From positions 372,001 through 436,000 of the forward strand of contig NZ_CP141728.1 in the NCBI RefSeq assembly GCF_035621135.1: a stretch of DNA of 64,000 nucleotides, in the 5' to 3' direction. The notes below the pieces were generated by a model. The model was given only the letters and a program-made list of their open reading frames with translations. It searched no databases and was not told where the DNA came from. The DNA is from Sinanaerobacter sp. ZZT-01 (GTDB lineage Bacteria; Bacillota; Clostridia; Peptostreptococcales; Anaerovoracaceae). Within the stretch, counting starts at the first letter, position 1, and each line of letters begins with the position of its first letter. Made by a program: the position numbers and the translations under genes. Of this stretch, positions 1 through 64,000 are shown piece after piece.

Positions 1-3000
1 CCGTGCCGCCGTTTGTTTCAAAGGTTAACGTATAGCTGCTGACGGAAACACCGCCGCCCGAACCACCGCCGTTATTATTGTTGTTCCCACCAGAACTTGC
101 TTTTTTGAGCGTTATTGCACCAAGCGCACCGGTAAGCGTTGCCGGATTGCTGGATTCATTTGTTGCCGCAAGAGTGCTTGCATTGTTTGCTATGCTAAAG
201 TAGTGATATCCGCCTCCAACGGTGTTTCCGACCGCATCGGTTATCTTAGTTCCGCTCGGAAGCATCGATGATGGAACATTCAGCGTCTGGCTTTGTGTTT
301 TCATTTTGGTGGTATCCACCACGCAAACGGCGGCAACGTCGGCAGTTGCGGTAAAGGTGCTGCTTTCATCTATGGTAAAGCTTCCGTCTTTCACATACAC
401 ACCGTAATCGCAGCCGACTATCAGCGTCGAACCGCCGCTAACACTCACATTGCCGCTTGCATCGTTGATTTTTTCTACCTTTAAACCAACAGAGCCAGAA
501 CCAGCGGCCTTCGCAGTCAAGGATGCGCCGCTCTCAACATTTACTTCGCCGCATAAAGCCGCATAGCTATTGTCAGAAGAAATGCTCAGCGTTGTACCAG
601 AGCCGATGACGTTCAACGTACCATCGTAAACACCCAGTGACAAGCTTCCGTTTACCGTTACGTGTGCCCCTTCCTGCACGGTAACCGTATCACGATTGGA
701 ACCCAAGCTGATGATGCCGTTAATGTTAAGGGGCGCCGTGCCTTCAAAGGTTAGGTGCATAGCAGTGCCGCCAGCACCATTGATGCCTCCGCTGATGGTA
801 CTGCCAGAAGATGTATTGATAATTGTGTCATCTGGCAAGGTTAAACTACCACTCACAAAGACGTCACCAAGTGTCAGCGTATTGTTTGTATCGTCCCAAT
901 GATAGCCGTCAGCCGTCAGGTCGCCGCTGTCACCGCCAGTGGTCAGGTCAAGGTCGCCACTAATTTCTTTCACCGGAACACCTTCGTTGGTGTAGGTATC
1001 CCATATAGGAGGACCATCTTCATTTGTCCTTACCAGTACTAAGCCACTGCCTGCCAGCTTCAGCGCCTTAATCTCATCGACCGTTGTGCCAAACTTCATT
1101 TGCAATGTACCGTTATTCTCCAACACACCGCTGTTTTCTGCCTTAATGGTGCCTAAAACCATTGCCTCAACACCACTGTTTATCGTCACCCTTGAGCCAC
1201 TGCCGCTGATGGTAAGGTCGCCCGTAATGTAGGCATCCCCCTCATTGACTGTTAGAGTGCTGCCATCGCTGACGGTAAGGCTACAAGGCACATATGTATC
1301 AATTTGAACCGCACCTCCAGAATCTCCACCACTAGCGGACACCTTGGCACCGTTTTTGAGAACCACATCTCCCTCCGTTAACATGCCGTAAACCAAGCCA
1401 TCCATGGTAACGCTGCAACCGTCTATGGTCAGCGCGCCTATATTGGTGCACTGCCAAGCAGAAACGGTAAGTGAATCGCCGCTGCCGCCTTGAATGGTGA
1501 TGGGCTGAGGTTCACCACTGCCTCCATTCGCATAGATACCTACGCCGCCATCGCTTTTGCTGTTTGTAAGGCTGTTCTCGCCCTCCAACTTGATAATAGT
1601 TTCTGCACTCAATACAAGAGGTGTTGCACTAGCCGAAGTAATGTTGGCATTATGCAAGGTTAGCGTTTCCTTTGTTTCACCGTTTGCAGGGGTGAATAGT
1701 GCATAGCCGTTCCCTGCCTTATAATAGGTGATTACATCAGGAGGCGTGGATAAATCCAGCCCAGCAGAAGCATCAGCACCAGTGCTTTCTATCATCAAAA
1801 TATTTGAATTGATTGCTTTTGTACCACTAATGGAAACTGCGCCGATTATCATGCCTGCATCCCCAATGGTAACCGTACCATTGATGTTTGCAGCGTTAAT
1901 TGCCTTCGCGCTGTTATTTCCGCAAATCAGCACATCATCCGCCTTGATGGTCACATTCGAGGAATTGATTGCCGCCCAGCTGTTGCTGGTAGCAGTAGCG
2001 GTAATGGAAACACTCTTGCAGTTATGCGTGCCATCCTTCGTAATGCTCACACTGCTTGCCCCAACGCCATCTTGGCTAGTGCCTGCAATCGATACCTCAT
2101 CTGCCTGAATGGTCAGTGTGCCCACCTGAAACCCCCATGCAGTGGTTGAGGATAGCTTCCCGCCAGCGGTGATGCTGATGGTTTGGCCAGTTGCCTGAAT
2201 TGCGGCACTACCATTTTCAGTGCCGTTGAGTGTAATATCCTTGGCTGCTGCCAATGCTACCCCGCCAGAGGCCTCAACACATTCATAATAATCACCACAG
2301 CTCATTTGGATACTTCCATTTGTTGAATTAACTGTTACAACGTCGGAAGTATCACTCTTACCACTGTAGATATCGCTGCCACTGCTTGCGTTAATAATTA
2401 CATCATCCAGTGCTGATATAGTGATGGTACCCAATTCGCTTCTTAGAGCACAGCAGCCACTGCCACCATGGGTAATGTCAATTTTGCCCCTTGGTGCATT
2501 TAGCGTAATGCCATTTGTCCCCTTAATTTTTTCTTGTTTGTTTGTCTTTTCTGTATCATCAATGATAATATCTCCGTCCGTGGCTGTGAGGGACACTACG
2601 CCATTGCCAGAATTGAAATAATAGCCTGACTTCGATGTAATACTCTTTGCCGAAACAGTGATGTCACCGATAGTGGAAATCGGTTGATATACGGTATCAA
2701 AGGTCAGGTCGCCATCAATGCTTATGCTAATCGCACCCATCCCGTTGACATTAACGCCATAAAATGGTGCTTCAAGGGACAAATTGCCGCCGCCTGTGAC
2801 GGACAACGCCTGCCCATTGGTAGTGATAACATTTCCACTGCCCCCTGCCGTCAAGGAATTGGTTCCTGTTACAGTAATGTCAACCAGTTCTGTGGACGGT
2901 AACGTTAAAGCGGTAGCATCCGTCGTAGCAATGGTTGCATCGTGGAACTCCAGCTTTGCCTTTGTTTCACCCTCTGCTGGGGTGAACAGTGCATAACCAT

Positions 3001-3988
3001 CTCCTGCCTTATAGCGTGTCACTACTGTAGGCGCATTATAGGTCGAGTCTTCATTGCCACTGCTGTCTTTTCCCGAAATATTCATCCCACTTTCGCTAAT
3101 ATCGCCGCCGTAAGGGATGAATTCACCATCCACAAGGCAATATACGGTCTCCGATTCACCTGTGAGCACAATTCCGCCGCTCCCAGAAATCTCGCCAGTG
3201 ATACCGGGATCATCCTTGGTTCTGTACATCATTTTCAGGGTACCATTATTCTCCAGTTTGGCGCCATCAGCCACAGTACATGTTGTGGTGACATTAAGCA
3301 CGGTACCGCTGACAATGGTCAGCTTGGAATCACTGCCAGTTACAGCGAGCTTTTGAATCGTGTTCTCCGAGCCGCCGCTCACTGTGACCTGCGTACCTGA
3401 ATCTATGGTAACCACCGTGCCGCCAATGCTGGAATAGAATCCACTCGAAGCGCTGTTGGTCAGCGACAGCGTGCCGTCGCCCGTAATAAGGGTGTCACTG
3501 CCTCCATCGTTATCCAGGGCGCACTTGGCTGCATCGCTTGTAGCCAGACTATTTTCATCCTCCACATAAACGGTGACGGGAACAGGAAATGATCCGTCAT
3601 CCATGTTCCCACTAATCGGCAGATCTAGCGCCGTAGAGCTCTCCGTGCTGATGGTTGCGTTGTGCAGTGTCACCTCGGCGGAGGTCGTTTTACCGCTTTC
3701 TACCGTAGGGTTATACAGCACATAGCCACTCCCCGCCTTCCAGCAATAGGCCTCCGTCAAAGCGTCATAACTCATTCCATCTCCACTGTACATTTGAATG
3801 CCGCTGGTATCGGCTTCGCCCTTATAGGTGTAGGTGATGCCGTCAATGGTAACGGTGTCTGTGTCGGCAACCAGCGAAGATGGATCACTGGGCCAGCCGT
3901 CTGGATAATCCGTTGCCAATGCCGTTGCAGGCAGCAGCCCCAGCACCATGCAAAAGCATAGCAGAATGCTAAAAAATCGTTTTTTCAT
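1..3988 (-). CDS. Giant secreted carbohydrate-binding-like surface protein, C-terminus outside window
   Basis: The reading frame is open from an ATG at 3988 to the window edge (at least 1329 codons). The ATG follows AGGAGG by 6 bases. Residues 1-26 are a signal peptide (MKKRFF, hydrophobic core, ending ATALA). The rest is Ser/Thr/Gly/Asn-rich with many short valine-rich beta strands, as in beta-helix or the clostridial carbohydrate-binding surface family. A module header of the form YKAG-GYxLF/YxPxxGxTKxxxxLHxATI recurs near residues 75-115, 310-345 and 745-785. At the edge a Gly/Asn linker leads into YTLTFETNGGT, the start of an InlB B-type repeat, so more such repeats and perhaps an anchor probably follow outside the window. 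It is last in a leftward operon after two receiver-like genes. The exact ligand is unknown. Confidence 0.8.
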   Translation of the reverse strand, partial: MKKRFFSILLCFCMVLGLLPATALATDYPDGWPSDPSSLVADTDTVTIDGITYTYKGEADTSGIQMYSGDGMSYDALTEAYCWKAGSGYVLYNPTVESGKTTSAEVTLHNATISTESSTALDLPISGNMDDGSFPVPVTVYVEDENSLATSDAAKCALDNDGGSDTLITGDGTLSLTNSASSGFYSSIGGTVVTIDSGTQVTVSGGSENTIQKLAVTGSDSKLTIVSGTVLNVTTTCTVADGAKLENNGTLKMMYRTKDDPGITGEISGSGGIVLTGESETVYCLVDGEFIPYGGDISESGMNISGKDSSGNEDSTYNAPTVVTRYKAGDGYALFTPAEGETKAKLEFHDATIATTDATALTLPSTELVDITVTGTNSLTAGGSGNVITTNGQALSVTGGGNLSLEAPFYGVNVNGMGAISISIDGDLTFDTVYQPISTIGDITVSAKSITSKSGYYFNSGNGVVSLTATDGDIIIDDTEKTNKQEKIKGTNGITLNAPRGKIDITHGGSGCCALRSELGTITISALDDVIINASSGSDIYSGKSDTSDVVTVNSTNGSIQMSCGDYYECVEASGGVALAAAKDITLNGTENGSAAIQATGQTISITAGGKLSSTTAWGFQVGTLTIQADEVSIAGTSQDGVGASSVSITKDGTHNCKSVSITATATSNSWAAINSSNVTIKADDVLICGNNSAKAINAANINGTVTIGDAGMIIGAVSISGTKAINSNILMIESTGADASAGLDLSTPPDVITYYKAGNGYALFTPANGETKETLTLHNANITSASATPLVLSAETIIKLEGENSLTNSKSDGGVGIYANGGSGEPQPITIQGGSGDSLTVSAWQCTNIGALTIDGCSVTMDGLVYGMLTEGDVVLKNGAKVSASGGDSGGAVQIDTYVPCSLTVSDGSTLTVNEGDAYITGDLTISGSGSRVTINSGVEAMVLGTIKAENSGVLENNGTLQMKFGTTVDEIKALKLAGSGLVLVRTNEDGPPIWDTYTNEGVPVKEISGDLDLTTGGDSGDLTADGYHWDDTNNTLTLGDVFVSGSLTLPDDTIINTSSGSTISGGINGAGGTAMHLTFEGTAPLNINGIISLGSNRDTVTVQEGAHVTVNGSLSLGVYDGTLNVIGSGTTLSISSDNSYAALCGEVNVESGASLTAKAAGSGSVGLKVEKINDASGNVSVSGGSTLIVGCDYGVYVKDGSFTIDESSTFTATADVAAVCVVDTTKMKTQSQTLNVPSSMLPSGTKITDAVGNTVGGGYHYFSIANNASTLAATNESSNPATLTGALGAITLKKASSGGNNNNNGGGSGGGVSVSSYTLTFETNGGT

Positions 3989-4010
3989 GTTGTTCCTCCT
4001 TCAAATTCTC

Positions 4011-4370
4011 TTATATACATTGTTTTAAAATAAGGGGTATCGTTGGCTCCAAATCTGGTGGGCCTGTGCCAAAAAAATTTACACCAAGACGCCTTGCTTC
4101 GGGCTCAAATTCCCCGCGGTCGCACAGCCATAAAATGGGTAGTGTGCTTTTTTGCGTTCGCAGATAATCACAGGCGGCAAGCCCCCGTGCCCCAGAATAA
4201 CCCACAATGGCAAGCTCCACTGATGGGTCGTTCTGTAAAAAATACGCCAGCTTAACATCTCCCCGCCGTTCTCGCTCATCAAAAAAACGTAGAATTTGAA
4301 AACCGCCATATTGCTCCAGTATGTGGTATATTTTTTCATCAACACCGCACAACGCAATCATTTTTTTCAT
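4011..4370 (-). CDS. Small degenerate receiver-like protein (second of pair)
   Basis: This encodes 119 residues starting MKKMIALCG. The ATG overlaps the upstream TGA (ATGA), so translation is coupled to the 4367-4738 gene; a longer open frame upstream of this ATG only overlaps that gene. The alternating hydrophobic strands (LAIVGYSG, LPILWLCDRG) look like a CheY-type fold. The acidic pocket and phospho-acceptor Asp are not in usual form and there is no output domain. It lies 22 bases upstream of the giant surface protein gene. A role as a regulator or adaptor for that protein is inference from context only. Confidence 0.6.
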   Translation of the reverse strand: MKKMIALCGVDEKIYHILEQYGGFQILRFFDERERRGDVKLAYFLQNDPSVELAIVGYSGARGLAACDYLRTQKSTLPILWLCDRGEFEPEARRLGVNFFGTGPPDLEPTIPLILKQCI

Positions 4371-4738
4371 GGTTCCGTTTCCTCCTTTCCCTGCTGTAAA
4401 CAGCCTGCAATGGCTTCCCAAAGCTCCAAATCGGAGATTGGTCTTTGCAAAAAACAGGTCACACGGTACTGATAGCCGAACAGGCTGTAATCCTCATCGG
4501 AAATCCACAGAAGAGGAACGTCCGGTGCTTTTTCTCTGAGACGACGTACCGCTTCCAGCCCTGCCACGCCGTTTAACACGACAATGAGCAGCGAAAACGG
4601 CTTTAATTCCAGTATCTTTAGAAGTGCCCCTGCGCTATTACACTCCGTAATTTCAATCCTTTGTGGGAGAGCCGCCGTTACCAGACGGTTTTCCCAGACG
4701 TCCTCTTCCAAGAACGCCGCGCACAATGCGACATTCAC
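4367..4738 (-). CDS. Pseudo-receiver (CheY-like) protein (first of pair)
   Basis: The start is taken as GTG at 4738, about 6 bases after AGGAGGAGG; an in-frame ATG further upstream (4780) has no ribosome-binding site. The 123 residues follow the receiver pattern: strand FSLLIVVLNG, helix GLEAVRRLREKAPDVP, strand LLWISDED, then CFLQRPI. The phospho-acceptor position is Asn (VVLNG) instead of Asp, and the conserved Lys-Pro is Arg-Pro, so phosphorylation is unlikely. There is no DNA-binding domain. It is the first gene of the leftward operon facing the LytTR regulator. The function is not known. Confidence 0.6.
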   Translation of the reverse strand: MNVALCAAFLEEDVWENRLVTAALPQRIEITECNSAGALLKILELKPFSLLIVVLNGVAGLEAVRRLREKAPDVPLLWISDEDYSLFGYQYRVTCFLQRPISDLELWEAIAGCLQQGKEETEP

Positions 4739-4828
4739 GCGACCTCCTCCTTCCTTAAAATGCAAATAAAAAACTACCACACCTCTTCCACCGAAGAAGT
4801 ATGATAGTTTTTATTAGGGTATCATTTT

Positions 4829-4834
4829 GTCAAG
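4829..4834 (-). promoter_or_regulatory. -35-like TTGACA facing the leftward operon
   Basis: A perfect TTGACA reads leftwards in the divergent intergenic region, about 90 bases upstream of the GTG at 4738. No good TATAAT lies 17 bases downstream of it, so the promoter is probably weak or activator-dependent. It touches the leftmost CAAG-type octamer of the repeat array at 4831. Confidence 0.35.
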
Positions 4835-4883
4835 TGTTTTTCAACAGGTTATGATCAAGCGGTCGAAAATCTGCACAAGCGGT
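4831..4883 (+). promoter_or_regulatory. LytTR-type direct repeat array
   Basis: Two identical octamers CAAGCGGT occur at 4856-4863 and 4876-4883, 20 bases apart (about two helical turns), in the orientation of the downstream operon. Two looser copies, CAAGTGTT (4831) and CAACAGGT (4842), precede them. Paired direct repeats spaced about 21 bases are the known geometry of LytTR DNA-binding sites (AgrA, VirR, ComE). The last repeat abuts the -35 position of the TATAAT at 4907. Binding by the LytTR protein encoded directly downstream is inferred. Confidence 0.55.
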
Positions 4884-4906
4884 TATTTTTTCCCTGAAAT
4901 ATATGG

Positions 4907-4912
4907 TATAAT
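4907..4912 (+). promoter_or_regulatory. -10 box TATAAT for the LytTR operon
   Basis: A perfect TATAAT lies 39 bases before the ATG at 4951. The -35 position 17-18 bases upstream is poor (TTATTT/TATTTT), as expected for an activator-dependent promoter, and is contacted by the CAAGCGGT repeat. Confidence 0.5.
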
Positions 4913-4950
4913 GTTAACTGGATAATTATGTACAGAAGGAGGGATTTCAA

Positions 4951-5676
4951 ATGAATGCGGCAATCGTAGATGATATGGCTACTGAGTGTGAAATACTCCG
5001 CAGCCTTTTGAAGCAATATGAAACCAATCAGCATCAACCAATGCAAATTACAGAATTTCATAGTGGCAGGGAATTGCTTGCCGATTACATACCGGGCAGC
5101 TATGACGTTGTCTTTATGGATATTTATCTGAACAACGAAAACGGTGTGGACTGCGCCTTAAAACTGCGGCAGCTGGACGAGAATCTTAATCTTATTTTTC
5201 TTACCACCAGCTCAGAATTTGGTGTAAAAAGCTATGATGTCCGTGCGGCGGATTACATCGTAAAGCCCGCTACGCTGGAAAAGCTAACAAGAGCACTTCA
5301 CTACTGCAAGATTGCAGAGCCGCAGAGCGTTCCCTCCATCACGGTTACTACAAGGAATCAGCTGCTGGAAATCACGCTGGACAGGATTCTCTATGCCGAT
5401 TATCAGAACCGCTGTGCTTGTATCCATTTAAAGGACTGTCTCGTTCCGGTATCCGGCAGCTTCTCGGAGCTTACCGATAAATTTTGCTCCTATCCGCAGT
5501 TTATGTCCTGCTTTAAGGGCATTGTTATTAACCTAAAGGAAGTGCGGGAGCTAGAAGCTGATTATCTCATCTTGAAAAATGGGGAGCAGCTGCCGGTCAG
5601 CCGCCGCCTGCAAAAACAGGTTCAGCAGAAGCGGCTGAGTCTCTCCGCCGGTTCGCTGCGGGGGGATGGAATATGA
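4951..5676 (+). CDS. LytTR-family response regulator
   Basis: This is a 241-residue response regulator. Residues 1-118 are a receiver with the acidic pair DD (8-9), phospho-acceptor Asp57 in VFMDIYL, Thr in FLTTSS and Lys in YIVKPA. Residues about 134-230 form a LytTR DNA-binding domain (ILYADYQNRCACIHL, SFSELTDKF, FMSCFKGIVINL, LPVSRRL). The ATG follows AAGGAGGG. Its stop overlaps the ATG of the next gene (ATGA). With the kinase two genes downstream it forms an AgrC/AgrA- or VirS/VirR-like two-component system, probably acting on the repeats at 4831-4883. Confidence 0.9.
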   Translation: MNAAIVDDMATECEILRSLLKQYETNQHQPMQITEFHSGRELLADYIPGSYDVVFMDIYLNNENGVDCALKLRQLDENLNLIFLTTSSEFGVKSYDVRAADYIVKPATLEKLTRALHYCKIAEPQSVPSITVTTRNQLLEITLDRILYADYQNRCACIHLKDCLVPVSGSFSELTDKFCSYPQFMSCFKGIVINLKEVRELEADYLILKNGEQLPVSRRLQKQVQQKRLSLSAGSLRGDGI

Positions 5677-7934
5677 AGCAGATACTTGCACTGATTTTAA
5701 CCGCTCTGCTGTTTTGTACAGCACTTGCACCGCCTGTACTGGCGGCAGAGGAACTGATTGTACCTGCCGAAACCACGGATACTGTTACCGATTCCGACAG
5801 CGCTTCTGTTTCGGATGACAGTATAGACACCGCGACTCCTTCCGATGCAGATATGGTAACGGATGGTGATGAAACTAGCGGTACAGACGACAGTACTGTC
5901 GGAGCGGACGGAACTGAAGACAGCGCCGTTCCTGACAGCTTTGACTATGCCGGCAGCATCATTTCCTATACTACCCCAGATGCTTTCACAGGTACGTTCA
6001 ATACGGATTGCGGCGATACCGACTTTACGCAGTTACAGAATGAACTGGATTCTTTCAGCATTTCTGCCACAGCGGAAAAGGATGGTTCTTCCTATCCGCT
6101 TACATTGTCTGTTACATGGGATTTCAGCACAGTGGATACAGAGACACCCGGTACTTACACTGTGATCGGAAACATTTCTGTTCCAGCCGGAGCAACGCTT
6201 TTGGAAGGACTAGAAAATACGGTCTCCATTTCCGTACAGGTAACTGCTCCGCTACTTACCGTAACGCCTGCTGCAATCACTCTGACCAGCTTTGATGAAC
6301 CAGATCGGACAGATGCCGTGGCATTCCCCATAGGAACCACGCAGGAGGAGCTTTCCAATTGGTTTGCCGATTCCATCGCAGGCTTCATCGGCTATGACGC
6401 AGAGGGCAATCCCTATGACTTAAACTCAGGTTCATGGTCTTTGGATGCCGTAGACACTGTCACAGCTGGCGTGTACTATGCTTTTACATCACCTGACCTT
6501 GGAATAGAATATACTCTTGCAGATGGTGTTTCTCTGCCCCGGCAGCTTTGCGCGGTTTCCATTCAGGTTCCCGGTGAACCGGATATTAACTGCTGTGTAG
6601 CGGGACGCGGCTTCCTGCACTTTCCGTGGGTGCTTTCTGCCGTACAGGAGGAACAGCTGGAGGAGTTTGCTGTATGGCTACGGCTAGATGACGGAGAATG
6701 GACAAGCTTAAATGATGGCTTCCTGTCTGTCTCCGATGGTCTCCAGCTTTCCCAGCGAGTGCTTACCTATGGAAGCACTTATGAACTTAAAGTGACCTAT
6801 CCCGGCGGTCAGACCGGTGTTCTGACCTTTCAATATGACGGAGAGCTTAGTATACTTGATTATTCCGGCGGCGATCGGGATGGCGGCGATGTAAACGGCG
6901 GAGGTTCGGGAACCGGCACGCAACCAGCTCCAATCCCAACTCAGCCACCAGATAATTCCAATGAGGATAACAATTCAGGTGATGTTAATGATTCGCCTGA
7001 TACGAGCGATTCCTCCTCAGATGCAGATGACACACCACAGGATTCAGGCTCCTCATCAGGAGAACAACAGGAACCGCAGGGAGAACCGGATTCCTCAACA
7101 GGTGAAGATGAGCCAGCTTCAGCAGTGACTCAATCACCCAGTGACTCTCAAAGTAACGACAGTCATAACAGCGATGGCAATTCACAGGCTCAGGTTCCTG
7201 TAACAGAGAAACCGACAGCCGTAACTCCTGCCACTCCGACTGAATCAGCGGTACCAGTGTTTTCCGATGCTTTCTTTACACGGGAAACAGAGAGTACTTC
7301 TGCTGAGCAAAAAAACGATACAGTACCCAAACCGAAGGACAGTACCCAAACAGTAGGCAACCCAGTACCGGACGATAACACTACACAGTCGGAGAAAAGC
7401 TTAGAATCTCAGGTATCTTACACTGTTACAGAATCCTATTCTCCTACCCAAACGGTCATTTCCGGTCTGCGTCTAAAGGATCTCTGTAAAGAGGAAGAAA
7501 GCGTCGTATTTGGTTCCGGCGATGTAACCGTCAGTATTCCAAGCAAACTGCTTTTAGCACTGAACCTGTCGGATACGGATACTCTGACTGTTATGTTGAC
7601 CCAGCCGGAAAGCAATCAGATTGTGCTTGCAGTGGAGGTTTCAGGCAAACCGGTTACGCAGCTCTCGGGAACAGTATTTCGGCTTCGATATATGCCACAG
7701 TCTAAACATACTGAGATCACCATCCAAAACGACGCTGGCGAACAAATTACAGATGTTTCCTACGACGGGGAGCTTCTGCGCTTTGCAGCGGATACGGCAG
7801 GAACTTATACCATTACAGAGCTATCAAATACACAGGAGACTGGGAAAAGTACATCGCCTCTGCTTCCTGTATCCGGCGGCTTGCTTTTAGCTGCGGGAGG
7901 AATTACACTTTTCAGGAGGAAACGCCATGGATAA
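5673..7934 (+). CDS. Secreted, membrane/wall-anchored protein between regulator and kinase
   Basis: This encodes 753 residues. A signal peptide (about 1-25, ending VLAAEE) is followed by an acidic Asp/Ser/Thr-rich stretch, Ig-like beta regions (about 85-200 and 200-400), a long low-complexity linker rich in Ser, Asp, Pro, Gln and Thr (about 400-590), and a compact C-terminal domain. The tail has LPVSG, a hydrophobic segment and RRKRHG, which is the layout of a sortase substrate with a variant motif; it could also be a simple membrane anchor. It is coupled to the upstream regulator and overlaps the kinase gene by 8 bases. An extracytoplasmic sensor or target of the two-component system is a reasonable guess. 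No enzymatic motif was seen. Confidence 0.75.
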   Translation: MKQILALILTALLFCTALAPPVLAAEELIVPAETTDTVTDSDSASVSDDSIDTATPSDADMVTDGDETSGTDDSTVGADGTEDSAVPDSFDYAGSIISYTTPDAFTGTFNTDCGDTDFTQLQNELDSFSISATAEKDGSSYPLTLSVTWDFSTVDTETPGTYTVIGNISVPAGATLLEGLENTVSISVQVTAPLLTVTPAAITLTSFDEPDRTDAVAFPIGTTQEELSNWFADSIAGFIGYDAEGNPYDLNSGSWSLDAVDTVTAGVYYAFTSPDLGIEYTLADGVSLPRQLCAVSIQVPGEPDINCCVAGRGFLHFPWVLSAVQEEQLEEFAVWLRLDDGEWTSLNDGFLSVSDGLQLSQRVLTYGSTYELKVTYPGGQTGVLTFQYDGELSILDYSGGDRDGGDVNGGGSGTGTQPAPIPTQPPDNSNEDNNSGDVNDSPDTSDSSSDADDTPQDSGSSSGEQQEPQGEPDSSTGEDEPASAVTQSPSDSQSNDSHNSDGNSQAQVPVTEKPTAVTPATPTESAVPVFSDAFFTRETESTSAEQKNDTVPKPKDSTQTVGNPVPDDNTTQSEKSLESQVSYTVTESYSPTQTVISGLRLKDLCKEEESVVFGSGDVTVSIPSKLLLALNLSDTDTLTVMLTQPESNQIVLAVEVSGKPVTQLSGTVFRLRYMPQSKHTEITIQNDAGEQITDVSYDGELLRFAADTAGTYTITELSNTQETGKSTSPLLPVSGGLLLAAGGITLFRRKRHG

Positions 7935-9861
7935 AAAACCTTTTGTATTACGGCGGTCTTTGGCGCTGCTTCTGATGGTTGCCCTTTCCTCCGCTCTCTT
8001 TCTCGCCCTATACCATTTTGACAACAAGTACACAAAAGCTGCACCCCAAGCCATTAACGGCGCGCTGTATGTTTCAGAAGCGGACTGGACGGACACACCC
8101 ATCCGCTATCTGCGGGACGGCTGGCGTTTCTATGCAGACCGCCTGCTGACACCGGAAACCTTAAAACAGCAGGGTGACAATTATCAGTATCTGTCCATTG
8201 GAGAACAGTCTAATTTTGCCATGGTCGACTCCCGCCGCTCTCCTCATGGAAGTGCCAGCTACGTTTTAACACTGTACCTGCCGGAGGAGGAACATACCTA
8301 TGCCATTGAACTGCCTGAAATCTATTCCGCTTACCGGTTTTACCTTGATGATAAACTGAAGCTGCAAATGGGCGAACCAGACCCGGATGATTATCAGGAC
8401 CAGACCCAATGCCGTGTCATTACCTTTGAAGCCTCCGGCAAGGTGACACTTCTGCTTGCGGTCAGTGACCACTCCTTTTTATACAGCGGCCTTGTTTATC
8501 CGCCTTCCTTTGGCGAACCTCTGAATACTTACACAATTAGAGGACTGCGGTTTGGGATTTGCCTTATTTTGGTCACGGTAACACTGATGCTTGCCATTTT
8601 TAGCTTTTATCTTGCCATCCGTACCCGCCGGGGGAACAATATCTGGCTCTTTTTCCTTTTGTGTCTTTCGACCGCAGTGTTTACTTCCTACTGCGTGGTG
8701 CATGGTATCCTGCCGCTTCCAATCCAGCCATGGTACACGGTAGAACTGGTCAGCGGATATCTGGTAACGCTGCTTGTGATCATTCTCCACAATCGCATCT
8801 GCGACACAAAAAGAACTATGCAGGTAATCAGCCGTGCCACCTCCGGAGTTGTCTGTGTGTTGGTGCTTCTTTACGGGGTATTTGCCTCACAGCTTACACT
8901 GCCGGTGATGCTTGCCTTTTCCAATCTGGTTTTCGGTTTCAAGCTGCTTACCGCTGTTTATCTTCTGTTTACCGCCGCTATGGCGGTACGCCGAACGATA
9001 GAAAAAGCGACCATACTGCTCTATGCGGATATTATATATGCCTGCGCCTTTGTCTGGGATCGCCTCCTTCCAAACTACGAGCCAATCCTTAGCGGCTGGT
9101 TTCAGGAATGGGGCAGCTTAAGCCTTGTCATCGCAACCGGCGTGGTGCTGGGGTATGATATTACCATGGGTTACCGCCACAGCCTTGTATACGCCGAGGA
9201 ACAGCGGCAGATGAAACGACAGCTTACCATGCAGGTGGAACATCTGCGGCAGATGAATCAGAAGGTGGAGGAAAGTGCAAAGCTACGCCATGACTTCCGC
9301 CATCACTTACGCACCCTGATGACACTGGCCGGAGAAGGACACTGTGAGGAATTGGAAAACTACATCCGTGGTATCACAGAAATCAACGAGGGGACCAGAC
9401 TTGGCCGCATCACTGACAACATCGAACTGGACGCACTGGTGCAGTATTACAGCAATCTTGCACAGTCTGCCGGTATCCAGTTCCGCGCAAGGCTCTCGCT
9501 TCCCGCAGTGCTGAATTTTCCGATTGTGGATCTGTGCGGTCTTCTTGGAAACCTTATGGAAAATGCGGTGGAAGCCTGCCAGCGCCAGCAAACCGGGGAT
9601 AAGACCATTTTTATCGCCGGACGGGTACAGGACGGCCAGCTTGAATTTGTTGTGGACAACAGCTTTGCCGGAGAACTCAAAACCAGAGGGGGGAAATATC
9701 TATCCTCTAAGCGAAGCGGCTTTGGCCTTGGCGTTTCCTCCGTCTTGGAAACCGTGGAGCGGTATAACGGTGTAATCAATCTGTACGCCGATGAAAAAGG
9801 CTTTCATGCAGAGTTATCCCTGTCGACAGGGGTAGAAAAAAGAATACCTTCACCGGTATAA
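7927..9861 (+). CDS. 7TM GHKL histidine kinase (AgrC/VirS-type output)
   Basis: This 644-residue sensor kinase begins ATGGATAAAAAAC after AGGAGG. It has a first membrane helix (about 10-30), an extracytoplasmic domain of the 7TM-DISM kind (about 35-205), six or seven further helices (about 208-415), a coiled segment, then the phospho-accepting motif LRHDFRHHL with His455, the N box [13 protein letters not shown] (about 540) and the G box [10 protein letters not shown] (about 598). The HDFxHH motif and missing F box match kinases that pair with LytTR regulators. It closes the operon; its partner is the regulator at 4951-5676. The ligand is unknown. Confidence 0.88.
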
Positions 9862-9879
9862 CCGAAGTCTATTACTTAC

Positions 9880-10345
9880 TTTTTCACTTTTATAACCAGT
9901 TAGATTGGGTAGTTCAAGGGGGCTGCAAATTGACCCCCACCCCCGACCATATAAAAAAATCAGCAACGCAGGGCAGAAATTGCTCTGCGTTTTCTTTGCC
10001 CGTAGAGAAAAATTGGGGAAGTTTCAGCCCATAGATAAATACAGGGTGAACGGGGGAAGGAATATGGTAAATACATCAGCTAGTTGGTCGCCAGCTATTT
10101 CCTCTGGCTGATGATTACACTGGTTCTGCTTAGAAGCTATCGTTACAAATGTAATACACTCTGCCTTGTATTCGCCTTTTGGTGTACTCTGTTACGCAGG
10201 TTCATGACTGAGGTCTTTATTGGATCGGTCGATCAGATAAATCAAAACGGAAAGCGCGCGGCTTTTCAGACTGCTGGCATATGCCTGTTTTTTTAGTTCA
10301 GCGTGCTTGGTTATCGTCAAAATACTCCTTACGCCGGGGCATTAC
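9880..10345 (-). pseudogene. Decayed copy of the ICE left edge and HTH gene
   Basis: Bases about 9880-10015 match 18341-18475 (shared core TAGTTCAAGGGGGCTGCAAA and the following GACCCCC-C-CCCCG). Bases about 10196-10345 match 18893-19036, which encode the N-terminus of the intact HTH protein (18375-19007), including ACGCCGGGG just upstream of its start. The middle (about 420 bases in the intact copy) is reduced to about 180 unrelated bases, and the frame is broken. Similarity is high but imperfect, so this is an old duplicate, not a fresh tandem repeat. The 656-base stretch 9862-10517 otherwise holds only hairpins and no convincing gene. Confidence 0.7.
9966..9993 (+). terminator. Terminator hairpin after the kinase operon
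   Basis: ACGCAGGGCA pairs with TGCTCTGCGT (one G-T pair, 5-base loop) and is followed by TTTCTTT. It lies inside the decayed ICE edge. The intact copy has a counterpart hairpin at 18428-18450 (AGCAGGG/CCCTGCT). Confidence 0.55.
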
Positions 10346-10460
10346 CATAGGAGGTTTTTTTACTTGAAGCTAAAGCTCTTTAAGCTTACCGGCATAGCCG
10401 GTAGTTTATTGTTCTGCCTTCACTTTGTTCAGTTAGAACCGCTGCTAAAGCTACAACGGA

Positions 10461-10504
10461 AAAAGGAATAAGCGAAGTGCCGATGCACCTCGCTTATTCC
10501 TTTT
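10461..10504 (-). terminator. Terminator of the 2305-residue surface protein gene
   Basis: AAAAGGAATAAGCG (10461-10474) pairs perfectly with CGCTTATTCCTTTT (10491-10504), with further pairing inside (GTGC/GCAC). The leftward transcript ends in a run of U. It starts 14 bases beyond the stop codon of the gene at 10518. Confidence 0.8.
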
Positions 10505-10517
10505 GGTTTCTTGCTCT

Positions 10518-13500
10518 TTACTTCTCCGGCACCCGCAGTACATCACCGGGGTGAATGATAGAGAACTGGCTTTTATTGTTCAGCCTCTCTAGTTCATCCA
10601 TAGTGCAGTTTAGCTTGCGGGCGATGCTCCAGAAACTGTCGCCCTTTTGTATGGTGTAGGCGGTATATCGGAGGTTCTTGGGTACATCCGATGTCACACC
10701 ATACTGGTCAAAGGTATAGGTCGAGCCATCAATCTCCTTTTTCCCGGTGACGGCCTTGCCGTTTTCGTAGTACATCCATTTACCGGAATCGTTCTCCGCC
10801 CAGCCCTGCATGGTATCGCTGGAAATCGCCAGCTCCACGAAGCGGCGCAGCACTGCCGAAACCTCGGCGCGGGTAGCTGTACCCTGCGGGTCGAACAAAT
10901 TGCTATTCTTGCCGCTGATCACACCTGCCATCTGCATCTGCTTTACTGCCTCCTTGGCGTAGGCATTGATTTTGATGCTGTCGGCAAAGGTATTTTCCAC
11001 ATGAACCTTCGGTAATGTAAATCCGATGATCTTTGCATAGTTCTGCATAATGACCGCCATCTGCTCACGGGTGATGGACTGGTCCGGGGCAAACCTTCCA
11101 TTGCCAACCCCGTTTACAATGTTGTTTTTGCTTGCCCACTCAATGTAGCCCATATAGTAGGCGTCACCTTTCACATCGGTGAAGCTGCTTTTTGTGTAGC
11201 CGCTCACATCGGCGTTTGCCAGCCGTCCGAGGGCGGTGACGAACATTCCTCTTGTCATGGCGGTGTTTGGACTGAAGGTGGTGGTGGAAGTGCCGCTGAA
11301 CAATCCGCGGCTTACCACAAACTCAATATCTTCCTTTGCCCAGTGGCCTGCAATGTCCGTAAATGCGGTGTTGGTCTGTTTATAGCCGACGCCGTAGGTG
11401 GAAAAATGGGAGGTAGAAAAACGCAGTACCTTTTCCACATGGTCATATACTGAGTTTATCAGCCAGTGTACCTTGCCCTTGGCATCCACATAGACCGCCT
11501 GCACATTACCTGCTTTTTCATTTACGCCCAGGATATAAGGGATACTGACCGATACGCTGCCTGCACCAAAGCTCTGGATCTGTTTACCACTACCGTAGTT
11601 GACTCTAAGCTCGAATACCGGGCGGCTGCCGATGGCTTTTTTCGCATCCCCGGTCAGCTTACCGCTGCCCATGCGGGTGGCTGTGATGTTGACATCGGAT
11701 TTTGCCTGTTTGTTGATTTCCTGTATGGTCGCCAAATCCATGCCGATTCGGATGTCGGGGTTATCCACCACCACAATGACACTAACGATATTGTTACCGA
11801 TGATGGTGTCCTGTACGGACTTTGGCAGGTTGACGGTAACACTGGATGCGGCCCTGTTGCCGGTGTTCACTCGAAGCACCACCGTGATGCCGTTTTGCTC
11901 AGTGCCGTTTTTCCTCGCTTCCGCCATAGCGTTCTCGAAAGCGTCGGTTACAGCTTTAGCAGTGATGTTCACTGTGACATTGCCATTGCCGTCCACCGTA
12001 CCAGAAACCTTGATTTCTCCCTGTGTGGGGGAATTCGGCTTGTCGGCTGCGGGCGGGGTGACGATGACGGAGCTGCTATCTGAGGAGTTCCCACCACCAG
12101 ATGGCCTATTTCTAATTGTCAATGTCCCTGTGATATAAGTGATGGTGCTATTGTAGTTACTACTATCGGGCGCAACCGCATCGGTGGCGATTATCGTGTA
12201 AGTTCCGGTCTTGCTCATATCCGGAGTTGTGGTATAGGCAAGCGTCGGCGTAGTATTTAGTGTTTCACCACTTGCAAGCCCGGTCACGGTGTAATCCGAT
12301 TCGCCAAATGTAGGGGCTGTACCACCCACATAGGCGATCTTGTCTTTTGCAGTTATGGTAACTGTTGCAGGACTGATGATGAATGGAATTTCAATCTCGC
12401 CCATAAAATCCGCATTGCTGTCTGGAATTTTAACGGTCAGAGTATAGTTCCCAGCATCTTTGGGTGCAGAACCGCTCGACCAAACATATTGATAGGTGCC
12501 AATGTACCCCTGCGCATTGGCGGGTGTACCGGTATAGGCGATTGCTGTGCCGTCATAGACCTTATTCGCCACCGTCACGCCGGTGATGGTCACGGGCGTT
12601 TTATTAACCAGTGTCACCACCACGTCAACAACGACATCTTTGTAGTTCTGCATGGTGGCAGTCACCGGAATGATGGCGGTTTGCCCTATGTCACCGGCAT
12701 TCGTGGAGAACTTGATGCCAGTGGCAGTACCCTGCACCGTGCCGCTGACGATGGCGGTGTCACCTGCCACCGTCCCGGCGGTAAAGGTCGTTGTTCCACG
12801 GTCGTCGGGTAAACCGGTGATGTTTACGGTCACATTGGTGTGCGCCGCGCTGTAAAGCAGGCTCTTGTTGACAGGGTCCACCGATGAAAAGTCAGCTTTT
12901 CCGATGGTCATGCCTGAAATGGACAGCACATCACTCAACAGGGAGTAGTTCTTCGCTGTGGCGCTGTTTGCAAGCGTAACTGTAGCGGTTACAGTCTTGT
13001 TGTCGCCCGCGTCGGCGCTGTTATACCGCGCGCCCGTGACGGTGTAATCCACGCTGATCGCCAGCGTTTCGGTGGGCTGTAAACCGTCAAAGCTAACGTT
13101 GGCAACCTCTGCGGTGATGGTACTGTCGTAGAATTTAGGATTGATCACGGCACTCGAAATCGTGAGCGGCGCCTTGCCGATGGTATAAGTCGCCGTTTTT
13201 ATACCTTTGAAGCTGCCAATGCCGGTCAGGGTCAGCGTCACCTCTCCGGCGTTTATCCCTGCGCTGGCGCTGGCGCCGTCCGTGCTGGTGATTGAAACGG
13301 TATAATCCGTGTTCTTCGTCAGCGTTTCGCCGTCAAAGGTGACGGTCAGGGTTGGGATTTGCTCACTGCCGTTATAGGTGAGGGGGGCGCTCGTGCCCAC
13401 CGTGGCGTACTGAATGTCCCGCGCGCTCATGTACAGCCCGCCGTCGCCGTTTTGCCCCGCAAGCCCTTTTAGCGTGGGCAGCTTGCCGTCTTCGAATGTC

Positions 13501-16500
13501 CAAACGTTGCTGTCCCACGCGGCAGTATTCCAATTGCCCGCAGTCGTCCAAAAGCTGCCGCTAAATAGTGTCTCTGAGGTTACGTCCTCGCCGTCTTTTG
13601 CATTTAGACCCTCATTTGCCCATGTGCCGGGTATGCGGCTGAAGGCGTAGTTGTTATATAAGAAATAGGGGGCGAAGCAATTTCCCACCACGCGCCCGCT
13701 ATAACTTGAACTACTGACCGAGGGGTTCAGCGCGGCGCAGTTTTGCACCGTGCCTTTGAGAAGAGTTCCCATCACGCCGCCAATAGAGTCAGCATTTTTT
13801 GTAGAGCTGACGCTGCTGGTGCTGTAGCAGTTTTGCACCGTGCCAGAAACAATTCCCACCACACCGCCAATATAGTTGTAAAATTCCACAGAGCTGACGC
13901 TGACGCTGCCGGTGCTGTAGCAGTTTTGCATTGTGCCGCCCTCTCCAACAACGCTCGCCACGCCGCCGACGGCGGCGGCCGGATTAGTTGCGGAAATATT
14001 GCCGCTGACATAGCAGCTTTGCATCGTGCCAAAAACCCATCCCGCCATGCCGCCGGTGTTGCCTATGCCGCTGACACTGCCGCTGACATAGCAGTTTTCC
14101 ACCGTGCCGTAAATCCGCCCCGCCAAACCGCCGCCGCTGAAGATACCGGAGATATTTACGTTTGCCACGCCGAGGTTTTTCACACTGCCAACACCGATAT
14201 AGCCGAACAGACCCTGATAATGGGCGCTGCGGGTAATGTAAAGCCCTGTGATTTGGTAGTCTCCGCCGTTAAAAATTCCATTAAACGGCTTGTGTTCATC
14301 TGTACCGATGGGAATCCACCCCTTGCCGCCATCGTAGCCTGCGCCATAGTCGGAAAGGTCAAGGTTATTCACAAGCTTATAATACCTTCCTGCATCCGCA
14401 TAAGGCGAGATTCCCGCATTCACAAGCTCTGCCAGCTTGGCAAGGTCCGCGGCGGTTTTGATGAGGTAGGGATCGCCCTCGCTGGTGCCCGCGCCCTCAA
14501 AGGGGCTTGCGCCCGCCGGGCGCAGATGAGCGGGCATGGAAGCGTCCTGCCCCGCAATGCCCTTGAGTATGGGCAGCTTGCCGGGTTCGATGTCCCAGAT
14601 GGTGGTGTCCCAATCCGCCGTGAAGCCGGAAGCTGTCGTCCAGAAGCCTGCCGCCGCGATTTCGGCGGCGGTTTTGGGTGCGCCGTTATGATCTGTCAGC
14701 GTGCCTCCGGACACCGTAGCACCATTGACCGTCATACCGCCAAAGGCGATATTGCCCGAAAGAGTATTGCTGTCAAAAATTCCTGCCACGCGACGCACAC
14801 CGGTGGAGGCTCCGGAAACTGATGGATTAAGCGCAGCGCAGTTTTGCACGGTGGAAGCGTAAACAACTCCCACCACACCACCAATACCACCATTACCGGC
14901 GATGCCAGCGACACTGCCGATGCTGTAACAGTTCTTTACCGTGCCAAAGTTAATTCTCCCGATTACACCGCCGCTCCCATTGGTGCTCGTGCTTGTCAGG
15001 CTTACCGCACTGTAGCAGTTTTGCACGGTGGAAGCGTGAACATGCCCCACCACGCCACCGATGTAGTCTGCACCGCTCATAATGCCGCTTACGAAACAAC
15101 CTTGCACCATGCCCCCCTCATACACAGATCCTGTCACGCCCCCGACGCTTTGACCGCCTTTGATGCTTACATTTTGCAGTGCTAAATTATTTGCCGTGCC
15201 TCGGCTAATGCTTCCAAACAATCCAACATGAGATTGCCCGCTTTGGTTGATATACAGCTCTGTAATGGTTTTACCGTTACCATCAAAAATACCCTTGAAT
15301 GGTTGTTCATACGTGTTGCCAATGGGCGTCCAACCCTTGCCGTCGTCATAATCTTTACCATAGGCAGAAAGATCGAGGTTGTTCATCAGCTTATAGTGTG
15401 CAGCGTTATAGCTCGCGTTCCCCTCGTTTACAAGCTCCGCCAGCTTAGCGAGCTGGGCGGGGGTGTTGATTTGATATGGGTTTTCGCTGGTGCCGGCGCC
15501 GAAGAAATTCGGGTCGCTGCCATTCACTAGATACTCTGGCATCTCCACCGCCGCGCCGAAGCCGGGCAGCTTGCCAGTTTCGTATGTCCATGCCGTATCA
15601 TTGCCGAACAACTCTTCAAAGAAGCCTGCGGCACTGATGTCGGCGGCGGTTTTGGGTTCGCCGTCCATCTGATCCGCACCCTCGGCAGGAGGGATGATGT
15701 AGCCATACTTTGTTACCGTCATGCCGCCAAAGGCGATATTGCCCGAAAGCTGGCTGTTGCCCACGGGGAACTCCGCAGGCCAGCTCCCAACCACACGCCC
15801 GACACGGTCTCTGCCACTGACAGCGGGGTTGAGTGCCGCGCAGTTTTGCATTCTGCTTTCCCCAACAAGATACCCTGTTAAGCCGCCCGTATAGGTTGAA
15901 GATGCGCTGGAGCTGCCGCTGACGTTGCCGGTGGCATAGCAGTTTATCACCGTGCTGTCGTAAACGCCCCCTGTCAAGCCGCCGATCATAAAGGAGAAGG
16001 TGCCGGAGGCGCCGTCGATGCTGACAGTGGAGTAGCAGTTTTGCACCGTACTGTTTTCAAAAACAACACCCAGCACGCCGCCGACATAAATGTTGCCGCC
16101 AACACTGCCTGTCGTATAGCAGTTTTGCACCGTGCCGCCGCGAACCTCTCCCGCCACACCGCCGGCATAGCCCTTGGCCCTAATCTCGGTATTTTCAATG
16201 CCGAGATTTTCCACCAAGGCTCCAACGCCCATAGACCCAAACAGGCCTTGATACTCGCCGTCGGCGCGGTTGATGGTCAGATTGCTGATCTTGTGCCCGC
16301 CGCCGTCAAAGGCGCTTCTAAATTTATTGTCCTTGTTGCCGATAGGCTCCCAGCCCTCGCCTTTTGTGTAAGCCGAGAGGTCGATGTCGTTCGTCATTTT
16401 AAGGCTAACCTTTGCGCCTGCGTTGTTGAACAAAAACAGCTCCAAGCCGTTCTCCCGCGCATTCACCAGCGTGGCGATTTCGGCAAGCTGCGCAGCCGTG

Positions 16501-17435
16501 GTGATTTCAAGCGGGCTGTCCGTTGTACCTCCGCCTGCCATGCGCGCCACCATACGCCCCGCGCTGACGGGGATAAACACTGTTATGCGGGGCAGTTCCA
16601 CGCCGTCTGCAAGGACGTAACCCTCACCCAAAACAGCGGTGAACACATAGAGCCCCCGCTGGGGATATTGCTCGTCATAGTCGTGGTCGGCCTCCCAAGT
16701 CACCGGGATTTGAGCCGCTTCGCTACCAACCGTGCCGCCCACCGCTTCCGGGAATTCCGGTTCGGTGGTATTCTGCCAACGGATTTCATCCGTCAAATCG
16801 TCAAAGGCCGTCACCGTGCCGGTAATAACCGCTGCGCCTACCGTTACAGTGATTGTCGGTTTTTCCACGCCGCTGGCTATGCTAATCCCCTCCGGCAGTT
16901 CAGGCATAAATATGTATTCGCCCGCTGTTTCGCCGTCGTATGCCGGAAAGGAAACCCATGTTACAGGCAGGGGAACGGTAATTTCATCCACGCTGGCCAC
17001 GGTTTTCTCCATTGGTTCAGCTTCAAAGTAATCCCCATCTTCTTGTGCATCGGAGGGGGAGGCGATTTGGGCCTCTGCTCCAGCTTCGGTATCACCTTTT
17101 TTATCCATGCCAATTGCTGATCCGCTTACCGTATCAACGCTATCCAACTTCGCATCAGTTTCTCCGGAGTCCAACACCGTTTCTTCGTCTAAAACTGCAA
17201 GCCGGATAGTCGCCGTTAGGATTTTTGGCAATTTCAAATCTGATTCGTTTGTAGCAAGCGACACGCTCCGCATTGAGCTGTCTGCTCTCAGCACCTCAAA
17301 AGCAATAATCTCGCCGCTTGTGCCAATGGGGAATGTACTTGTTTCAGCGAACGCCGAGACAGGCATCATACCCACAACCATGATGGCGGACAGCATCATG
17401 GCCATAATTCTTTGCTTTGTTTTGTGTCTGCTCAT
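10518..17435 (-). CDS. 2305-residue surface protein with GLUG repeats, YDG/MBG-like, SLH and LysM domains
   Basis: A signal peptide (about 1-31, ending VSAFA) is followed by Ig-like beta regions (to about 300). Three large blocks of GLUG-type repeats (about 315-535, 655-880 and 988-1245; motif GGVxGxVxxGTVQNCYSTGSV) each open with a TAAQLAxLAxLVN header. Then come YDG/MBG-like beta domains (about 1340-1760), a variable region, three SLH domains (about 2025, 2085 and 2148), a cell-wall-binding repeat (GKWMYYENGKAVTG, about 2208) and a C-terminal LysM (about 2258-2303, YTIQKGDSFWSIARKL). SLH domains bind pyruvylated wall polymers and LysM binds peptidoglycan, so it should sit on the outer cell wall as an adhesin-like protein. 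It is divergent from a TetR regulator. Confidence 0.88.
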   Translation of the reverse strand: MSRHKTKQRIMAMMLSAIMVVGMMPVSAFAETSTFPIGTSGEIIAFEVLRADSSMRSVSLATNESDLKLPKILTATIRLAVLDEETVLDSGETDAKLDSVDTVSGSAIGMDKKGDTEAGAEAQIASPSDAQEDGDYFEAEPMEKTVASVDEITVPLPVTWVSFPAYDGETAGEYIFMPELPEGISIASGVEKPTITVTVGAAVITGTVTAFDDLTDEIRWQNTTEPEFPEAVGGTVGSEAAQIPVTWEADHDYDEQYPQRGLYVFTAVLGEGYVLADGVELPRITVFIPVSAGRMVARMAGGGTTDSPLEITTAAQLAEIATLVNARENGLELFLFNNAGAKVSLKMTNDIDLSAYTKGEGWEPIGNKDNKFRSAFDGGGHKISNLTINRADGEYQGLFGSMGVGALVENLGIENTEIRAKGYAGGVAGEVRGGTVQNCYTTGSVGGNIYVGGVLGVVFENSTVQNCYSTVSIDGASGTFSFMIGGLTGGVYDSTVINCYATGNVSGSSSASSTYTGGLTGYLVGESRMQNCAALNPAVSGRDRVGRVVGSWPAEFPVGNSQLSGNIAFGGMTVTKYGYIIPPAEGADQMDGEPKTAADISAAGFFEELFGNDTAWTYETGKLPGFGAAVEMPEYLVNGSDPNFFGAGTSENPYQINTPAQLAKLAELVNEGNASYNAAHYKLMNNLDLSAYGKDYDDGKGWTPIGNTYEQPFKGIFDGNGKTITELYINQSGQSHVGLFGSISRGTANNLALQNVSIKGGQSVGGVTGSVYEGGMVQGCFVSGIMSGADYIGGVVGHVHASTVQNCYSAVSLTSTSTNGSGGVIGRINFGTVKNCYSIGSVAGIAGNGGIGGVVGVVYASTVQNCAALNPSVSGASTGVRRVAGIFDSNTLSGNIAFGGMTVNGATVSGGTLTDHNGAPKTAAEIAAAGFWTTASGFTADWDTTIWDIEPGKLPILKGIAGQDASMPAHLRPAGASPFEGAGTSEGDPYLIKTAADLAKLAELVNAGISPYADAGRYYKLVNNLDLSDYGAGYDGGKGWIPIGTDEHKPFNGIFNGGDYQITGLYITRSAHYQGLFGYIGVGSVKNLGVANVNISGIFSGGGLAGRIYGTVENCYVSGSVSGIGNTGGMAGWVFGTMQSCYVSGNISATNPAAAVGGVASVVGEGGTMQNCYSTGSVSVSSVEFYNYIGGVVGIVSGTVQNCYSTSSVSSTKNADSIGGVMGTLLKGTVQNCAALNPSVSSSSYSGRVVGNCFAPYFLYNNYAFSRIPGTWANEGLNAKDGEDVTSETLFSGSFWTTAGNWNTAAWDSNVWTFEDGKLPTLKGLAGQNGDGGLYMSARDIQYATVGTSAPLTYNGSEQIPTLTVTFDGETLTKNTDYTVSITSTDGASASAGINAGEVTLTLTGIGSFKGIKTATYTIGKAPLTISSAVINPKFYDSTITAEVANVSFDGLQPTETLAISVDYTVTGARYNSADAGDNKTVTATVTLANSATAKNYSLLSDVLSISGMTIGKADFSSVDPVNKSLLYSAAHTNVTVNITGLPDDRGTTTFTAGTVAGDTAIVSGTVQGTATGIKFSTNAGDIGQTAIIPVTATMQNYKDVVVDVVVTLVNKTPVTITGVTVANKVYDGTAIAYTGTPANAQGYIGTYQYVWSSGSAPKDAGNYTLTVKIPDSNADFMGEIEIPFIISPATVTITAKDKIAYVGGTAPTFGESDYTVTGLASGETLNTTPTLAYTTTPDMSKTGTYTIIATDAVAPDSSNYNSTITYITGTLTIRNRPSGGGNSSDSSSVIVTPPAADKPNSPTQGEIKVSGTVDGNGNVTVNITAKAVTDAFENAMAEARKNGTEQNGITVVLRVNTGNRAASSVTVNLPKSVQDTIIGNNIVSVIVVVDNPDIRIGMDLATIQEINKQAKSDVNITATRMGSGKLTGDAKKAIGSRPVFELRVNYGSGKQIQSFGAGSVSVSIPYILGVNEKAGNVQAVYVDAKGKVHWLINSVYDHVEKVLRFSTSHFSTYGVGYKQTNTAFTDIAGHWAKEDIEFVVSRGLFSGTSTTTFSPNTAMTRGMFVTALGRLANADVSGYTKSSFTDVKGDAYYMGYIEWASKNNIVNGVGNGRFAPDQSITREQMAVIMQNYAKIIGFTLPKVHVENTFADSIKINAYAKEAVKQMQMAGVISGKNSNLFDPQGTATRAEVSAVLRRFVELAISSDTMQGWAENDSGKWMYYENGKAVTGKKEIDGSTYTFDQYGVTSDVPKNLRYTAYTIQKGDSFWSIARKLNCTMDELERLNNKSQFSIIHPGDVLRVPEK

Positions 17436-17587
17436 ACCATTTCCTCCACTTCATATTTTGAAAACTCATCGTAATGTTCAATTAACCGCATACTTTGTCA
17501 GGCAGAATTCTAAGAAAGACAACGATTTCGCTCAAATACTTGAATTTGAGATTGACAGATGATATACTACATATAAAAACCATGTTC

Positions 17588-17603
17588 ACTAAACTCATTT
17601 AGT
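17588..17603. promoter_or_regulatory. Candidate TetR operator
   Basis: ACTAAA-CTCA-TTTAGT is a perfect inverted repeat in the 224-base region between the surface protein gene and the TetR gene. TetR-family regulators commonly bind such palindromes in the divergent intergenic region. A TTGACA at 17552-17557 lies upstream but has no well-spaced -10 partner. Confidence 0.4.
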
Positions 17604-17659
17604 AATTTATATTTATTATACTTAATTTTTTTGAAAAAATCAATAGAGGAGCAGAAAAT

Positions 17660-18283
17660 ATGAGAGAGAAAAAGCTCGACAAGCGGAAGGCGCAGGGGGC
17701 GGAAACGAAAAAGAAGCTATATGAGATTGCAGAAAGGTTATTTACAGAGAGCAATTTTTCCGATGTTAACGTAGAGGACATAACCGACGAGGCCGGTATC
17801 ACAAAAGGCGCTTTTTATGTACACTTCGAATCCAAGGATGCGCTGATTGCTATTTTAATTGCAGATCATGCCGCGAGGGCAGATGTTCATTACAAAACCT
17901 TTTTGGAATCGCTACCCGATGATATGCCTTCTTCATTGGTGCTGCTTGCTTTAGCAGAAAGAATTGCAGATACGCTTGCCAATACGTTCGGCTGCAAAAA
18001 TATGACAAAGATTTATCAGATGCTACTCTCTGGAACGGCAGGTACGGAAGCAGTCAAGGGGTACGGACGGGAGCTTTATGCATTGGTTTACAGCATTTTA
18101 GAAAAAGGCCTTCGCAGCGGGGAATTTACATCGTCCTTGCCGCCGGAAACGCTCTCCCGGCATTTTGTAATGGCGATACGGGGTGTTAGCTATGAATGGT
18201 GTGTTCGCTATCCCGACTTTGATTTGAGAGAGCAGGCGATGGAGCATATTCGGCTACTGATAGAAGGAATCCAACCCCATTAA
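17660..18283 (+). CDS. TetR/AcrR-family transcriptional regulator
   Basis: This 207-residue protein has an N-terminal TetR helix-turn-helix (about 18-65): ETKKKLYEIAERLFTESNFSDVNVEDITDEAGITKGAFYVHFESKDALI. The C-terminal ligand domain is all-helical and has no recognised specificity. The ATG follows GAGGAG. It is divergent from the 2305-residue surface protein gene and probably controls it or a downstream gene that is now missing: directly after the stop there is a strong ribosome-binding site with an 8-codon gene stub (18308-18334). Confidence 0.88.
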   Translation: MREKKLDKRKAQGAETKKKLYEIAERLFTESNFSDVNVEDITDEAGITKGAFYVHFESKDALIAILIADHAARADVHYKTFLESLPDDMPSSLVLLALAERIADTLANTFGCKNMTKIYQMLLSGTAGTEAVKGYGRELYALVYSILEKGLRSGEFTSSLPPETLSRHFVMAIRGVSYEWCVRYPDFDLREQAMEHIRLLIEGIQPH

Positions 18284-18307
18284 CTATTCAAAAGGAGGAT
18301 AAATTGC

Positions 18308-18334
18308 ATGGACATCATCAAACGAAAAAGATAA
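18308..18334 (+). pseudogene. Eight-codon stub of a truncated gene after tetR
   Basis: AAAGGAGGATAAATTGC precedes ATG and the codons MDIIKRKR, then TAA. Homology to the decayed copy of the ICE edge starts within about 10 bases of this stop (about 18341). The layout, an excellent ribosome-binding site followed almost at once by a stop at a mosaic junction, suggests that the second gene of the tetR operon was cut off when the element edge arrived here. Confidence 0.5.
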
Positions 18335-18374
18335 AACTTATTTTCCGCTATTTATACCAGTTCACTTGAGTAGT

Positions 18375-19007
18375 TCAAGGGGGCTGCAAAATGACCCCCG
18401 CCCCCGTCCACGGAAAATCAGATGAAAAGCAGGGTCGAGATTTCCCTGCTATTTCTCTCATTCTTTCCGATAAATAACGGAGAGGCAGCGTTCCGAATGT
18501 ATCAAGATGAATGGGGATGGAGGTCTTTTTCGTTGTCGAGCGTGCGGCTGAGGCAAACTCGTTTCTTGCCGCTTCCGCTGTTTGCTTCTCCTGTTTTTCA
18601 CCTTTCAAGGTATCAAAGGTAATGTGAACTGCTACGGTCTTATTATCGCCTATCCCTGATTCTGGAGTTACAGGCGCTATGTAATCCTCATATGCGAGGG
18701 TATTGTCATTGTCGGGCGTGGGCATCTGCTCTACAAAAAGCAGGATATACAGGTTAGAGCTTTGCCCACGGTTTCTTTCACGGAAACGTGCTTCCCTTTG
18801 AATGTAGCCTGCGTCAGCCAGCTCCTTTAGGGCACGCTTTACCGTAGATACAGATATATGAAGCTGCTCGGCCATTGTCGGAATAGCCGGAAAACAGGTC
18901 AGGTCTTTATTTGATCGGTCAATCAGGTAAATCAATACAGAAAGCGCACGGCTTTTCAAATCGCTGGCATACGCTTGTTGTTTCAGCTCCGCTTGCTTGG
19001 TCATCAT
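18375..19007 (-). CDS. Helix-turn-helix protein at the left edge of the ICE
   Basis: This 210-residue protein starts at ATG 19007, 6 bases after GGAGG. Residues about 10-85 form a winged helix-turn-helix (SRALSVLIYLIDRSNKDLTCFPAIPTMAEQLHISVSTVKRALKELADAGYIQRE). The rest is polar and poorly structured. The last residues (WTGAGVILQPP) are encoded by the G/C-run segment that is also kept in the decayed copy at 9.9 kb. Proteins of this kind head the conjugation operons of clostridial elements and may act as regulator or replication accessory factor; the exact role is inferred. A plus-strand hairpin (18428-18450) lies in its 3' end. Confidence 0.7.
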   Translation of the reverse strand: MMTKQAELKQQAYASDLKSRALSVLIYLIDRSNKDLTCFPAIPTMAEQLHISVSTVKRALKELADAGYIQREARFRERNRGQSSNLYILLFVEQMPTPDNDNTLAYEDYIAPVTPESGIGDNKTVAVHITFDTLKGEKQEKQTAEAARNEFASAARSTTKKTSIPIHLDTFGTLPLRYLSERMREIAGKSRPCFSSDFPWTGAGVILQPP

Positions 19008-19031
19008 CAAAATCCTCCTTACGCCGGGGTG

Positions 19032-20036
19032 TTATGCCCCGGCGATATATTTTGTCATCATCGTTTTGTACTGCTTGGAATTGCTCATGTCGTCCGTAGG
19101 TTCAGGCTGGTAGTCCAAAAACAGCACCTTATGAAAATTGCTTTGCAGAATTGCCGCATAGTCACTTCTGACCGCCTCATGGGTAAATGGGCAGAGTATA
19201 TAGGCATCTACGGTATTCAATCGTTTCAACAGCCGCACAGAGTTGGGCAGCTCATAGGTCTTTGTGCCGCACACGATAACCAGCAGACCCACATCATACA
19301 CCTTTTCATTTAGACCTAGCTGACAGCCCAAATCATGGATAATAAAATTCACCGGTTCTGCCGGTGGCTTTGTTCCGTATTGGACTCCATCCATTCGCCA
19401 GCCCTCTCCCATCGGTTCCATTTCGTAGGCGGCCGCCATGGTGGTTAAGATATTGCTTTCATTTTCCTCCACATAGCAGACAGAAGCCCCCACAGCCGCC
19501 AGCCATGCGCAAAGGCCGAGTGCTGTTGTAGTTGCTCCCATTCTCGGCTGTGAAGAAATCACGGTGACATGGATATTCTCGCAGTCAAAACGATAGGTTT
19601 TCCTGCCGCCTGTTTTTACCGTGCGTTCCTTGGCAGCATAACGCACCATGCCCTGTTCACTCAGGCACTCCAAAATCTCACGCTGGATTTCCGCAATATC
19701 GGTGGAGCAGACAATATTGCCCACGCCGCTATCCAACAGGGAATGGAACAGAGGACTGTCCCTCGAAAGTCCCTCACAGATTACAGTAATGCGGGGGTTA
19801 TACATAGTCAGAAATTCTTCAATAGCCCCTGCAAATTCTTCTTCACCATCTCCAAAGGCAATGCGATCCAGAACAACTTCTGTTACATGAGAAAAGTTTC
19901 GCATATCATAGACAATAAATTGCTTCAGAACAAAATTGCCCACCATTTTCTTGATAGGCATTTCGCTGTCAGCATTGTACCAGCCTGTAAAGTCCAGCAG
20001 ATTGGTATGCTGTGTAGATGAAAGGTATAAAATCAT
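19032..20036 (-). CDS. ParA/TadZ (CpaE)-like ATPase, first copy
   Basis: This encodes 334 residues, with GGAGG 6 bases before the ATG. The N-terminal half (1-130) resembles a receiver-like domain. Residues about 150-330 are a ParA/MinD-type fold with a deviant P-loop (VISSQPRMGATTTALGLCAWLA), a VEEN strand and FIIHDLG. TadZ/CpaE proteins place Tad pili at the pole, and this element encodes a Tad-like system (28-36 kb), so a localisation role is plausible. A second such ATPase is at 33809-34660. It is read with the HTH gene, 24 bases apart. Confidence 0.65.
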   Translation of the reverse strand: MILYLSSTQHTNLLDFTGWYNADSEMPIKKMVGNFVLKQFIVYDMRNFSHVTEVVLDRIAFGDGEEEFAGAIEEFLTMYNPRITVICEGLSRDSPLFHSLLDSGVGNIVCSTDIAEIQREILECLSEQGMVRYAAKERTVKTGGRKTYRFDCENIHVTVISSQPRMGATTTALGLCAWLAAVGASVCYVEENESNILTTMAAAYEMEPMGEGWRMDGVQYGTKPPAEPVNFIIHDLGCQLGLNEKVYDVGLLVIVCGTKTYELPNSVRLLKRLNTVDAYILCPFTHEAVRSDYAAILQSNFHKVLFLDYQPEPTDDMSNSKQYKTMMTKYIAGA

Positions 20037-20050
20037 GTTTAGCCTCCTTG

Positions 20051-20875
20051 TCAGTTAGAAATCGCCCAAAATGGACCGCCTGCTGCTGCGCCTTTCCGAG
20101 CCTCATTTATTATCAGCGACAAATCCCACTCCTGATTGCTGCGCCGATGACTGGCGGGGTCTGCCACAAGGATTTTCCCTTCGGCGGTCACTCCCCTTAA
20201 AACGATAAAATGTCCCCCCGTGGTAAAATGCCCCTTGCTCATAATGGCGACCACCAGCTTGCCGCCGGAAAGTGCGTCCACAATATCCTGTGCTGTCAAA
20301 TTCCCCTCACAGGATAGTCCATAGCCCTCGGCCGCACCCGGTATCAGGCTGTGATAGGACCCGTTGCCCTCGCAGCGGTGTCCGTTCGCCACAGACCATC
20401 TTGATAGCTCAATCGGATCGTGAGCTTCTCCGGTCAATGTGGAAATCACAATAGACATGGAGGTGGGGCCGCACCCAGCCTCGCCAATGGTACTGGATTG
20501 ACCGTACATAACATTCGCCCAGCGTTCATCGAGTTGGTTGTAATAAACCACCTCCATGCCACCATCTGTGAACACCACACCTTCGTAGTTCTGACCGCTA
20601 CCTTCGATATAGTCCTGCTCATAAATACCGAGCATTTGGTTATAGCCATAATTGATTTGCAAATCCTCAATGGCGGCCAGTTCATCTCCCATTGCCCATT
20701 CTGCAAAAATGGATAAAGGACTGGTGAAGATATATAGAATTAAGGCAATCAGCAATAGCAATGCAATTGCTGGGCCTAAAATGATGATGAGCAGACGCTT
20801 TCGCGCCTGCTCATCAGTTGCGGCTTGTACCGCTATCTGTGCCAAAATCTTGGCGGTTAAAGGGTCTACTGCCAT
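20051..20875 (-). CDS. Membrane-anchored C39-like cysteine peptidase
   Basis: The 274 residues comprise a cytoplasmic stretch, one membrane helix (about 28-51) and an extracytoplasmic C39-like fold: YYNQLDERWANVMYG, catalytic Cys in GEAGCGPTSMSIV (about 131), His in TTGGHFIVLRG (about 222) and Asp in VADPASH. In other conjugative elements a wall hydrolase (lysozyme/NlpC) is found among the transfer genes; this protein may fill that place or process another protein. The membrane topology and catalytic triad are seen; the substrate is unknown. Confidence 0.65.
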   Translation of the reverse strand: MAVDPLTAKILAQIAVQAATDEQARKRLLIIILGPAIALLLLIALILYIFTSPLSIFAEWAMGDELAAIEDLQINYGYNQMLGIYEQDYIEGSGQNYEGVVFTDGGMEVVYYNQLDERWANVMYGQSSTIGEAGCGPTSMSIVISTLTGEAHDPIELSRWSVANGHRCEGNGSYHSLIPGAAEGYGLSCEGNLTAQDIVDALSGGKLVVAIMSKGHFTTGGHFIVLRGVTAEGKILVADPASHRRSNQEWDLSLIINEARKGAAAGGPFWAISN

Positions 20876-20914
20876 AAAATAATCCTTTCTTTCCCTGCTT
20901 TTAATCTTCTTAGT

Positions 20915-20929
20915 GAAGTACTTTACTTC
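20915..20929. promoter_or_regulatory. Palindrome between divergent genes
   Basis: GAAGTA-CTT-TACTTC is a perfect inverted repeat in the 93-base gap between the C39-like peptidase (leftward) and the AT-rich cargo gene (rightward). It is a possible operator; no regulator is assigned. Confidence 0.3.
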
Positions 20930-20968
20930 GTCTGCTAAAATAATATAAAAGGTAGGTGACTAAAAATC

Positions 20969-21907
20969 ATGCATAATTTAGAAAACATTTTGGAGTTGAC
21001 ATATGCCCCCTTAACGATATTTGAGTTTGATAATTCACGAAATGATTCCTATATTTACGATTGCTTGACTTTAACCAGTTTGTATGTAATTGCTAAAAGG
21101 ACTTTACCAATAATGAAACTCAGAGATGGGGCTTCAAACGGATTTCATCTTGAAATTAGCATGGAAAATTGCGACTCACAAGTTGAAATAATAATGACCC
21201 AAAAAGATAATCCTAATCTATTTGGTACAGGATTATCCGGAATCAAAAGACACTCGAACCTAAGTAATACCAGCGATGAATATTTTCATGCATTAACACT
21301 TATAGGCGAAAACAATCGCTTTATTATGCACGCTAATTTTGATCGATTAATTCACTTAGCCAGCAACGGTGCCATTGGAATAAAAACAAAGGGCGATTTC
21401 ACACAACTTCTATCATATGAGGTCTTGTATGTTGGTAAATGTACGGACGAGCATATCTTCGATCGTTTCAAAACACATCACGCACTACTTGACATCCTCA
21501 TTAATGAAAAGATTGTTCCAAGTGGTTATGATAAAGTAAATGACTTGCTTATCCTTCCTTTTTGCATTCAAAGTGATGTAATATCTGTTATCAATGGAGA
21601 TACTTCTGAACAGCAATTTATAGAAGCCTTCTCTGGAAATTTTGCATTTAACTGTAAGAATATTGCCTTGGATTGTGAAAAAGCATTGATAAAAGCCATG
21701 TCTCCTAAGTACAATAAGACTAAATTTAAGCACTACCCTAAATCCCAAGATGGCCTTTACAATAAGGGTTTGCAATTTATCGCATATAAAATTGGTGAGA
21801 ATTTGATTCTAAAATATGAAAACGAAAACTGTATAATTGGGGATGTTACTGGCTTGTCTCCTACGTCAATTAATATTTTAGGGGATTATGACTTCTTTAT
21901 TGAATAA
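20969..21907 (+). CDS. AT-rich cargo protein with GIY-YIG-like motifs
   Basis: This 312-residue protein lies on the opposite strand from the whole transfer region and is clearly richer in A/T than its neighbours. I do not recognise a named family. Motifs in order fit a GIY-YIG-type nuclease: VLYVGK (about 150), Arg and His in FDRFKTHHALLDIL, then Glu in DCEKALIKAMSPKYNKTKFKHYP (about 233-255), where Glu and Asn match the metal-binding Glu and the conserved Asn. The first GIY strand is only weakly seen. It could be a defence or exclusion cargo gene. It may equally be a non-catalytic relative. Confidence 0.55.
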   Translation: MHNLENILELTYAPLTIFEFDNSRNDSYIYDCLTLTSLYVIAKRTLPIMKLRDGASNGFHLEISMENCDSQVEIIMTQKDNPNLFGTGLSGIKRHSNLSNTSDEYFHALTLIGENNRFIMHANFDRLIHLASNGAIGIKTKGDFTQLLSYEVLYVGKCTDEHIFDRFKTHHALLDILINEKIVPSGYDKVNDLLILPFCIQSDVISVINGDTSEQQFIEAFSGNFAFNCKNIALDCEKALIKAMSPKYNKTKFKHYPKSQDGLYNKGLQFIAYKIGENLILKYENENCIIGDVTGLSPTSINILGDYDFFIE

Positions 21908-21930
21908 GTAGAGGGGGAATTCCCCTCTAC

Positions 21931-23769
21931 TTATCTTCCCCCTGCCTTTCCCATATACATCATCTTGTAGTCAGGAATCTCAAAGTTAATGTGCAGGCGC
22001 TTTGCACCCACCATAAAGAGTGCGTGTCCTCGCTTCCGAGCCAGCAAAAGTTCCTGTTCGGCTTCGGTAAGGTCGTAGAGCCTGGCTGTTTCCTTTAGGT
22101 TGGGACCGTCTGTTCCCATCAGGAGTTTGTAGCATGGAATGTCAAGAAGTGCCTGCCCATATTGCTTGATGCTCTCAGAAAGAAAATCAATGACACTGTG
22201 AGAGATAATAGCCAAGGCTGACTCGTATTTTCTTGCCCGTTTCATGGCATTTCTTAGATAAACGAGGGATTGCGGTACTTTTTGGTCGATCATCAAATAA
22301 GCCTCGTCGCAAATTAAAAGCACCCGTTCATCACGGTTGCGGCTCATTTGCTCCCAACAGTAGGTCAAAAGATTGAAATATTGTGTTCGCTTGATGTTAT
22401 CGCTGGTTCCTTGGAGGGCATTGGTGTCCAGACAAACGAACCGGCTTTCACTTTTTATGGTAGTGTGACCGTTCCAAATAAAGCTGTCGGAGCCTTCCGC
22501 AATATCATAAAGCAGCAAGGAAAGGTCAGCATAAGCCTGCCTGTCCTGTTCGGTATCCGCTTTTTCTTTTACCAGTTTATACAGATCGAAAAAGATAGGA
22601 AAGTCCTCTGGCGAAAGTGCCGCCACATCGGTGTCCCATGTGATATTGAAATTGCGATACAACTCTACAAGGCTCTTTTTGAGAACCGCCTTTTGCATAT
22701 CGGTCAGTGACGGAATATAAAGGCTGAAGAAAATTTCAAGGTTCTTCATGTGGAGAGCCAGGTCATTCATACCATAACCTTCATCACGATACAGTCGGTC
22801 GGCCTCATTTTCCTGTTCATCATCACGGGGGGACGGACGGACCTGAAGGGGATTGAAACGGCCACCGGCGCCGCCCACAGCATTGACCCAATCACCGCCG
22901 CAGCCAAGATTATAGCAGAGGTCTTTGTATTCACTTTCCGGGTCGATTACAATGATTTTAGTGCCTTTCATGTATTCGGACATGATAATATGCTTGATAG
23001 CGGTGCTTTTTCCTACTCCGGAATTACCCATAATGACAAAGTTGCTGTTTGTCCTATCGCTGCCGCGCCGCCAGATGTCCACGATAACAAGGCTGCCGCT
23101 GGAGTCCAGTGCAAGGTAGTAACCCTCTCCATCATTAAAACCGGAGCTGGCAAAAGGAAAGCCGCCCACAAAGGTGGACAGCGGCACAATTTTTTGCAGG
23201 ATGCTTTCAATCTTCCCATTGGTGGGAAAAGACGGGGAAAGGTGCTGAAAGCACTCCTTTTGCAGATTGGGGATGACCCGCATTTTGCATTTGAGAACGC
23301 TGATGATACTCTCCGCACGGCGGCATACCTTTTTGAAGGTGCGTTCATCCTTTGAAATGGGCATGACGGACACACTCATCAGACCCACGGTTTCCCCTTC
23401 ACGGTCAATCTGCATGATGATTTTTTCGCCGTCCTCGGCGGCTTTTTCCGCACGCTGACGAGATAGAGGGTCTTTGGCACCTTCAGCAAGTCCTCGCTGT
23501 TGCACCACGCTTCGGGAAATGGCATTGATAAGGGTGGCATTGTCCACTGGCTTAAAGCCGATGGATACAATGGTTGATGGGATATTGGTTATTTTAGAAA
23601 GCCACTCCGTTTCTACCTTTTGCGGATAACGGATCAGGCCGTAAATCTTACCGAGATTTTCCCCTACGGAAAGGCTGTTCTTAGTAAACTCCAGCCCCAC
23701 AGGGGTAATCACATTGAGCAGGGCGGCATTTGTAATATCTCTTTCTTGTACTATTTGTTTTTTAGGCAT
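21931..23769 (-). CDS. VirB4-like conjugation ATPase (motor part)
   Basis: This 612-residue ATPase has Walker A GNSGVGKST (about 247-255), Walker B LLICDEAYLMID (about 483), and the FxxDPxxE-type segment IVIDPESEYKDL. The C-terminus TARLYDLTEAEQELLLARKRGHALFMVG is typical of VirB4/TraE of Gram-positive elements. It energises the type IV secretion channel at the membrane. Its start overlaps the end of the upstream gene by 8 bases; that gene carries the membrane-anchored N-terminal domain, so VirB4 is split in two here. Confidence 0.85.
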   Translation of the reverse strand: MPKKQIVQERDITNAALLNVITPVGLEFTKNSLSVGENLGKIYGLIRYPQKVETEWLSKITNIPSTIVSIGFKPVDNATLINAISRSVVQQRGLAEGAKDPLSRQRAEKAAEDGEKIIMQIDREGETVGLMSVSVMPISKDERTFKKVCRRAESIISVLKCKMRVIPNLQKECFQHLSPSFPTNGKIESILQKIVPLSTFVGGFPFASSGFNDGEGYYLALDSSGSLVIVDIWRRGSDRTNSNFVIMGNSGVGKSTAIKHIIMSEYMKGTKIIVIDPESEYKDLCYNLGCGGDWVNAVGGAGGRFNPLQVRPSPRDDEQENEADRLYRDEGYGMNDLALHMKNLEIFFSLYIPSLTDMQKAVLKKSLVELYRNFNITWDTDVAALSPEDFPIFFDLYKLVKEKADTEQDRQAYADLSLLLYDIAEGSDSFIWNGHTTIKSESRFVCLDTNALQGTSDNIKRTQYFNLLTYCWEQMSRNRDERVLLICDEAYLMIDQKVPQSLVYLRNAMKRARKYESALAIISHSVIDFLSESIKQYGQALLDIPCYKLLMGTDGPNLKETARLYDLTEAEQELLLARKRGHALFMVGAKRLHINFEIPDYKMMYMGKAGGR

Positions 23770-24457
23770 AAATGTCCTCCTTTAACAAGGGCATACCGGC
23801 CTCAAAGTCTGTATCCTCTAAATGGGTATAGGAGGGGTTGTTGACAAGGTTCAAAAGGCGCACAATTTCCTTTTCCGTCAGTATGTCGCAGCCGATTCCG
23901 TTGGTGGTAAACTTCTCCGCCAGCAAGGAGGCACGTTTGAGTAAATCCTTTTCCACGCCATCCTCATAGCGATCCCAAAGGGAAATATAAAACTGGCGCT
24001 CTACGATTTCGCCGGACAGGGCAAAGCTGCTCATCTGCAAAATCTCCTGCCGCAAAAGCTCTTTTCGCTTATCATCGGCGGTCTTTAACATCCCCTGCAT
24101 ATCGGAAATCAAGGGGGAAATATCCACAGGGCGGCTCACCGCCATAAACTTGAACGGGTACTGAATATCCGATAGCTCGGCGGTGATCTGCTTGATTAGA
24201 TTGTTTTTTTCGGCTTTGCTATATAAATCAATGCTGATTGCATGGACACGCAGATATATCAACACTAAGCCGTCCTTGGTATATAGGTATTTGTCCTTTA
24301 CATCCCGCACGTTGATAAACTGTTGTGCGGTCTGAATGGCGATTGCTGTTTCGTCCGACACCGGCCGTTTCTTCGCCGTTTTCAGGAACAAAAGCAAAAG
24401 ACCGCCACCCACAAGGGTGACGGTCAGCATAATAATCGGGAATAAAAGTCCCTCCAT
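23762..24457 (-). CDS. Membrane-anchored VirB4 N-terminal-like partner
   Basis: This 231-residue protein has one N-terminal membrane helix (about 5-26) and a soluble alpha/beta domain (IQTAQQFINVRDVKDKYLYTKDGLVLIYLRVHAISIDLYS, then FMAVSRPVDIS) that resembles the N-terminal domain of VirB4/TraC-type ATPases. No nucleotide-binding motif is present. It overlaps the motor gene by 8 bases, so the two are co-translated and probably form one complex. The family assignment is from pattern only. Confidence 0.6.
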   Translation of the reverse strand: MEGLLFPIIMLTVTLVGGGLLLLFLKTAKKRPVSDETAIAIQTAQQFINVRDVKDKYLYTKDGLVLIYLRVHAISIDLYSKAEKNNLIKQITAELSDIQYPFKFMAVSRPVDISPLISDMQGMLKTADDKRKELLRQEILQMSSFALSGEIVERQFYISLWDRYEDGVEKDLLKRASLLAEKFTTNGIGCDILTEKEIVRLLNLVNNPSYTHLEDTDFEAGMPLLKEDIYA

Positions 24458-25102
24458 TTATCGTTCCTCCATTTCCTCGGCGGCTTTCTCGTCAAAGTCC
24501 TCCTGATCGAGCAATCGCCGGTAGCGTTCTCTGTCCTCCTGCGCCTGCGGTGAGTTTAAGTATTCCATCAGCCGCATATCCCCACGAGATTTTTCCAACA
24601 GGGCTTCGATGCCGGTTCCTTGCTGATAGATTGCGATAAGACGGTTAAAATCGTAGATTTCCTTTTTATCAGCATAGACCATGAGCTTTTCAACATTCTC
24701 AATCCCCGTTGAAATGGGAATAGACAGGTTATCCATGGATTGATACCACGGACAATTACGGTTATACTCCAGCAGGCAGCTATCATGGTCAAGATCGAGG
24801 GTAATCCGCATTTCAAATCCACTTTTCTGTGAAAATGCCTGTTCGCAGCCTGTGGCTTCTTCACCGGTAAGGGGCCTGCAAAACATATCCACATCACGCA
24901 GACGGAAAAGGCGGTATTCCCCCTCATAATCCAAGTGAGCAAAAATGTGTGAAATTGTACTCGGAAAGTTTTCTTGCCGTTGCTGGATTGCTTTGGCTTG
25001 CGAAAGGCGAAAAAGCGGTGACAGGGCGTTTGCTCCCCAATCCGCCAAAAAAGCATGGGTTTCCCCATGCTCAATGATGTTGTAAATTGCTCGGTTTCCC
25101 AT
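24458..25102 (-). CDS. Conserved-type ICE protein of unknown function
   Basis: This encodes 214 residues, with AGGAGG before the ATG. The sequence is hydrophilic, without signal peptide or membrane segment, has a Cys pair near the middle and an acidic, Glu-rich helical tail (about 170-214). No motif was recognised. It is packed base to base with the VirB4 pair, so it belongs to the transfer operon. Confidence 0.6.
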   Translation of the reverse strand: MGNRAIYNIIEHGETHAFLADWGANALSPLFRLSQAKAIQQRQENFPSTISHIFAHLDYEGEYRLFRLRDVDMFCRPLTGEEATGCEQAFSQKSGFEMRITLDLDHDSCLLEYNRNCPWYQSMDNLSIPISTGIENVEKLMVYADKKEIYDFNRLIAIYQQGTGIEALLEKSRGDMRLMEYLNSPQAQEDRERYRRLLDQEDFDEKAAEEMEER

Positions 25103-25113
25103 CGGCTGCCCTC

Positions 25114-25893
25114 CTAACGCTCATATTCTTCGGCGGCATCCAGCGTATTTTCAGCCAGCATAGTATACTCCGATTTTGAATGTTCTTTCAGCAACGCATG
25201 ATCCACCATGTAGTCCAGACAACAGTTCAAGGTGTCCAGTTCCTGCTCTGTGGCATTTCTTAGCGGACCGACGCCATAGGAGAATACCGTTACCGTAGCC
25301 GTACATAACGGCTGGAGATCTCCGGTCATCAGCATTTCCCTATACTGAGGTGCGTTTTTTACATCCTCTTGGTCGATACTTCCCGGCATCAGAAATCCAT
25401 CCATTACGCTATTATGAGGCATATGGACTTGCGAAAAGACAATCTCGCTCTTTCCGCAGAGCCGGTCAAGCATTTGCTTTTCATGCTCACAAAACTGCTC
25501 TCCGTGCCTGCCCTTCATTTCGTAGTTGCAAAGCATATATGGAGGACCGGTCAGGTCATTCACGCTTTCAAGATACAGGCATTGGTGCTGCAACTTTGTC
25601 AGACAAGCCTTTGCCTCCAAGGAGTACGCCCACGATGAAGAATAATGCTCCACCTCTTTATCCTTGAAATAGACGAAGCCCCCATGGTCACGGGTCATAA
25701 ACTCCACACCAAGATGGTAGGGCTTTGTATAGGTTCCGGCCTCTACGCTTTCGTATAGGCGGTCAAGAGCCGCCAGTCCAGCTTGATTCAGGTAGCCATT
25801 GGCGCCCAGCTCCACCAACTTCAGATGTTCGGGAGAAAGATTATCGCCATCGTTGGTTTTCTGCAATATGGTCAGTATTTTATCTATGTTCAT
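25114..25893 (-). CDS. Conserved-type ICE protein of unknown function
   Basis: The start is taken as the ATG at 25893 (MNIDKILTILQ), 9 bases after GAGG; two upstream in-frame starts lie in or before the ribosome-binding site. The 259 residues are soluble and acidic, with a Gly-rich segment VEFMTRDHGGFVYF and no known motif. It reads with the transfer genes, 11 bases upstream of the next one. Confidence 0.6.
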   Translation of the reverse strand: MNIDKILTILQKTNDGDNLSPEHLKLVELGANGYLNQAGLAALDRLYESVEAGTYTKPYHLGVEFMTRDHGGFVYFKDKEVEHYSSSWAYSLEAKACLTKLQHQCLYLESVNDLTGPPYMLCNYEMKGRHGEQFCEHEKQMLDRLCGKSEIVFSQVHMPHNSVMDGFLMPGSIDQEDVKNAPQYREMLMTGDLQPLCTATVTVFSYGVGPLRNATEQELDTLNCCLDYMVDHALLKEHSKSEYTMLAENTLDAAEEYER

Positions 25894-25904
25894 TATCATA
25901 CACC

Positions 25905-27581
25905 TCACTTTATCGGACGAATATGCCAATCGGAAAATAAGGAATCCCGAATAGTCAGATTATCCGTCAGGTTGATTTGCAACATTCCGGCTGGCGTCCA
26001 TGCGTCGATACACTCCGCATAGGTCGTATATCGCCCATCAGGGAACCAAACCGGAGAAAAGTGGCAGGGGCGGCCATAGGTGCTGTACTTGTTTTTCTGA
26101 AATTCAAAGGTGATGTAATACCCGGTATTCAGCCGTTTTAGCAACCTCCAGTAAGTCGTGTAGTTAAACTCAGGGAAATATGCCACCACGGTCTGCGCAC
26201 CGGTGATGTGGCTGCTGGGTGCGGAGGAACGGACCTGTGCCGACACGTTGGCATTTAGTCCATATCCGCTTTTCATTGTCTTGCCGGAAGCCGTAGGCGA
26301 TTTTGCATCCGGCTTGGTCTGCATCTCTGCGGTCAGGTTGGCCGAATAAGAGAGCCAGGCGTATGCCCACCACCCCTCATCTTCCCACCAACCATCCTCA
26401 TCCTCGCTGCCGCTGTGCCAAACCCAATATTCATGCCACCAGCAGTCCCACTCTCCCCATGTGAGAGAGGTCACATTCGGCTTGCTGGGCTTGGATGGGA
26501 TAGAAAATCCATCATTGCGGTCATTGGCCTGCGGATCGGGCGGAGGGTTCTTATCGAGGTCTACAATCTGTGCCACAATCTCGCTGCTGCTCACAGAGCA
26601 GTTGCTGGAAACGGTAATCGTAACATATCCCGGCTCCTTTGGGGTACGCCATTTTACCCACGCAAGCTGTGAACCGCCGTCAGGGATATAGATACTGTTA
26701 TGGGAATAGGTGCTTCCGTTGATGGAAAACCGTGCGTATGCGGGATTATCCGGCGTTTTTTGTGAACCGGTCGAAAGCGTAACAGCCGTGACCACCTCGG
26801 TATCACAGCGGTAAATCACATTGCTTTCCCTTGGTGGCTCAGGGTCAGGCTCGGAAAAGCGGATAATCCCCAGCCCCAAGTTTGCAATAATGGTTTCATC
26901 ATTCTGCGCCTGTGTGGTAGACCCACCCCATGCAGGGAAGCCCAAATCCGGGGTTTCAAGGAACATGGACAGCGGCAGATTTTTGTGAGATAGGGATACC
27001 ATCTTGCTCCGCAGACCGTTTCCCACCTGTTTGTTGTAAAGAGCGGCTTCGGTAGCAGTCATGGCAAACATAACGCTGTTGTACTTAAAATACCCTATCG
27101 GCTCCAAAAGAATTTTGTACTCCCCACCGATCAGGGTGTCATAGTCAAAGCCTGCGGCATTCGCTATGTCCCGAATAGTTCCTTCACGACAAAAATAGTT
27201 TCGGATGGCTGTAATGTTGCTGGAGCCGTTTGAGCTGACAATGCGGGGCATATCGTTTGTGGGCTTTATCGAATAGTAATTCCCGTTGTGCGGAGTAAGT
27301 CCGCTGCTACGATATGCGATTTTATTTACGCTGCCAAAATGGATAACAATATCGCCATTTGCCCCATTAGCAAAGTCTATCGGTGTAGATACTGGTGTGT
27401 TGTCGCTGTCACGAATAATCGTGATGCGTACACCGTCACGCCCCGGCGTCCATGAGTTTTGCCCGGTTCCCTGTCCCATGCCGCCACCGCCGCCGTCAAT
27501 GTTGGGATCAGCTGCAAAAGCGGGAACGGACAAAGAAAAAAGCATTGCCACTAAAAGCAATGCACAAATCAATCGTTTCAA
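25905..27581 (-). CDS. Secreted Trp-rich protein of the transfer region
   Basis: This 558-residue protein has a clear signal peptide (MKRLICALLLVAMLFSLSVPAFA). It then has a Gly-rich stretch (GGGGGMGQGTG), beta-rich regions, a proline linker and an unusual Trp/Asp/Glu-rich segment (WGEWDCWWHEYWVWHSG..., about 375-415). No anchor motif is seen. Its position between pilus and channel genes suggests an exported part or cell-surface partner of the mating apparatus. The function is not known. Confidence 0.65.
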   Translation of the reverse strand: MKRLICALLLVAMLFSLSVPAFAADPNIDGGGGGMGQGTGQNSWTPGRDGVRITIIRDSDNTPVSTPIDFANGANGDIVIHFGSVNKIAYRSSGLTPHNGNYYSIKPTNDMPRIVSSNGSSNITAIRNYFCREGTIRDIANAAGFDYDTLIGGEYKILLEPIGYFKYNSVMFAMTATEAALYNKQVGNGLRSKMVSLSHKNLPLSMFLETPDLGFPAWGGSTTQAQNDETIIANLGLGIIRFSEPDPEPPRESNVIYRCDTEVVTAVTLSTGSQKTPDNPAYARFSINGSTYSHNSIYIPDGGSQLAWVKWRTPKEPGYVTITVSSNCSVSSSEIVAQIVDLDKNPPPDPQANDRNDGFSIPSKPSKPNVTSLTWGEWDCWWHEYWVWHSGSEDEDGWWEDEGWWAYAWLSYSANLTAEMQTKPDAKSPTASGKTMKSGYGLNANVSAQVRSSAPSSHITGAQTVVAYFPEFNYTTYWRLLKRLNTGYYITFEFQKNKYSTYGRPCHFSPVWFPDGRYTTYAECIDAWTPAGMLQINLTDNLTIRDSLFSDWHIRPIK

Positions 27582-27600
27582 GTTTGCACCTCCAAAGTAA

Positions 27601-27634
27601 AAAGGGATACAGCCGTCAATCGCTGTATCCCTTT
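27601..27634 (-). terminator. Terminator within the transfer region
   Basis: AAAGGGATACAGC pairs perfectly with GCTGTATCCCTTT (8-base loop), and the leftward strand continues TTTTTACTTT. It separates the 27652-28188 gene from the secreted protein at 25905-27581. Confidence 0.75.
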
Positions 27635-27651
27635 GGATAGGTTATTCTGTT

Positions 27652-28188
27652 TTACATATCGCCAACCGGTTCACCGGTTCCGGCATTAGGGGCTGTCCCT
27701 TGAGAATTTTCACCCTCGTATTCAACCCAGCCAAACCCTGGCACATAAACTGCACCATCCGAACGCTTTTCTCCGCCCTGCGGCTGCTCCTGTTTCGGTT
27801 CAGCCTTGGGAGAAGAACCGTTGCCCGACTCGGCCGGAGGGGGACTGGAAGGAGGAACGGCCTCTGACGGCGACTTCAGTTTTCCATCAGACGGCTTGCT
27901 TACCTGTCCCTGCGGTTCATTGCTGGCAGGCGGCGCAGGCTGTTCCGGTGTTTCTGACGGCGTGACCTCAGATGTGTTACCATCCTGTTTGACCTCTGGC
28001 GTTGTTTCCGGCTTAATTTCCGGCACAAAAACCTCAACCTCGGCAGGGGGCGTACTTTCCGCAGGGGTTTCCGGCGGTTGACCGCCCATATTGTTGGTAT
28101 AATAGAAAAGTCCTCCTGCAAGGCAGATTGCCACAAGGGACAACGCGGTAATAACCGCTTTTTTCTTCGCTGTATAACTCTTTTTCAT
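27652..28188 (-). CDS. Proline-rich membrane-anchored protein
   Basis: This encodes 178 residues: a basic N-terminus, one membrane helix (about 10-30), then a long Pro/Glu/Ser-rich stalk and a short conserved-looking end DGAVYVPGFGWVEYEGE. The stalk would lie outside the membrane. I recall such proteins (DUF6550-like) next to conjugation genes, but no function is established. It is followed by a strong terminator. Confidence 0.6.
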   Translation of the reverse strand: MKKSYTAKKKAVITALSLVAICLAGGLFYYTNNMGGQPPETPAESTPPAEVEVFVPEIKPETTPEVKQDGNTSEVTPSETPEQPAPPASNEPQGQVSKPSDGKLKSPSEAVPPSSPPPAESGNGSSPKAEPKQEQPQGGEKRSDGAVYVPGFGWVEYEGENSQGTAPNAGTGEPVGDM

Positions 28189-28319
28189 ATGATGGCCTCA
28201 CTTTCATACTGTTATGAATGTTTCAGCCCTATTTACCCATATCGCTGTTTTTACCCAACTTCATTATATCCTGAATCTTCCTGCGCGTCCAGACATTTCA
28301 GGGGGCAGAAACCGTCATT

Positions 28320-28856
28320 TTAGAATTTGGGCATATAGGCTGACCGTGTACGCAATTCCATCTGTAGCGGCGGGAGCTTCTCCCAGCCAAAGGACAGAGG
28401 AATTTCGATGGTAATGCGGGCGTCCGCTTCCAGATTGTTGTCGGCGTTCCCCGGCGTCAGGGGTGCGTTGGACAATTCCACGGAAAGCCCTGACAGGCGG
28501 TATTCGTAGCCTTCGGCCTGCCGCTTGATGTGGTAGCCGTCCTGCTCATCCGTGCCAAGCAGATTGTTAAGGCGGTAATATACATCATCGTAGTCAAGGT
28601 TCTCCTGCCAGCTATCGCCGGACAGGATATAACCGCCGGAATACCCCTCACGCAGTCCGTTGTAGGCTTCGTCATAATTGGTGGTGACTACGGTGATAAC
28701 CGCCTGCTGGAGTCCGTCACGGACACCCTGCACGATGATCCCCAGCCTGAAAAACTCCGAGATGGCACAGATCAGAAGCAGCAGCCCTAAAATTAAGGCA
28801 ACCGTCAGGGGCGTTGAACCGCCCTTTTTATCTTTTATGATTTTTTTTAGTCGCAT
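28320..28856 (-). CDS. TadE/TadG-like pseudopilin
   Basis: This 178-residue protein has the short basic leader MRLKKIIKDKKGGSTPLTVAL, then one hydrophobic helix and a mixed C-terminal domain. This layout (K/G leader directly before the membrane helix) is that of TadE/TadG-type minor pilins processed by the prepilin peptidase. The adjacent genes are another pilin-like protein, TadC and TadB. The exact cleavage site is uncertain (after KKGG is likely). Confidence 0.65.
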   Translation of the reverse strand: MRLKKIIKDKKGGSTPLTVALILGLLLLICAISEFFRLGIIVQGVRDGLQQAVITVVTTNYDEAYNGLREGYSGGYILSGDSWQENLDYDDVYYRLNNLLGTDEQDGYHIKRQAEGYEYRLSGLSVELSNAPLTPGNADNNLEADARITIEIPLSFGWEKLPPLQMELRTRSAYMPKF

Positions 28857-28870
28857 AAACTCCGCCCCCT

Positions 28871-29272
28871 TTACTTGTAATAGACTTCGGATTTTCCGGT
28901 TGCCTTGGCCTGAAGCTCAATGGGGAACGGACCAAATATGAAAAAGCTAATGTCCACCGTATCGGTCAGAACCACCTCAATATCTCCGTTAAGCTGTACC
29001 TTTCGTCCGCTGTAATAGTCACAATCCCATCGGATGTTCGGGTCAAGGCCGGTCTGATCCCGCATATCGGAAATACGGGATTCCACGCTGGTGTTTCCCT
29101 TGATTTCCGCTTCACGCACAATCTCCGTGGCGAAAATATCAAGCTGCTGCTTTGTGGTAAAGACCGGGAACAGGGAAACGGCAAAGGACACCACCAGTAG
29201 CAGGCAGAGAATGCCGACAGCCACATCCAGATATCCCTCACCTCGGTTTGATTTCAATACTTTTCTAAGCAT
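28871..29272 (-). CDS. Pilin-like protein (DUF4320-like)
   Basis: This encodes 133 residues: leader MLRKVLKSNRGEG, hydrophobic helix YLDVAVGILCLLLVVSFAVSLFP, then a small soluble domain. The GEG-aromatic-hydrophobic-Asp-x-Ala motif before the helix is also in the 94-residue protein at 40811-41095. It fits a prepilin-peptidase substrate of the Tad-like pilus. It lies between the TadE-like gene and tadC, with spacings of 11-14 bases. Confidence 0.65.
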   Translation of the reverse strand: MLRKVLKSNRGEGYLDVAVGILCLLLVVSFAVSLFPVFTTKQQLDIFATEIVREAEIKGNTSVESRISDMRDQTGLDPNIRWDCDYYSGRKVQLNGDIEVVLTDTVDISFFIFGPFPIELQAKATGKSEVYYK

Positions 29273-29283
29273 AGCCGCACCCC

Positions 29284-30159
29284 CTAAAACATTCCCGACA
29301 TGGCGCCGAGGATTTGATACCCCATGACCCCCATATATAGGAGCAGCATACAGCCAAGGAGCAGGAAAGAAAACTTTCGGATTTTGGGCGGGCGTTCCAT
29401 AGCCAGCCGTTTCAGCCTCTGCAATTCCAGTTGCTTGAGATCATGGGAGAGCATTTGAAAGAATACCACACCGTCATCACCACGGAGAACGCCAATCAGT
29501 CCCCGCACAATGTCCGACAGCATGGCACTGGACACTCTGGCCTCAAACCGGGTCAATGCTCCCTCATAATTGCCGGTACGCATATCCGAGGTGGTGATGG
29601 CAAGTTCGTTTTTCATGGCTTTTCCTGCGTTCTTCTGATAATGCTCCAAAATGGAAAGCACATCACGGCTTGCTTTCAGCTCCTGCACCAGCGTAGACAC
29701 AAAGCGGGGCAACTCGTATTCAATGTCCTGCCGCCTTGCGGTAATGAGCTTTTCCGCCTTGGTGCTTTCCGTAAAGTACACGGCAATCCCAATAATCACG
29801 AACACTGGCGATAGGATTGGCAGAAACAGCAGACATGGAACAACACCTAAAAAAATCAGTCCTGCCTTTACGATTGCCTGTGCCGCATATGCCTCGGCAG
29901 TCATAGGGATCTCAGCGGATTTGAGAATGGCAGTCAGCTTGCGTTTTTTATGTTCGTCCATAAGCAGGACTTTTGACAGTTTTACCGCCAGTTCCATAAT
30001 AAAGGCGTCGGAATCCCGTGCCTGTTTTTTTGTCTTTTTGCCCATGCCGAGAATCGCCTTGGTCGCCTTATAGGTCGGTACGCTGAGAAGCTCCGCCATA
30101 ATAAGATAAAGCCCTGCTGTCAGAAACAGGGCGAAGAAAATTAAAATCATACTGTGCAT
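29284..30159 (-). CDS. tadC: TadC-like inner-membrane platform protein
   Basis: This 291-residue protein has N-terminal membrane helices (about 5-25, about 105-145) and one near the C-terminus (about 262-285). Its type II secretion F-like domain contains RRQDIEYELPRFVSTLVQELKASRDV and ALTRFEARVSSAMLSDIVRGL. TadB and TadC form the platform on which the TadA ATPase acts. It lies 14 bases from the upstream tadB-like gene. Confidence 0.75.
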   Translation of the reverse strand: MHSMILIFFALFLTAGLYLIMAELLSVPTYKATKAILGMGKKTKKQARDSDAFIMELAVKLSKVLLMDEHKKRKLTAILKSAEIPMTAEAYAAQAIVKAGLIFLGVVPCLLFLPILSPVFVIIGIAVYFTESTKAEKLITARRQDIEYELPRFVSTLVQELKASRDVLSILEHYQKNAGKAMKNELAITTSDMRTGNYEGALTRFEARVSSAMLSDIVRGLIGVLRGDDGVVFFQMLSHDLKQLELQRLKRLAMERPPKIRKFSFLLLGCMLLLYMGVMGYQILGAMSGMF

Positions 30160-30173
30160 TGTACAGCGCCTCC

Positions 30174-31106
30174 TTATCGCTTGTATTCAATGGGGCGTGT
30201 GTGTTTCGCAACGGCCGCCACCGATACAAAAATCATTCCGGCGCAGATTGCCAGCAGTATCTTCCCAAGGTCCGTAAACATCAAGGTGTGATACCATTCC
30301 TGATTGAGAAAATACATCAGCGGAATGCTGCCTAAAAGGAGTACCACCATCGTGATATACTCCTTGACCGGTTCAAACAAAAGCAAGTCCAATTCAGCCG
30401 ATACCACACGCATATCCGACAATTTGGCGACAATGGGCGGCAGAATGTTTTTCAAGTTATAATCATCCTGACACGCTATCACCGCATCCACCCATTCATG
30501 GAAAACGCTGTTGTCAATTCCGGCTTTCAAGCCCTCCAAGGCTTCCTTGGTGTTGGAGTTGATGAGCTTTGCCTGTAACAAGAAGCCCCGGAACACCTCT
30601 GCCACCGGGGGATTTAGGTACGGCTGGTTTTCCTCAATGGCACGGATAATCGTGTTTTTCCCCCGAAGATAGCTGGTGGTGATGATGGACAGCGCCGTTT
30701 CCAGTTCGGTGTTGATCTGCTTCTTATGCCTGCCTGCGGTCAACTTCACAAAGTAGAACGGCAAAAGCGCAAACCCCACCGCCAGCACCGGCACAAGAAA
30801 GCTGTTTTTCATAGTGAGGGCAATCATAGCCCCCACCACAAACAGAAACATAGACAGAATACAGAGTACCGTAAATTGTCCACTTTTGCCGGTGATGCGT
30901 AAAATCTCCTTGGTTTCAAGGAAAAGCAGCTTCAGTCCTTTGGGCTGCTTATTCTTTCGGCTTTTGGCAATCCTGCTTTTGAGTGTGGTGTTTCGGGGCC
31001 TCACATATTCCGCAAGCCCCTCCAAAAAAGAAAAGGGCGATAACGAAAGCAGGATAAAGCTGCCCGTTACCGCCAGTAAAAACGCAATCGTTATGAGTAT
31101 TGTCAC
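30174..31106 (-). CDS. tadB: TadB-like inner-membrane platform protein
   Basis: This 310-residue protein has helices near 5-25, 80-120, 245-265 and 275-300, with a T2SSF-like cytoplasmic domain between them (KKQINTELETALSIITTSYLRGKNTIIRAIEEN). The size and the tandem arrangement with the tadC-like gene match Tad systems. It belongs to the pilus or channel base; TadA at 31996 is the cognate ATPase, with one unknown gene between. Confidence 0.75.
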   Translation of the reverse strand: MTILITIAFLLAVTGSFILLSLSPFSFLEGLAEYVRPRNTTLKSRIAKSRKNKQPKGLKLLFLETKEILRITGKSGQFTVLCILSMFLFVVGAMIALTMKNSFLVPVLAVGFALLPFYFVKLTAGRHKKQINTELETALSIITTSYLRGKNTIIRAIEENQPYLNPPVAEVFRGFLLQAKLINSNTKEALEGLKAGIDNSVFHEWVDAVIACQDDYNLKNILPPIVAKLSDMRVVSAELDLLLFEPVKEYITMVVLLLGSIPLMYFLNQEWYHTLMFTDLGKILLAICAGMIFVSVAAVAKHTRPIEYKR

Positions 31107-31110
31107 TGTG

Positions 31111-31980
31111 CTAAACCTCCATTTCCTCTAAATCTTCCATCAAGTCCTCATAGCCTTTATACCTCGTCACGGTATCGGACACTTCCTGCAAATCATCCAC
31201 CATATCCTGATGGGTTTCAGGCAGGCTTTGGGACGCAATCTCCTTTGCCATATCCGAAAAGCTGCCCAAGAAGCCCCAGCAGCTATCGGTTTCCTCACCA
31301 TTTTCATAAAGGCGGAAGCCGTAGCACTGACCGGAGAGATAGTAGTCATAACATTCCACCTCGGATTTCAAAAGCGCGTTGGCTTTCTCGTAGCTCTCCG
31401 GCGTCAGGCTGCCGTATTCCTTTTCAATGTCCTCCGGTGTGGCGTAAATCCAGCCTACCTGACCGGAATCCCATTCGGCGTGCTGCGCCCTTCCGATAAA
31501 AGAGCTGACCGACATACTGAGCATGGAGTGGTCGTACAGGTTCAAGGGTAGAATGATGTTTCTCTCCGCAGCCAGCGTATAGAGGTCAGCGTTTGGCAGG
31601 GCGTCCACAAGGCTTTCAAAAATCTCCTGCCGATTTACTTCCAGCCTGCCCTCAATAGAAGCCTCGTGATACCATTTCTTAAAATAGGTATCATAGCTGC
31701 TGATTTCCCAGCTTGCCGCCGAACGGTCATATTCCAGCTTCACCTTGTCTGTCTTGCCGGATTTCACATAGGCAATGAGGGTGTCGGGCGAAACACTGTC
31801 ACGCACCAGCTCCTTGAGAAAATCATTGGTGTTCTCGAAATTATGCTGATCCCCAAGGTTATACCGGCTGTGCCAGCAAATCATATGCCCGAAATTGTCG
31901 TAGTCGGTGCGGGGGTTCAGCGGTTCATAATCCATCATAATTTGCAGAAGATAGGGCGCTTTATAGGCTACCATGCTCAT
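31111..31980 (-). CDS. Conserved-type mobile-element protein of unknown function
   Basis: This 289-residue soluble acidic protein contains the hallmark segments LPLNLYDHSMLSMSVSSF and WDSGQVGWIYATPEDIEKEYG, which I associate with a protein common on clostridial plasmids, phages and conjugative elements; no role is established. It has no membrane segment. It lies between tadA and tadB, 4 bases from the latter. Confidence 0.6.
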   Translation of the reverse strand: MSMVAYKAPYLLQIMMDYEPLNPRTDYDNFGHMICWHSRYNLGDQHNFENTNDFLKELVRDSVSPDTLIAYVKSGKTDKVKLEYDRSAASWEISSYDTYFKKWYHEASIEGRLEVNRQEIFESLVDALPNADLYTLAAERNIILPLNLYDHSMLSMSVSSFIGRAQHAEWDSGQVGWIYATPEDIEKEYGSLTPESYEKANALLKSEVECYDYYLSGQCYGFRLYENGEETDSCWGFLGSFSDMAKEIASQSLPETHQDMVDDLQEVSDTVTRYKGYEDLMEDLEEMEV

Positions 31981-31995
31981 TAAAATGCACCTCCC

Positions 31996-33351
31996 TTACG
32001 CACTTAAAAGCCGCTGCTGTAATTTCAGCGGCATACCGTTCTCCCGGAGCCGCTTGCACAGGCTCTCAGACGGTTCGTGAACCTTTTCATAGTGACCGAT
32101 GATCTTGGGCTTTCCATTTTCCGTGAGGGTGTCGGTAATATTAAAACGGTACAGGGTACGCATGACAGGCGCCCCCGCTTTTACGCCCACACACTCGGCA
32201 ATCTCCATCAGACGGCGGCTGTTGTCCTCCAGCTTCTTGGCAAAGGCCACCACAGGAAAGCCCCTTGTGGCAAGCCCCATCAGGGTGGCATCGTCCATAG
32301 AGCTGCTTTCCTTGCACAGTGCCGCCATGCGATAATAGGTGTCCTCGCAGCCGTTGGCGTGAATGGTAGTCAGAGAAGTATGACCAGTATTAGCCGCTTT
32401 GATGGCTTGCAGGCTTTCCTCACTTTTCATTTCCGCCACCACAAGGAAATCCGGGTGCATGGTAAGGGCAAGCTCCAAGAGCTTTACCATGGACACCACC
32501 TGTTTGGGATCGTCGGACTCCTTTGTAATGAAGTGAATAACATTGTTCAGAACCCTGCCCAATTCATCACGCTTCACGCTGTCAAACTCACGGCAGCCCT
32601 TTTCAATGGTGATCAGCCGCTTGTCATTGGATATCTGATCGAGTATCCAGCTCATCAGCGTCGTTTTGCCGGAGGAAGTCGCCCCGGTCATGCACATGGA
32701 AACGCCATAATTAAAAAACACCGAAAGCATATCCAGCATTTCGGCGGTGGCAGTCCCATAGCTGACAAATTCCTCTTTTTTGAGCTTGCGGGGGTTGACA
32801 ATACGAATGGACACGGACAGCCCCTTGTCCTCGTCCACAATGCCGGGAGATGTGGCGGTAATACGGATTTTGTTGGAAAGATGGCCGATCACATAGGGCT
32901 TGGCATTGTCCAGTATCATGCCGGACTTATGCAGCATACGCTTGATGACATCAAGGGCGTGCTGGGGTGAGGTAAAGGCTTCCTTGGTGGGGAGTACCTC
33001 GCCGCTTGCATAGATGACCTTCACATCGTCCCACTGGTTGATGTTGACTTCCTCTACATCATCACGATAGAGGTACTTGGAGAGAAAGGAAAAGCCGGTC
33101 ATTTCTCCATACAGGAGTTCGGCAAGCTCATCCGGTTCCATGCAGTCCACGCCGAGCTGCTTTTCTTCAAGATATTTGCGGATATAGCTGCCGATCAGCG
33201 TCCGGCTATGCTCCGGGTCATCTTTTAGCTGGTCGGCATAGTTCTTGGTGATGTACTCCTGCACATCCTTCAAGACCTCGGCAAAGGGGCGCAGGCGGGT
33301 TTCCCCGCCCATCAATCCCACATTGTTATGAATATTTAAGACATTTTGCAA
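31996..33351 (-). CDS. tadA: TadA/CpaF-type secretion ATPase
   Basis: The start is taken as TTG at 33351, 7 bases after GGAGG; an earlier in-frame TTG (33369) contains the ribosome-binding site itself. The 451 residues carry an N-terminal domain, Walker A GATSSGKTTL (about 224), the Asp box and His box regions, and Walker B FLVVAEMKSEE, as in CpaF/TadA/VirB11-like ATPases. It would drive assembly of the Tad-like pilus with TadB/TadC, or act as the VirB11 equivalent in conjugation. It follows the XF1762-like gene directly. Confidence 0.85.
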   Translation of the reverse strand: MQNVLNIHNNVGLMGGETRLRPFAEVLKDVQEYITKNYADQLKDDPEHSRTLIGSYIRKYLEEKQLGVDCMEPDELAELLYGEMTGFSFLSKYLYRDDVEEVNINQWDDVKVIYASGEVLPTKEAFTSPQHALDVIKRMLHKSGMILDNAKPYVIGHLSNKIRITATSPGIVDEDKGLSVSIRIVNPRKLKKEEFVSYGTATAEMLDMLSVFFNYGVSMCMTGATSSGKTTLMSWILDQISNDKRLITIEKGCREFDSVKRDELGRVLNNVIHFITKESDDPKQVVSMVKLLELALTMHPDFLVVAEMKSEESLQAIKAANTGHTSLTTIHANGCEDTYYRMAALCKESSSMDDATLMGLATRGFPVVAFAKKLEDNSRRLMEIAECVGVKAGAPVMRTLYRFNITDTLTENGKPKIIGHYEKVHEPSESLCKRLRENGMPLKLQQRLLSA

Positions 33352-33365
33352 TTTACGTCCTCCCT

Positions 33366-33812
33366 TCAATTCAGGATGATTTCATATAAATGTTTCGGGC
33401 AGACCGGAGCCTTATCGGTTCTCGGTCTGCCCGGTTGGTTCCAGCTCCCGCCTTTGCTTTTGTAGCAATAGGAAAAGCCGCTTGCCAAAAGGCTTTTTCC
33501 GTTTTCGGCCTCCAAAATATAGGTAATGAGCTTGTCATAACCCAATGCCCTCCCCGCACGGCGGCAGGCTCCGTACAACTTGGAACAGGCATTGCGGGTT
33601 CCGTCCGTGCAAAGCCGCAGAACCTCCACTGTCATGTGCTGGTCAATGCGGCGTGATCGAGGTCTGCCAACAATGGCAACACCACAGAGCCTGCCATTTT
33701 CATAACAGGCAAGGGAAAAGCGGTGTCCTCTTACGGCCATATGATGTCGATGATGTTCCGTTATATAGTCATTGGCAGCCTTTAGTTCGATGTGTCTGGT
33801 GGATAGCATCAA
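33366..33812 (-). CDS. XF1762-type (GNAT-like) protein
   Basis: This 148-residue protein has the features ANDYITEHHRHHMAVRGHRFSLACYENGRLCGVAIVGRPRSR and EVLRLCTDGTRNACSKLYGACRRAGRALGYDKLITYIL, the pattern of the XF1762 family found on phages and plasmids, with an acetyltransferase-like fold. The biological role is unknown. It overlaps the upstream ATPase gene by 4 bases. Confidence 0.75.
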   Translation of the reverse strand: MMLSTRHIELKAANDYITEHHRHHMAVRGHRFSLACYENGRLCGVAIVGRPRSRRIDQHMTVEVLRLCTDGTRNACSKLYGACRRAGRALGYDKLITYILEAENGKSLLASGFSYCYKSKGGSWNQPGRPRTDKAPVCPKHLYEIILN

Positions 33813-34660
33813 AACTCCCCTCGACTTTTGGAAAAGGGAAGTCGAAACGCTAACTTGCTCTTTGCTTTCTTCGACGTTTCCGGTACAGGGGCAGCTTCTG
33901 GTGCAGCCTTGGCCTTGGGTTTCTCCGGCTGTATCCCTAAAATCCGTTGGATTGCCACCGTGTACCCGGCACTCTCCGGCTGTGTCAGCGGAACCAGCAG
34001 GGCAAGTTCGTCAAACTGCTGTTCCAGTTCAGGTGCATAGGGCAGAACAAAATCAGCGCCGCCGAGCTGCTGGGCCGCAGCCTCCCAATCCTGTCCTGTT
34101 TTGAGATTTCCAATGACGGTGCTGTGGGTATCCTTGCGGAACCGGCTGTCTGCCAGCATGGGATTGTGGGTCAGGTAATAAGAAACGCCTTTCAGATTGG
34201 CGGTTCCCAGCTTTAGCACCCTGTCCGCCAGTTCAATGGCGACAATGGATGCCGGGTCTGCCTCAAAGGTAGAGGTGCAGTCAATGATGATGTAATCCGC
34301 CAGATAGCGGAGCAGGACAAAAAATTCCACTGCTTTTTCTCTTGTGATTTGTGGGTAGTGCATCAGGCTTTCTCCTGCGCAATACCCCAGCAGGCTGATA
34401 TAATCGTTTTTCTCCGTAGGCACACAGGCGTTCAGGATAGTGGTCTGTGCAAGCGCAGGAGCCGTTAAAAGACTTCCCAGCGAGGTGTCATGGGTCATAT
34501 GGGCGGGCAGTACAGCCGGAATCACCGGTGTAAAGGGGTCGCAAAATACCACGATGACATTTTTCTTCGCCGCCGAAAGTGTAAGGGCAAGTTTTAGGGC
34601 AGCGGTGGTTTTCCCGCTGCCCTGACTGCCCATGACGGCAATTACTTTGCTTTCTTCCAT
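33809..34660 (-). CDS. ParA/TadZ-like ATPase, second copy
   Basis: This 283-residue protein has an intact P-loop MGSQGSGKTTAALKLAL (10-26), VVFCDPFTP, YIIIDCTSTFEADP (about 131-145) and a Lys/Ala/Pro-rich C-terminal tail. It lies between cpaB and tadA, the usual place of tadZ/cpaE in Tad loci, so pilus localisation is the best guess. The other copy at 19032-20036 has a deviant P-loop. Confidence 0.75.
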   Translation of the reverse strand: MEESKVIAVMGSQGSGKTTAALKLALTLSAAKKNVIVVFCDPFTPVIPAVLPAHMTHDTSLGSLLTAPALAQTTILNACVPTEKNDYISLLGYCAGESLMHYPQITREKAVEFFVLLRYLADYIIIDCTSTFEADPASIVAIELADRVLKLGTANLKGVSYYLTHNPMLADSRFRKDTHSTVIGNLKTGQDWEAAAQQLGGADFVLPYAPELEQQFDELALLVPLTQPESAGYTVAIQRILGIQPEKPKAKAAPEAAPVPETSKKAKSKLAFRLPFSKSRGEF

Positions 34661-34678
34661 GGTTTTGGCCTCCCTTTC

Positions 34679-35530
34679 TCAGTCTTCCGTGTCAGAAATA
34701 TCGCCGTTTGCAGGCACACCCCCGGCCGCACTGTCGGGAGCCGGTGCCGGTGTGCCGTCATTATTTTCGGTTTCATAGGTTAAGCCCTCGCTTTTCGTGG
34801 GATACAAAGCCTCCAACAGCTTGGCTTGCTCGTCTAAAAACTTCTGTGCGTTCTCTGCACCGCCACGGTAGACCAGGGCGGCATGAAGTTTCCCCGTCTG
34901 CTCAAGCTCCGCAAGAAGCCTTGCCTGCTGCGGCGTGACAAGGACGGTAATGGTGCTGGCAAGCTCGGTATCCTCATTGCCCTTGGGCTGCTCCTGAATA
35001 TTGCGGTCGTTGCCGCTGCTGTCAGTGGTGGCGATAATCTCAACATATTGCAGTTCATCAGGGATCAAGGTTTTTCGGGCCTCTCCCACATCACTGGCAA
35101 TCAGGGAAACAATATCCCCACGCTCCAGCTTGCCGGACAAACCGGCCGCAAAGCTCTTGATGGTGACGGAAATAGCTCTATTCGTGCCGTCCAGCCCGCT
35201 GAGATATTCATTTTTTAGTTGGGGCGTATCGGAGAGCTTGCTTTTCAGAATGTAGTCGCCTTTGTAAAGGTCGGCATTGGCATACTTGCCGATGACATCC
35301 TCTTTCTTGTAAACCACATCAGAGGGAAGATTGTAGCCGCCCGTTTCCACAGCGGTAATCATACCGGCCGTAATCTCATCGCCCTTTTTGATTTCAGTGG
35401 TGACACGCACCAACTCCACTTTAGACTGGAGTGCATTATTAAACATGGGCGTCAGGCCAAAGCAAATGATGAGGGCTGTGATAATACACAGCAGCCCCAC
35501 CACAATTCTGTTTTTGAGTAAATCTTTCAT
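34679..35530 (-). CDS. cpaB: CpaB/RcpC-like SAF-domain pilus protein
   Basis: The start is taken as the ATG at 35530 (MKDLLKNR), 7 bases after GGAG; an upstream in-frame ATG overlaps that site. The 283 residues have one membrane helix (about 8-30), a SAF domain (VTTEIKKGDEITAGMITAVETGGYNLPSDVV, ...LYKGDYILKSKL) and an RcpC-like domain (ISVTIKSFAAGLSGKLERGDIVSLIA). The tail is rich in Pro, Asp and Gly. In Tad systems CpaB guides pilus assembly outside the membrane. Confidence 0.8.
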   Translation of the reverse strand: MKDLLKNRIVVGLLCIITALIICFGLTPMFNNALQSKVELVRVTTEIKKGDEITAGMITAVETGGYNLPSDVVYKKEDVIGKYANADLYKGDYILKSKLSDTPQLKNEYLSGLDGTNRAISVTIKSFAAGLSGKLERGDIVSLIASDVGEARKTLIPDELQYVEIIATTDSSGNDRNIQEQPKGNEDTELASTITVLVTPQQARLLAELEQTGKLHAALVYRGGAENAQKFLDEQAKLLEALYPTKSEGLTYETENNDGTPAPAPDSAAGGVPANGDISDTED

Positions 35531-35552
35531 TGTGTTATCCTCCATATCGTTA

Positions 35553-36119
35553 TTAAGTTGGGAAAAGGGTCAAAAATGCCCCGAAAGCTAAAAACGGCGC
35601 AAGGGGCAGACTTTTTTGTTCCCTGCAAAATGCACGGTTCCAAAGCAGGGCAAAGAAAAGCCCCCATATCATCATCCAGATGCCGCCTGTTACACCGAGG
35701 GCAAAGCCGCTGGCCGCCATGAGCTTTACATCACCGCCGCCAATCTTTTCCGTTTTCAATGCGGCAATCAGAAACGGCAGGGGAACAAGCAGAAACCCCA
35801 AAAGGGCAGGCAAGGGCTGAAAGTGAATCAGCCCTGCCATTGCAATCAGTAAATGTAGACAATCGGGGATTTCATAGGTCATTAGGTCAAACACCCCCGC
35901 CACCATGAGGACCTGGCATAGCAGGATACAGCGCAGCGCCGTTGGGGTAAATCCATATACACAGAGAAACACCGCCGTCACAGTCATGCTGAGAACGGCG
36001 GTGTTGGGTGTAGAAGGTTTTAATATTCTGCTGATAGCCATATCGCACAGACTGCCCACAAACAGAGCAAGGAGCAAACAGGCAAAAAAGGCACTCCAGC
36101 CATCAGCGTTCCAGCTCAT
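35553..36119 (-). CDS. Prepilin peptidase (A24/TadV/CpaA)
   Basis: The start is taken as the ATG at 36119 (MSWNADGW), 7 bases after AGGAG; a longer form would overlap the upstream gene more. The 188-residue polytopic membrane protein has both catalytic aspartates of aspartic prepilin peptidases: VFDLMTYEIPD (about 85) and GGGDVKLMA (about 129). It lacks the N-terminal methylase part, as is usual for TadV. Substrates are presumably the TadE-like and GEG-motif proteins. Confidence 0.85.
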   Translation of the reverse strand: MSWNADGWSAFFACLLLALFVGSLCDMAISRILKPSTPNTAVLSMTVTAVFLCVYGFTPTALRCILLCQVLMVAGVFDLMTYEIPDCLHLLIAMAGLIHFQPLPALLGFLLVPLPFLIAALKTEKIGGGDVKLMAASGFALGVTGGIWMMIWGLFFALLWNRAFCREQKSLPLAPFLAFGAFLTLFPT

Positions 36120-36894
36120 CGGCCTGCTCCTGCATTTCTTGCTCATGTTTTAAGAACTCCATGCGTGCATTGGCCATTCCTAAAACTACTCGGTCGAGAG
36201 TTTCCTTATCGGTTGCTTTATCCCCAAAGCAGACCAAACAGTGGTAGGTAGAAGTGAGCGGATCATCTAATCTGCTCATAGCCTGTAATTGTGTATCCGT
36301 AAAGCTGTTAAACTCTTTCATGTGCTGATGCAGGACGGTAATCAGATGTTCAAACTCGGTGTTCGGCTCACCCCGGATTTCCTCATAGCGTTTCAGGTAC
36401 TCCTGACAATCTGTATAGTCCTTTGCCAGCTTGTCATCATACTCATTTTGCCAGTGTTCTCTTTGAATAAGCCTCTGTTCTTCTTCCTGCTGATAGCTGG
36501 TAATCTGCTGTACCATGGCACGGTAATCTTCCGCCCGCGTCATTTCGTTTATGGGCAGCGCATCCCATTGTGCCAAAACTTCCCCTATATGCTGCTTGGT
36601 ATCCAGCACAAAACGGTCAAAATATTCTATCAGTCCGTCCCACAGAGAAGCGCCGTTCTCCTTAATCTGCTCACAGGCTGCCGTCAAGGGCCTGTCATAA
36701 AACAAAAGAGCCTCTACATCGGAATAACAGCCCGAAAGTGAGGATTCCATGTGTTCAAGAAGTTTCTTTGCAATCGTAATCCTTTCCGACAATTCCTCTA
36801 CATCGCCGTCCATAAAATTGGCAGTTCGCACCATTTCATTGTAATCTTCATGGGCTTTAGAAAGAAGCAGCGACAGCCGTTCTTCAAATGCCAT
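36103..36894 (-). CDS. Coiled-coil protein of unknown function
   Basis: The start is taken as the ATG at 36894 (MAFEERLSLLL) after GGAGGGATGAT; the longer open frame upstream overlaps the methyltransferase gene. The 263 residues are almost all helical and highly charged (long heptad-like stretches about 20-210), with no membrane segment and no catalytic motif. It lies between MT-A70 and the prepilin peptidase gene. Confidence 0.55.
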   Translation of the reverse strand: MAFEERLSLLLSKAHEDYNEMVRTANFMDGDVEELSERITIAKKLLEHMESSLSGCYSDVEALLFYDRPLTAACEQIKENGASLWDGLIEYFDRFVLDTKQHIGEVLAQWDALPINEMTRAEDYRAMVQQITSYQQEEEQRLIQREHWQNEYDDKLAKDYTDCQEYLKRYEEIRGEPNTEFEHLITVLHQHMKEFNSFTDTQLQAMSRLDDPLTSTYHCLVCFGDKATDKETLDRVVLGMANARMEFLKHEQEMQEQADELER

Positions 36895-36895
36895 A

Positions 36896-37471
36896 TCATC
36901 CCTCCATTTCTTTGACTTTCTGAATAGCCTCCCGTATATCAAGGCCGTTGATTTCATCGCCAAGACACACCCAGCCGTCATACCGCTGCCTTGCAAACAG
37001 TTCCGCACGGGGAACATCCCCCATGAGCTGCTCAATGCGGCGCCGCACTTCGTCCGGCTTTTTGCTGTGATACTCCACCGGAGTATCTACAATGCAGTGG
37101 ACCGCTTTGGATAGGCGTTTCGGCTTGCCCCTTGATGCAATCAGACACAGTTCGGGATTGGCTCTTGTCCAGAAGCCCAGTCCCCAAAACCATTTTTCCT
37201 GCTGCTTTTTACACCGCTTTACCCAGCAAAAGCCGAGGGTCTTATAAGTAAATCCCCAACGCTCAATGGCTTCCAGCCCCGCCAGCAGGCATGGGAATGT
37301 CACCCACAGAAACAGCACACAGTCCTTATCTGCAATTCCTGCCACATCAAGGTTGAAAATATCCTCGGCACTCATGGTATGGTAGTGGTTTTCGGCGCTG
37401 CGACCCTGTCCCTTTTTGGAATAAACCTTGTAAGACCACGGTGGGTCTACATACAGAACGGAAAACCTCAT
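36896..37471 (-). CDS. MT-A70-family adenine methyltransferase
   Basis: This 191-residue protein has the catalytic DPPW at residues 9-12, followed by NHYHTMSAEDIFNL, LFLWVTFP, WGFTYKTLGFCWVK and PELCLIASRGKPKRL, the order of MT-A70 N6-adenine methyltransferases. It overlaps the upstream cytosine methyltransferase by 4 bases. Two orphan methyltransferases without an endonuclease suggest protection of the element against host restriction. Confidence 0.85.
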   Translation of the reverse strand: MRFSVLYVDPPWSYKVYSKKGQGRSAENHYHTMSAEDIFNLDVAGIADKDCVLFLWVTFPCLLAGLEAIERWGFTYKTLGFCWVKRCKKQQEKWFWGLGFWTRANPELCLIASRGKPKRLSKAVHCIVDTPVEYHSKKPDEVRRRIEQLMGDVPRAELFARQRYDGWVCLGDEINGLDIREAIQKVKEMEG

Positions 37472-38982
37472 AGACAGCCACCCGGCAGCCGGACCCCAAT
37501 CTCATAGACAATGTTGACGGTAACGGCGTTTCCGGCCTGCCGGTAAAGCTGGGCGTCGCTGATGCCTGCCGCTTTTGCACGTTCAAACAGGTAGTCCTCA
37601 AAGGCTTGTAACCTCCAGCACTCTCTCGGCGTCAGCCTGCGGATACGACAGCATAGGAGAACGCCCATGCTCCCACCCGTCATCAGGGTTTGGGAACACT
37701 GGCGACCGACACGCCCCCTGCTCCGGTGGCTGTTGGGATAGGACAGATTGATGCCATCGCCGGGATACGCCATCGTGCAGCCGTCTTTTTTGTCCTCTCT
37801 GATAGGCAGACCACCTTTCCAGCCCTCGCAGCAGCACAGCAGAATGCCGTGCTGATCCTGCGTTGTCAAGGTAAAGCTGGGTTCTCCCGGCTCTTTGAAC
37901 CGCCTGCCGTTCTGCCTCTTTTCCATGCGGTCGGGGGTAATGACCGCCATCACGCAGTCCGGGTGTCCATGGCACAAAAAGACACCGGAGGTTTCCCCCC
38001 GGTGATTGCCGATGCCTGAATGCTGCCTTGCCCGAATACACCGGGCGGTTTCCGTGATTTTCGGCTCTGCGCTTAAATCAATGAACGCAGCACAGGGCGC
38101 AATTTCTGACAGCACGGCATTCTGATCCTGATTGCGGTTTAGGCCACGGGTATCGCTGGCGTTCAAGGTATGGGCCTGATTGATAGCCCCAGTAATACCC
38201 TCCTTGCGGTTGACCGATACAGCATAAAGCCCCGTTCGTCCTGCAAAGCCGCCGCCCTCCGCTGTCAGGGTAACAGAAACACCGCTTATGTCGTATACTC
38301 GCTTTCCTTGGCTTCCTCCGATAAGCTGCTTAACAGGCGCTGTGTTTGCTCCGCCGATAGGAAATACCTTTCGTCCACGGATTCCTCCAAAATGTCCAAT
38401 AAGGTACACTCGCTCCCGGTGCTGGGGAACGCCGAAATGCTTTGAATTGACGGCTTGCCATTCGCAGTCATACCCAGCTTCCCATAATTCAGCGAGAACG
38501 GTGGTAAATGCCCCGCCATTCTCGCTTGACAGCAGATGCTTAACATTCTCAACGATAAGCTGCTGGGGTCGATTTTCGGGATTCGTGCTTTTGAGCAGGC
38601 CAACGACTGTAAAAAACAGTCCGCTTCGGCTTCCTCTAAGACCTTCCATGCGTCCTGCGATGGAAAGGTCAGTGCAAGGAAATCCAAAAGTCCAGATTTC
38701 AGCTTTTGGAATCTCTCTTGCTCGGATCTGTTTAATGTCCTTGGCATACCATTCGCCTTTGCAGTTTTTCCCATCACAGTTTTTTCTCACCTCCGGTTTA
38801 CACATCATAGTAAAATTAGAGCCTGCATCCTCCCGGTAAGGGCAGGGTGCAAGCTCATACATTGCCATATAGCTTTTGTTTGCGTATTTATCAATTTCGA
38901 CATGACCGACACAGGTATGTCCGCTTCTTTCGAGACCTCTACGGAATCCGCCGATTCCTGCAAAAAGGTCAAGAAACGCCAA
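37468..38982 (-). CDS. DNA C5-cytosine methyltransferase
   Basis: This 504-residue protein has motif I LDLFAGIGGFRRGLE (4-18), motif IV FGFPCTDLSIAG with catalytic Cys (about 99), motif VI IVENVKHLLS (about 145), motif VIII QHRERVYLIG and motif X QLYRQAGNAVTVNIVYEIG near the C-terminus. An insertion with three CxxxC-like Cys groups follows motif I (about 47-75). No partner endonuclease is visible. It is likely an anti-restriction function of the element. Confidence 0.9.
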   Translation of the reverse strand: MAFLDLFAGIGGFRRGLERSGHTCVGHVEIDKYANKSYMAMYELAPCPYREDAGSNFTMMCKPEVRKNCDGKNCKGEWYAKDIKQIRAREIPKAEIWTFGFPCTDLSIAGRMEGLRGSRSGLFFTVVGLLKSTNPENRPQQLIVENVKHLLSSENGGAFTTVLAELWEAGYDCEWQAVNSKHFGVPQHRERVYLIGHFGGIRGRKVFPIGGANTAPVKQLIGGSQGKRVYDISGVSVTLTAEGGGFAGRTGLYAVSVNRKEGITGAINQAHTLNASDTRGLNRNQDQNAVLSEIAPCAAFIDLSAEPKITETARCIRARQHSGIGNHRGETSGVFLCHGHPDCVMAVITPDRMEKRQNGRRFKEPGEPSFTLTTQDQHGILLCCCEGWKGGLPIREDKKDGCTMAYPGDGINLSYPNSHRSRGRVGRQCSQTLMTGGSMGVLLCCRIRRLTPRECWRLQAFEDYLFERAKAAGISDAQLYRQAGNAVTVNIVYEIGVRLPGGCL

Positions 38983-38994
38983 AAGTCTACCTCC

Positions 38995-39318
38995 TTATCT
39001 CATACCCCATTCATCCTGCATACGGTAGGGGTAAATCTGCTGGCTGCGCCGAAACCGGAGCATATCCCCGATTTGGTCAACCACACTTTGGTTATTTTGG
39101 TCTTTGGTACACATCATCACCGAACCGAAAATGCCGGACAGGACTGCCACTACGGTCAGCGCCACATTTCCTGCAATCAGCCAAAGGAGCGCTGCAACTG
39201 CACCGCCGAACAGGGAGCCGACAACGCTTTGCATAAGCTCCCGCCTGCCAAAGCCGTTGAACAGCTCGTTTTCTGCCTTTACTCCGGTGGGGATGTAAAG
39301 GTTAATTTCATTGTTCAC
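38995..39318 (-). CDS. PrgI/VirB3-like small membrane protein
   Basis: The start is taken as GTG at 39318 (VNNEINLYIPTG), 6 bases after GGAGG. The 107 residues have a short N-terminal domain, two close membrane helices (about 35-75) and a basic tail. The pattern (INLYIPTGVKAENELFNGFGRRELM) resembles PrgI/TcpE-type proteins of Gram-positive type IV secretion. It lies 11 bases after the 70-residue membrane protein. Confidence 0.55.
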   Translation of the reverse strand: MNNEINLYIPTGVKAENELFNGFGRRELMQSVVGSLFGGAVAALLWLIAGNVALTVVAVLSGIFGSVMMCTKDQNNQSVVDQIGDMLRFRRSQQIYPYRMQDEWGMR

Positions 39319-39329
39319 TCCATTCCTCC

Positions 39330-39542
39330 TTACCCTCCATAGTAGTAAAATACAATCTCCTTGATTTGCCAGATACACTCGGCAATCACATAGAAAACAA
39401 CAGTGTTTTTCGCCCGCTTTTTATACCGTGCCTGTTCTTCCTCTGCCGATTGCAGCCGGATCATGCAGTAAATAAAGCGGAACACTGCACCCAAGCGGAT
39501 GAGGGAAATGACTGCTATGGAAATATCGTCGAGGGTTATCAT
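39330..39542 (-). CDS. Small membrane protein of the transfer operon
   Basis: This 70-residue protein has two hydrophobic segments (about 5-27 and 47-65) with a basic loop between them. It is packed between the VirB6-like and PrgI-like genes. No family was recognised. Confidence 0.55.
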   Translation of the reverse strand: MITLDDISIAVISLIRLGAVFRFIYCMIRLQSAEEEQARYKKRAKNTVVFYVIAECIWQIKEIVFYYYGG

Positions 39543-39558
39543 TTCATCATCACCGCCT

Positions 39559-40401
39559 TTATTTGACCATTCCCTTTGCCATGCCTACCAGCCGGACGGA
39601 ATGGTACATATTGTTGATGACACCGGCACCGCCCCCACCTGTGGGAACCATAAACTCACTGAGGAAACGGGGGGTCTTGATGGCAAGCACGATGCAGGCA
39701 ATGCCCCAAAAGATATTCATTATGCTTACATTCATCATCATGGCGACACCCAGCTTGCAAAGGCATATCTGCACCACCACCGCAAAGGTGGTCTGAAAGA
39801 ATTTGTTGATATAGGTCTTGAAAACACCCTTATCGCTGTCCAGCAGACCGACACAGGCAAGGGGCAGGCCAATGCGCAGAATCATAATTTCCAGCCCCCT
39901 CATCAAGAATTGGAAATACAGCACAAAGTAGCATATCACGAAAACCAACCCGAAAATGGCTGTCACCAGTCCAAGGGAGCTGATCCCGTTGACCCAAGCA
40001 TTCCAGTCATAGCTTGTGTTTGCACTGATAGCTGCCATTAGTTCATCGGTCAGGCTTTGGGTGATCTCGGCAAGCCAGCCATACATGACCGGAAAGCAGA
40101 CCGCCACGGCTATGGCCTGAATAAAGCGAATGACCAGATAGGCCGGTTCTGCGTCCGGGTCGCCGTCTGTCCACATGACATAGCACTCAAACCCTTTTTT
40201 CAAAAACTTGAGGATAATCAAGGACACGCCAAATCCCAGCAGAATATCAAACAGCACACTTACCATACTGCCGCCGCCTGCCGCAGTCATATACTGATCG
40301 GCGTTTAATGTCATGGGGACAAGACCGGAGAGCATTTCATCAATAAATGCTACGGCTCCATTTAGAATGGCAACAATCAGCAGTACAAGAATTATTTCCA
40401 A
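39559..40401 (-). CDS. VirB6/TrbL-like polytopic channel protein
   Basis: The 280 residues have about six membrane helices and a Gly-rich end (VPTGGGGAGVINNMYHSVRLVG). Membrane topology, size and place between VirD4 and VirB4 genes fit a VirB6/TrbL-type inner-membrane channel component of Gram-positive conjugation systems. The Gly-rich tail is typical. No enzymatic motif is present. Confidence 0.7.
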   Translation of the reverse strand: MEIILVLLIVAILNGAVAFIDEMLSGLVPMTLNADQYMTAAGGGSMVSVLFDILLGFGVSLIILKFLKKGFECYVMWTDGDPDAEPAYLVIRFIQAIAVAVCFPVMYGWLAEITQSLTDELMAAISANTSYDWNAWVNGISSLGLVTAIFGLVFVICYFVLYFQFLMRGLEIMILRIGLPLACVGLLDSDKGVFKTYINKFFQTTFAVVVQICLCKLGVAMMMNVSIMNIFWGIACIVLAIKTPRFLSEFMVPTGGGGAGVINNMYHSVRLVGMAKGMVK

Positions 40402-40458
40402 TCAAAAATCACCTCCTTGCCCTGCTGGAAATCCCGCAGGGCATAAATTCCTTATGGC

Positions 40459-40734
40459 TCACTCAGCAGGAACCGTTTCTTCCGTCTGGCTCTGATAAAC
40501 CTCCAGCACGGTGTCTTTGATTTGACTGTGCAGCTCCGGTGTGATGGGAAAACAAATATCCTTGTATTCCCCGGCATTGGTTTTCCTGCTGGGCATGAAC
40601 ACGCAGGTGCCTTTTTCGCACTCAACGATGCGCACCCCGGTAATCAGAAACTCATTATTCAAGCAGACTGTGGCAATGGCCTTGAGCCTGCCTTCGTTGC
40701 TCAAACGGGCGACAATTTTAGCGGTTACTTTCAT
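40459..40734 (-). CDS. spoVG: SpoVG-like RNA/DNA-binding protein
   Basis: This 91-residue protein contains MKVTAKIVARLSNEGRLKAIATVCLNNEFLITGVRIVECEKGTCVFMPSRKTNAGEYKDICFPITPELHSQIKDTV with the GLFVxMPSxK-like core of SpoVG. SpoVG proteins bind nucleic acids and affect many genes. Copies on conjugative elements are known; the role here is unknown. It sits between the VirB6-like gene and a terminator. Confidence 0.88.
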   Translation of the reverse strand: MKVTAKIVARLSNEGRLKAIATVCLNNEFLITGVRIVECEKGTCVFMPSRKTNAGEYKDICFPITPELHSQIKDTVLEVYQSQTEETVPAE

Positions 40735-40763
40735 CGGTAATTCCTCCTATTCTTTTATAAAAA

Positions 40764-40797
40764 CCCCATGCTGCCATATCATAACGGCAGCATGGGG
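40764..40797 (-). terminator. Terminator between pilin-like gene and spoVG
   Basis: CCCCATGCTGCC and GGCAGCATGGGG form a perfect 12-bp stem with a 10-base loop. The leftward strand continues TTTTTATAAAAG. It may reduce transcription of the downstream transfer genes relative to the small pilin-like gene before it. Confidence 0.75.
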
Positions 40798-40810
40798 CAT
40801 TGTGCGGGTC

Positions 40811-41095
40811 TTACCCTCTGTAATTGAACAGCTCCTTGACACGATCAACCAGCGTAGGCAGTACCGTGTCGTTGAACAGCATATAAAGCCCTGCCAGCAA
40901 AAGGGCGCCGATTACCACAGAAATCAAAATCTTCAGCGCCGTGTCCACAAACCCCTCGCCGGACTGCTGGGCAAGAACCGTACCGGATTTTGTTCTGAGC
41001 TGCTGGAATTTCAAAGCCCCTGCAATGGCGGCAGCCTTTCCCTTTTCTTTCACATCGTTTACCTTGGAAATAACCTTGTTCATAAAGTTTTTCAT
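40811..41095 (-). CDS. 94-residue pilin-like protein with GEG motif
   Basis: The start is ATG 41095 (MKNFMNKVISKV) after AAAGGAGAACAAAC; the longer open frame upstream is a shadow. The protein has a basic amphipathic N-terminus, then SGEGFVDTALKILISVVIGALLLAGLYML and a short tail. The GEG-F-V-D-x-A motif before the hydrophobic helix is shared with the protein at 28871-29272. It is followed by a strong terminator, as expected for a highly made structural protein. I recall similar proteins as DUF6133. A major pilin or VirB2-like subunit is the best inference. Confidence 0.6.
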   Translation of the reverse strand: MKNFMNKVISKVNDVKEKGKAAAIAGALKFQQLRTKSGTVLAQQSGEGFVDTALKILISVVIGALLLAGLYMLFNDTVLPTLVDRVKELFNYRG

Positions 41096-41181
41096 TGTGT
41101 TTGTTCTCCTTTTCATTGATAGATTTTGAGTTATGATAAAGCCGGGGTAGTCCCCTGCCTTATTCCGAAAAGTCCACCGGC

Positions 41182-41532
41182 TTACTGGTAGTAGCCGATG
41201 ATAATATTGAGGGTGGCGCTGCCCAGCACCGCACCGATGCAGGACACAATCGCCACTACAATGCGGTTGTTCCATTTTTTCTGATCCATCTCGTCCGCCG
41301 CACTTCTTCGGATACAGAAATAGATAATAAGCAGGCCGGCCACCACGGGAGCCAGAATCATCAGCCATGTGGTGGCGTCCTGAATGAGCTTTTCCGTACC
41401 CTTGGCTATTTGGCTGTCACCAATCCCGGCAGCATAGGCCACCGTACTGTTTTGGAACAAAAGATAGGCGGTAAGCGCTCCCGCACTCACCAACTTGCCT
41501 TTTGCTCTGATTTTTTTAATCATCTGTTCCAT
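41182..41532 (-). CDS. VirB2/TrbC-like prepilin protein
   Basis: The start is probably the ATG at 41532 (MEQMIKKIRAKGK); the longer form overlaps the end of virD4 by 92 bases. The 116 residues have a signal-like segment (ending AYAAG) and two membrane helices (about 55-80 and 90-112) joined by a short basic loop (KKWNNR). This two-helix layout after a cleavable leader is that of VirB2/TrbC pilins. It overlaps the VirD4 gene end by 17 bases. Confidence 0.6.
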   Translation of the reverse strand: MEQMIKKIRAKGKLVSAGALTAYLLFQNSTVAYAAGIGDSQIAKGTEKLIQDATTWLMILAPVVAGLLIIYFCIRRSAADEMDQKKWNNRIVVAIVSCIGAVLGSATLNIIIGYYQ

Positions 41533-43810
41533 CTTCACTTTCACTGTGTCTGGAACCTCCTTTCCTGAATCCTTTTTCTGAAAAAATTGCGCCCATCTGA
41601 GAAGCAAAAGCCTGTGACTTCTGCTGGGCTTCCTTCATCTGCAAATCCTTGGCGTAGTAAACCCAAATGTTCCAAAGAGGAATATCGCTGGTCATATTGG
41701 ACAGTACCAGACGGGCTGCTTCTCTCGTTTCCCGCACCATGCGGTTATGCTCCTTGCCGCCCAATCCGCACATCTGATTAAAATACCACTGCGACAGATC
41801 GGGGGCGTTCATCAGCGCCGGATGGGAACGGCTGATGACGATTTGTGAGGGTCGCTGGATTCTGCGGATTTCATCCGTTGTCAATAGCTCCCTTGCCACA
41901 AGGCTGATGCTGTGGGAGCTGGAGGGGTTGACATACCGCCCATGCTGGCTGGAAAGCTGATAGGCGCTAGTGGTGTACTTGCCCAGCTTGTCACAAACCT
42001 CCTGCAAGGTTTCCTTATCATCCGCTTGCAGATAAATCCATGTCTGACAGTTGGATTTGACGATAGCCTCCGTTTCTTTGTCGTATTTTAGGGAAAGCTG
42101 TTCAAAACTTTGCAGGAACAAATTGAACCGACACCCGCGCCCGCCTGCTACGGTCAGCTTATTGGGGAAATCATTCAGTTTTGTAAAATTTCCGAACTCA
42201 TCAAGCACAAAGTTGACACGGCGTTCCAGTCTGCCGCCACGCTGGTCGGATTGACGGACCAGAAGTTCATAGAGCTGGGATACCATCAGGCTGGCGATAG
42301 GGTAGTAAGTCGTCTTTTCATCGGGCAAAATCATATAGAGCGCCTGCTTTTTCTGTCCGATTTCCGAGATGTTGTAATCGCTCTTATGGGTAACGGAATA
42401 GACGGAACGGCTGGTAAACAGGCGCAGGGTAGTCAGCGCCGAGGTATCAAAGCTGCCCTTGGTACGGCTTGGGGCGACCTCGGCAATGGACATGAGCGCC
42501 CTTGCCGGGTGGGTGCTGGGCAGTTTTTTCATGTACTCGCTCATAGGCGTCTTGCCGCCCACAGACTTGCTCATTTCCGCGATAAACCAGTACACATTGG
42601 TGAGGTTCTGATACTCCGGCCGCTTTTTGTTGTCCACCACCACGCAAAGAATCGCTGCCGCTATGGTGGACTTCTCGCCGTTTTCCCATATCTTTTCATT
42701 GGAAACATCATCGCCCACAAGGATGTTGGTAATGTCCCACGCATACATTTCCGCACGTTCCATATCTCCCTTATTTACCGCGTCAATGACTGGTTGAAGG
42801 AGATTGTAACGAGTGCTTTTTTCCGGGTTCTTGAAATCCAGACAGATCACCTCATAGCCCAGCTTTTTAAGAAATACCGCTGTATAGTGGAACAGTTCGG
42901 CTTTGGGATCGCTGATGACCAGACTTTCCCCGGCAAGCCCCAGCATACAGATGGACTGGATGACAAGGCAGCGTGTTTTCCCTGAACGAGTTGCGCCGAT
43001 AGTCAAAGTATGGGTATCGTCAGGAATGTAGTAGAGCCGTTCAGACGGCTCCCCAAGCTCTCCTGCTCTGATTTTCTCTGCACCCACCACGATGCCGCCC
43101 TCATCAAACAGCTTATAGGGATCGGCTTTTTCTTTCTCCGGCTTATTTTGCGGTACGGGCGGGGTATCCTGTGGCTGTGGTGCCTCTGTTAAATGAGCAG
43201 CCGCAAGGTCATAATCCACGGATTCAAAGTCCGCATCCTGTATCAATTCCTCCTTTTCTTCCCTTGATTTTATAGGAACGGGCGGTGGGTTGGGTTCGTC
43301 CTGTACCGCCGCACCCTGCCCGGTTTCCACTTGCTCTAAGGGTATATTCTTATTTTTGTTTTCCTCCATAAACGGCAAATCCTCAAAGCCGGTATCTAAC
43401 AGCCTACGAATAAGAGGGTTCGCCGGATTGATAAGCTGTGTTCCAAAGACCCTGCACTTTTCTTTATCTTGCAGCCACCGTGCCGAGCCATGCTGATACT
43501 GTCCCACCGGGGCAGGCGTATAGATGTCCTCTGCCACTTGAACAAGCTCGCTTTGATAGGGGCGGTTGTTCTGTACCCAAAACAGCACACAGCACAGACA
43601 AAGGAAACCCTCAAAGGACAAGAACAACATAAGCTGCTGGCGCTGGGTGAACAGCCCTGCGATACAGTCCCATAACGGGAGTAAAGTCAGGGTACGGACC
43701 CGGTGCGACAGCAGCCCATGCAAAGCCGCAGTAAAGAACAGATTGAAAATTGTGCCAAGGCCGATGATGATGGAACCTAAAATGAGCTTTTCCTTTTTCT
43801 TCATCGGCAA
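41516..43810 (-). CDS. VirD4/TraG-type coupling ATPase
   Basis: This 764-residue protein has two N-terminal membrane helices (about 8-30, 60-80), a Pro/Glu-rich linker (about 150-240), Walker A IGATRSGKTRC (about 268-278), SLVISDPKAELFHYTA, Walker B NFVLDEFGNF (about 511) and VAGGRGCRFNLFLQSFEQL, all typical of type IV coupling proteins. It links the relaxosome to the transfer channel at the membrane. It overlaps the upstream gene by 10 bases and the downstream VirB2-like gene. Confidence 0.9.
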   Translation of the reverse strand: MPMKKKEKLILGSIIIGLGTIFNLFFTAALHGLLSHRVRTLTLLPLWDCIAGLFTQRQQLMLFLSFEGFLCLCCVLFWVQNNRPYQSELVQVAEDIYTPAPVGQYQHGSARWLQDKEKCRVFGTQLINPANPLIRRLLDTGFEDLPFMEENKNKNIPLEQVETGQGAAVQDEPNPPPVPIKSREEKEELIQDADFESVDYDLAAAHLTEAPQPQDTPPVPQNKPEKEKADPYKLFDEGGIVVGAEKIRAGELGEPSERLYYIPDDTHTLTIGATRSGKTRCLVIQSICMLGLAGESLVISDPKAELFHYTAVFLKKLGYEVICLDFKNPEKSTRYNLLQPVIDAVNKGDMERAEMYAWDITNILVGDDVSNEKIWENGEKSTIAAAILCVVVDNKKRPEYQNLTNVYWFIAEMSKSVGGKTPMSEYMKKLPSTHPARALMSIAEVAPSRTKGSFDTSALTTLRLFTSRSVYSVTHKSDYNISEIGQKKQALYMILPDEKTTYYPIASLMVSQLYELLVRQSDQRGGRLERRVNFVLDEFGNFTKLNDFPNKLTVAGGRGCRFNLFLQSFEQLSLKYDKETEAIVKSNCQTWIYLQADDKETLQEVCDKLGKYTTSAYQLSSQHGRYVNPSSSHSISLVARELLTTDEIRRIQRPSQIVISRSHPALMNAPDLSQWYFNQMCGLGGKEHNRMVRETREAARLVLSNMTSDIPLWNIWVYYAKDLQMKEAQQKSQAFASQMGAIFSEKGFRKGGSRHSESEDGTDD

Positions 43811-44484
43811 AGTTCTCCCTCCGGCTCTGCGGCTGGCTGGAGGGCAGCATCAAACTCTGGATAAGCCTGCCTAATCCTGTCCATCGTTTCAGGTGTAGGA
43901 ATGCCCCAAACCTCACCACGCCCAACCGCCATGCGATCCCCGTCCACAGGATGCGTTAAGTGAATGGTATCTCTGCGGACATAATCCGGGCGGCAGCCGG
44001 GGCCATGGGTGACTGCCCATATCTGATTACGGGGTGTCCGATACTCCTGCTTTAGATGCTCATGCCGAAGTATCACAAATTGCCCCTCATAATTTTCCCG
44101 CCTGCTTTCGGGGAAACAGTCAATCGAAGTCAAAATTCTGTTTTCATCGGTGCTGACCGGATAATAGGCTGGATCATGGGGATGGCTCACGAAAAATATC
44201 GGGATTTTATGCTCCATAGCAAATGCAACTTCTCCCTGCATCCCTTGGCTGAAAGTGGTTCCCATAACCCACAGCTCATCGGATTTTTCCAACAGGGCAA
44301 GGCCAAGCTGCAACCCCTGTTCCCGCTGTTCGGGAATGGTGTCATTGCACCATTGACTGAAGATGATATGGGGAGCAAGCGGTAATACCCCCTGCTCTCC
44401 GGCAATGCGGCAATATTCCACGGCATTTTTTATGTTGGTGTTATAGTCCCCACGCAGAGGACTTGCGATATACACCATTTTCAA
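43801..44484 (-). CDS. DUF4406-like (deoxyribosyltransferase-fold) protein
   Basis: The start is taken as TTG at 44484 (LKMVYIASPLRGD), 8 bases after GGAGG; a GTG at 44493 is too close to that site. The 227 residues begin with VYIASPLRGDYNTNIKNAVEYCR, then LAPHI, SDELWVMGTTFSQGMQGEVAFA, the pattern of nucleoside 2-deoxyribosyltransferase-like proteins of phages and plasmids. The C-terminal third has no known motif. It overlaps virD4 by 10 bases and lies just after a terminator. Confidence 0.65.
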   Translation of the reverse strand: MKMVYIASPLRGDYNTNIKNAVEYCRIAGEQGVLPLAPHIIFSQWCNDTIPEQREQGLQLGLALLEKSDELWVMGTTFSQGMQGEVAFAMEHKIPIFFVSHPHDPAYYPVSTDENRILTSIDCFPESRRENYEGQFVILRHEHLKQEYRTPRNQIWAVTHGPGCRPDYVRRDTIHLTHPVDGDRMAVGRGEVWGIPTPETMDRIRQAYPEFDAALQPAAEPEGELCR

Positions 44485-44513
44485 GTTGTTCACCTCCTAA
44501 AAAACAAAAAAGT

Positions 44514-44547
44514 GCCCCCCTGCACCATCAATGCGGTGCAGGGGGGC
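44514..44547 (-). terminator. Strong terminator in the transfer region
   Basis: GCCCCCCTGCACC and GGTGCAGGGGGGC form a perfect 13-bp stem, with ACTTTTTTGTTTTTT following on the leftward strand. It ends transcription from the 44577-45413 gene before the DUF4406-like and virD4 genes. Confidence 0.85.
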
Positions 44548-44576
44548 CGGTTGCTGTTCTATTAAGTTTTCAACGA

Positions 44577-45413
44577 TTAAGGCTCATAGCCAAAGTCCTC
44601 GGCTTCCTCACCCGGATTATAAGGTTCCTGCGCAGTATCTTCCTTGAAGTCACTGTGTTCCGGCTCATTGGCCGACCGGTCAAGCTGCTTTTGCAGGAAC
44701 AGGCTGGCAGGAGCGTTCACAGGCGGGATTTTCGCCTCCTCCTGAATCAGCTCGTTATAATACAAGACGTAGGTTTTGAAGTTTGTGTTCAGCGTAGACA
44801 GCAGGCTGTCCTCGGAAACAATCAGGTCAGCCACTTCCTCATAAAGCTGGCGCAGTTCAAAAAGAGGGACAGCGGCGGTGGTCAAATCGTAAAGCAGATA
44901 TTCGCCCTGACGGTTTCCAAAGGCTACAGCCATATCAGACATGAAATTATCGGCTACCGCCTCATGGACAGCAAAGAAATCCTGTCCGCCTGACTGCACG
45001 AAATAGATACCGTTTCTCACCGGAACGGGCGGGGGGCTGTCTTTGCCCTGCTGGGCAGGCGGGGGGCACTCGCCAAAGTAATCGGTCAGACGCAGTTTGC
45101 CGTCACGCCTGATTTCCTCCATCATCTCCACTGCCTTGGCTTCCATGCGCTTGCAGGCAGCCACACGCCGCTGAAGCATTTCATACATGGGAACATCCTT
45201 GATGTCCTCGCCGTAGCAAAGCCAGTCCCCGTCCTGCTCTGCCATGGAAATGGCTTTGTCCGACAATACCTCCTTAGCCTTATCCTTCGGGATCATAATG
45301 CCCTCACGCTCAATGCCGTTTTCATCTTTTGCTACAATAACATAAATATTCAGTGCGATTTCAAGGGCAGTATTAATATTGCCCCAAATCGACTCTCCGC
45401 TTGGATGATTCAT
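44577..45413 (-). CDS. ICE protein of unknown function, divergent from XRE regulator
   Basis: This 278-residue soluble acidic protein has a Pro-rich middle (PPPVP, about 115-130) and an acidic C-terminus. No catalytic motif was recognised. The ATG follows AGGAGAG. It is the first gene of its unit, read from a TTGATT-17-TATTAT promoter divergent from the XRE regulator, and is closed by a strong terminator. Confidence 0.6.
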   Translation of the reverse strand: MNHPSGESIWGNINTALEIALNIYVIVAKDENGIEREGIMIPKDKAKEVLSDKAISMAEQDGDWLCYGEDIKDVPMYEMLQRRVAACKRMEAKAVEMMEEIRRDGKLRLTDYFGECPPPAQQGKDSPPPVPVRNGIYFVQSGGQDFFAVHEAVADNFMSDMAVAFGNRQGEYLLYDLTTAAVPLFELRQLYEEVADLIVSEDSLLSTLNTNFKTYVLYYNELIQEEAKIPPVNAPASLFLQKQLDRSANEPEHSDFKEDTAQEPYNPGEEAEDFGYEP

Positions 45414-45456
45414 AATATCACTCTCCTATCTGAATGGGTTACGCAGTTACACTTAC

Positions 45457-45485
45457 ATAATACAACTATATATCCGTATAATCAA
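45457..45485 (-). promoter_or_regulatory. Promoter of the 44577-45413 gene
   Basis: On the leftward strand TTGATT (45485-45480) and TATTAT (45462-45457) are spaced 17 bases. This is a good sigma-A-type promoter in the 145-base gap next to the XRE gene. Confidence 0.55.
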
Positions 45486-45510
45486 CCACTATTGTTATCT
45501 TATATTTTGT

Positions 45511-45524
45511 TGTGTTATGACACA
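45511..45524. promoter_or_regulatory. Candidate XRE operator
   Basis: TGTGT-TATG-ACACA is a perfect inverted repeat 35 bases upstream of the XRE gene. Autoregulation of XRE repressors at such sites is common; here it is inferred. Confidence 0.35.
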
Positions 45525-45558
45525 TAATAAAAGTAGGATAGATTAAAGGAGGATAAAG

Positions 45559-45867
45559 ATGGACTTACCACAAAAATTCAAACTGCTCCGAACGCAAAGG
45601 GGTATCAGCGTATATAAGCTGTCCAAAGAAACTGACATATCGGAAAATTATATCCGCAAAATTGAAAAAGGCGAAAGCCAGCCATCTGTGCTTGTGCTGG
45701 AAAAATTGCTTGCCCGCCTAGGCACAACGATTTCGGAGTTTTATAACGAAAGCAGCGATGTGCTGTATCCCACTGCATATGAACGGGAACTTGTAGAAAG
45801 TGTTCGTGTGCTGAATCAAGAAAAGGCTGATGCGGTTCTCCATATCGCAAAGCTGATGGCAAAGTAA
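45559..45867 (+). CDS. XRE-family transcriptional regulator
   Basis: This 102-residue protein has a Cro/CI-type helix-turn-helix in residues 6-62 (FKLLRTQRGISVYKLSKETDISENYIRKIEKGESQPSVLVLEKLLARLG) and a short helical tail. AAAGGAGG precedes the ATG. It is the only plus-strand gene in the 22-52 kb region, divergent from 44577-45413 and convergent with 45896-46579, and probably controls the transfer genes. Confidence 0.88.
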   Translation: MDLPQKFKLLRTQRGISVYKLSKETDISENYIRKIEKGESQPSVLVLEKLLARLGTTISEFYNESSDVLYPTAYERELVESVRVLNQEKADAVLHIAKLMAK

Positions 45868-45868
45868 C

Positions 45869-45891
45869 CGGCTGCCCTAACAAGGCAGCCG
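45869..45891 (+). terminator. Terminator after the XRE gene
   Basis: CGGCTGCC and GGCAGCCG form an 8-bp stem with a 7-base loop directly after the stop codon, followed by CTATTTATT. It lies between convergent genes and may serve both. Confidence 0.6.
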
Positions 45892-45895
45892 CTAT

Positions 45896-46579
45896 TTATT
45901 CCCGTTCAATGCCGCGCTCCATGCTGCCAAAGAGCCATGAGAAGTCCAGCACCTTTTCTCTTTTTTGCAGCTCCGGCATAATGTCCTCAATTTTATCTAC
46001 CAGCCGTTCCACAGAGTTGAGATCGTCCTGTGTCATGTCGTTGTCAACGGTGCGCATTTTAACCAGCCCCGCATAGATGACTTTCAAATCCGTTTCGGAG
46101 AACAGCCGTTTTTCATCAATCAAGCCGCTTCTGGTGGCGAAACTCTCAAAGGCGTCCTCTTTGTTGTAGAAATACTGGCGCTGGATGGGGTTTTTCTTTT
46201 CATCGCAGCGGTAGGTGGAAAGCACATACTCAAACAGGGGGTGATGCTTGCAGGCCAGCACCACGCCGTTATGTTCATTAATTTTATACAAGTTGTTGGG
46301 CAATTTCGCGGCGGTTTCCTCATCAAAAGGCTTATCCGAACAGATCCCGCAAGCCACCGCTGTAGACTTGGCAAGGGTCTGTATTCTGTCCATGAGCTTA
46401 TTCTGCACTTCCACAAAGGGATTTTTCATTACCGTGTCATTCTTGGTGAAAAAAGCAATCAGCTTATCCCTGTGGTAAATGTCCGCCACATAGTCCGGTG
46501 AAGTGGAGGGCTGTACGGTAAATCCTTTCTTTTGCAGGGTTTCAAAATAGCTTTGGTAAAACTCGGTTTTGGTTTTCAT
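45896..46579 (-). CDS. ICE protein of unknown function, paralogue of the next gene
   Basis: The start is taken as ATG 46579 (MKTKTEFYQ), 7 bases after AGGAG. The 227 residues are soluble. It aligns along its whole length with the protein at 46591-47262: MKTKxEF at the start, GVVLxCxxxxLFxY in the middle, RxxFYxxxxAxxxFxxRSGL, and DNxM near the end. No known motif is present. Confidence 0.65.
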   Translation of the reverse strand: MKTKTEFYQSYFETLQKKGFTVQPSTSPDYVADIYHRDKLIAFFTKNDTVMKNPFVEVQNKLMDRIQTLAKSTAVACGICSDKPFDEETAAKLPNNLYKINEHNGVVLACKHHPLFEYVLSTYRCDEKKNPIQRQYFYNKEDAFESFATRSGLIDEKRLFSETDLKVIYAGLVKMRTVDNDMTQDDLNSVERLVDKIEDIMPELQKREKVLDFSWLFGSMERGIERE

Positions 46580-46590
46580 AGGCACTCTCC

Positions 46591-47262
46591 TTACATTTCA
46601 TTCTGAAAATAGTGGCGGGGGGAAAGGTCAGGCTGCCCCGGCAGGCTTTCCTCAATCCTTGCCATCAGTTCACGGATACGGTTCTCCTGCCCGCTGTCCA
46701 TTTCATTGTCCAGCATAACGCACCTTGCACAGCAGGACACCAGTACCCGAAGTTCATCGTGGGAAAGAGAAAGCGGCGCCGGGATTTTAAGCCCGCTGCG
46801 CTCCAAAAAGTCGTCCTGTGCCAGCACGGGGTCATAAAAGAAACGTTCCCTGTAAAAGCGTTTGGTATTGTGCTTTGGCATGGCCTTTTGACAGGTGACA
46901 AACTCATAGCCGAATAAAGCAGTACGGCGGCAGAGCAGCACCACCCCAGCGCTCTCAAACACCTTGATGTAGGAACCGCCTGTAAGCAGAATCGTTTCTG
47001 TCCGATCCATATCCGCAAACGGCGGCTGCATACAGCAGGAAAGACCTGTACGGGTTTCTTCGGCCGCCTGCTCCAAAGCCCGGACCTTTTCGCCGCCGTA
47101 GGTTTCAAAAACAAGCTCCCCATCCTGTGTAACCATACAGAACAGGGAGTTTTCGTTGTAAACCTCGGCGGCTATATCGCTTTCCATAACACTTTCCACA
47201 CGGAAGCCCCTTTGGGTCAGCCGTGTATAAAAGTCATCAAAAAACTCTTTTTTGGTTTTCAA
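46591..47262 (-). CDS. ICE protein of unknown function, tandem paralogue
   Basis: The start is TTG 47262 (read as Met, then KTKKEFFDD), 8 bases after GGAGG. The 223 residues have several Cys (CC at about 77 and 172-176). It shares the layout of the 45896-46579 product, with 11 bases between the genes, so the pair arose by tandem duplication and has diverged widely. The function is not known; it is next to the relaxase. Confidence 0.65.
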   Translation of the reverse strand: MKTKKEFFDDFYTRLTQRGFRVESVMESDIAAEVYNENSLFCMVTQDGELVFETYGGEKVRALEQAAEETRTGLSCCMQPPFADMDRTETILLTGGSYIKVFESAGVVLLCRRTALFGYEFVTCQKAMPKHNTKRFYRERFFYDPVLAQDDFLERSGLKIPAPLSLSHDELRVLVSCCARCVMLDNEMDSGQENRIRELMARIEESLPGQPDLSPRHYFQNEM

Positions 47263-47282
47263 TCCTCATTCCTCCTTAACGG

Positions 47283-48503
47283 TTAATGTTCATAGCCCTT
47301 ATCCTGCAATTTCAAAAACAGCTCCTTTTTGGCGTCCTTTGACAGCTCCCGGCCGTTGGCTTTCTCCCAATCGCTGAAACGGCTGTCATTGTCGTGGGTC
47401 AGACCGGAGAGCATATCCAGCGCCTCCATCAGCATCTGCTCGGCAAAATAAGAACGACGGGCGCTTTTGTATTCCTCGGATTTCATTTCATAATCCAGCC
47501 GGTTCAAGGTCTTTACCATGCCCAGCACACGGTTTGCAATGATTTTATCCGCTTCCCCGGAAAATCGCTTTTGCAGGCTGCCGAGGTATTCATCACTGCC
47601 GCCGTATAGCTGGGCCATTTTCATTTTGCTGTCTATGTAGCGTTCTTTCTGCTCCCTGAGTGCAGGGACATTCTCCAGAAGATACGCCACCAGCTTATCA
47701 ACCTCAGCCTTGAGTTCCGGCGTCAGAAGCTGATAGGCAATGCGGCCGGTGGGCTGGAGTGCGGATTTAAGACGGAATACACGGTCGGCGGTTTCATTCA
47801 GTACCGCATCATCAAAATCAAAGCTGCCGGATAGCTCATTTTCCTCGTCATAGTCATCCCGGAGCCGCTTATACTGATCCTTGCCCAGCCGCCGCAGATG
47901 CTGTTCAAACTCGTCTACCAGTTCATTGCTGATACTGCGCAGTTCGGCGGTGGCCTTGTTTTTCTGCTCCCCATAGGCACGGATGCGCTCCGCAAAGGTT
48001 TCTTTAATGAGCTGCTTTCTGATGGCATTGGGAACGGCAGGCGGGGTAAAGGGATTTTTGACCCGTGACGAGGTATCCCAAAACACCACATGGATATGGG
48101 GGTGGCGCTTTTCCTTATGGAGCGCACACGCCCATTGCAAGTTTTCACGCCGGATATTGTTTTTTTCGGCAATGGTCATAATGTGGTTTTCAATATACCT
48201 CTGCCATGCCTTTTGGTCGGTCAAGTTCAGTTCGGCAGCCGTTTCCTCGTCAAAAGAAATCACGCTGCGGTACTTGGTGATATGCTTTTTGGAATTGGCA
48301 TAGACCAGCCTTGCCACATCCCGCCAGTCCTCAAACTCGGTTATGGGACCAGGGGAGAGCTTTCCGAACAGTCCATGGTTCATGCCCTCATTTTTGGCAA
48401 CCCTCGGACGGGTGGCGATATAGCGCACATGGGCATAATTCTTGCCTGCGGTGCTTTTATAATTGGGATTTTTGAATCTCTGCTTATAGACTAAAAGGGA
48501 GAT
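47283..48503 (-). CDS. MobP3-like relaxase with non-standard or lost start codon
   Basis: The relaxase nicks oriT and leads the strand into the recipient. HxHxxxW-type motif HPHIHVVFWDTSS (about 136) and the N-terminal RYIATRPRVAKNEGMNHGLFGKL identify the MobP3-like family. The first standard start in frame (GTG 48428) would remove the conserved upstream segment SLLVYKQRFKNPNYKSTAGKNYAH. That segment is in frame and starts at an ATC (48503), 9 bases after GGAGG, where an ATG is expected. The ATG at 48510 is out of frame and only 2 bases from the ribosome-binding site. The C-terminal half is helical. Confidence 0.75.
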   Translation of the reverse strand: MSLLVYKQRFKNPNYKSTAGKNYAHVRYIATRPRVAKNEGMNHGLFGKLSPGPITEFEDWRDVARLVYANSKKHITKYRSVISFDEETAAELNLTDQKAWQRYIENHIMTIAEKNNIRRENLQWACALHKEKRHPHIHVVFWDTSSRVKNPFTPPAVPNAIRKQLIKETFAERIRAYGEQKNKATAELRSISNELVDEFEQHLRRLGKDQYKRLRDDYDEENELSGSFDFDDAVLNETADRVFRLKSALQPTGRIAYQLLTPELKAEVDKLVAYLLENVPALREQKERYIDSKMKMAQLYGGSDEYLGSLQKRFSGEADKIIANRVLGMVKTLNRLDYEMKSEEYKSARRSYFAEQMLMEALDMLSGLTHDNDSRFSDWEKANGRELSKDAKKELFLKLQDKGYEH

Positions 48504-48519
48504 TGCCCATCACCTCCCG

Positions 48520-49041
48520 TCAGCGTTCCCATTCATCCTCGCCGGACTCCAGCATACGATTTACCTCCCTGATGTTGCGGTCGTCCTCCGCAGCCTCCGC
48601 TTCGCATACAGTGCGGTAATTCTCCATTGTGGAGTGATAGCGCCTGCTTTCCTCCAAAATGAATTTCATGCCCCCTGCGGTGCTGGGCGGCAGAGTTTCA
48701 TAGGGCTTGTAAAACGCATAGCGGTTAAAACCGGCTTGCGGTTCGGGATCGAGCATATCCAGAAATTCATCATACCCAAAGGGGCAGACACGGTTTACTT
48801 CCTGACAGGCAAGGTTCACGCCGGAGAGCGTGTCTCTGTCCTGAAGGTTGGCAAGAATGAACGCCCCCATCCGTTCACCGGCTGCCAGCTTTACTTCAAC
48901 CTGTTCCGTTCCATGTGCCAAAATCTCCGAAGCCGGGGAACGGATGCCTATACTGCCCAAATGCTCTGCCAGCTCATAAGCTCCGCAGGGCAGCTCTACC
49001 ACCAGCGTACCGCCCTGATAACAGATAACTCCTGTAATCAA
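48520..49041 (-). CDS. ICE protein of unknown function upstream of the relaxase
   Basis: This 173-residue soluble acidic protein begins MITGVICYQGGTLVVELPCGAYELAEHLGSIG. The middle, GERMGAFILANLQDRDTLSGVNLACQEVNR, looks like a small alpha/beta domain. No motif was recognised; antirestriction proteins are common at this position, but I see no ArdA signature. It ends 17 bases before the relaxase ATC. Confidence 0.6.
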   Translation of the reverse strand: MITGVICYQGGTLVVELPCGAYELAEHLGSIGIRSPASEILAHGTEQVEVKLAAGERMGAFILANLQDRDTLSGVNLACQEVNRVCPFGYDEFLDMLDPEPQAGFNRYAFYKPYETLPPSTAGGMKFILEESRRYHSTMENYRTVCEAEAAEDDRNIREVNRMLESGEDEWER

Positions 49042-49052
49042 AATAATTCACC

Positions 49053-49574
49053 TTACCTTTCCGGCTCTGCGGCCTCGTCCTGCACCATGTCTGCAAACAT
49101 GGATTTTTGAAGTTGCTCAAATCGTTGCTGGATACGCTTGTTTTGCTGATAACGGCTGGCATCCAGCTTCATTTCAAGCTGTCCATCCTGCCCCGGCTCC
49201 AAAACAACCTGAACCTCTCCGGTGGCAATATAGAAAGAATTGCACACCATTTCCAAGTAGGGATAACCCAGCCGTGAAATCTCAAAGGGAGTGGCTTTGC
49301 AAGCGCTGTTATAGGAAAACAGGTTGTGGGCAATGTCAACGACAAAGCGTGTACGCTCGTCAAAATCACGGGTTGCACGTTTTATGCCGGTGAAGCCGAT
49401 GCCGTCCACGTTCACATATCTGCGGGCGGTTTCGTACAGCTCCGGGTCATAGGACAGCAGATAAAAAGCCGCATGATAAGCAGGGTCGAGGTCATCCGCC
49501 CGCTTTGTCAGTGCGGCAAGTTCTTTGTATCGGTTTGCCTGTGTCATAGGCTCAATACTCCTGTTCCGCTTCAT
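49053..49574 (-). CDS. ICE protein of unknown function (helical)
   Basis: This encodes 173 residues; the start may be MTQANRYKEL ten codons in (49547), which is closer to a normal layout. Features are FYLLSYDPELYETARRYVNVDGIGFTGIKRATRDFDERTRFVVDIAHNLFS and a charged helical C-terminus. This type recurs on clostridial mobile elements; no function is assigned. It overlaps the end of the upstream frameshifted gene by about 20 bases. Confidence 0.6.
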   Translation of the reverse strand: MKRNRSIEPMTQANRYKELAALTKRADDLDPAYHAAFYLLSYDPELYETARRYVNVDGIGFTGIKRATRDFDERTRFVVDIAHNLFSYNSACKATPFEISRLGYPYLEMVCNSFYIATGEVQVVLEPGQDGQLEMKLDASRYQQNKRIQQRFEQLQKSMFADMVQDEAAEPER

Positions 49575-50155
49575 AATAGAAGCTGATAAAATCGCTTAGT
49601 ACGGAGTCAACGCTATATTCCTTGTGCAGCTCATCAGCATATCGCTTGATGATAACCAGTTCGTCCTCAGTGGGATATTCGCTTTCTCCATTTCCCACTG
49701 AGTAAGAATACACACCGGCATTGACTTGCGCATCGGTGGTTCCCTCCATAAAGTTTTGAAAGCCGTCACTGGCTTCCAAATCGTCACGGTCGCAAAATCC
49801 CGACACTAAAAAGCTGGTATAACCGAAATCCGTCTGAAGCGCCACTTCGGTATAAATCAGGCTTCTACGGTCAAGCTCCAGCTTTTCGATTTCAACCTTG
49901 GACTGTATCTCGGTAATTTCCTCATAGGCGACCGCTGCTTCGGGGAACTGTACAAGGGAAATTGGCTCTGTTATCTGCATATCATCGTAGGTCTGCACAA
50001 AGCCGTATTGCAGCTTATCAAAGCTGACTTCCTCATTTTTGAAGTCCTCTTGAAAACAAAGCCATGGTTTCGTCAGTAGTAACGCCTAATATACGCATAC
50101 TGTCTTTGCCTGCCCATGCGTCGCAGGCTGATAAGATGTAAATATTGGATGCCAT
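49552..50155 (-). pseudogene. Frameshifted ICE gene (antirestriction-region protein)
   Basis: The true start is ATG 50155 (MASNIYILSACDAWAGKDSM) after GGGAGGAATCCA. The frame stops at 50033 after 40 codons. Removing one base from the AAAA run at 50053-50056 (TTTT on the coding strand) joins it to the open frame 49552-49998 and reads ETMALFQEDFKNEEVSFDKLQYGFVQTYDDMQITEP without a stop. The restored protein would have about 200 residues. The function is unknown. The shift may be real decay or a base-calling error in the homopolymer. Confidence 0.65.
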
Positions 50156-50189
50156 TGGATTCCTCCCATCAAAGATTTTGAAATGTGCC

Positions 50190-51233
50190 TTAAAGCTCCT
50201 GCTCCATACCCGTTTCCTGATTGAAAGCAGCATAATCAGAGTTCTGCTGAAATCTCTGTTTCAGTTCAGCCGTTTCCTCTTTCACAGTAGCCATGGAAAG
50301 AGTATGTTCTTTTCCATCATAGTAATAAACCTCATCGGAAAGCTGTTCTTCCGGCGGCACAGCTTCTTGATTTACCCCCATCACCATGGCCTGAAGTTCT
50401 GCGGCGTTTACCTCTCCTGTGTCCCGCATCAAAAGCAGTTCATGGACACTGCTGGGCAGAATGAAAAGATTTGACTGCGCATTATCAGAAATCTGCTGTA
50501 ATACCTCTGGGTATAACAGAGTAGCCGCACCATACTGTTTTGAGGGAGTGGTAAGGACATACGGCTCATAAGACTTCATCTCACATACCTCCGGCATCTC
50601 CCAATTCACCTCATTGGAAAACATAGAAGGCGGGAACATCATTTCACCAATAACGGATTGTAGTGTTGTTATCTGTGCCGGATAGGCTTTGACGGTATTC
50701 TTTAGCGCATCCTGATACACCACCTCAGAATCCAGCTTCCATCGTTCCATCAGTTCCTTTGTAACCCGAATGGTGGCGGAGCTGTGGTCATCCTCGTGAA
50801 CAGGGATTTTGAGAACAGCCGCTAAATCCGTGTGATCAATGGATTTGCTGAACGCTTCCTTTAACAACATCTGGTTCATATCACGATTGATTATCTGAAC
50901 CACAATCCGGTCTTTTATCTGCTCGTAGTCAGACAAATCCTCCGGCAGATTTTCAAAGGACCGGACTGCCCTATGAAAATATTGGGCAGCGATGTCCGTC
51001 AGAATTTCATTCAAGCTGACACCATTTTCATAAAGTTCAAAATACCCGTTGAGGTAAATTTGTGGTACTAAGGAGTCCTGCTCCCGACGTATGGTAATCC
51101 CATCCATCTCTTGATCATTGGTTTTCACCATGTGATTTAGTTCTACCTTGGCATCTTGGTACTCCTTTGGGAAATAGTCCTTCGCTTGGTTACACACTGC
51201 GTCTAAAAATTGCTGATAATCCATTAAATTCAT
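50190..51233 (-). CDS. DUF5688-like protein
   Basis: The start is taken as ATG 51233 (MNLMDYQQF), 7 bases after AAAGGAG. The 347 residues have the layout I associate with DUF5688 (NGYFELYENGVSLNEILTDIA, ...LYPEVLQQISDN, LFILPSSVHELLLM), often found on Firmicute mobile elements. No catalytic motif is evident and the function is unknown. It follows the ribbon-helix-helix gene. Confidence 0.65.
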   Translation of the reverse strand: MNLMDYQQFLDAVCNQAKDYFPKEYQDAKVELNHMVKTNDQEMDGITIRREQDSLVPQIYLNGYFELYENGVSLNEILTDIAAQYFHRAVRSFENLPEDLSDYEQIKDRIVVQIINRDMNQMLLKEAFSKSIDHTDLAAVLKIPVHEDDHSSATIRVTKELMERWKLDSEVVYQDALKNTVKAYPAQITTLQSVIGEMMFPPSMFSNEVNWEMPEVCEMKSYEPYVLTTPSKQYGAATLLYPEVLQQISDNAQSNLFILPSSVHELLLMRDTGEVNAAELQAMVMGVNQEAVPPEEQLSDEVYYYDGKEHTLSMATVKEETAELKQRFQQNSDYAAFNQETGMEQEL

Positions 51234-51250
51234 AAAAATGCTCCTTTCCA

Positions 51251-51727
51251 TCACAGCTTATCTGCAAGACCACGCAGATTGTCAGTGTCCTGCAAAAAGC
51301 TGTTGATTTGAAAATCTTTTTTCTGCATATAGTCCACCCCCAGCGTGACCGCTTCATTTAACATTTGGTCAAACTGATCCTCTGTTCCATCGTGGGCAAG
51401 GTTCATCAAAACCTTAATCAGTAAAAAGAACCCTGCGGCGTCTATCTTGCCTGACTTCATCAGCATTTTGGCAAGACGATTGGTCTGTTGCTCTGCAACC
51501 GCTTTGATGTCCTCGATGTGATAGACCGCAGTAAATTCCTGTCTGATAATACTGGAAATAAAATCTACATTTTGGGTGTAGCCCTCAATGTCCAGTCCCT
51601 TTTCGATAAAGCGACGGATCTGCTCATTTCTGGACACATTCTCACGGGCTGCCAGCTTATCAATTTCACCGCACATTTCTTTGGTAAGATAGACCGACGT
51701 AATAATTCGGTCGCTTTTTTTCGCCAT
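51251..51727 (-). CDS. Ribbon-helix-helix DNA-binding protein
   Basis: This 158-residue protein has an N-terminal RHH motif: RIITSVYLTKEMCGEIDKLAARENVSRNEQIRRFIEKGLD (7-46). The rest is helical, with VAEQQTNRLAKMLMKSGKIDAAGFFLLIKVL. Such proteins often serve as relaxosome accessory factors or regulators. It directly borders the hairpin cluster at 51786-51931, which supports a role at oriT. Confidence 0.75.
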   Translation of the reverse strand: MAKKSDRIITSVYLTKEMCGEIDKLAARENVSRNEQIRRFIEKGLDIEGYTQNVDFISSIIRQEFTAVYHIEDIKAVAEQQTNRLAKMLMKSGKIDAAGFFLLIKVLMNLAHDGTEDQFDQMLNEAVTLGVDYMQKKDFQINSFLQDTDNLRGLADKL

Positions 51728-51785
51728 GATATCCTCCCTTCGACATTAGTCAAAACTTAACAACGTCAGTTACTCTTTAACAAGG

Positions 51786-51931
51786 GTACAGGCTTTGCCT
51801 GTACGGTGTTTTTGCGGGTTGTTTAACAACCCTATTCCTGCCTTAACTCCAAAATCTGAGATTTTGGCATTAAGTAGCCCCTGCCGCAAAAACGGCAGGG
51901 GCGTGGGTCGCTTCGCTCCCAAAAGAGCGAA
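51786..51931. other. Hairpin cluster, candidate oriT or replication origin
   Basis: Five perfect inverted repeats lie within 146 bases: GTACAGGC/GCCTGTAC (51786-51804), GGGTTGTT/AACAACCC (51816-51832), CCAAAATC/GATTTTGG (51849-51867), GCCCCTGCCG/CGGCAGGGGC (51877-51902) and TTCGCTC/GAGCGAA (51912-51931). There is no gene in 51728-52001. The site is upstream of the RHH gene and 3.3 kb from the relaxase. This structure is typical of origins of transfer or single-strand origins. No nick site was identified. Confidence 0.5.
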
Positions 51932-52001
51932 AACAAAAGTATGATCCGTGATATTAACAATAATTCAGGAACATGATAACCATGTTACACATCTACTCTC
52001 T

Positions 52002-52901
52002 TTAACGGGCAAATTTTTCACGATAAGTTAAATAGTCTAAAAATTTTGCAACGGCCAATGATACCGTTTTTTTGCTTCGCAAAGCAAGTCCGATTTTCCG
52101 ATAGGCCGGTACATCCAGTTCTTTTACAACGATTCGGTATGGAACTCGCTTCAGAATCAGCTCTGGCAGTATACTGATGCCAAGGCCGCTTTCCACCATA
52201 GACATCACGGCATAATCGTCCCATGTGGTGAAGTGTGTTTTTGGAGACAAGCCGCATCGGTCAAATATTTCTGAGATTTCCGCTTTTGCACCCTTTTCCA
52301 GCAACATGAATGGGTATTCGCAGAGTGTAGCTACTGGCACTTTGTCATATTCCGTGAGCGGGTGTCCTTCTGGCAGAATTGCTAGAAGCTTATCTTGCTC
52401 TAAAAAAATTGTCTCCAGTTCTGTATGCGTCGGTAGGCGCAGAAAGCCGCAGTCCACTCGCCCCTCCAAAATCCACGTTTCAATTTCTGTATAGTCACCC
52501 AGGAGAAGCTCATAATCGATGTTCGGATAATCCTTTTGAAATTCCTTGATGATACTCGGCAGCCAGTGCGTCGCCACGCTGGAAAAGGTTCCGATACGGA
52601 TTAGTCCTGATTGTAGTCCGTTGAGCTCATTCACCTGCATTTGTAGTTTTTGATATTCTTCACAGACCCCCTTAGCATATGGGAGTAACTTCGTGCCGTC
52701 TGAGGTCAGACGCACACCGGCACGACTACGTTCCAGTAGAATCACATTCCACTCCTTTTCAAGATCATTAATCATACGGCTAATTCCTGATTGAGAATAG
52801 TTCAGAATTTCCGCGGCTTTGGTGAAGCTTCCGTACTCAACTGTTTTGATGAACGCCATATATTTTAGAATATTCATATCCATTTTTTCGTCCTCTTTCA
52901 T
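52002..52901 (-). CDS. LysR-family transcriptional regulator
   Basis: This 299-residue protein has a LysR winged helix-turn-helix at about 8-67 (FIKTVEYGSFTKAAEILNYSQSGISRMINDLEKEWNVILLERS) and a periplasmic-binding-like effector domain (about 95-290). It is divergent from the YbaK/proB/exporter genes and probably activates them. It is the first gene outside the transfer region. Confidence 0.9.
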   Translation of the reverse strand: MKEDEKMDMNILKYMAFIKTVEYGSFTKAAEILNYSQSGISRMINDLEKEWNVILLERSRAGVRLTSDGTKLLPYAKGVCEEYQKLQMQVNELNGLQSGLIRIGTFSSVATHWLPSIIKEFQKDYPNIDYELLLGDYTEIETWILEGRVDCGFLRLPTHTELETIFLEQDKLLAILPEGHPLTEYDKVPVATLCEYPFMLLEKGAKAEISEIFDRCGLSPKTHFTTWDDYAVMSMVESGLGISILPELILKRVPYRIVVKELDVPAYRKIGLALRSKKTVSLAVAKFLDYLTYREKFAR

Positions 52902-52921
52902 ACGGTTTTGTGATTTTACAA

Positions 52922-52965
52922 ATGATTATTATTCGTTTTTCAAATCATAAATTTAATGCTACAAT
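52922..52965 (+). promoter_or_regulatory. LysR-type site and promoter of the YbaK operon
   Basis: ATGATT (52922-52927) and AATCAT (52943-52948) form an inverted repeat ahead of a TACAAT -10 box (52960-52965), and the -35 position is poor (TTTTCA). This is the usual layout of a LysR-activated promoter between divergent genes. Confidence 0.4.
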
Positions 52966-53001
52966 AAAACCGTGAAAATTACAAGTAAAAGAGGGATGAA
53001 T

Positions 53002-53541
53002 ATGTTTTATGTGAGTGAAATTCAAACAACGGCACCTGCTAAATCCAAGACGCCGTTGCAGGAAATAGTTTATGAAACTTTGGAGAAATTGGATATTTCC
53101 TTTGAACGGGTTGATACCGACGAAGCCATCACAATGGAGGATTGCATTCAGATCAATACAAAGCTAGAAATGAAGATGGTGAAGACTTTGTTCTTGTGCA
53201 ACCGACAGCAAACAGCCTTTTATCTCTTTATCACCTGTGGAGATAAGCCTTTTCGCTCCAAGGAATTTAGCAAATCTCTGGACATTGCTCGTGTTTCCTT
53301 TGCACCCTCAGATAAGATTGATACTATGCTGGGAACGAAGATTGGAGCTGCCACTGTTTTCAGTGCGTTGCTGGATGCAGATCATGCGGTACAAGTCGTT
53401 TTTGACAAGGATATTTTGTCTGAGGAATGGTACGGTTGCAGCGATGGAACTACTACTGGGTACATGAAGATTCGTACAGAACAAATCTTCCAAGATTTCC
53501 TTTCCTATGCCAAGCATACGCCATCTATCGTGGAGGTGTGA
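53002..53541 (+). CDS. YbaK/ProX-type aminoacyl-tRNA deacylase-like protein
   Basis: The start is taken as ATG 53002 (MFYVSEIQT), 7 bases after AGAGG. The 179 residues match the YbaK/ProX editing domain: an N-terminal DxxEA region, KMVKTLFLCNRQQTAFYLFITCGDKPFRSKEFSKSLDIARVSFAPSDKI, GTKIGAATVFSALLD and VVFDKDIL. ProX-type proteins hydrolyse mischarged tRNA(Pro). The coupling with proB (proline synthesis) fits a role around proline or a proline analogue. Confidence 0.8.
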   Translation: MFYVSEIQTTAPAKSKTPLQEIVYETLEKLDISFERVDTDEAITMEDCIQINTKLEMKMVKTLFLCNRQQTAFYLFITCGDKPFRSKEFSKSLDIARVSFAPSDKIDTMLGTKIGAATVFSALLDADHAVQVVFDKDILSEEWYGCSDGTTTGYMKIRTEQIFQDFLSYAKHTPSIVEV

Positions 53542-53542
53542 T

Positions 53543-54336
53543 ATGGGATTGTATCAGAATCGAATTGTTGTAAAAGTAGGTACTTCCACACTGACCAACG
53601 AAATGGGAATGAGCGATTTGCGTTCTTTTGACCGACTGGCCTGCGTTTTATCAGATATACAGAACATGGGATATGAAGTTATTCTGGTATCCTCCGGAGC
53701 GATTGCAGTGGGAATTAATAAGCTACAAATGAAGGCACGTCCCACCAGTATGCGTCTCAAACAGGCTGCCGCTGCAGTAGGACAATGCAACATCATGTTC
53801 CTCTATGACAAATTTTTCGGTGACTATGATAAGACCATTGCCCAGATATTGCTGAACGCTGAGGACATCGAGCAGGAGGAAAAGAAACAAAATCTGATAA
53901 ATACATTCTGGAAATAGGTGTTATTCCCGTCGTAAACGAAAACGACTCTGTCAGTTATACGGAAATTGAATCGGAGGAGCGACTGTTTGGAGATAACGAT
54001 ATGCTCTCCGCTGTAGTAGCCGTTCTTTGCAGGGCAAAGAGGCTCGTCATCTTTTCAGACATTGATGGTCTGTATGACAGCGATCCACGCTTACATCCAT
54101 GTGCGAAAAGGATTGAGTATATCGAACACATAGATGACAGCATTTATGCTCTGGCTGGTGGAGCCGGATCAAGGCGCGGTACAGGTGGAATGCGGACAAA
54201 GCTACAGGCGGCATCTCTTGCTACTGCACAAGGAATTGACACCATTATTACTAACGGCAAGAACCCTCACTCCTTATATGATATTGTCGGGGGTGGGAGC
54301 GCCGGAACAGTGTTTGTTGGAAGGTGCAGACTATGA
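53543..54336 (+). pseudogene. proB: Glutamate 5-kinase (proB), frameshifted
   Basis: The ATG 53543 follows GGAGGTGTGAT. Frame one (53543-53917) carries IVVKVGTSTLTNE, VILVSSGAIAVG and AAAAVGQCNIM, then meets TAG. The continuation lies in another frame from about 53907: LEIGVIPVVNENDSV, FGDNDMLSAVVAVL, FSDIDGLYDSDPR and GTGGMRTKLQAASLA, ending with TGA at 54336. Around TTCTGG (53909-53914) the family pattern needs about two more residues before LEIG, so a small deletion (about 7 bases) fits. The amino-acid kinase is probably inactive. No PUA domain follows, as in short ProB forms. Confidence 0.8.
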
Positions 54337-55199
54337 AGCAGGCATATTTCAAGTACATCCTTGCGCTTCTACTTTTCGGTTCCAACGGAGTTGTTGCAAG
54401 CTATATCGGGTTAACCAGCTATGAAATTGTCCTTCTGCGCTCTCTGTTGGGCAGTATTCTACTGATCGTGGTTTTCTTTTTCACAGGACACAAACTGACT
54501 GTACTACAGCATAAAAAAGATTTCTGTTATATTGCACTATCTGGTATCGCAATGGGTGCTGACTGGCTACTTCTTTTCGAGGCCTTTGCTCAAATCGGTG
54601 TTAGTTTGGGAATGCTGATCAATTACTGTGGCCCTGTTATTGTAGTGGCGCTTTCTCCATTTCTGTTTAAGGAACGAATAAGCCCACAAAAATTGACCTC
54701 TCTGATTACAGCCCTTATAGGCGTCTTTCTTATCAGTGGGCAGGCGGCAACGGAAGGGGCCAACTTCTGGGGACTTCTCTGTGCAGGCCTGTCAGCAGTC
54801 TCTTACGCTGCCATGGTGATTTTCAACAAGAAGTCAAAGCAAGTCACAGGGATGGAAAACTCTACCCTTCAATTATTTTTCGCTTTTGTGACAGTATCAA
54901 TTTTTATAGGATTCAAGCAATGTTTCTATATAGAAATTGCTACTGAGGATTGGTTACCAATTTTGTGGATTGGTCTGCTAAACACCGGGATAAGTTGCTA
55001 TTTGTATTTTTCCTCCATCGGACGTCTACCAGTGCAGACTGTAGCAATCTGCGGCTATCTGGAACCGCTATCCGCAGTTGCTTTAGCAGCAGTGCTTTTG
55101 CAAGAATCCATGACAGTGACGCAGTTGTTTGGCGCCACAATGATTATCGGCGGTTCAGTTTTCGGAGAAATGACCTCATGGAAAAAAGTATCTAAATAA
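54333..55199 (+). CDS. DMT/EamA-family exporter
   Basis: The start is ATG 54333, overlapping the proB stop (ATGA), after GGAAGG. The 288 residues form about ten membrane helices in two EamA repeats (FGSNGVVASYIGLTSYEIVLLRSLLG...; GLLCAGLSAVSYAAMVIFNKKSK...). Members export amino acids and related metabolites. Linkage to YbaK- and ProB-like genes suggests a proline-type amino acid or analogue. Confidence 0.85.
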   Translation: MKQAYFKYILALLLFGSNGVVASYIGLTSYEIVLLRSLLGSILLIVVFFFTGHKLTVLQHKKDFCYIALSGIAMGADWLLLFEAFAQIGVSLGMLINYCGPVIVVALSPFLFKERISPQKLTSLITALIGVFLISGQAATEGANFWGLLCAGLSAVSYAAMVIFNKKSKQVTGMENSTLQLFFAFVTVSIFIGFKQCFYIEIATEDWLPILWIGLLNTGISCYLYFSSIGRLPVQTVAICGYLEPLSAVALAAVLLQESMTVTQLFGATMIIGGSVFGEMTSWKKVSK

Positions 55200-55451
55200 C
55201 ACTCCTTTGGTTGAGTTGAGCATTTTTTTATATCAATGCTCAGCTTGTTTCTTTTATATCCCCAATATAGTCCAGTCAATACTTGCATAAAGACTGTGAA
55301 TAATTTTAAGTTTTCATAATACTGGACTCTTTCCTAATTGTTTATATTTATTAATTGAAACTTCGACTTTACTATGGTAAACTTTTTTATATATTTACCA
55401 AGGATAACTTTTTTGAAGCGGTAATGGGGAATTTAATTCTCTGCTCTGGGA

Positions 55452-55502
55452 ACGAATTCGTATTTGATTAATTCGCATTAGGCGGATACGCATAATGCGA
55501 AT
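55452..55502. promoter_or_regulatory. Inverted repeats upstream of the AraC gene
   Basis: ATTCGCATTA (55471-55480) pairs perfectly with TAATGCGAAT (55493-55502), 12 bases apart, and the palindrome ACGAATTCGT is at 55452-55461. They lie 20-70 bases before the AraC gene and may be its operator. The 322-base gap 55200-55521 shows nothing else convincing. Confidence 0.4.
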
Positions 55503-55521
55503 CTTTCTTTGAAAAACAAGG

Positions 55522-56352
55522 GTGAACAATTTGATTATAAAAGATAACAAGCAATTCAATATGTTTCCCTCACATGTGGGGCTGAGAAAATATATTCAAT
55601 ATTACAACATCGTATTTCCATCGAATGATACATTTACAGCACAATATACGCTTATGCCTAACGCTTGCGGAACATTGTCGCTTGCTTTTGACGGAAACGC
55701 AGTCATTGCTGAATTGTGGGGAGCATCTTTAACCCCTGTTTTGTTAGGAATGGAAGCAAATAGTTATCATGTCCTACTGCTTATTCAGCTTTCGCCTTAC
55801 GGGTTGTATCAAATCACACGTCAAAGCCAAGCGGAGTTTGCAGACAAACGCCTTTCGCTTGTGGACATCGACAACGAGTTGTTCCGTTTATTGCATCATG
55901 CTTTTGCAATATCAAAAACTGTAACCGACTTAGCGAACGCTTGCGAGGAAATTTTATACAAACGTATGGAAAATCATGTTGTTTCAAATGCTTTGCTATT
56001 GGCAACCAAAGCGATTTCTGATAATCATGGACAGCTACAAGTGAAAGAGATTGCCAGACTATCTTGTTATAGTGAACGGCAGCTAAACCGCTTGTTCCGC
56101 ACACAAATTGGAATGAATGTTAAGGACTTTGCACGTTTAACCCGCTTTAATTATGTATTAAGGCACATTCAAAAATCACCTTGCTTTTTTGCGGCATTGT
56201 CACAACAAGCTGGCTATTTCGACCAAGCCCATTTTGATAAAGATTTCAAGGCTATCAGTGGTGTGTCACCCCAAAATTACTTGAAAACAATGTCGGATTT
56301 TTACTATGACGGCACAGAGATATACGATACACTATCCTCAAAGGAGGATTGA
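55522..56352 (+). CDS. AraC-family transcriptional regulator
   Basis: This 276-residue protein has an N-terminal sensing domain (about 1-150) and the AraC double helix-turn-helix at about 165-265 (IARLSCYSERQLNRLFRTQIGMNVKDFARLTRFNYVLRHI; AGYFDQAHFDKDFKAISGVSPQNY). The start is GTG 55522; a TTG at 55531 is also possible. It is followed by the VOC gene after 3 bases and probably regulates it. Confidence 0.85.
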   Translation: MNNLIIKDNKQFNMFPSHVGLRKYIQYYNIVFPSNDTFTAQYTLMPNACGTLSLAFDGNAVIAELWGASLTPVLLGMEANSYHVLLLIQLSPYGLYQITRQSQAEFADKRLSLVDIDNELFRLLHHAFAISKTVTDLANACEEILYKRMENHVVSNALLLATKAISDNHGQLQVKEIARLSCYSERQLNRLFRTQIGMNVKDFARLTRFNYVLRHIQKSPCFFAALSQQAGYFDQAHFDKDFKAISGVSPQNYLKTMSDFYYDGTEIYDTLSSKED

Positions 56353-56355
56353 AAA

Positions 56356-56826
56356 ATGAAATATCAAGGTTGTCTTTTAGCGGTTAAGGATATAGCCGCA
56401 TCGAAACACTTTTATGAAAAGGTGCTTCATCAAAATGCAGTCATGGATATTGGCGTACATGTGACTTTTGAGGGTTTTTCTCTGCAACAAGGATATGCCG
56501 AACTCGTTGGTGTGGCAGTCAATAGCGTGAAAGAGCAGTCACATAACTTTCAAGTCTATTTTGAAGTGGATAATTTAGATGAAGTGTATGCCGAATTGAG
56601 AAAGATATCCAGTTTGCAATGGGTACATGAAATCAAAGAATACCCGTGGGGGCAGCGTGATATTCGGGTATATGACCCCGACAAGCACATTGTAGAAATT
56701 GCAGAGGATATGACCACGGTTATCAAACGCTTTTTTAATCAAGGCATGTCGGCAGAAGAAGTTGCTACACGCACAATGTTCCCTTTTGAGGTTGTAAAAC
56801 AGTATGCGTTAGGCTTCGGTATGTGA
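56356..56826 (+). CDS. VOC (glyoxalase/bleomycin-resistance) superfamily protein
   Basis: This 156-residue protein has the VOC fold pattern GCLLAVKDIAASKHFYEKVL, FQVYFEVDNLDEVYAELRK and PWGQRDIRVYDPDKHIVEIAEDM, and a C-terminal helical tail. AAAGGAGG precedes the ATG. The substrate is unknown; such proteins can be dioxygenases, isomerases or resistance proteins. It is coupled to the AraC regulator and closed by a terminator. Confidence 0.82.
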   Translation: MKYQGCLLAVKDIAASKHFYEKVLHQNAVMDIGVHVTFEGFSLQQGYAELVGVAVNSVKEQSHNFQVYFEVDNLDEVYAELRKISSLQWVHEIKEYPWGQRDIRVYDPDKHIVEIAEDMTTVIKRFFNQGMSAEEVATRTMFPFEVVKQYALGFGM

Positions 56827-56832
56827 TACACG

Positions 56833-56856
56833 GCGGCTTTGGTAAATCAAAGCCGC
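56833..56856 (+). terminator. Terminator after the VOC gene
   Basis: GCGGCTTTG and CAAAGCCGC form a perfect 9-bp stem with a 6-base loop, followed by TATTTTATT, directly after the stop codon. Confidence 0.8.
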
Positions 56857-56891
56857 TATTTTATTCCAAACAAGATCGGAGGAGACGGACA

Positions 56892-57098
56892 ATGAGTAAA
56901 TATGAGCCACTTTGGAAGGCGATAGGTCAACGCGCGGAGAACAGCTTTGCGCTGACCTATGCCGAGATTGAACAGATTCTGGGCTTTCCCATCGACCACG
57001 CCTTTTTAACCTTCAAGAAGGAGCTGCCCGCCTACGGCTACGAGGTTGGTAAGATCTCCATGAAGGCACAGACGGTGACGTTCAAACGCTGCGTTTGA
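56892..57098 (+). CDS. Small DUF7662-like protein
   Basis: The start is ATG 56892, 10 bases after GGAGG; an upstream ATG would read through the terminator. The 68 residues (KYEPLWKAIGQRAENSFALTYAEIEQILGFPIDHAFLTFKKELPAYGYEVGKISMKAQTVTFKR) match a small domain common in Clostridia and phages, here alone. The function is unknown. Confidence 0.7.
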   Translation: MSKYEPLWKAIGQRAENSFALTYAEIEQILGFPIDHAFLTFKKELPAYGYEVGKISMKAQTVTFKRCV

Positions 57099-57153
57099 CA
57101 AGCGGCTGCGTTTCTGCTATCATCGGCTTCACCCATCCAAGAGGAGGAACACT

Positions 57154-57876
57154 ATGAACTGGGAGCCATGGACAGGCTGTTACAAAATAAGTGATGGCTG
57201 TACAAATTGCTATTTTTATGGTCCGTATGCAAAACGCTATGGTCAAAGCACAATACAAAAAACAGATAAATTTGATTGGCCCGCAAGGAAAAATGCAAAG
57301 GGCGAATACAATATCAAAGGCAACAAAATTCTTCCAACCTGTTTTGCGACTGACTTTTTCCTGCCAGAAGCAGACGAGTGGCGTAAAGACATTTGGGCTA
57401 TCATCAAGGAAAGAACTGATATTGATTTCTTGATTTTAACAAAGCGAATTGATCGTTTTCTCGTATCACTTCCACCCGATTGGGGTGCAGGCTATGACAA
57501 TGTGAATATTGGTTGTACTGTCGAAAATCAAGCATTAGCTGATTACAGACTGCCACTCTTTTTATCTTATCCGATAAAGCGGCGGTTCATCGCTTGTGCC
57601 CCACTCTTAGAAAAGATAGATTTGACACCGTATCTTCGTGGAGTAGACCATGTGACAGTTGGCGGTGAAACGGGTCGAGAAGCTCGTGAATGTGATTATG
57701 ATTGGGTACTTAATATCCGTGAACAATGCGTAAAAGCAAATGTAACATTTTGGTTCAAAAACACAGGCTCACTTTTTAAACGTGACGGTGTAGTGGAAAA
57801 AATAAATCCATTTAAGCAAACCAGTATAGCAAAAGAGCTTGTTATCAATATTTCAGATGGAAAAAGGTTGTTTTGA
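57154..57876 (+). CDS. DUF5131-like (phage Gp37/Gp68-type) protein
   Basis: This 240-residue protein has the N-terminal Cys motif WTGCYKISDGCTNCYFYGPYAKRYG, FFLPEADEWRKDIW, DIDFLILTKRIDRF, NVNIGCTVENQ and HVTVGGETGREARECDYDWVLNIREQC, typical of the phage Gp37/Gp68 family (DUF5131). A radical-SAM-like role has been suggested for the family by its Cys pattern; the substrate is unknown. AGAGGAGG precedes the ATG. Confidence 0.82.
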   Translation: MNWEPWTGCYKISDGCTNCYFYGPYAKRYGQSTIQKTDKFDWPARKNAKGEYNIKGNKILPTCFATDFFLPEADEWRKDIWAIIKERTDIDFLILTKRIDRFLVSLPPDWGAGYDNVNIGCTVENQALADYRLPLFLSYPIKRRFIACAPLLEKIDLTPYLRGVDHVTVGGETGREARECDYDWVLNIREQCVKANVTFWFKNTGSLFKRDGVVEKINPFKQTSIAKELVINISDGKRLF

Positions 57877-58005
57877 CAGGAACAGAATAGCATAAAACAT
57901 TATTGCCTGTTTTGTTTAATGAATGTTCTGAACGATCCAAACGAGGATACCCTCCGAAACTGATTTAATTCGTCCACCAGAGAAAAACTCACTAATTATG
58001 AAATT

Positions 58006-58035
58006 GAGCCGTTGCACCTCTTGATGCAACGGCTC
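58006..58035 (+). other. Isolated stable hairpin
   Basis: GAGCCGTTGCA and TGCAACGGCTC form a perfect 11-bp stem with an 8-base loop, followed by CTTGTTCGTT. It lies in the gene-free gap 57877-58171, 130 bases after the DUF5131 gene. It may be its terminator or part of an unrecognised RNA. Confidence 0.45.
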
Positions 58036-58109
58036 CTTGTTCGTTATATGCCCAAAATCGTCCAGAGTATCCTGTGCATAAGGACGGTTATAGGTTTGCT
58101 TTCAAACAC

Positions 58110-58151
58110 AAAAGGCAAAGATTCCAATGTTAATCAGAATCTTTGCCTTTT
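58110..58151 (-). terminator. Terminator of the hcp operon
   Basis: AAAAGGCAAAGATTC and GAATCTTTGCCTTTT form a perfect 15-bp stem with a 12-base loop, 20 bases after the hcp stop. It has A/T runs on both sides and could work in both directions. Confidence 0.85.
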
Positions 58152-58171
58152 ATTTAAAACATCAGTACGAA

Positions 58172-59803
58172 TTATTCGCCCATGAATAACTTGATATCAT
58201 CTTCAACTTGTCCGATACCTGCAATACCAAACTTTTCAACAAGGACTTTTGCAACATTAGGTGATAAAAATCCCGGTAAGGTAGGACCAAGGTGAATATT
58301 CTTAACCCCTAAATAAAGTAATGCAAGTAAGACAATTACCGCTTTTTGCTCATACCATGCGATGTTAAATGCAATCGGCAGATCGTTAACGTCCTCAAGT
58401 TCAAATATCTCTTTCAGCTTCAATGCGATTACTGCAAGAGAGTAGGAATCATTACATTGGCCAGCATCAAGAACTCTTGGAATACCACCAATATCTCCTA
58501 ACTCAAGTTTATTGTAGCGGTACTTTGCACATCCTGCAGTAAGAATAACCGTATCCTTCGGTAGTTTTTCTGCAAACTCAGTGTAATATCCACGAGATTT
58601 CATTCTGCCATCACAGCCTGCCATAACGAAGAACTTTTTAATTGCACCTGATTTTACTGCATCAACTACTTTGTCTGCAAGGGCAAAAACTTGGTTGTGA
58701 GCAAAACCGCCAACAATATTGCCTGATTCAATTTCTACAGGAGGCTTACACTGCTTTGCCATCGCAATAATTTCAGAAAAATCTTTTTTGCCATTTTCAT
58801 CAGCTGTGATGTGAGGGCATCCGGGATAGCCTGATGCACCGGAAGTAAAGATTCTTTGTCTGATTTCCTCACTTCTTGGAGGTACAATACAGTTTGTAGT
58901 AAATAAAATGGGGCCATTAAAGGTTTCAAATTCGGTCACTTGCTGCCACCATGAACCGCCGTAATTTCCCGCAAAATTATCATACTTTTTAAAGAAAGGA
59001 TAGTAATGTGCAGGAAGCATTTCACTATGTGTATAAACATCGATACCAGTACCCTTGGTTTGTTCCAGTAGTTGCTCTAAATCAGTGAGATCATGGCCTG
59101 AAATCAGTATTCCAGGATTGTTTCTTACACCAATATTAACGCTGGTAATTTCAGGATTTCCATATTTGGAGGTATTGGCTTCGTCTAGCAGCGCCATCGC
59201 TTTCACGCCAAACTCGCCTGTCTTTAATGTTAATGCCACAAGATCATCTGCAGACAAAGAATCGTCAAGGGTTGAAGCAAGTGCTTCATAAATAAATGCA
59301 TTGATAGCAAGATCTTCTTTTCCGATATTAAGGGCGTGATGTGTATACGCTGCCATACCTTTCAAACCATAGATAATCATTTCTCTAAGAGAACGAACAT
59401 CTTCATTTTCCGTTGAAAGTACACCTACTTTAGATGCTTTGTCTAACATAGACGCTCTATCGATTACTTCAAACTCCGCCGCATCACCAAGGTTAACACC
59501 AGAAAGCTGTTTTTTTAGCCCGTTTCTAAATTCAATCATTTTATGGATTTGATTTTCGATTGCGCCATCATCAAAATTAGCGTTTGTAATAGTGATAAAA
59601 AGGCTTTTTAACACTTCATGGTTTACTTCACTTATGGATTTAACATCCACTTTTCCTTTTACCACGATTTCAGAAATCCCTTTTGTAACATAAATCAGCA
59701 AGTCTTGCAATTTTGCAACTTCCTCATTTTTGCCACACACACCTCTTACCTCACAACCGGTACCTTTTGCGGTTTCTTGGCATTGGTAACAAAACATACT
59801 CAT
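58172..59803 (-). CDS. hcp: Hydroxylamine reductase / hybrid cluster protein
   Basis: This 543-residue Hcp has the N-terminal Cys cluster [20 protein letters not shown] (5-23) and hybrid-cluster ligand motifs [38 protein letters not shown] and [33 protein letters not shown]. Hcp removes NO and hydroxylamine in anaerobes and is cytoplasmic. Rubredoxin, a likely electron donor, is encoded just upstream. Length is as in class I/II Hcp. Confidence 0.95.
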
Positions 59804-59822
59804 AATCGTTCCCTCCTTCGTA

Positions 59823-59987
59823 TTATTCCTTTACTGGTTCAAACTCATCTTTACCCACAAAGCAAATTGGGCAAACCCAATCATCAGGGATATCTTCAAA
59901 CGCAGTTCCTGGGTCTATTCCACTATCCGGATCACCTATTTCTGGGTCATAGATATATCCACATGGGATACATACATATTTTATCAT
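59823..59987 (-). CDS. Rubredoxin
   Basis: This 54-residue gene was found by reading the strand between hcp and the cupin gene. The ATG at 59987 follows AAAGGAGAAACAAAT. The product begins [15 protein letters not shown], has [25 protein letters not shown] in the second half, and holds the two CxxC pairs (Cys6, Cys9, Cys39, Cys42) that bind iron. The full rubredoxin length and pattern are present. It probably passes electrons to Hcp or a related reductase. Confidence 0.95.
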
Positions 59988-60026
59988 TATTTGTTTCTCC
60001 TTTCAATGATTATAAATTTTGTTTCA

Positions 60027-60341
60027 CTATTTTAAAGGTGCCGGGGCTTTTACGACAATTAGCTCAAGCACATTTTCCAATACATTCTTAACATTCATCT
60101 TTGTATTCACAGGAATTTTCAAAAGAGTTCCCTTATTATATTGGTGCACTTCTTGATCATTTAGCCCTATAGATAAAGTCCCCCTTACCACTGTCATATA
60201 AACGTTAGAGTTGGAAAAATGTTCTGGGAGGCCTTCATCCTTATTAAAGATCATATGAATATAATGAATATTTTCATCCTGAATTACTCTTTCAACCGCT
60301 TTTTCATCTCCAGTGGACATTTCATAGACTTGCTCAATCAT
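60027..60341 (-). CDS. Small cupin-domain protein
   Basis: This 104-residue protein has cupin motif 1 (HFSNSNVYMTVVRGTLSIGLN) and motif 2 (YNKGTLLKIPVNTKMNVKNV). The metal-binding His set is reduced (His at about 42 only is clear). The ATG follows AAAGGAGG. It is the first gene of the cupin-rubredoxin-hcp unit. Its role is unknown. Confidence 0.8.
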   Translation of the reverse strand: MIEQVYEMSTGDEKAVERVIQDENIHYIHMIFNKDEGLPEHFSNSNVYMTVVRGTLSIGLNDQEVHQYNKGTLLKIPVNTKMNVKNVLENVLELIVVKAPAPLK

Positions 60342-60385
60342 TTTGTATACCTCCTTTTTGTTATAGTTTTAAATTATGTGGTTAA

Positions 60386-60391
60386 ATTATA
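60386..60391 (-). promoter_or_regulatory. -10 box of the cupin-rubredoxin-hcp operon
   Basis: TATAAT on the leftward strand, about 45 bases before the cupin ATG. Transcription would start near 60379, which puts the palindrome at 60412-60429 at about -41.5. Confidence 0.6.
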
Positions 60392-60411
60392 CAACACATG
60401 CGAAGAAATGT

Positions 60412-60429
60412 ATGTTGTTTTTACAACAT
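60412..60429. promoter_or_regulatory. Crp/Fnr-type box upstream of the hcp operon
   Basis: ATGTTGT-TTTT-ACAACAT is a perfect 7-bp inverted repeat with a 4-base spacer. It is centred about 41.5 bases upstream of the predicted start site, the standard place for class II activation by Crp/Fnr-family proteins. The regulator is probably the one at 61743-62393. Confidence 0.6.
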
Positions 60430-60436
60430 TTTCTAC

Positions 60437-61150
60437 TTATTCATTGTAACGAATGGCGCTAACAGGACAAGCCAATATTGTTTGGTTAAGCCTTTCTTTG
60501 TCTATTTCAGAGTCAAAAGATTTAATATATGCTTTTTTACCTTGCATACCAAAAATCTCAGGATAATTTTTAGTACACAATGTGCAGCCCATACAAGATT
60601 CTCTGTTTAATGTAAGACCACTTGCTTTTTCTTCTTTCTGTACTATATCTTCGTCTTTAACGATTTTTGAAGTAATCCACGAAAATACTACTATTGCAAT
60701 TACAGTTAATACCCAGCGAATTGCCATAAACTTTATTCCCAAAAATTTTGCTTCATTTAGCAGCATTGGAACCTTTATTACTGCCCACGAGCTTAAAATT
60801 ATAACCAAATTTCGTACAGAAGCTCCCTTTTTGTGGAGCATTACACACATAGGAAATGCTGCATATATCGGTCCCGCAGATATGCTACCTAAAACGAACG
60901 ACAATATAATACCTTTAACTTTGGATTCTTTTCCTAAGTATTTTGTGATTTTTTCCTTTGCAATCCATGTATCCAAAAGCGCGGTAAGAACAAATATCAC
61001 CGGCATTATCATAAGCATTTCTTTAATGTAATAGGCACTGTTTTTAATTGATGTAACACCCATATCTGGTTTAAGTATAAACATCAGGATATAGGCAGCT
61101 ACAACCACTATCAAGAAAGTATTATCTTTTGCTTTTTTTAAGATTTTCAT
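60437..61150 (-). CDS. Permease fused to a C-terminal ferredoxin domain
   Basis: This 237-residue protein has five or six membrane helices (about 10-165; GSISAGPIYAAFPMCVMLHKKGAS is typical of DUF318/ArsP-like permeases). It is fused to a single 4Fe-4S ferredoxin-like domain (CMGCTLCTKNYP ... ACPVSAIRYNE, about 186-233). It overlaps the second permease gene by 4 bases, so the two probably form one transporter. The transported substrate is unknown. The fused redox domain suggests a link to the electron-transfer genes nearby. Confidence 0.75.
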   Translation of the reverse strand: MKILKKAKDNTFLIVVVAAYILMFILKPDMGVTSIKNSAYYIKEMLMIMPVIFVLTALLDTWIAKEKITKYLGKESKVKGIILSFVLGSISAGPIYAAFPMCVMLHKKGASVRNLVIILSSWAVIKVPMLLNEAKFLGIKFMAIRWVLTVIAIVVFSWITSKIVKDEDIVQKEEKASGLTLNRESCMGCTLCTKNYPEIFGMQGKKAYIKSFDSEIDKERLNQTILACPVSAIRYNE

Positions 61151-61629
61151 ACAATCACCCCCATTACCATAGCGATAATTATGGCAAATAAAAAGCTTAA
61201 TCCGTTTCTAGTAGCAGTAAATTTAAGCCCAAATTCACGCTTTTCAAGTGGAAATGTTACGACCCCTACCATTGTAAGTGTAGTTAGAAATGCTACGGAA
61301 GGAACAACACTAACCCCAGCGTCAACCAGCGTACCGACAAGCGGAAAAGCAATAAAGGCAGGGATCAGTGTAATTGTTCCAAATGCCGCCGAACCCACCG
61401 TTGCTATGACTAAGGATTGATTTCCTACAAATTCGGCAATATACTCTGGCGGTAATATTGTCAGAATTAAACCGATTAAAAAAATAATTGATAATATGCT
61501 TCCCAGCATCCCCTTGCCCATACCAAATGCCATTTTAAGTGCTTTCAATGTCTTCGATTTATCCTTTTTTAAGGAAATCAAAAGGAATATAATCGTTCCT
61601 ATCCACATTGCTACTGTAAAAATATCCAT
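61147..61629 (-). CDS. Permease partner subunit
   Basis: The start is taken as ATG 61629 (MDIFTVAMW), 6 bases after GGAGG; the open frame continues upstream into the promoter region. The 160 residues have about five membrane helices, with SAAFGTITLIPAFIAFPLVGTLVDAG, and look like the other half of a split DUF318/ArsP-type permease. It is coupled to the ferredoxin-fused half. Confidence 0.7.
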   Translation of the reverse strand: MDIFTVAMWIGTIIFLLISLKKDKSKTLKALKMAFGMGKGMLGSILSIIFLIGLILTILPPEYIAEFVGNQSLVIATVGSAAFGTITLIPAFIAFPLVGTLVDAGVSVVPSVAFLTTLTMVGVVTFPLEKREFGLKFTATRNGLSFLFAIIIAMVMGVIV

Positions 61630-61647
61630 ACAAATCCTCCATTCTTT

Positions 61648-61661
61648 TTGTGATAACACAA
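61648..61661. promoter_or_regulatory. Second Crp/Fnr-type palindrome, overlapping permease -10
   Basis: TTGTG-ATAA-CACAA is a perfect 14-bp palindrome with the same 4-base spacer as the box near hcp. It adjoins the leftward TATAAT (61666-61661) of the permease genes and lies about 69 bases upstream of the start of the divergent Crp/Fnr gene. Confidence 0.5.
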
Positions 61662-61687
61662 TTATAAAGTAGTTTATCATTCGCAAA

Positions 61688-61716
61688 TAGACACCGATGT
61701 TTCTTTTTGATATAAT
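61688..61716 (+). promoter_or_regulatory. Promoter of the Crp/Fnr gene
   Basis: TAGACA (61688-61693) and TATAAT (61711-61716) with a 17-base spacer, 27 bases before the ATG at 61743. Confidence 0.6.
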
Positions 61717-61742
61717 GTTTTTAAATGGAGGAGTAAATTCAT

Positions 61743-62393
61743 ATGAATATTGACATTTTACGAAACATTTCATTATTTTCAGCTGTAAAGGAATCTAATT
61801 TAGAAAAACTAATAGCAGGTAATCATATTTATCAAAAACACTATATGAAAGGTGCAACCGTTCATAATGCAAATGAAACTTGCCGTACATTAGATATTGT
61901 ATTGTCAGGAAGTTTGGTTGCGTATTCTTTATCAACGAACGGTTCAGCAACTACGATGTTTGAATTTAGTCAGGGAAGTGTGATAGGAGCAAATTTATTA
62001 TTTGGTGACAACCACAGTTATCCTCTTACTATCTATTGTCTTATAGATTGTCAAATTATCCATATTGACATAAATGCTGTTTTGGAGTTTTTGCATGATT
62101 ACAATTTTACATTGCATTATATAAAGTCAATCTCACAAAATTCACAAGGAATAAATCAGAAGATAGCAATGTTTACACAAAGAACACTTCGTGAAAATAT
62201 TATGAATTATTTTAAACAGCAAACTATCATACAGAAATCTTCGGTAATTCTGCTTCCAATGAGTAAAAGACAACTGGCAGATTATTTTGGTGTACAAAGA
62301 CCTTCTTTGTTCAGAGAAATGAAAAAATTAAAAGAGGAAGGTATTATTGAAATTAATAACCGTACAATCGCAATAAAAAAATATAAATACTAA
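61743..62393 (+). CDS. Crp/Fnr-family regulator (HcpR-like by context)
   Basis: This 216-residue protein has an N-terminal cyclic-nucleotide-binding-like beta barrel (about 10-120) and a Crp-type winged helix (about 145-212; LPMSKRQLADYFGVQRPSLFREMKKLKEEGIIEINNRTIAI). The sensing domain has no Fnr Cys cluster. Regulators of this family next to hcp (HcpR) control hcp in response to NO, and the palindromes at 60412 and 61648 are probable sites. GGAGG precedes the ATG. Confidence 0.88.
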   Translation: MNIDILRNISLFSAVKESNLEKLIAGNHIYQKHYMKGATVHNANETCRTLDIVLSGSLVAYSLSTNGSATTMFEFSQGSVIGANLLFGDNHSYPLTIYCLIDCQIIHIDINAVLEFLHDYNFTLHYIKSISQNSQGINQKIAMFTQRTLRENIMNYFKQQTIIQKSSVILLPMSKRQLADYFGVQRPSLFREMKKLKEEGIIEINNRTIAIKKYKY

Positions 62394-62432
62394 ATATTTA
62401 AAGGATGTTGTAAAATATAAAAGTCAAATTTA

Positions 62433-62486
62433 ATCTTAAAGCAGAGCAACGGCAAACTAAACTTACTGTTACTCTGCTTCATTTTC
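62433..62486 (+). terminator. Imperfect terminator after the Crp/Fnr gene
   Basis: AGCAGAGCAACGG and CTGTTACTCTGCT pair with two mismatches, followed by TCATTTTCTT. It lies between convergent genes. Confidence 0.4.
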
Positions 62487-62523
62487 TTATAAACACAATA
62501 TAGTTCAAGTATAATCGATGATG

Positions 62524-63531
62524 CTACCTCTCCATATCCTGCTCTTTTAGATTTTGCTCCTGTATCCCACGAAAAGCCAACAAATCCTGATTAAAATCCT
62601 TTGTCTGCGGGGTCTGTATAAAGGTCTTGTACCCCAAATCCGCAAAGGTTTCAGCGGAGATTCCCGCCTGAATCTGTCCGTGGTTATGGGGCTGACCCTT
62701 GGCATCTTTGCCGTCCACATCGTTATCATAGCAAAACACAATCTCGACAATTTCTGGGTGGTGCTGCAAATAGCGGTAAAGAGCCTTATCTGACAGACAT
62801 CCCTCGGCAACCCGATGATCCTCCCGCCAATCAATGCCGTGGAGCTTGCAGAGACTGGCGTGGCTCATAGCATCAATGGGGGCTTCAAATTCATATACAC
62901 GGTTGGAACGCCCCTCCATGCAGAAACCATATGTCTTATCAGAGTTTTCTACATCCTGACGAAACTTACTGTCTGAGCTTGGCGCTCTGAGTGCACAGTA
63001 CCGGGGCTTAGCTGTTTCGTCATAACCTACAAAGGCACAGTTATGGAATGTATAACCGTTTTTCTCAGTCCTTGCTCCATACACTTTCCCAGCCTCAATC
63101 ATAGCGTAGACAATTTCCTTATCAATGCCACGAGTATGGGTCAAGTAGGCGATAGTACGGTCAAAACTCTTGTCCTTGGGCGGCAGTACCAGTTCGCCCT
63201 TGGGACCTTTTTCAATAGGTGGCACCAAGGAAGTCGTTCCCTCATAGGCACGGCAGCCCAAAATCAGTTCTGCCGCACTTTTGAAATCCGATGCACCCAA
63301 ATATTCCTTTGCAAAATCCACGATATTACCCTTGGTCTGTGTAGAAAAACAGTAGTAGCCGCGCCCATGGTTAAACAGATACAGTCCGCCGCTGTTCTTC
63401 ACATGAACGGTGTAGTTATCGCCTTTTTCAATCTGAAAACCATTTTCCACGGCGAAGTCAATGATATTGGTGTCAAAGACCTGCTTCATCTGCTCTTCCG
63501 TAAAGGGCATAGGCTTTGACGATGTACGCAT
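62524..63531 (-). CDS. DUF3991/Toprim primase-like protein
   Basis: This 335-residue protein has an N-terminal CHC2-like beta region (GGLYLFNHGRGYYCFSTQTKGNIVDFAKEYLG, about 50-80, without the Cys ligands). A DUF3991-like middle and a Toprim core (IVFCYDNDVDGKDAKGQPHNHGQ, about 258-280) follow. Such proteins act as primase-like factors on conjugative elements. GGAGG precedes the start; the gene ends the leftward unit here. Confidence 0.82.
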   Translation of the reverse strand: MRTSSKPMPFTEEQMKQVFDTNIIDFAVENGFQIEKGDNYTVHVKNSGGLYLFNHGRGYYCFSTQTKGNIVDFAKEYLGASDFKSAAELILGCRAYEGTTSLVPPIEKGPKGELVLPPKDKSFDRTIAYLTHTRGIDKEIVYAMIEAGKVYGARTEKNGYTFHNCAFVGYDETAKPRYCALRAPSSDSKFRQDVENSDKTYGFCMEGRSNRVYEFEAPIDAMSHASLCKLHGIDWREDHRVAEGCLSDKALYRYLQHHPEIVEIVFCYDNDVDGKDAKGQPHNHGQIQAGISAETFADLGYKTFIQTPQTKDFNQDLLAFRGIQEQNLKEQDMER

Positions 63532-63553
63532 GGGTTGTCACCTCCATTCCACG

Positions 63554-63604
63554 CAAAAGTGCCCCCTGAAAGCAGTTTCAATCCGCTTTCAGGGGGCACT
63601 TTTG
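63554..63604 (-). terminator. Strong terminator between HipA-like and Toprim genes
   Basis: CAAAAGTGCCCCCTGAAAGC pairs perfectly over 20 bases with GCTTTCAGGGGGCACTTTTG. The stem ends in A/T runs and could work in both directions. Confidence 0.85.
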
Positions 63605-63619
63605 TTATCTGGTATTTTG

Positions 63620-64000
63620 TTATCGTTCTAAATCATCTTTACCGCTATAGGCAGTATCCTCCGTCACATCGCTGCGGTGGTCGTCTACCGGAATCCATGT
63701 TCTGCGGGTATTTACCACTTCCGAAAGCAGTTCCACTCTCTCCCGAAGGGCAAAGCACAACGCATCGCAACGGGCAGTATCTATAAACACGGACCCGCGC
63801 ATCAGCTCCCGTAGCTCCTCGTCAATATCATAAAGTGTGTTCAGGTTCAGCCACTCAAAAGAGCTTACCAGCTTGATCTGCTCCTCATGGTTGTTCTTAA
63901 AAGGCTTGCAGGACAGCTTAGCTTTCGAGCCAATCATAGAAATGGGCTTATCAAACCAAAGAGAAGTTCCGCTGTCAAATATGGGAGCCGTTCCAAGATA
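63620..64000 (-). CDS. C-terminus of a probable HipA-like protein, start outside window
   Basis: The frame is open from the window edge (TATCTTGGAACGGCTCCC...) to the stop at 63620, giving at least 126 residues; an internal ATG at 63937 is not the true start. The segment LGTAPIFDSGTSLWFDKP followed by SKPFKNNHEEQ-type text looks like the C-terminal lobe of HipA-type kinases found on Firmicute elements, with the DxG-like metal-binding position in FDSGTS. Family and completeness cannot be judged because the kinase core is outside the window. Confidence 0.5.
   Translation of the reverse strand, partial: YLGTAPIFDSGTSLWFDKPISMIGSKAKLSCKPFKNNHEEQIKLVSSFEWLNLNTLYDIDEELRELMRGSVFIDTARCDALCFALRERVELLSEVVNTRRTWIPVDDHRSDVTEDTAYSGKDDLER

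Follow-up and report, generated by a model that had tools for sequence, protein, structure and literature searches.

What does a cluster of perfect inverted repeats do in a gene-free gap of a conjugative element? The first-pass annotation of the window (the whole stretch of 64,000 nucleotides analysed here, from Sinanaerobacter sp. ZZT-01) had reported five perfect hairpins within 146 bases, at 51786-51931, and had read them as a likely origin of transfer (oriT). With hairpins defined by perfect arms of at least 7 bases and loops of 1-8 bases, we recovered exactly these five, out of 46 in the whole window. The local density is well above that of the remaining sequence, as had been claimed: the next densest 146-base stretch (near 27542) holds three hairpins, the maximum per 146 bases in 40 first-order Markov versions of the window was three (2/40), and 2000 simulations from the dinucleotides of the segment itself gave at most two (7/2000). 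The cluster is beyond chance. The annotated surroundings also proved accurate. No ORF of at least 80 aa lies wholly within 51728-52001 (one 90-aa plus-strand ORF extends to 51760), and a gene for a ribbon-helix-helix (RHH) protein adjoins the gap on the minus strand. Rfam gave nothing at gathering scores in the window, and a plasmid collection queried with 301 bases of the region gave no match.

The minus strand carries a conjugation operon made up of the RHH gene, a DUF5688 gene, several small genes, and the genes for a relaxase and a coupling protein (Table 1). The relaxase scores above the curated cut-off of the MobP3 family, and its H-P-H-x-H and Y-I-A-x-R motifs are invariant in 16 sequences. 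The start listed for its gene (GTG, 48428) is too short: the open frame and conservation continue upstream to at least 48491, and part of a conserved YKQR...NYAHVRYIATR stretch lies in this extension (48428-48491). The tyrosine of YIATR is probably the catalytic one, by analogy with Tyr26 of pLS20. A PDB fold search with the structure model of the relaxase (mean pLDDT 69) gave no significant match (MobA of R1162 ranked 40, E 1.3), and a PDB sequence search gave one weak relaxase match, 9qq7 (E 0.017). The RHH protein combines an RHH_1 domain with a gene position beside the hairpins, as expected of a relaxosome adaptor. Its structure prediction is confident in the N-terminal part and has long stretches under 50 (mean pLDDT 59.9), and its PDB sequence search returned weak matches only.

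The hairpins also mark the start of the accessory block, in agreement with the first-pass annotation. Nucleotide homology to six related loci (L002, L010, L011, L012, L013 and L055) runs up to 51933-51943 and comes back at 62567-62591, within the toprim/DUF3991 gene. In L004 about 120 bases separate the end of the toprim ORF from the core described below. The block encodes a LysR regulator, a protein with an aminoacyl-tRNA editing domain, an EamA transporter and a Prismane-family protein; by eye, its other ORFs resemble pieces of glutamate 5-kinase, AraC-type and Crp-type regulators, and permeases. Elsewhere in the window, 10518-17435 encodes a 2305-aa protein with SLH, GLUG and LysM domains, probably a surface protein.

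Table 1. Features of the probable oriT and of the element around it (window coordinates).
Feature	Position	Strand	Evidence or remark
Conserved oriT segment: core, H2, spacer, H1, first downstream repeat	51776..51846	-	covariance model R1
14-base core AAGGCAGGAATAGG (plus strand CCTATTCCTGCCTT)	51831..51844	-	one copy per locus in 20/22 loci
Hairpin H2 GGGTTGTTAAACAACCC	51816..51832	-	8-bp perfect arms; 5' of predicted nick on transferred strand
Hairpin H1 GTACAGGCAAAGCCTGTAC	51786..51804	-	8-bp perfect arms
Hairpin H3	51842..51874	+	just 3' of predicted nick; imperfect stem, 16-base arms, 88% complementary
Hairpin H4	51877..51902	+	lineage-specific; 10-bp arms
Hairpin H5	51912..51931	+	lineage-specific; 7-bp arms
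Repeat 1, TTGTTAA, within H2	51823..51829	-	predicted RHH-protein site
Repeat 2, TTGTTAA	51777..51783	-	46 bases from repeat 1
Repeat 3, TTGTTAA	51757..51763	-	66 bases from repeat 1
RHH accessory (adaptor) protein, 158 aa	51251..51727	-	predicted relaxosome component; RHH_1, E 6.4e-7
MobP3-family relaxase	47283..48491	-	NCBIfam NF041499, 225 bits (cut-off 150)
VirD4-type coupling protein, CD1115 family	41516..43810	-	NF045973, 310 bits (cut-off 250)
TrbL	39559-40401		
Type II/IV secretion ATPase domain	31996-33369		
TraG-type P-loop protein	21931-23769		
Accessory (cargo) block between oriT and toprim gene	51944..62566	.	homology gap
DUF3991/toprim gene	62524..63531	-	Pfam; close to oriT in relatives without this cargo

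We compared the site with 22 related loci, mostly from Lachnospiraceae, obtained by a search with the RHH protein. A core, AAGGC[A/G]GGAATAGG, occurs once per locus in 20 of them, against 0.004 copies expected in their 258,719 bases; the two most distant loci (L022 and L023) have TAGGCAGGAATAGT in its stead and, at the corresponding place, a hairpin after it. The genome that carries the window has one exact copy of the core. The order in relatives is core, H2, H1, and the start of H1 is constant to about one base relative to the core wherever H1 is well formed; in L120 and L121, found by the genome scans below, the core-to-H1 distance is three bases shorter. Perfect arms of at least 7 bases in H1 are found in 28/31 sequences (the exceptions being L070, L023 and the first site of L073) and of at least 5 bases in H2 in 27/31. 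Five of the eight pairs of H1 and five of the seven of H2 are changed on both sides. We measured covariation on an alignment of 23 of the 31 sequences (without L002, L006, L007, L012, L055, L065, the second site of L073, and L084). In H1 and H2 together, 90.4% of cells are paired (75.0 in shuffles) and 55 have both sides changed (20.6 in shuffles), while structures slid along the alignment reach at most 43.5% paired and 25 such cells. One measure out of the five used, the count of further pair types, does not exceed the shuffled value (18 versus 17.5). Folding z-scores below -2 were obtained for the H1-H2 stretch in 20/20 loci, for the H3 stretch in 16/20 and for the H4-H5 stretch in 5/20. Hence, three of the five hairpins belong to a common design and two are local. 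A perfect hairpin with 9-bp arms (51849-51867) lies inside H3.

The site is linked to a relaxase as well. A MobP3 relaxase was found in 18 of the 22 related loci and was not found in L008, L017 (contig end), L022 and L023; in the window its gene starts 3.3 kb away. L008 has the oriT and the RHH gene with no relaxase match, although about 6 kb downstream are covered. The hairpins are thus conserved in related elements, with compensatory changes, around a nearly invariant nick-like core that an inverted repeat adjoins, and the oriT reading survives the alignment that the first-pass annotation had proposed as a check.

The hairpin cluster is, we conclude, very probably the oriT of a MobP3-type integrative conjugative element: its hairpins show conservation with compensatory changes, the relaxases nearby are of the same family, and the core and gene order are IncP-like. 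By analogy with the IncP nick TATCCTG^C, we infer a nick on the plus strand between 51840 and 51841, TATTCCTG^CC, or CCTATTCCTG^CCTT over more of the core. The relaxase would cut there, stay on the 5' end and lead the strand rightwards, so that the recipient would receive H3 and the cargo at the start and the transfer genes at the end. H2, close to the nick on its 5' side, might be the hairpin read when the strand is rejoined. Core and H1 are the most constant part. The neighbouring RHH adaptor is predicted to bind H2 and the copies of the H2 word at +46 and +66, and the C-terminal half of the adaptor may contact the relaxase.

It is improbable that the hairpins serve as operators, attenuator or terminator in a regulatory region of the operon that starts with the RHH gene. 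Autoregulation is frequent among RHH proteins and is compatible with an oriT. The single promoter-like site (51753-51726, minus strand) and the single terminator-like site (H1, plus strand) are what shuffled sequence yields (1 versus 1.0 and 1 versus 0.7, respectively). The site does lie directly upstream of the first gene of the minus-strand operon, but in L003, L017, L018 and L021 an ORF of more than 200 aa separates the RHH gene from an intact unit, and the unit is also present in L119 and L073, where no RHH relative was found. Still less probable is that the oriT lies elsewhere and that the hairpins are a single-strand origin or leading-region promoter. H3-H5 are strong hairpins on the side that would enter the recipient first, whereas H4-H5 are not conserved (5/20 loci) and the core, itself no hairpin, is nearly invariant; the IncP-like core and gene order point to a nick, against a separate single-strand origin. 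The first-pass annotation had offered such an origin as an alternative to an oriT. A separate one is not needed, but H4 and H5, which lie on the side predicted to lead, may fill that role. That the hairpins are a recombination or cargo-insertion site, the footprint left by the 10.6-kb block, is hardly credible: the cargo begins beside them and identity between the window and L011 switches at the core (100% over the 30 bases on its left, 57% over the 30 on its right), but relatives with the toprim gene close by (L004, L010-L013) have the unit too, and its stems covary.

How far does this oriT extend beyond its closest relatives? We built a covariance model of core, H2 and H1 (R1), which gives the window segment 87.8 bits (E 5e-19, the sequence itself being part of the model), and ran it over 595 genomes, 296 of the same family as the window and 299 of the family of genome G688. 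In the former set, strong matches were found in G000, G063 and G178, the three genomes with an RHH homologue, and two of these three sites were included in the model. The latter set gave five matches, two of them in the model. L084, absent from the 23-sequence alignment, was already known before R1 was built. Four sites are outside the training set (G178, G862, G878 and G717), all in mobile DNA. Those of G178, G862 and G878 lie at most 1.5 kb from MobP3 relaxases of 27-29% identity. The G178 relaxase match contains two stops. L120 (G862) and L121 (G878) have their oriT and relaxase gene on opposite strands, and either a weak RHH candidate (23% identity, no Pfam match) or none was found in them. 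A match in G263 (26.7 bits) is probably false, with no recognised mobility gene in the 16 kb around it. A pattern search allowing three mismatches returned the window's own genome alone among the 296 family genomes, and this genome and G584 among 391 of the class. The 16-base string TTAAGGCAGGAATAGG occurs in 11 IMG/VR contigs; L055 scores 90.7 bits, and we judged the other ten, with at most 23.3 bits, to be chance matches. The core string by itself is thus insufficient.

Several sites were found apart from any MobP3 relaxase. In L074 (G690), core, H2 and H1 are followed by genes for an RHH protein, with 43% identity to that of the window, and next for a large serine recombinase; tblastn found no MobP3-type relaxase in 27 kb around the site, and the only MobP3 relaxase found in that genome is on another contig. 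L119 (G717) is a plasmid-like contig of 9.7 kb, without exact terminal overlap, that encodes a Rep3 initiator, a ParA-type ATPase, a phage endolysin and a holin- or hemolysin-like protein and has an oriT site at 8015-8085 (72 bits); no MobP3 relaxase was found in the G717 genome. L073 (G584) has, beside a serine recombinase, two oriT-like sites that differ in sequence and face in opposite directions, at 5997-6067 on the plus strand (65.4 bits, in the model) and at 6215-6286 on the minus strand (50.6 bits, not in the model), which perhaps serve two helper families; no MobP3 relaxase was found in the G584 genome. Elements with an oriT and no relaxase are already known (PMC5704250, PMC11389934), and among the types of mobilizable element named in one of these sources (PMC5704250), L074 resembles 'oriT and RAF' and L119 and L073 resemble 'only an oriT'. 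The Firmicutes examples MTnSag1 and tISCpe8, there given as mobilised by Tn916, have oriTs unrelated to that of the window.

Two further observations concern broken copies. In L065 (5886-5956) the oriT is followed by a match to the first 26 residues only of the RHH protein (92% identical), apparently the remnant of an element. In G686, contigs L067 and L068 end at the same place inside the oriT and L069 ends at its core, as if several elements shared the oriT as a repeat that breaks the assembly.

We then looked for association of the parts of the site with the proteins that may read them. The word in H2 is shared with the stretch 46 bases on in 13/20 loci, only with that at 66 in two more, and with neither in five. 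No downstream repeat of the H2 word was found in L074, and none at 46 or 66 in L004, L005, L022 and L084. Among offsets of 30-99 over 25 loci, 46 agrees best and 66 second best, though the word differs between lineages, being TTGTTAA in the window and GGGTTCC in L012; the agreement at 46 was reached in 0 of 20,000 permutations. Sixteen elements were used for correlation with the proteins. L007 and L008 (near copies of L006) were left out, as were L014 (RHH translation stops after 52 residues), L017, L022 and L023 (no relaxase found), and L009, because a contig end cuts its left side. H2 (r 0.90) and the repeat (r 0.91) track the RHH protein in its N-terminal half, H2 also when the relaxase is given (partial correlation 0.89), and do not track the relaxase (partial correlation 0.08). 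The relaxase is tracked by the 30 bases left of the core (0.71) and by the C-terminal half of the RHH protein (0.81). Permutations of this 16-element correlation ignore phylogeny, and the decisive contrast, that of the window with L010, L011 and L012, may represent one or two independent exchanges. The window is itself a mosaic: it shares 95% identity with L002 over 51257-51933 and 91.6% with L012 over 44240-50021, and the relaxase identities are 68% to L002 and 95% to L012. This mosaic and the pattern of co-variation suggest that H2 and the repeats are read by the RHH protein, and the core and perhaps H1 by the relaxase.

We tentatively put forward, as a possibility that we rate somewhat below even, that the site is a two-part lock. 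Core and H1 would be a common half read by many MobP3 relaxases, and H2 and the repeats an exchangeable half read by the RHH adaptor and swapped together with its DNA-binding half, the exchange taking place at the nick core. The common half might be exploited by elements that have no MobP3 relaxase, namely the integrative element L074 with an adaptor of its own, L119 and L073. If so, the sequence of an adaptor would predict the oriT that a helper can mobilise, a prediction of adaptor specificity that swaps could test. Which integrated elements can mobilise which others is described as hard to read from sequence because oriT sites are often unknown (PMC11389934). The core, the covariance model and the adaptor-repeat rule offer a means of finding the oriT of clostridial MobP3 elements and of spotting silent hitchhikers that have no relaxase.

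The 14-base core of the window is absent at long MobP3 relaxases (about 750-1015 aa) in the loci examined. A related core, GC[A/G]GG[A/T]TAAAG, lies upstream of them in 11 of 14 distinct loci (0.13 expected in the 21 stretches searched). The pattern was written from six loci and is present in 5/8 others; L032 (read as L080), one of the 11, needed a longer flank, and no related core was found in the 1.2-1.4 kb upstream of L035, L054 and L101. Six of the eleven cores are GCAGGATAAAG, which reads TATCCTGC on the opposite strand. In 11/11 the word at +13 or +14 is found again downstream, over 8-12 bases in ten loci and over 6 in L051, and another stem follows. The second MobP3 relaxase of the window's own genome (L031/L076) is among the long-type loci with a related core. 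Thus a layout of core, hairpin with word, second hairpin, repeats, RHH gene and relaxase appears common to two MobP3 branches. This related, oriT-like layout is that of L028-L034, L046, L047, L051 and L053, with words such as GGTGGTCG or CTGTCAGG repeated downstream. The idea that long MobP3 relaxases have no comparable site was ruled out, most having a related core with hairpins and repeats.

Overall, the site is of a known kind, and among the papers listed by our searches, in journals covered only in part, we found no description of the anatomy of this variant and no MobP3 nick pattern for such elements. Tn1549 is, like the element of the window, a conjugative element with a MOBP relaxase, described as cis-acting (PMC6856555), and differs in its nick, listed as RYGCTTG^C (PMC7755788). 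In pLS20, the prototype of MOBL relaxases, the relaxase is reported to nick, next to an inverted repeat, the strand that serves as template for the transfer genes, in an oriT bound by two RHH proteins (PMC5313138, PMC5675868). The window relaxase likewise matches Pfam MobL, its auxiliary protein is of the RHH type, and the strand predicted to be nicked, the plus strand, is the template strand of the operon. However, the mapped pLS20 nick, GCCGG^CTTTT, is unrelated to the window core, and pLS20 differs in having two RHH proteins, a 362-bp oriT and other repeats. In core and gene order, the site is similar to the oriT of IncP plasmids. The nick TATCCTG^C, listed for plasmid pMAS2027 (PMC7755788), is not matched exactly by the window core, which is one T longer. 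Plasmid pBS228, of the IncP-1 (RP4/RK2-type) group, has GGCAGGATAGG where the window has GGCAGGAATAGG, and its hairpin lies on that same side of the core; traJ follows after 100 bases and then the relaxase gene traI, all in one orientation. We take this stretch to be the IncP oriT, though the record has no such annotation. The long MobP3 type often has exactly TATCCTGC. The window agrees with the IncP/MOBP order and orientation of core, hairpin, accessory gene and relaxase. It differs from IncP-1 in its relaxase, which is closer to Pfam MobL (43 bits) than to MobA/VirD2 (21.8 bits, below the cut-off of that model), and in its hairpin, which abuts the core and is followed by a second hairpin and by repeats at +46 and +66.
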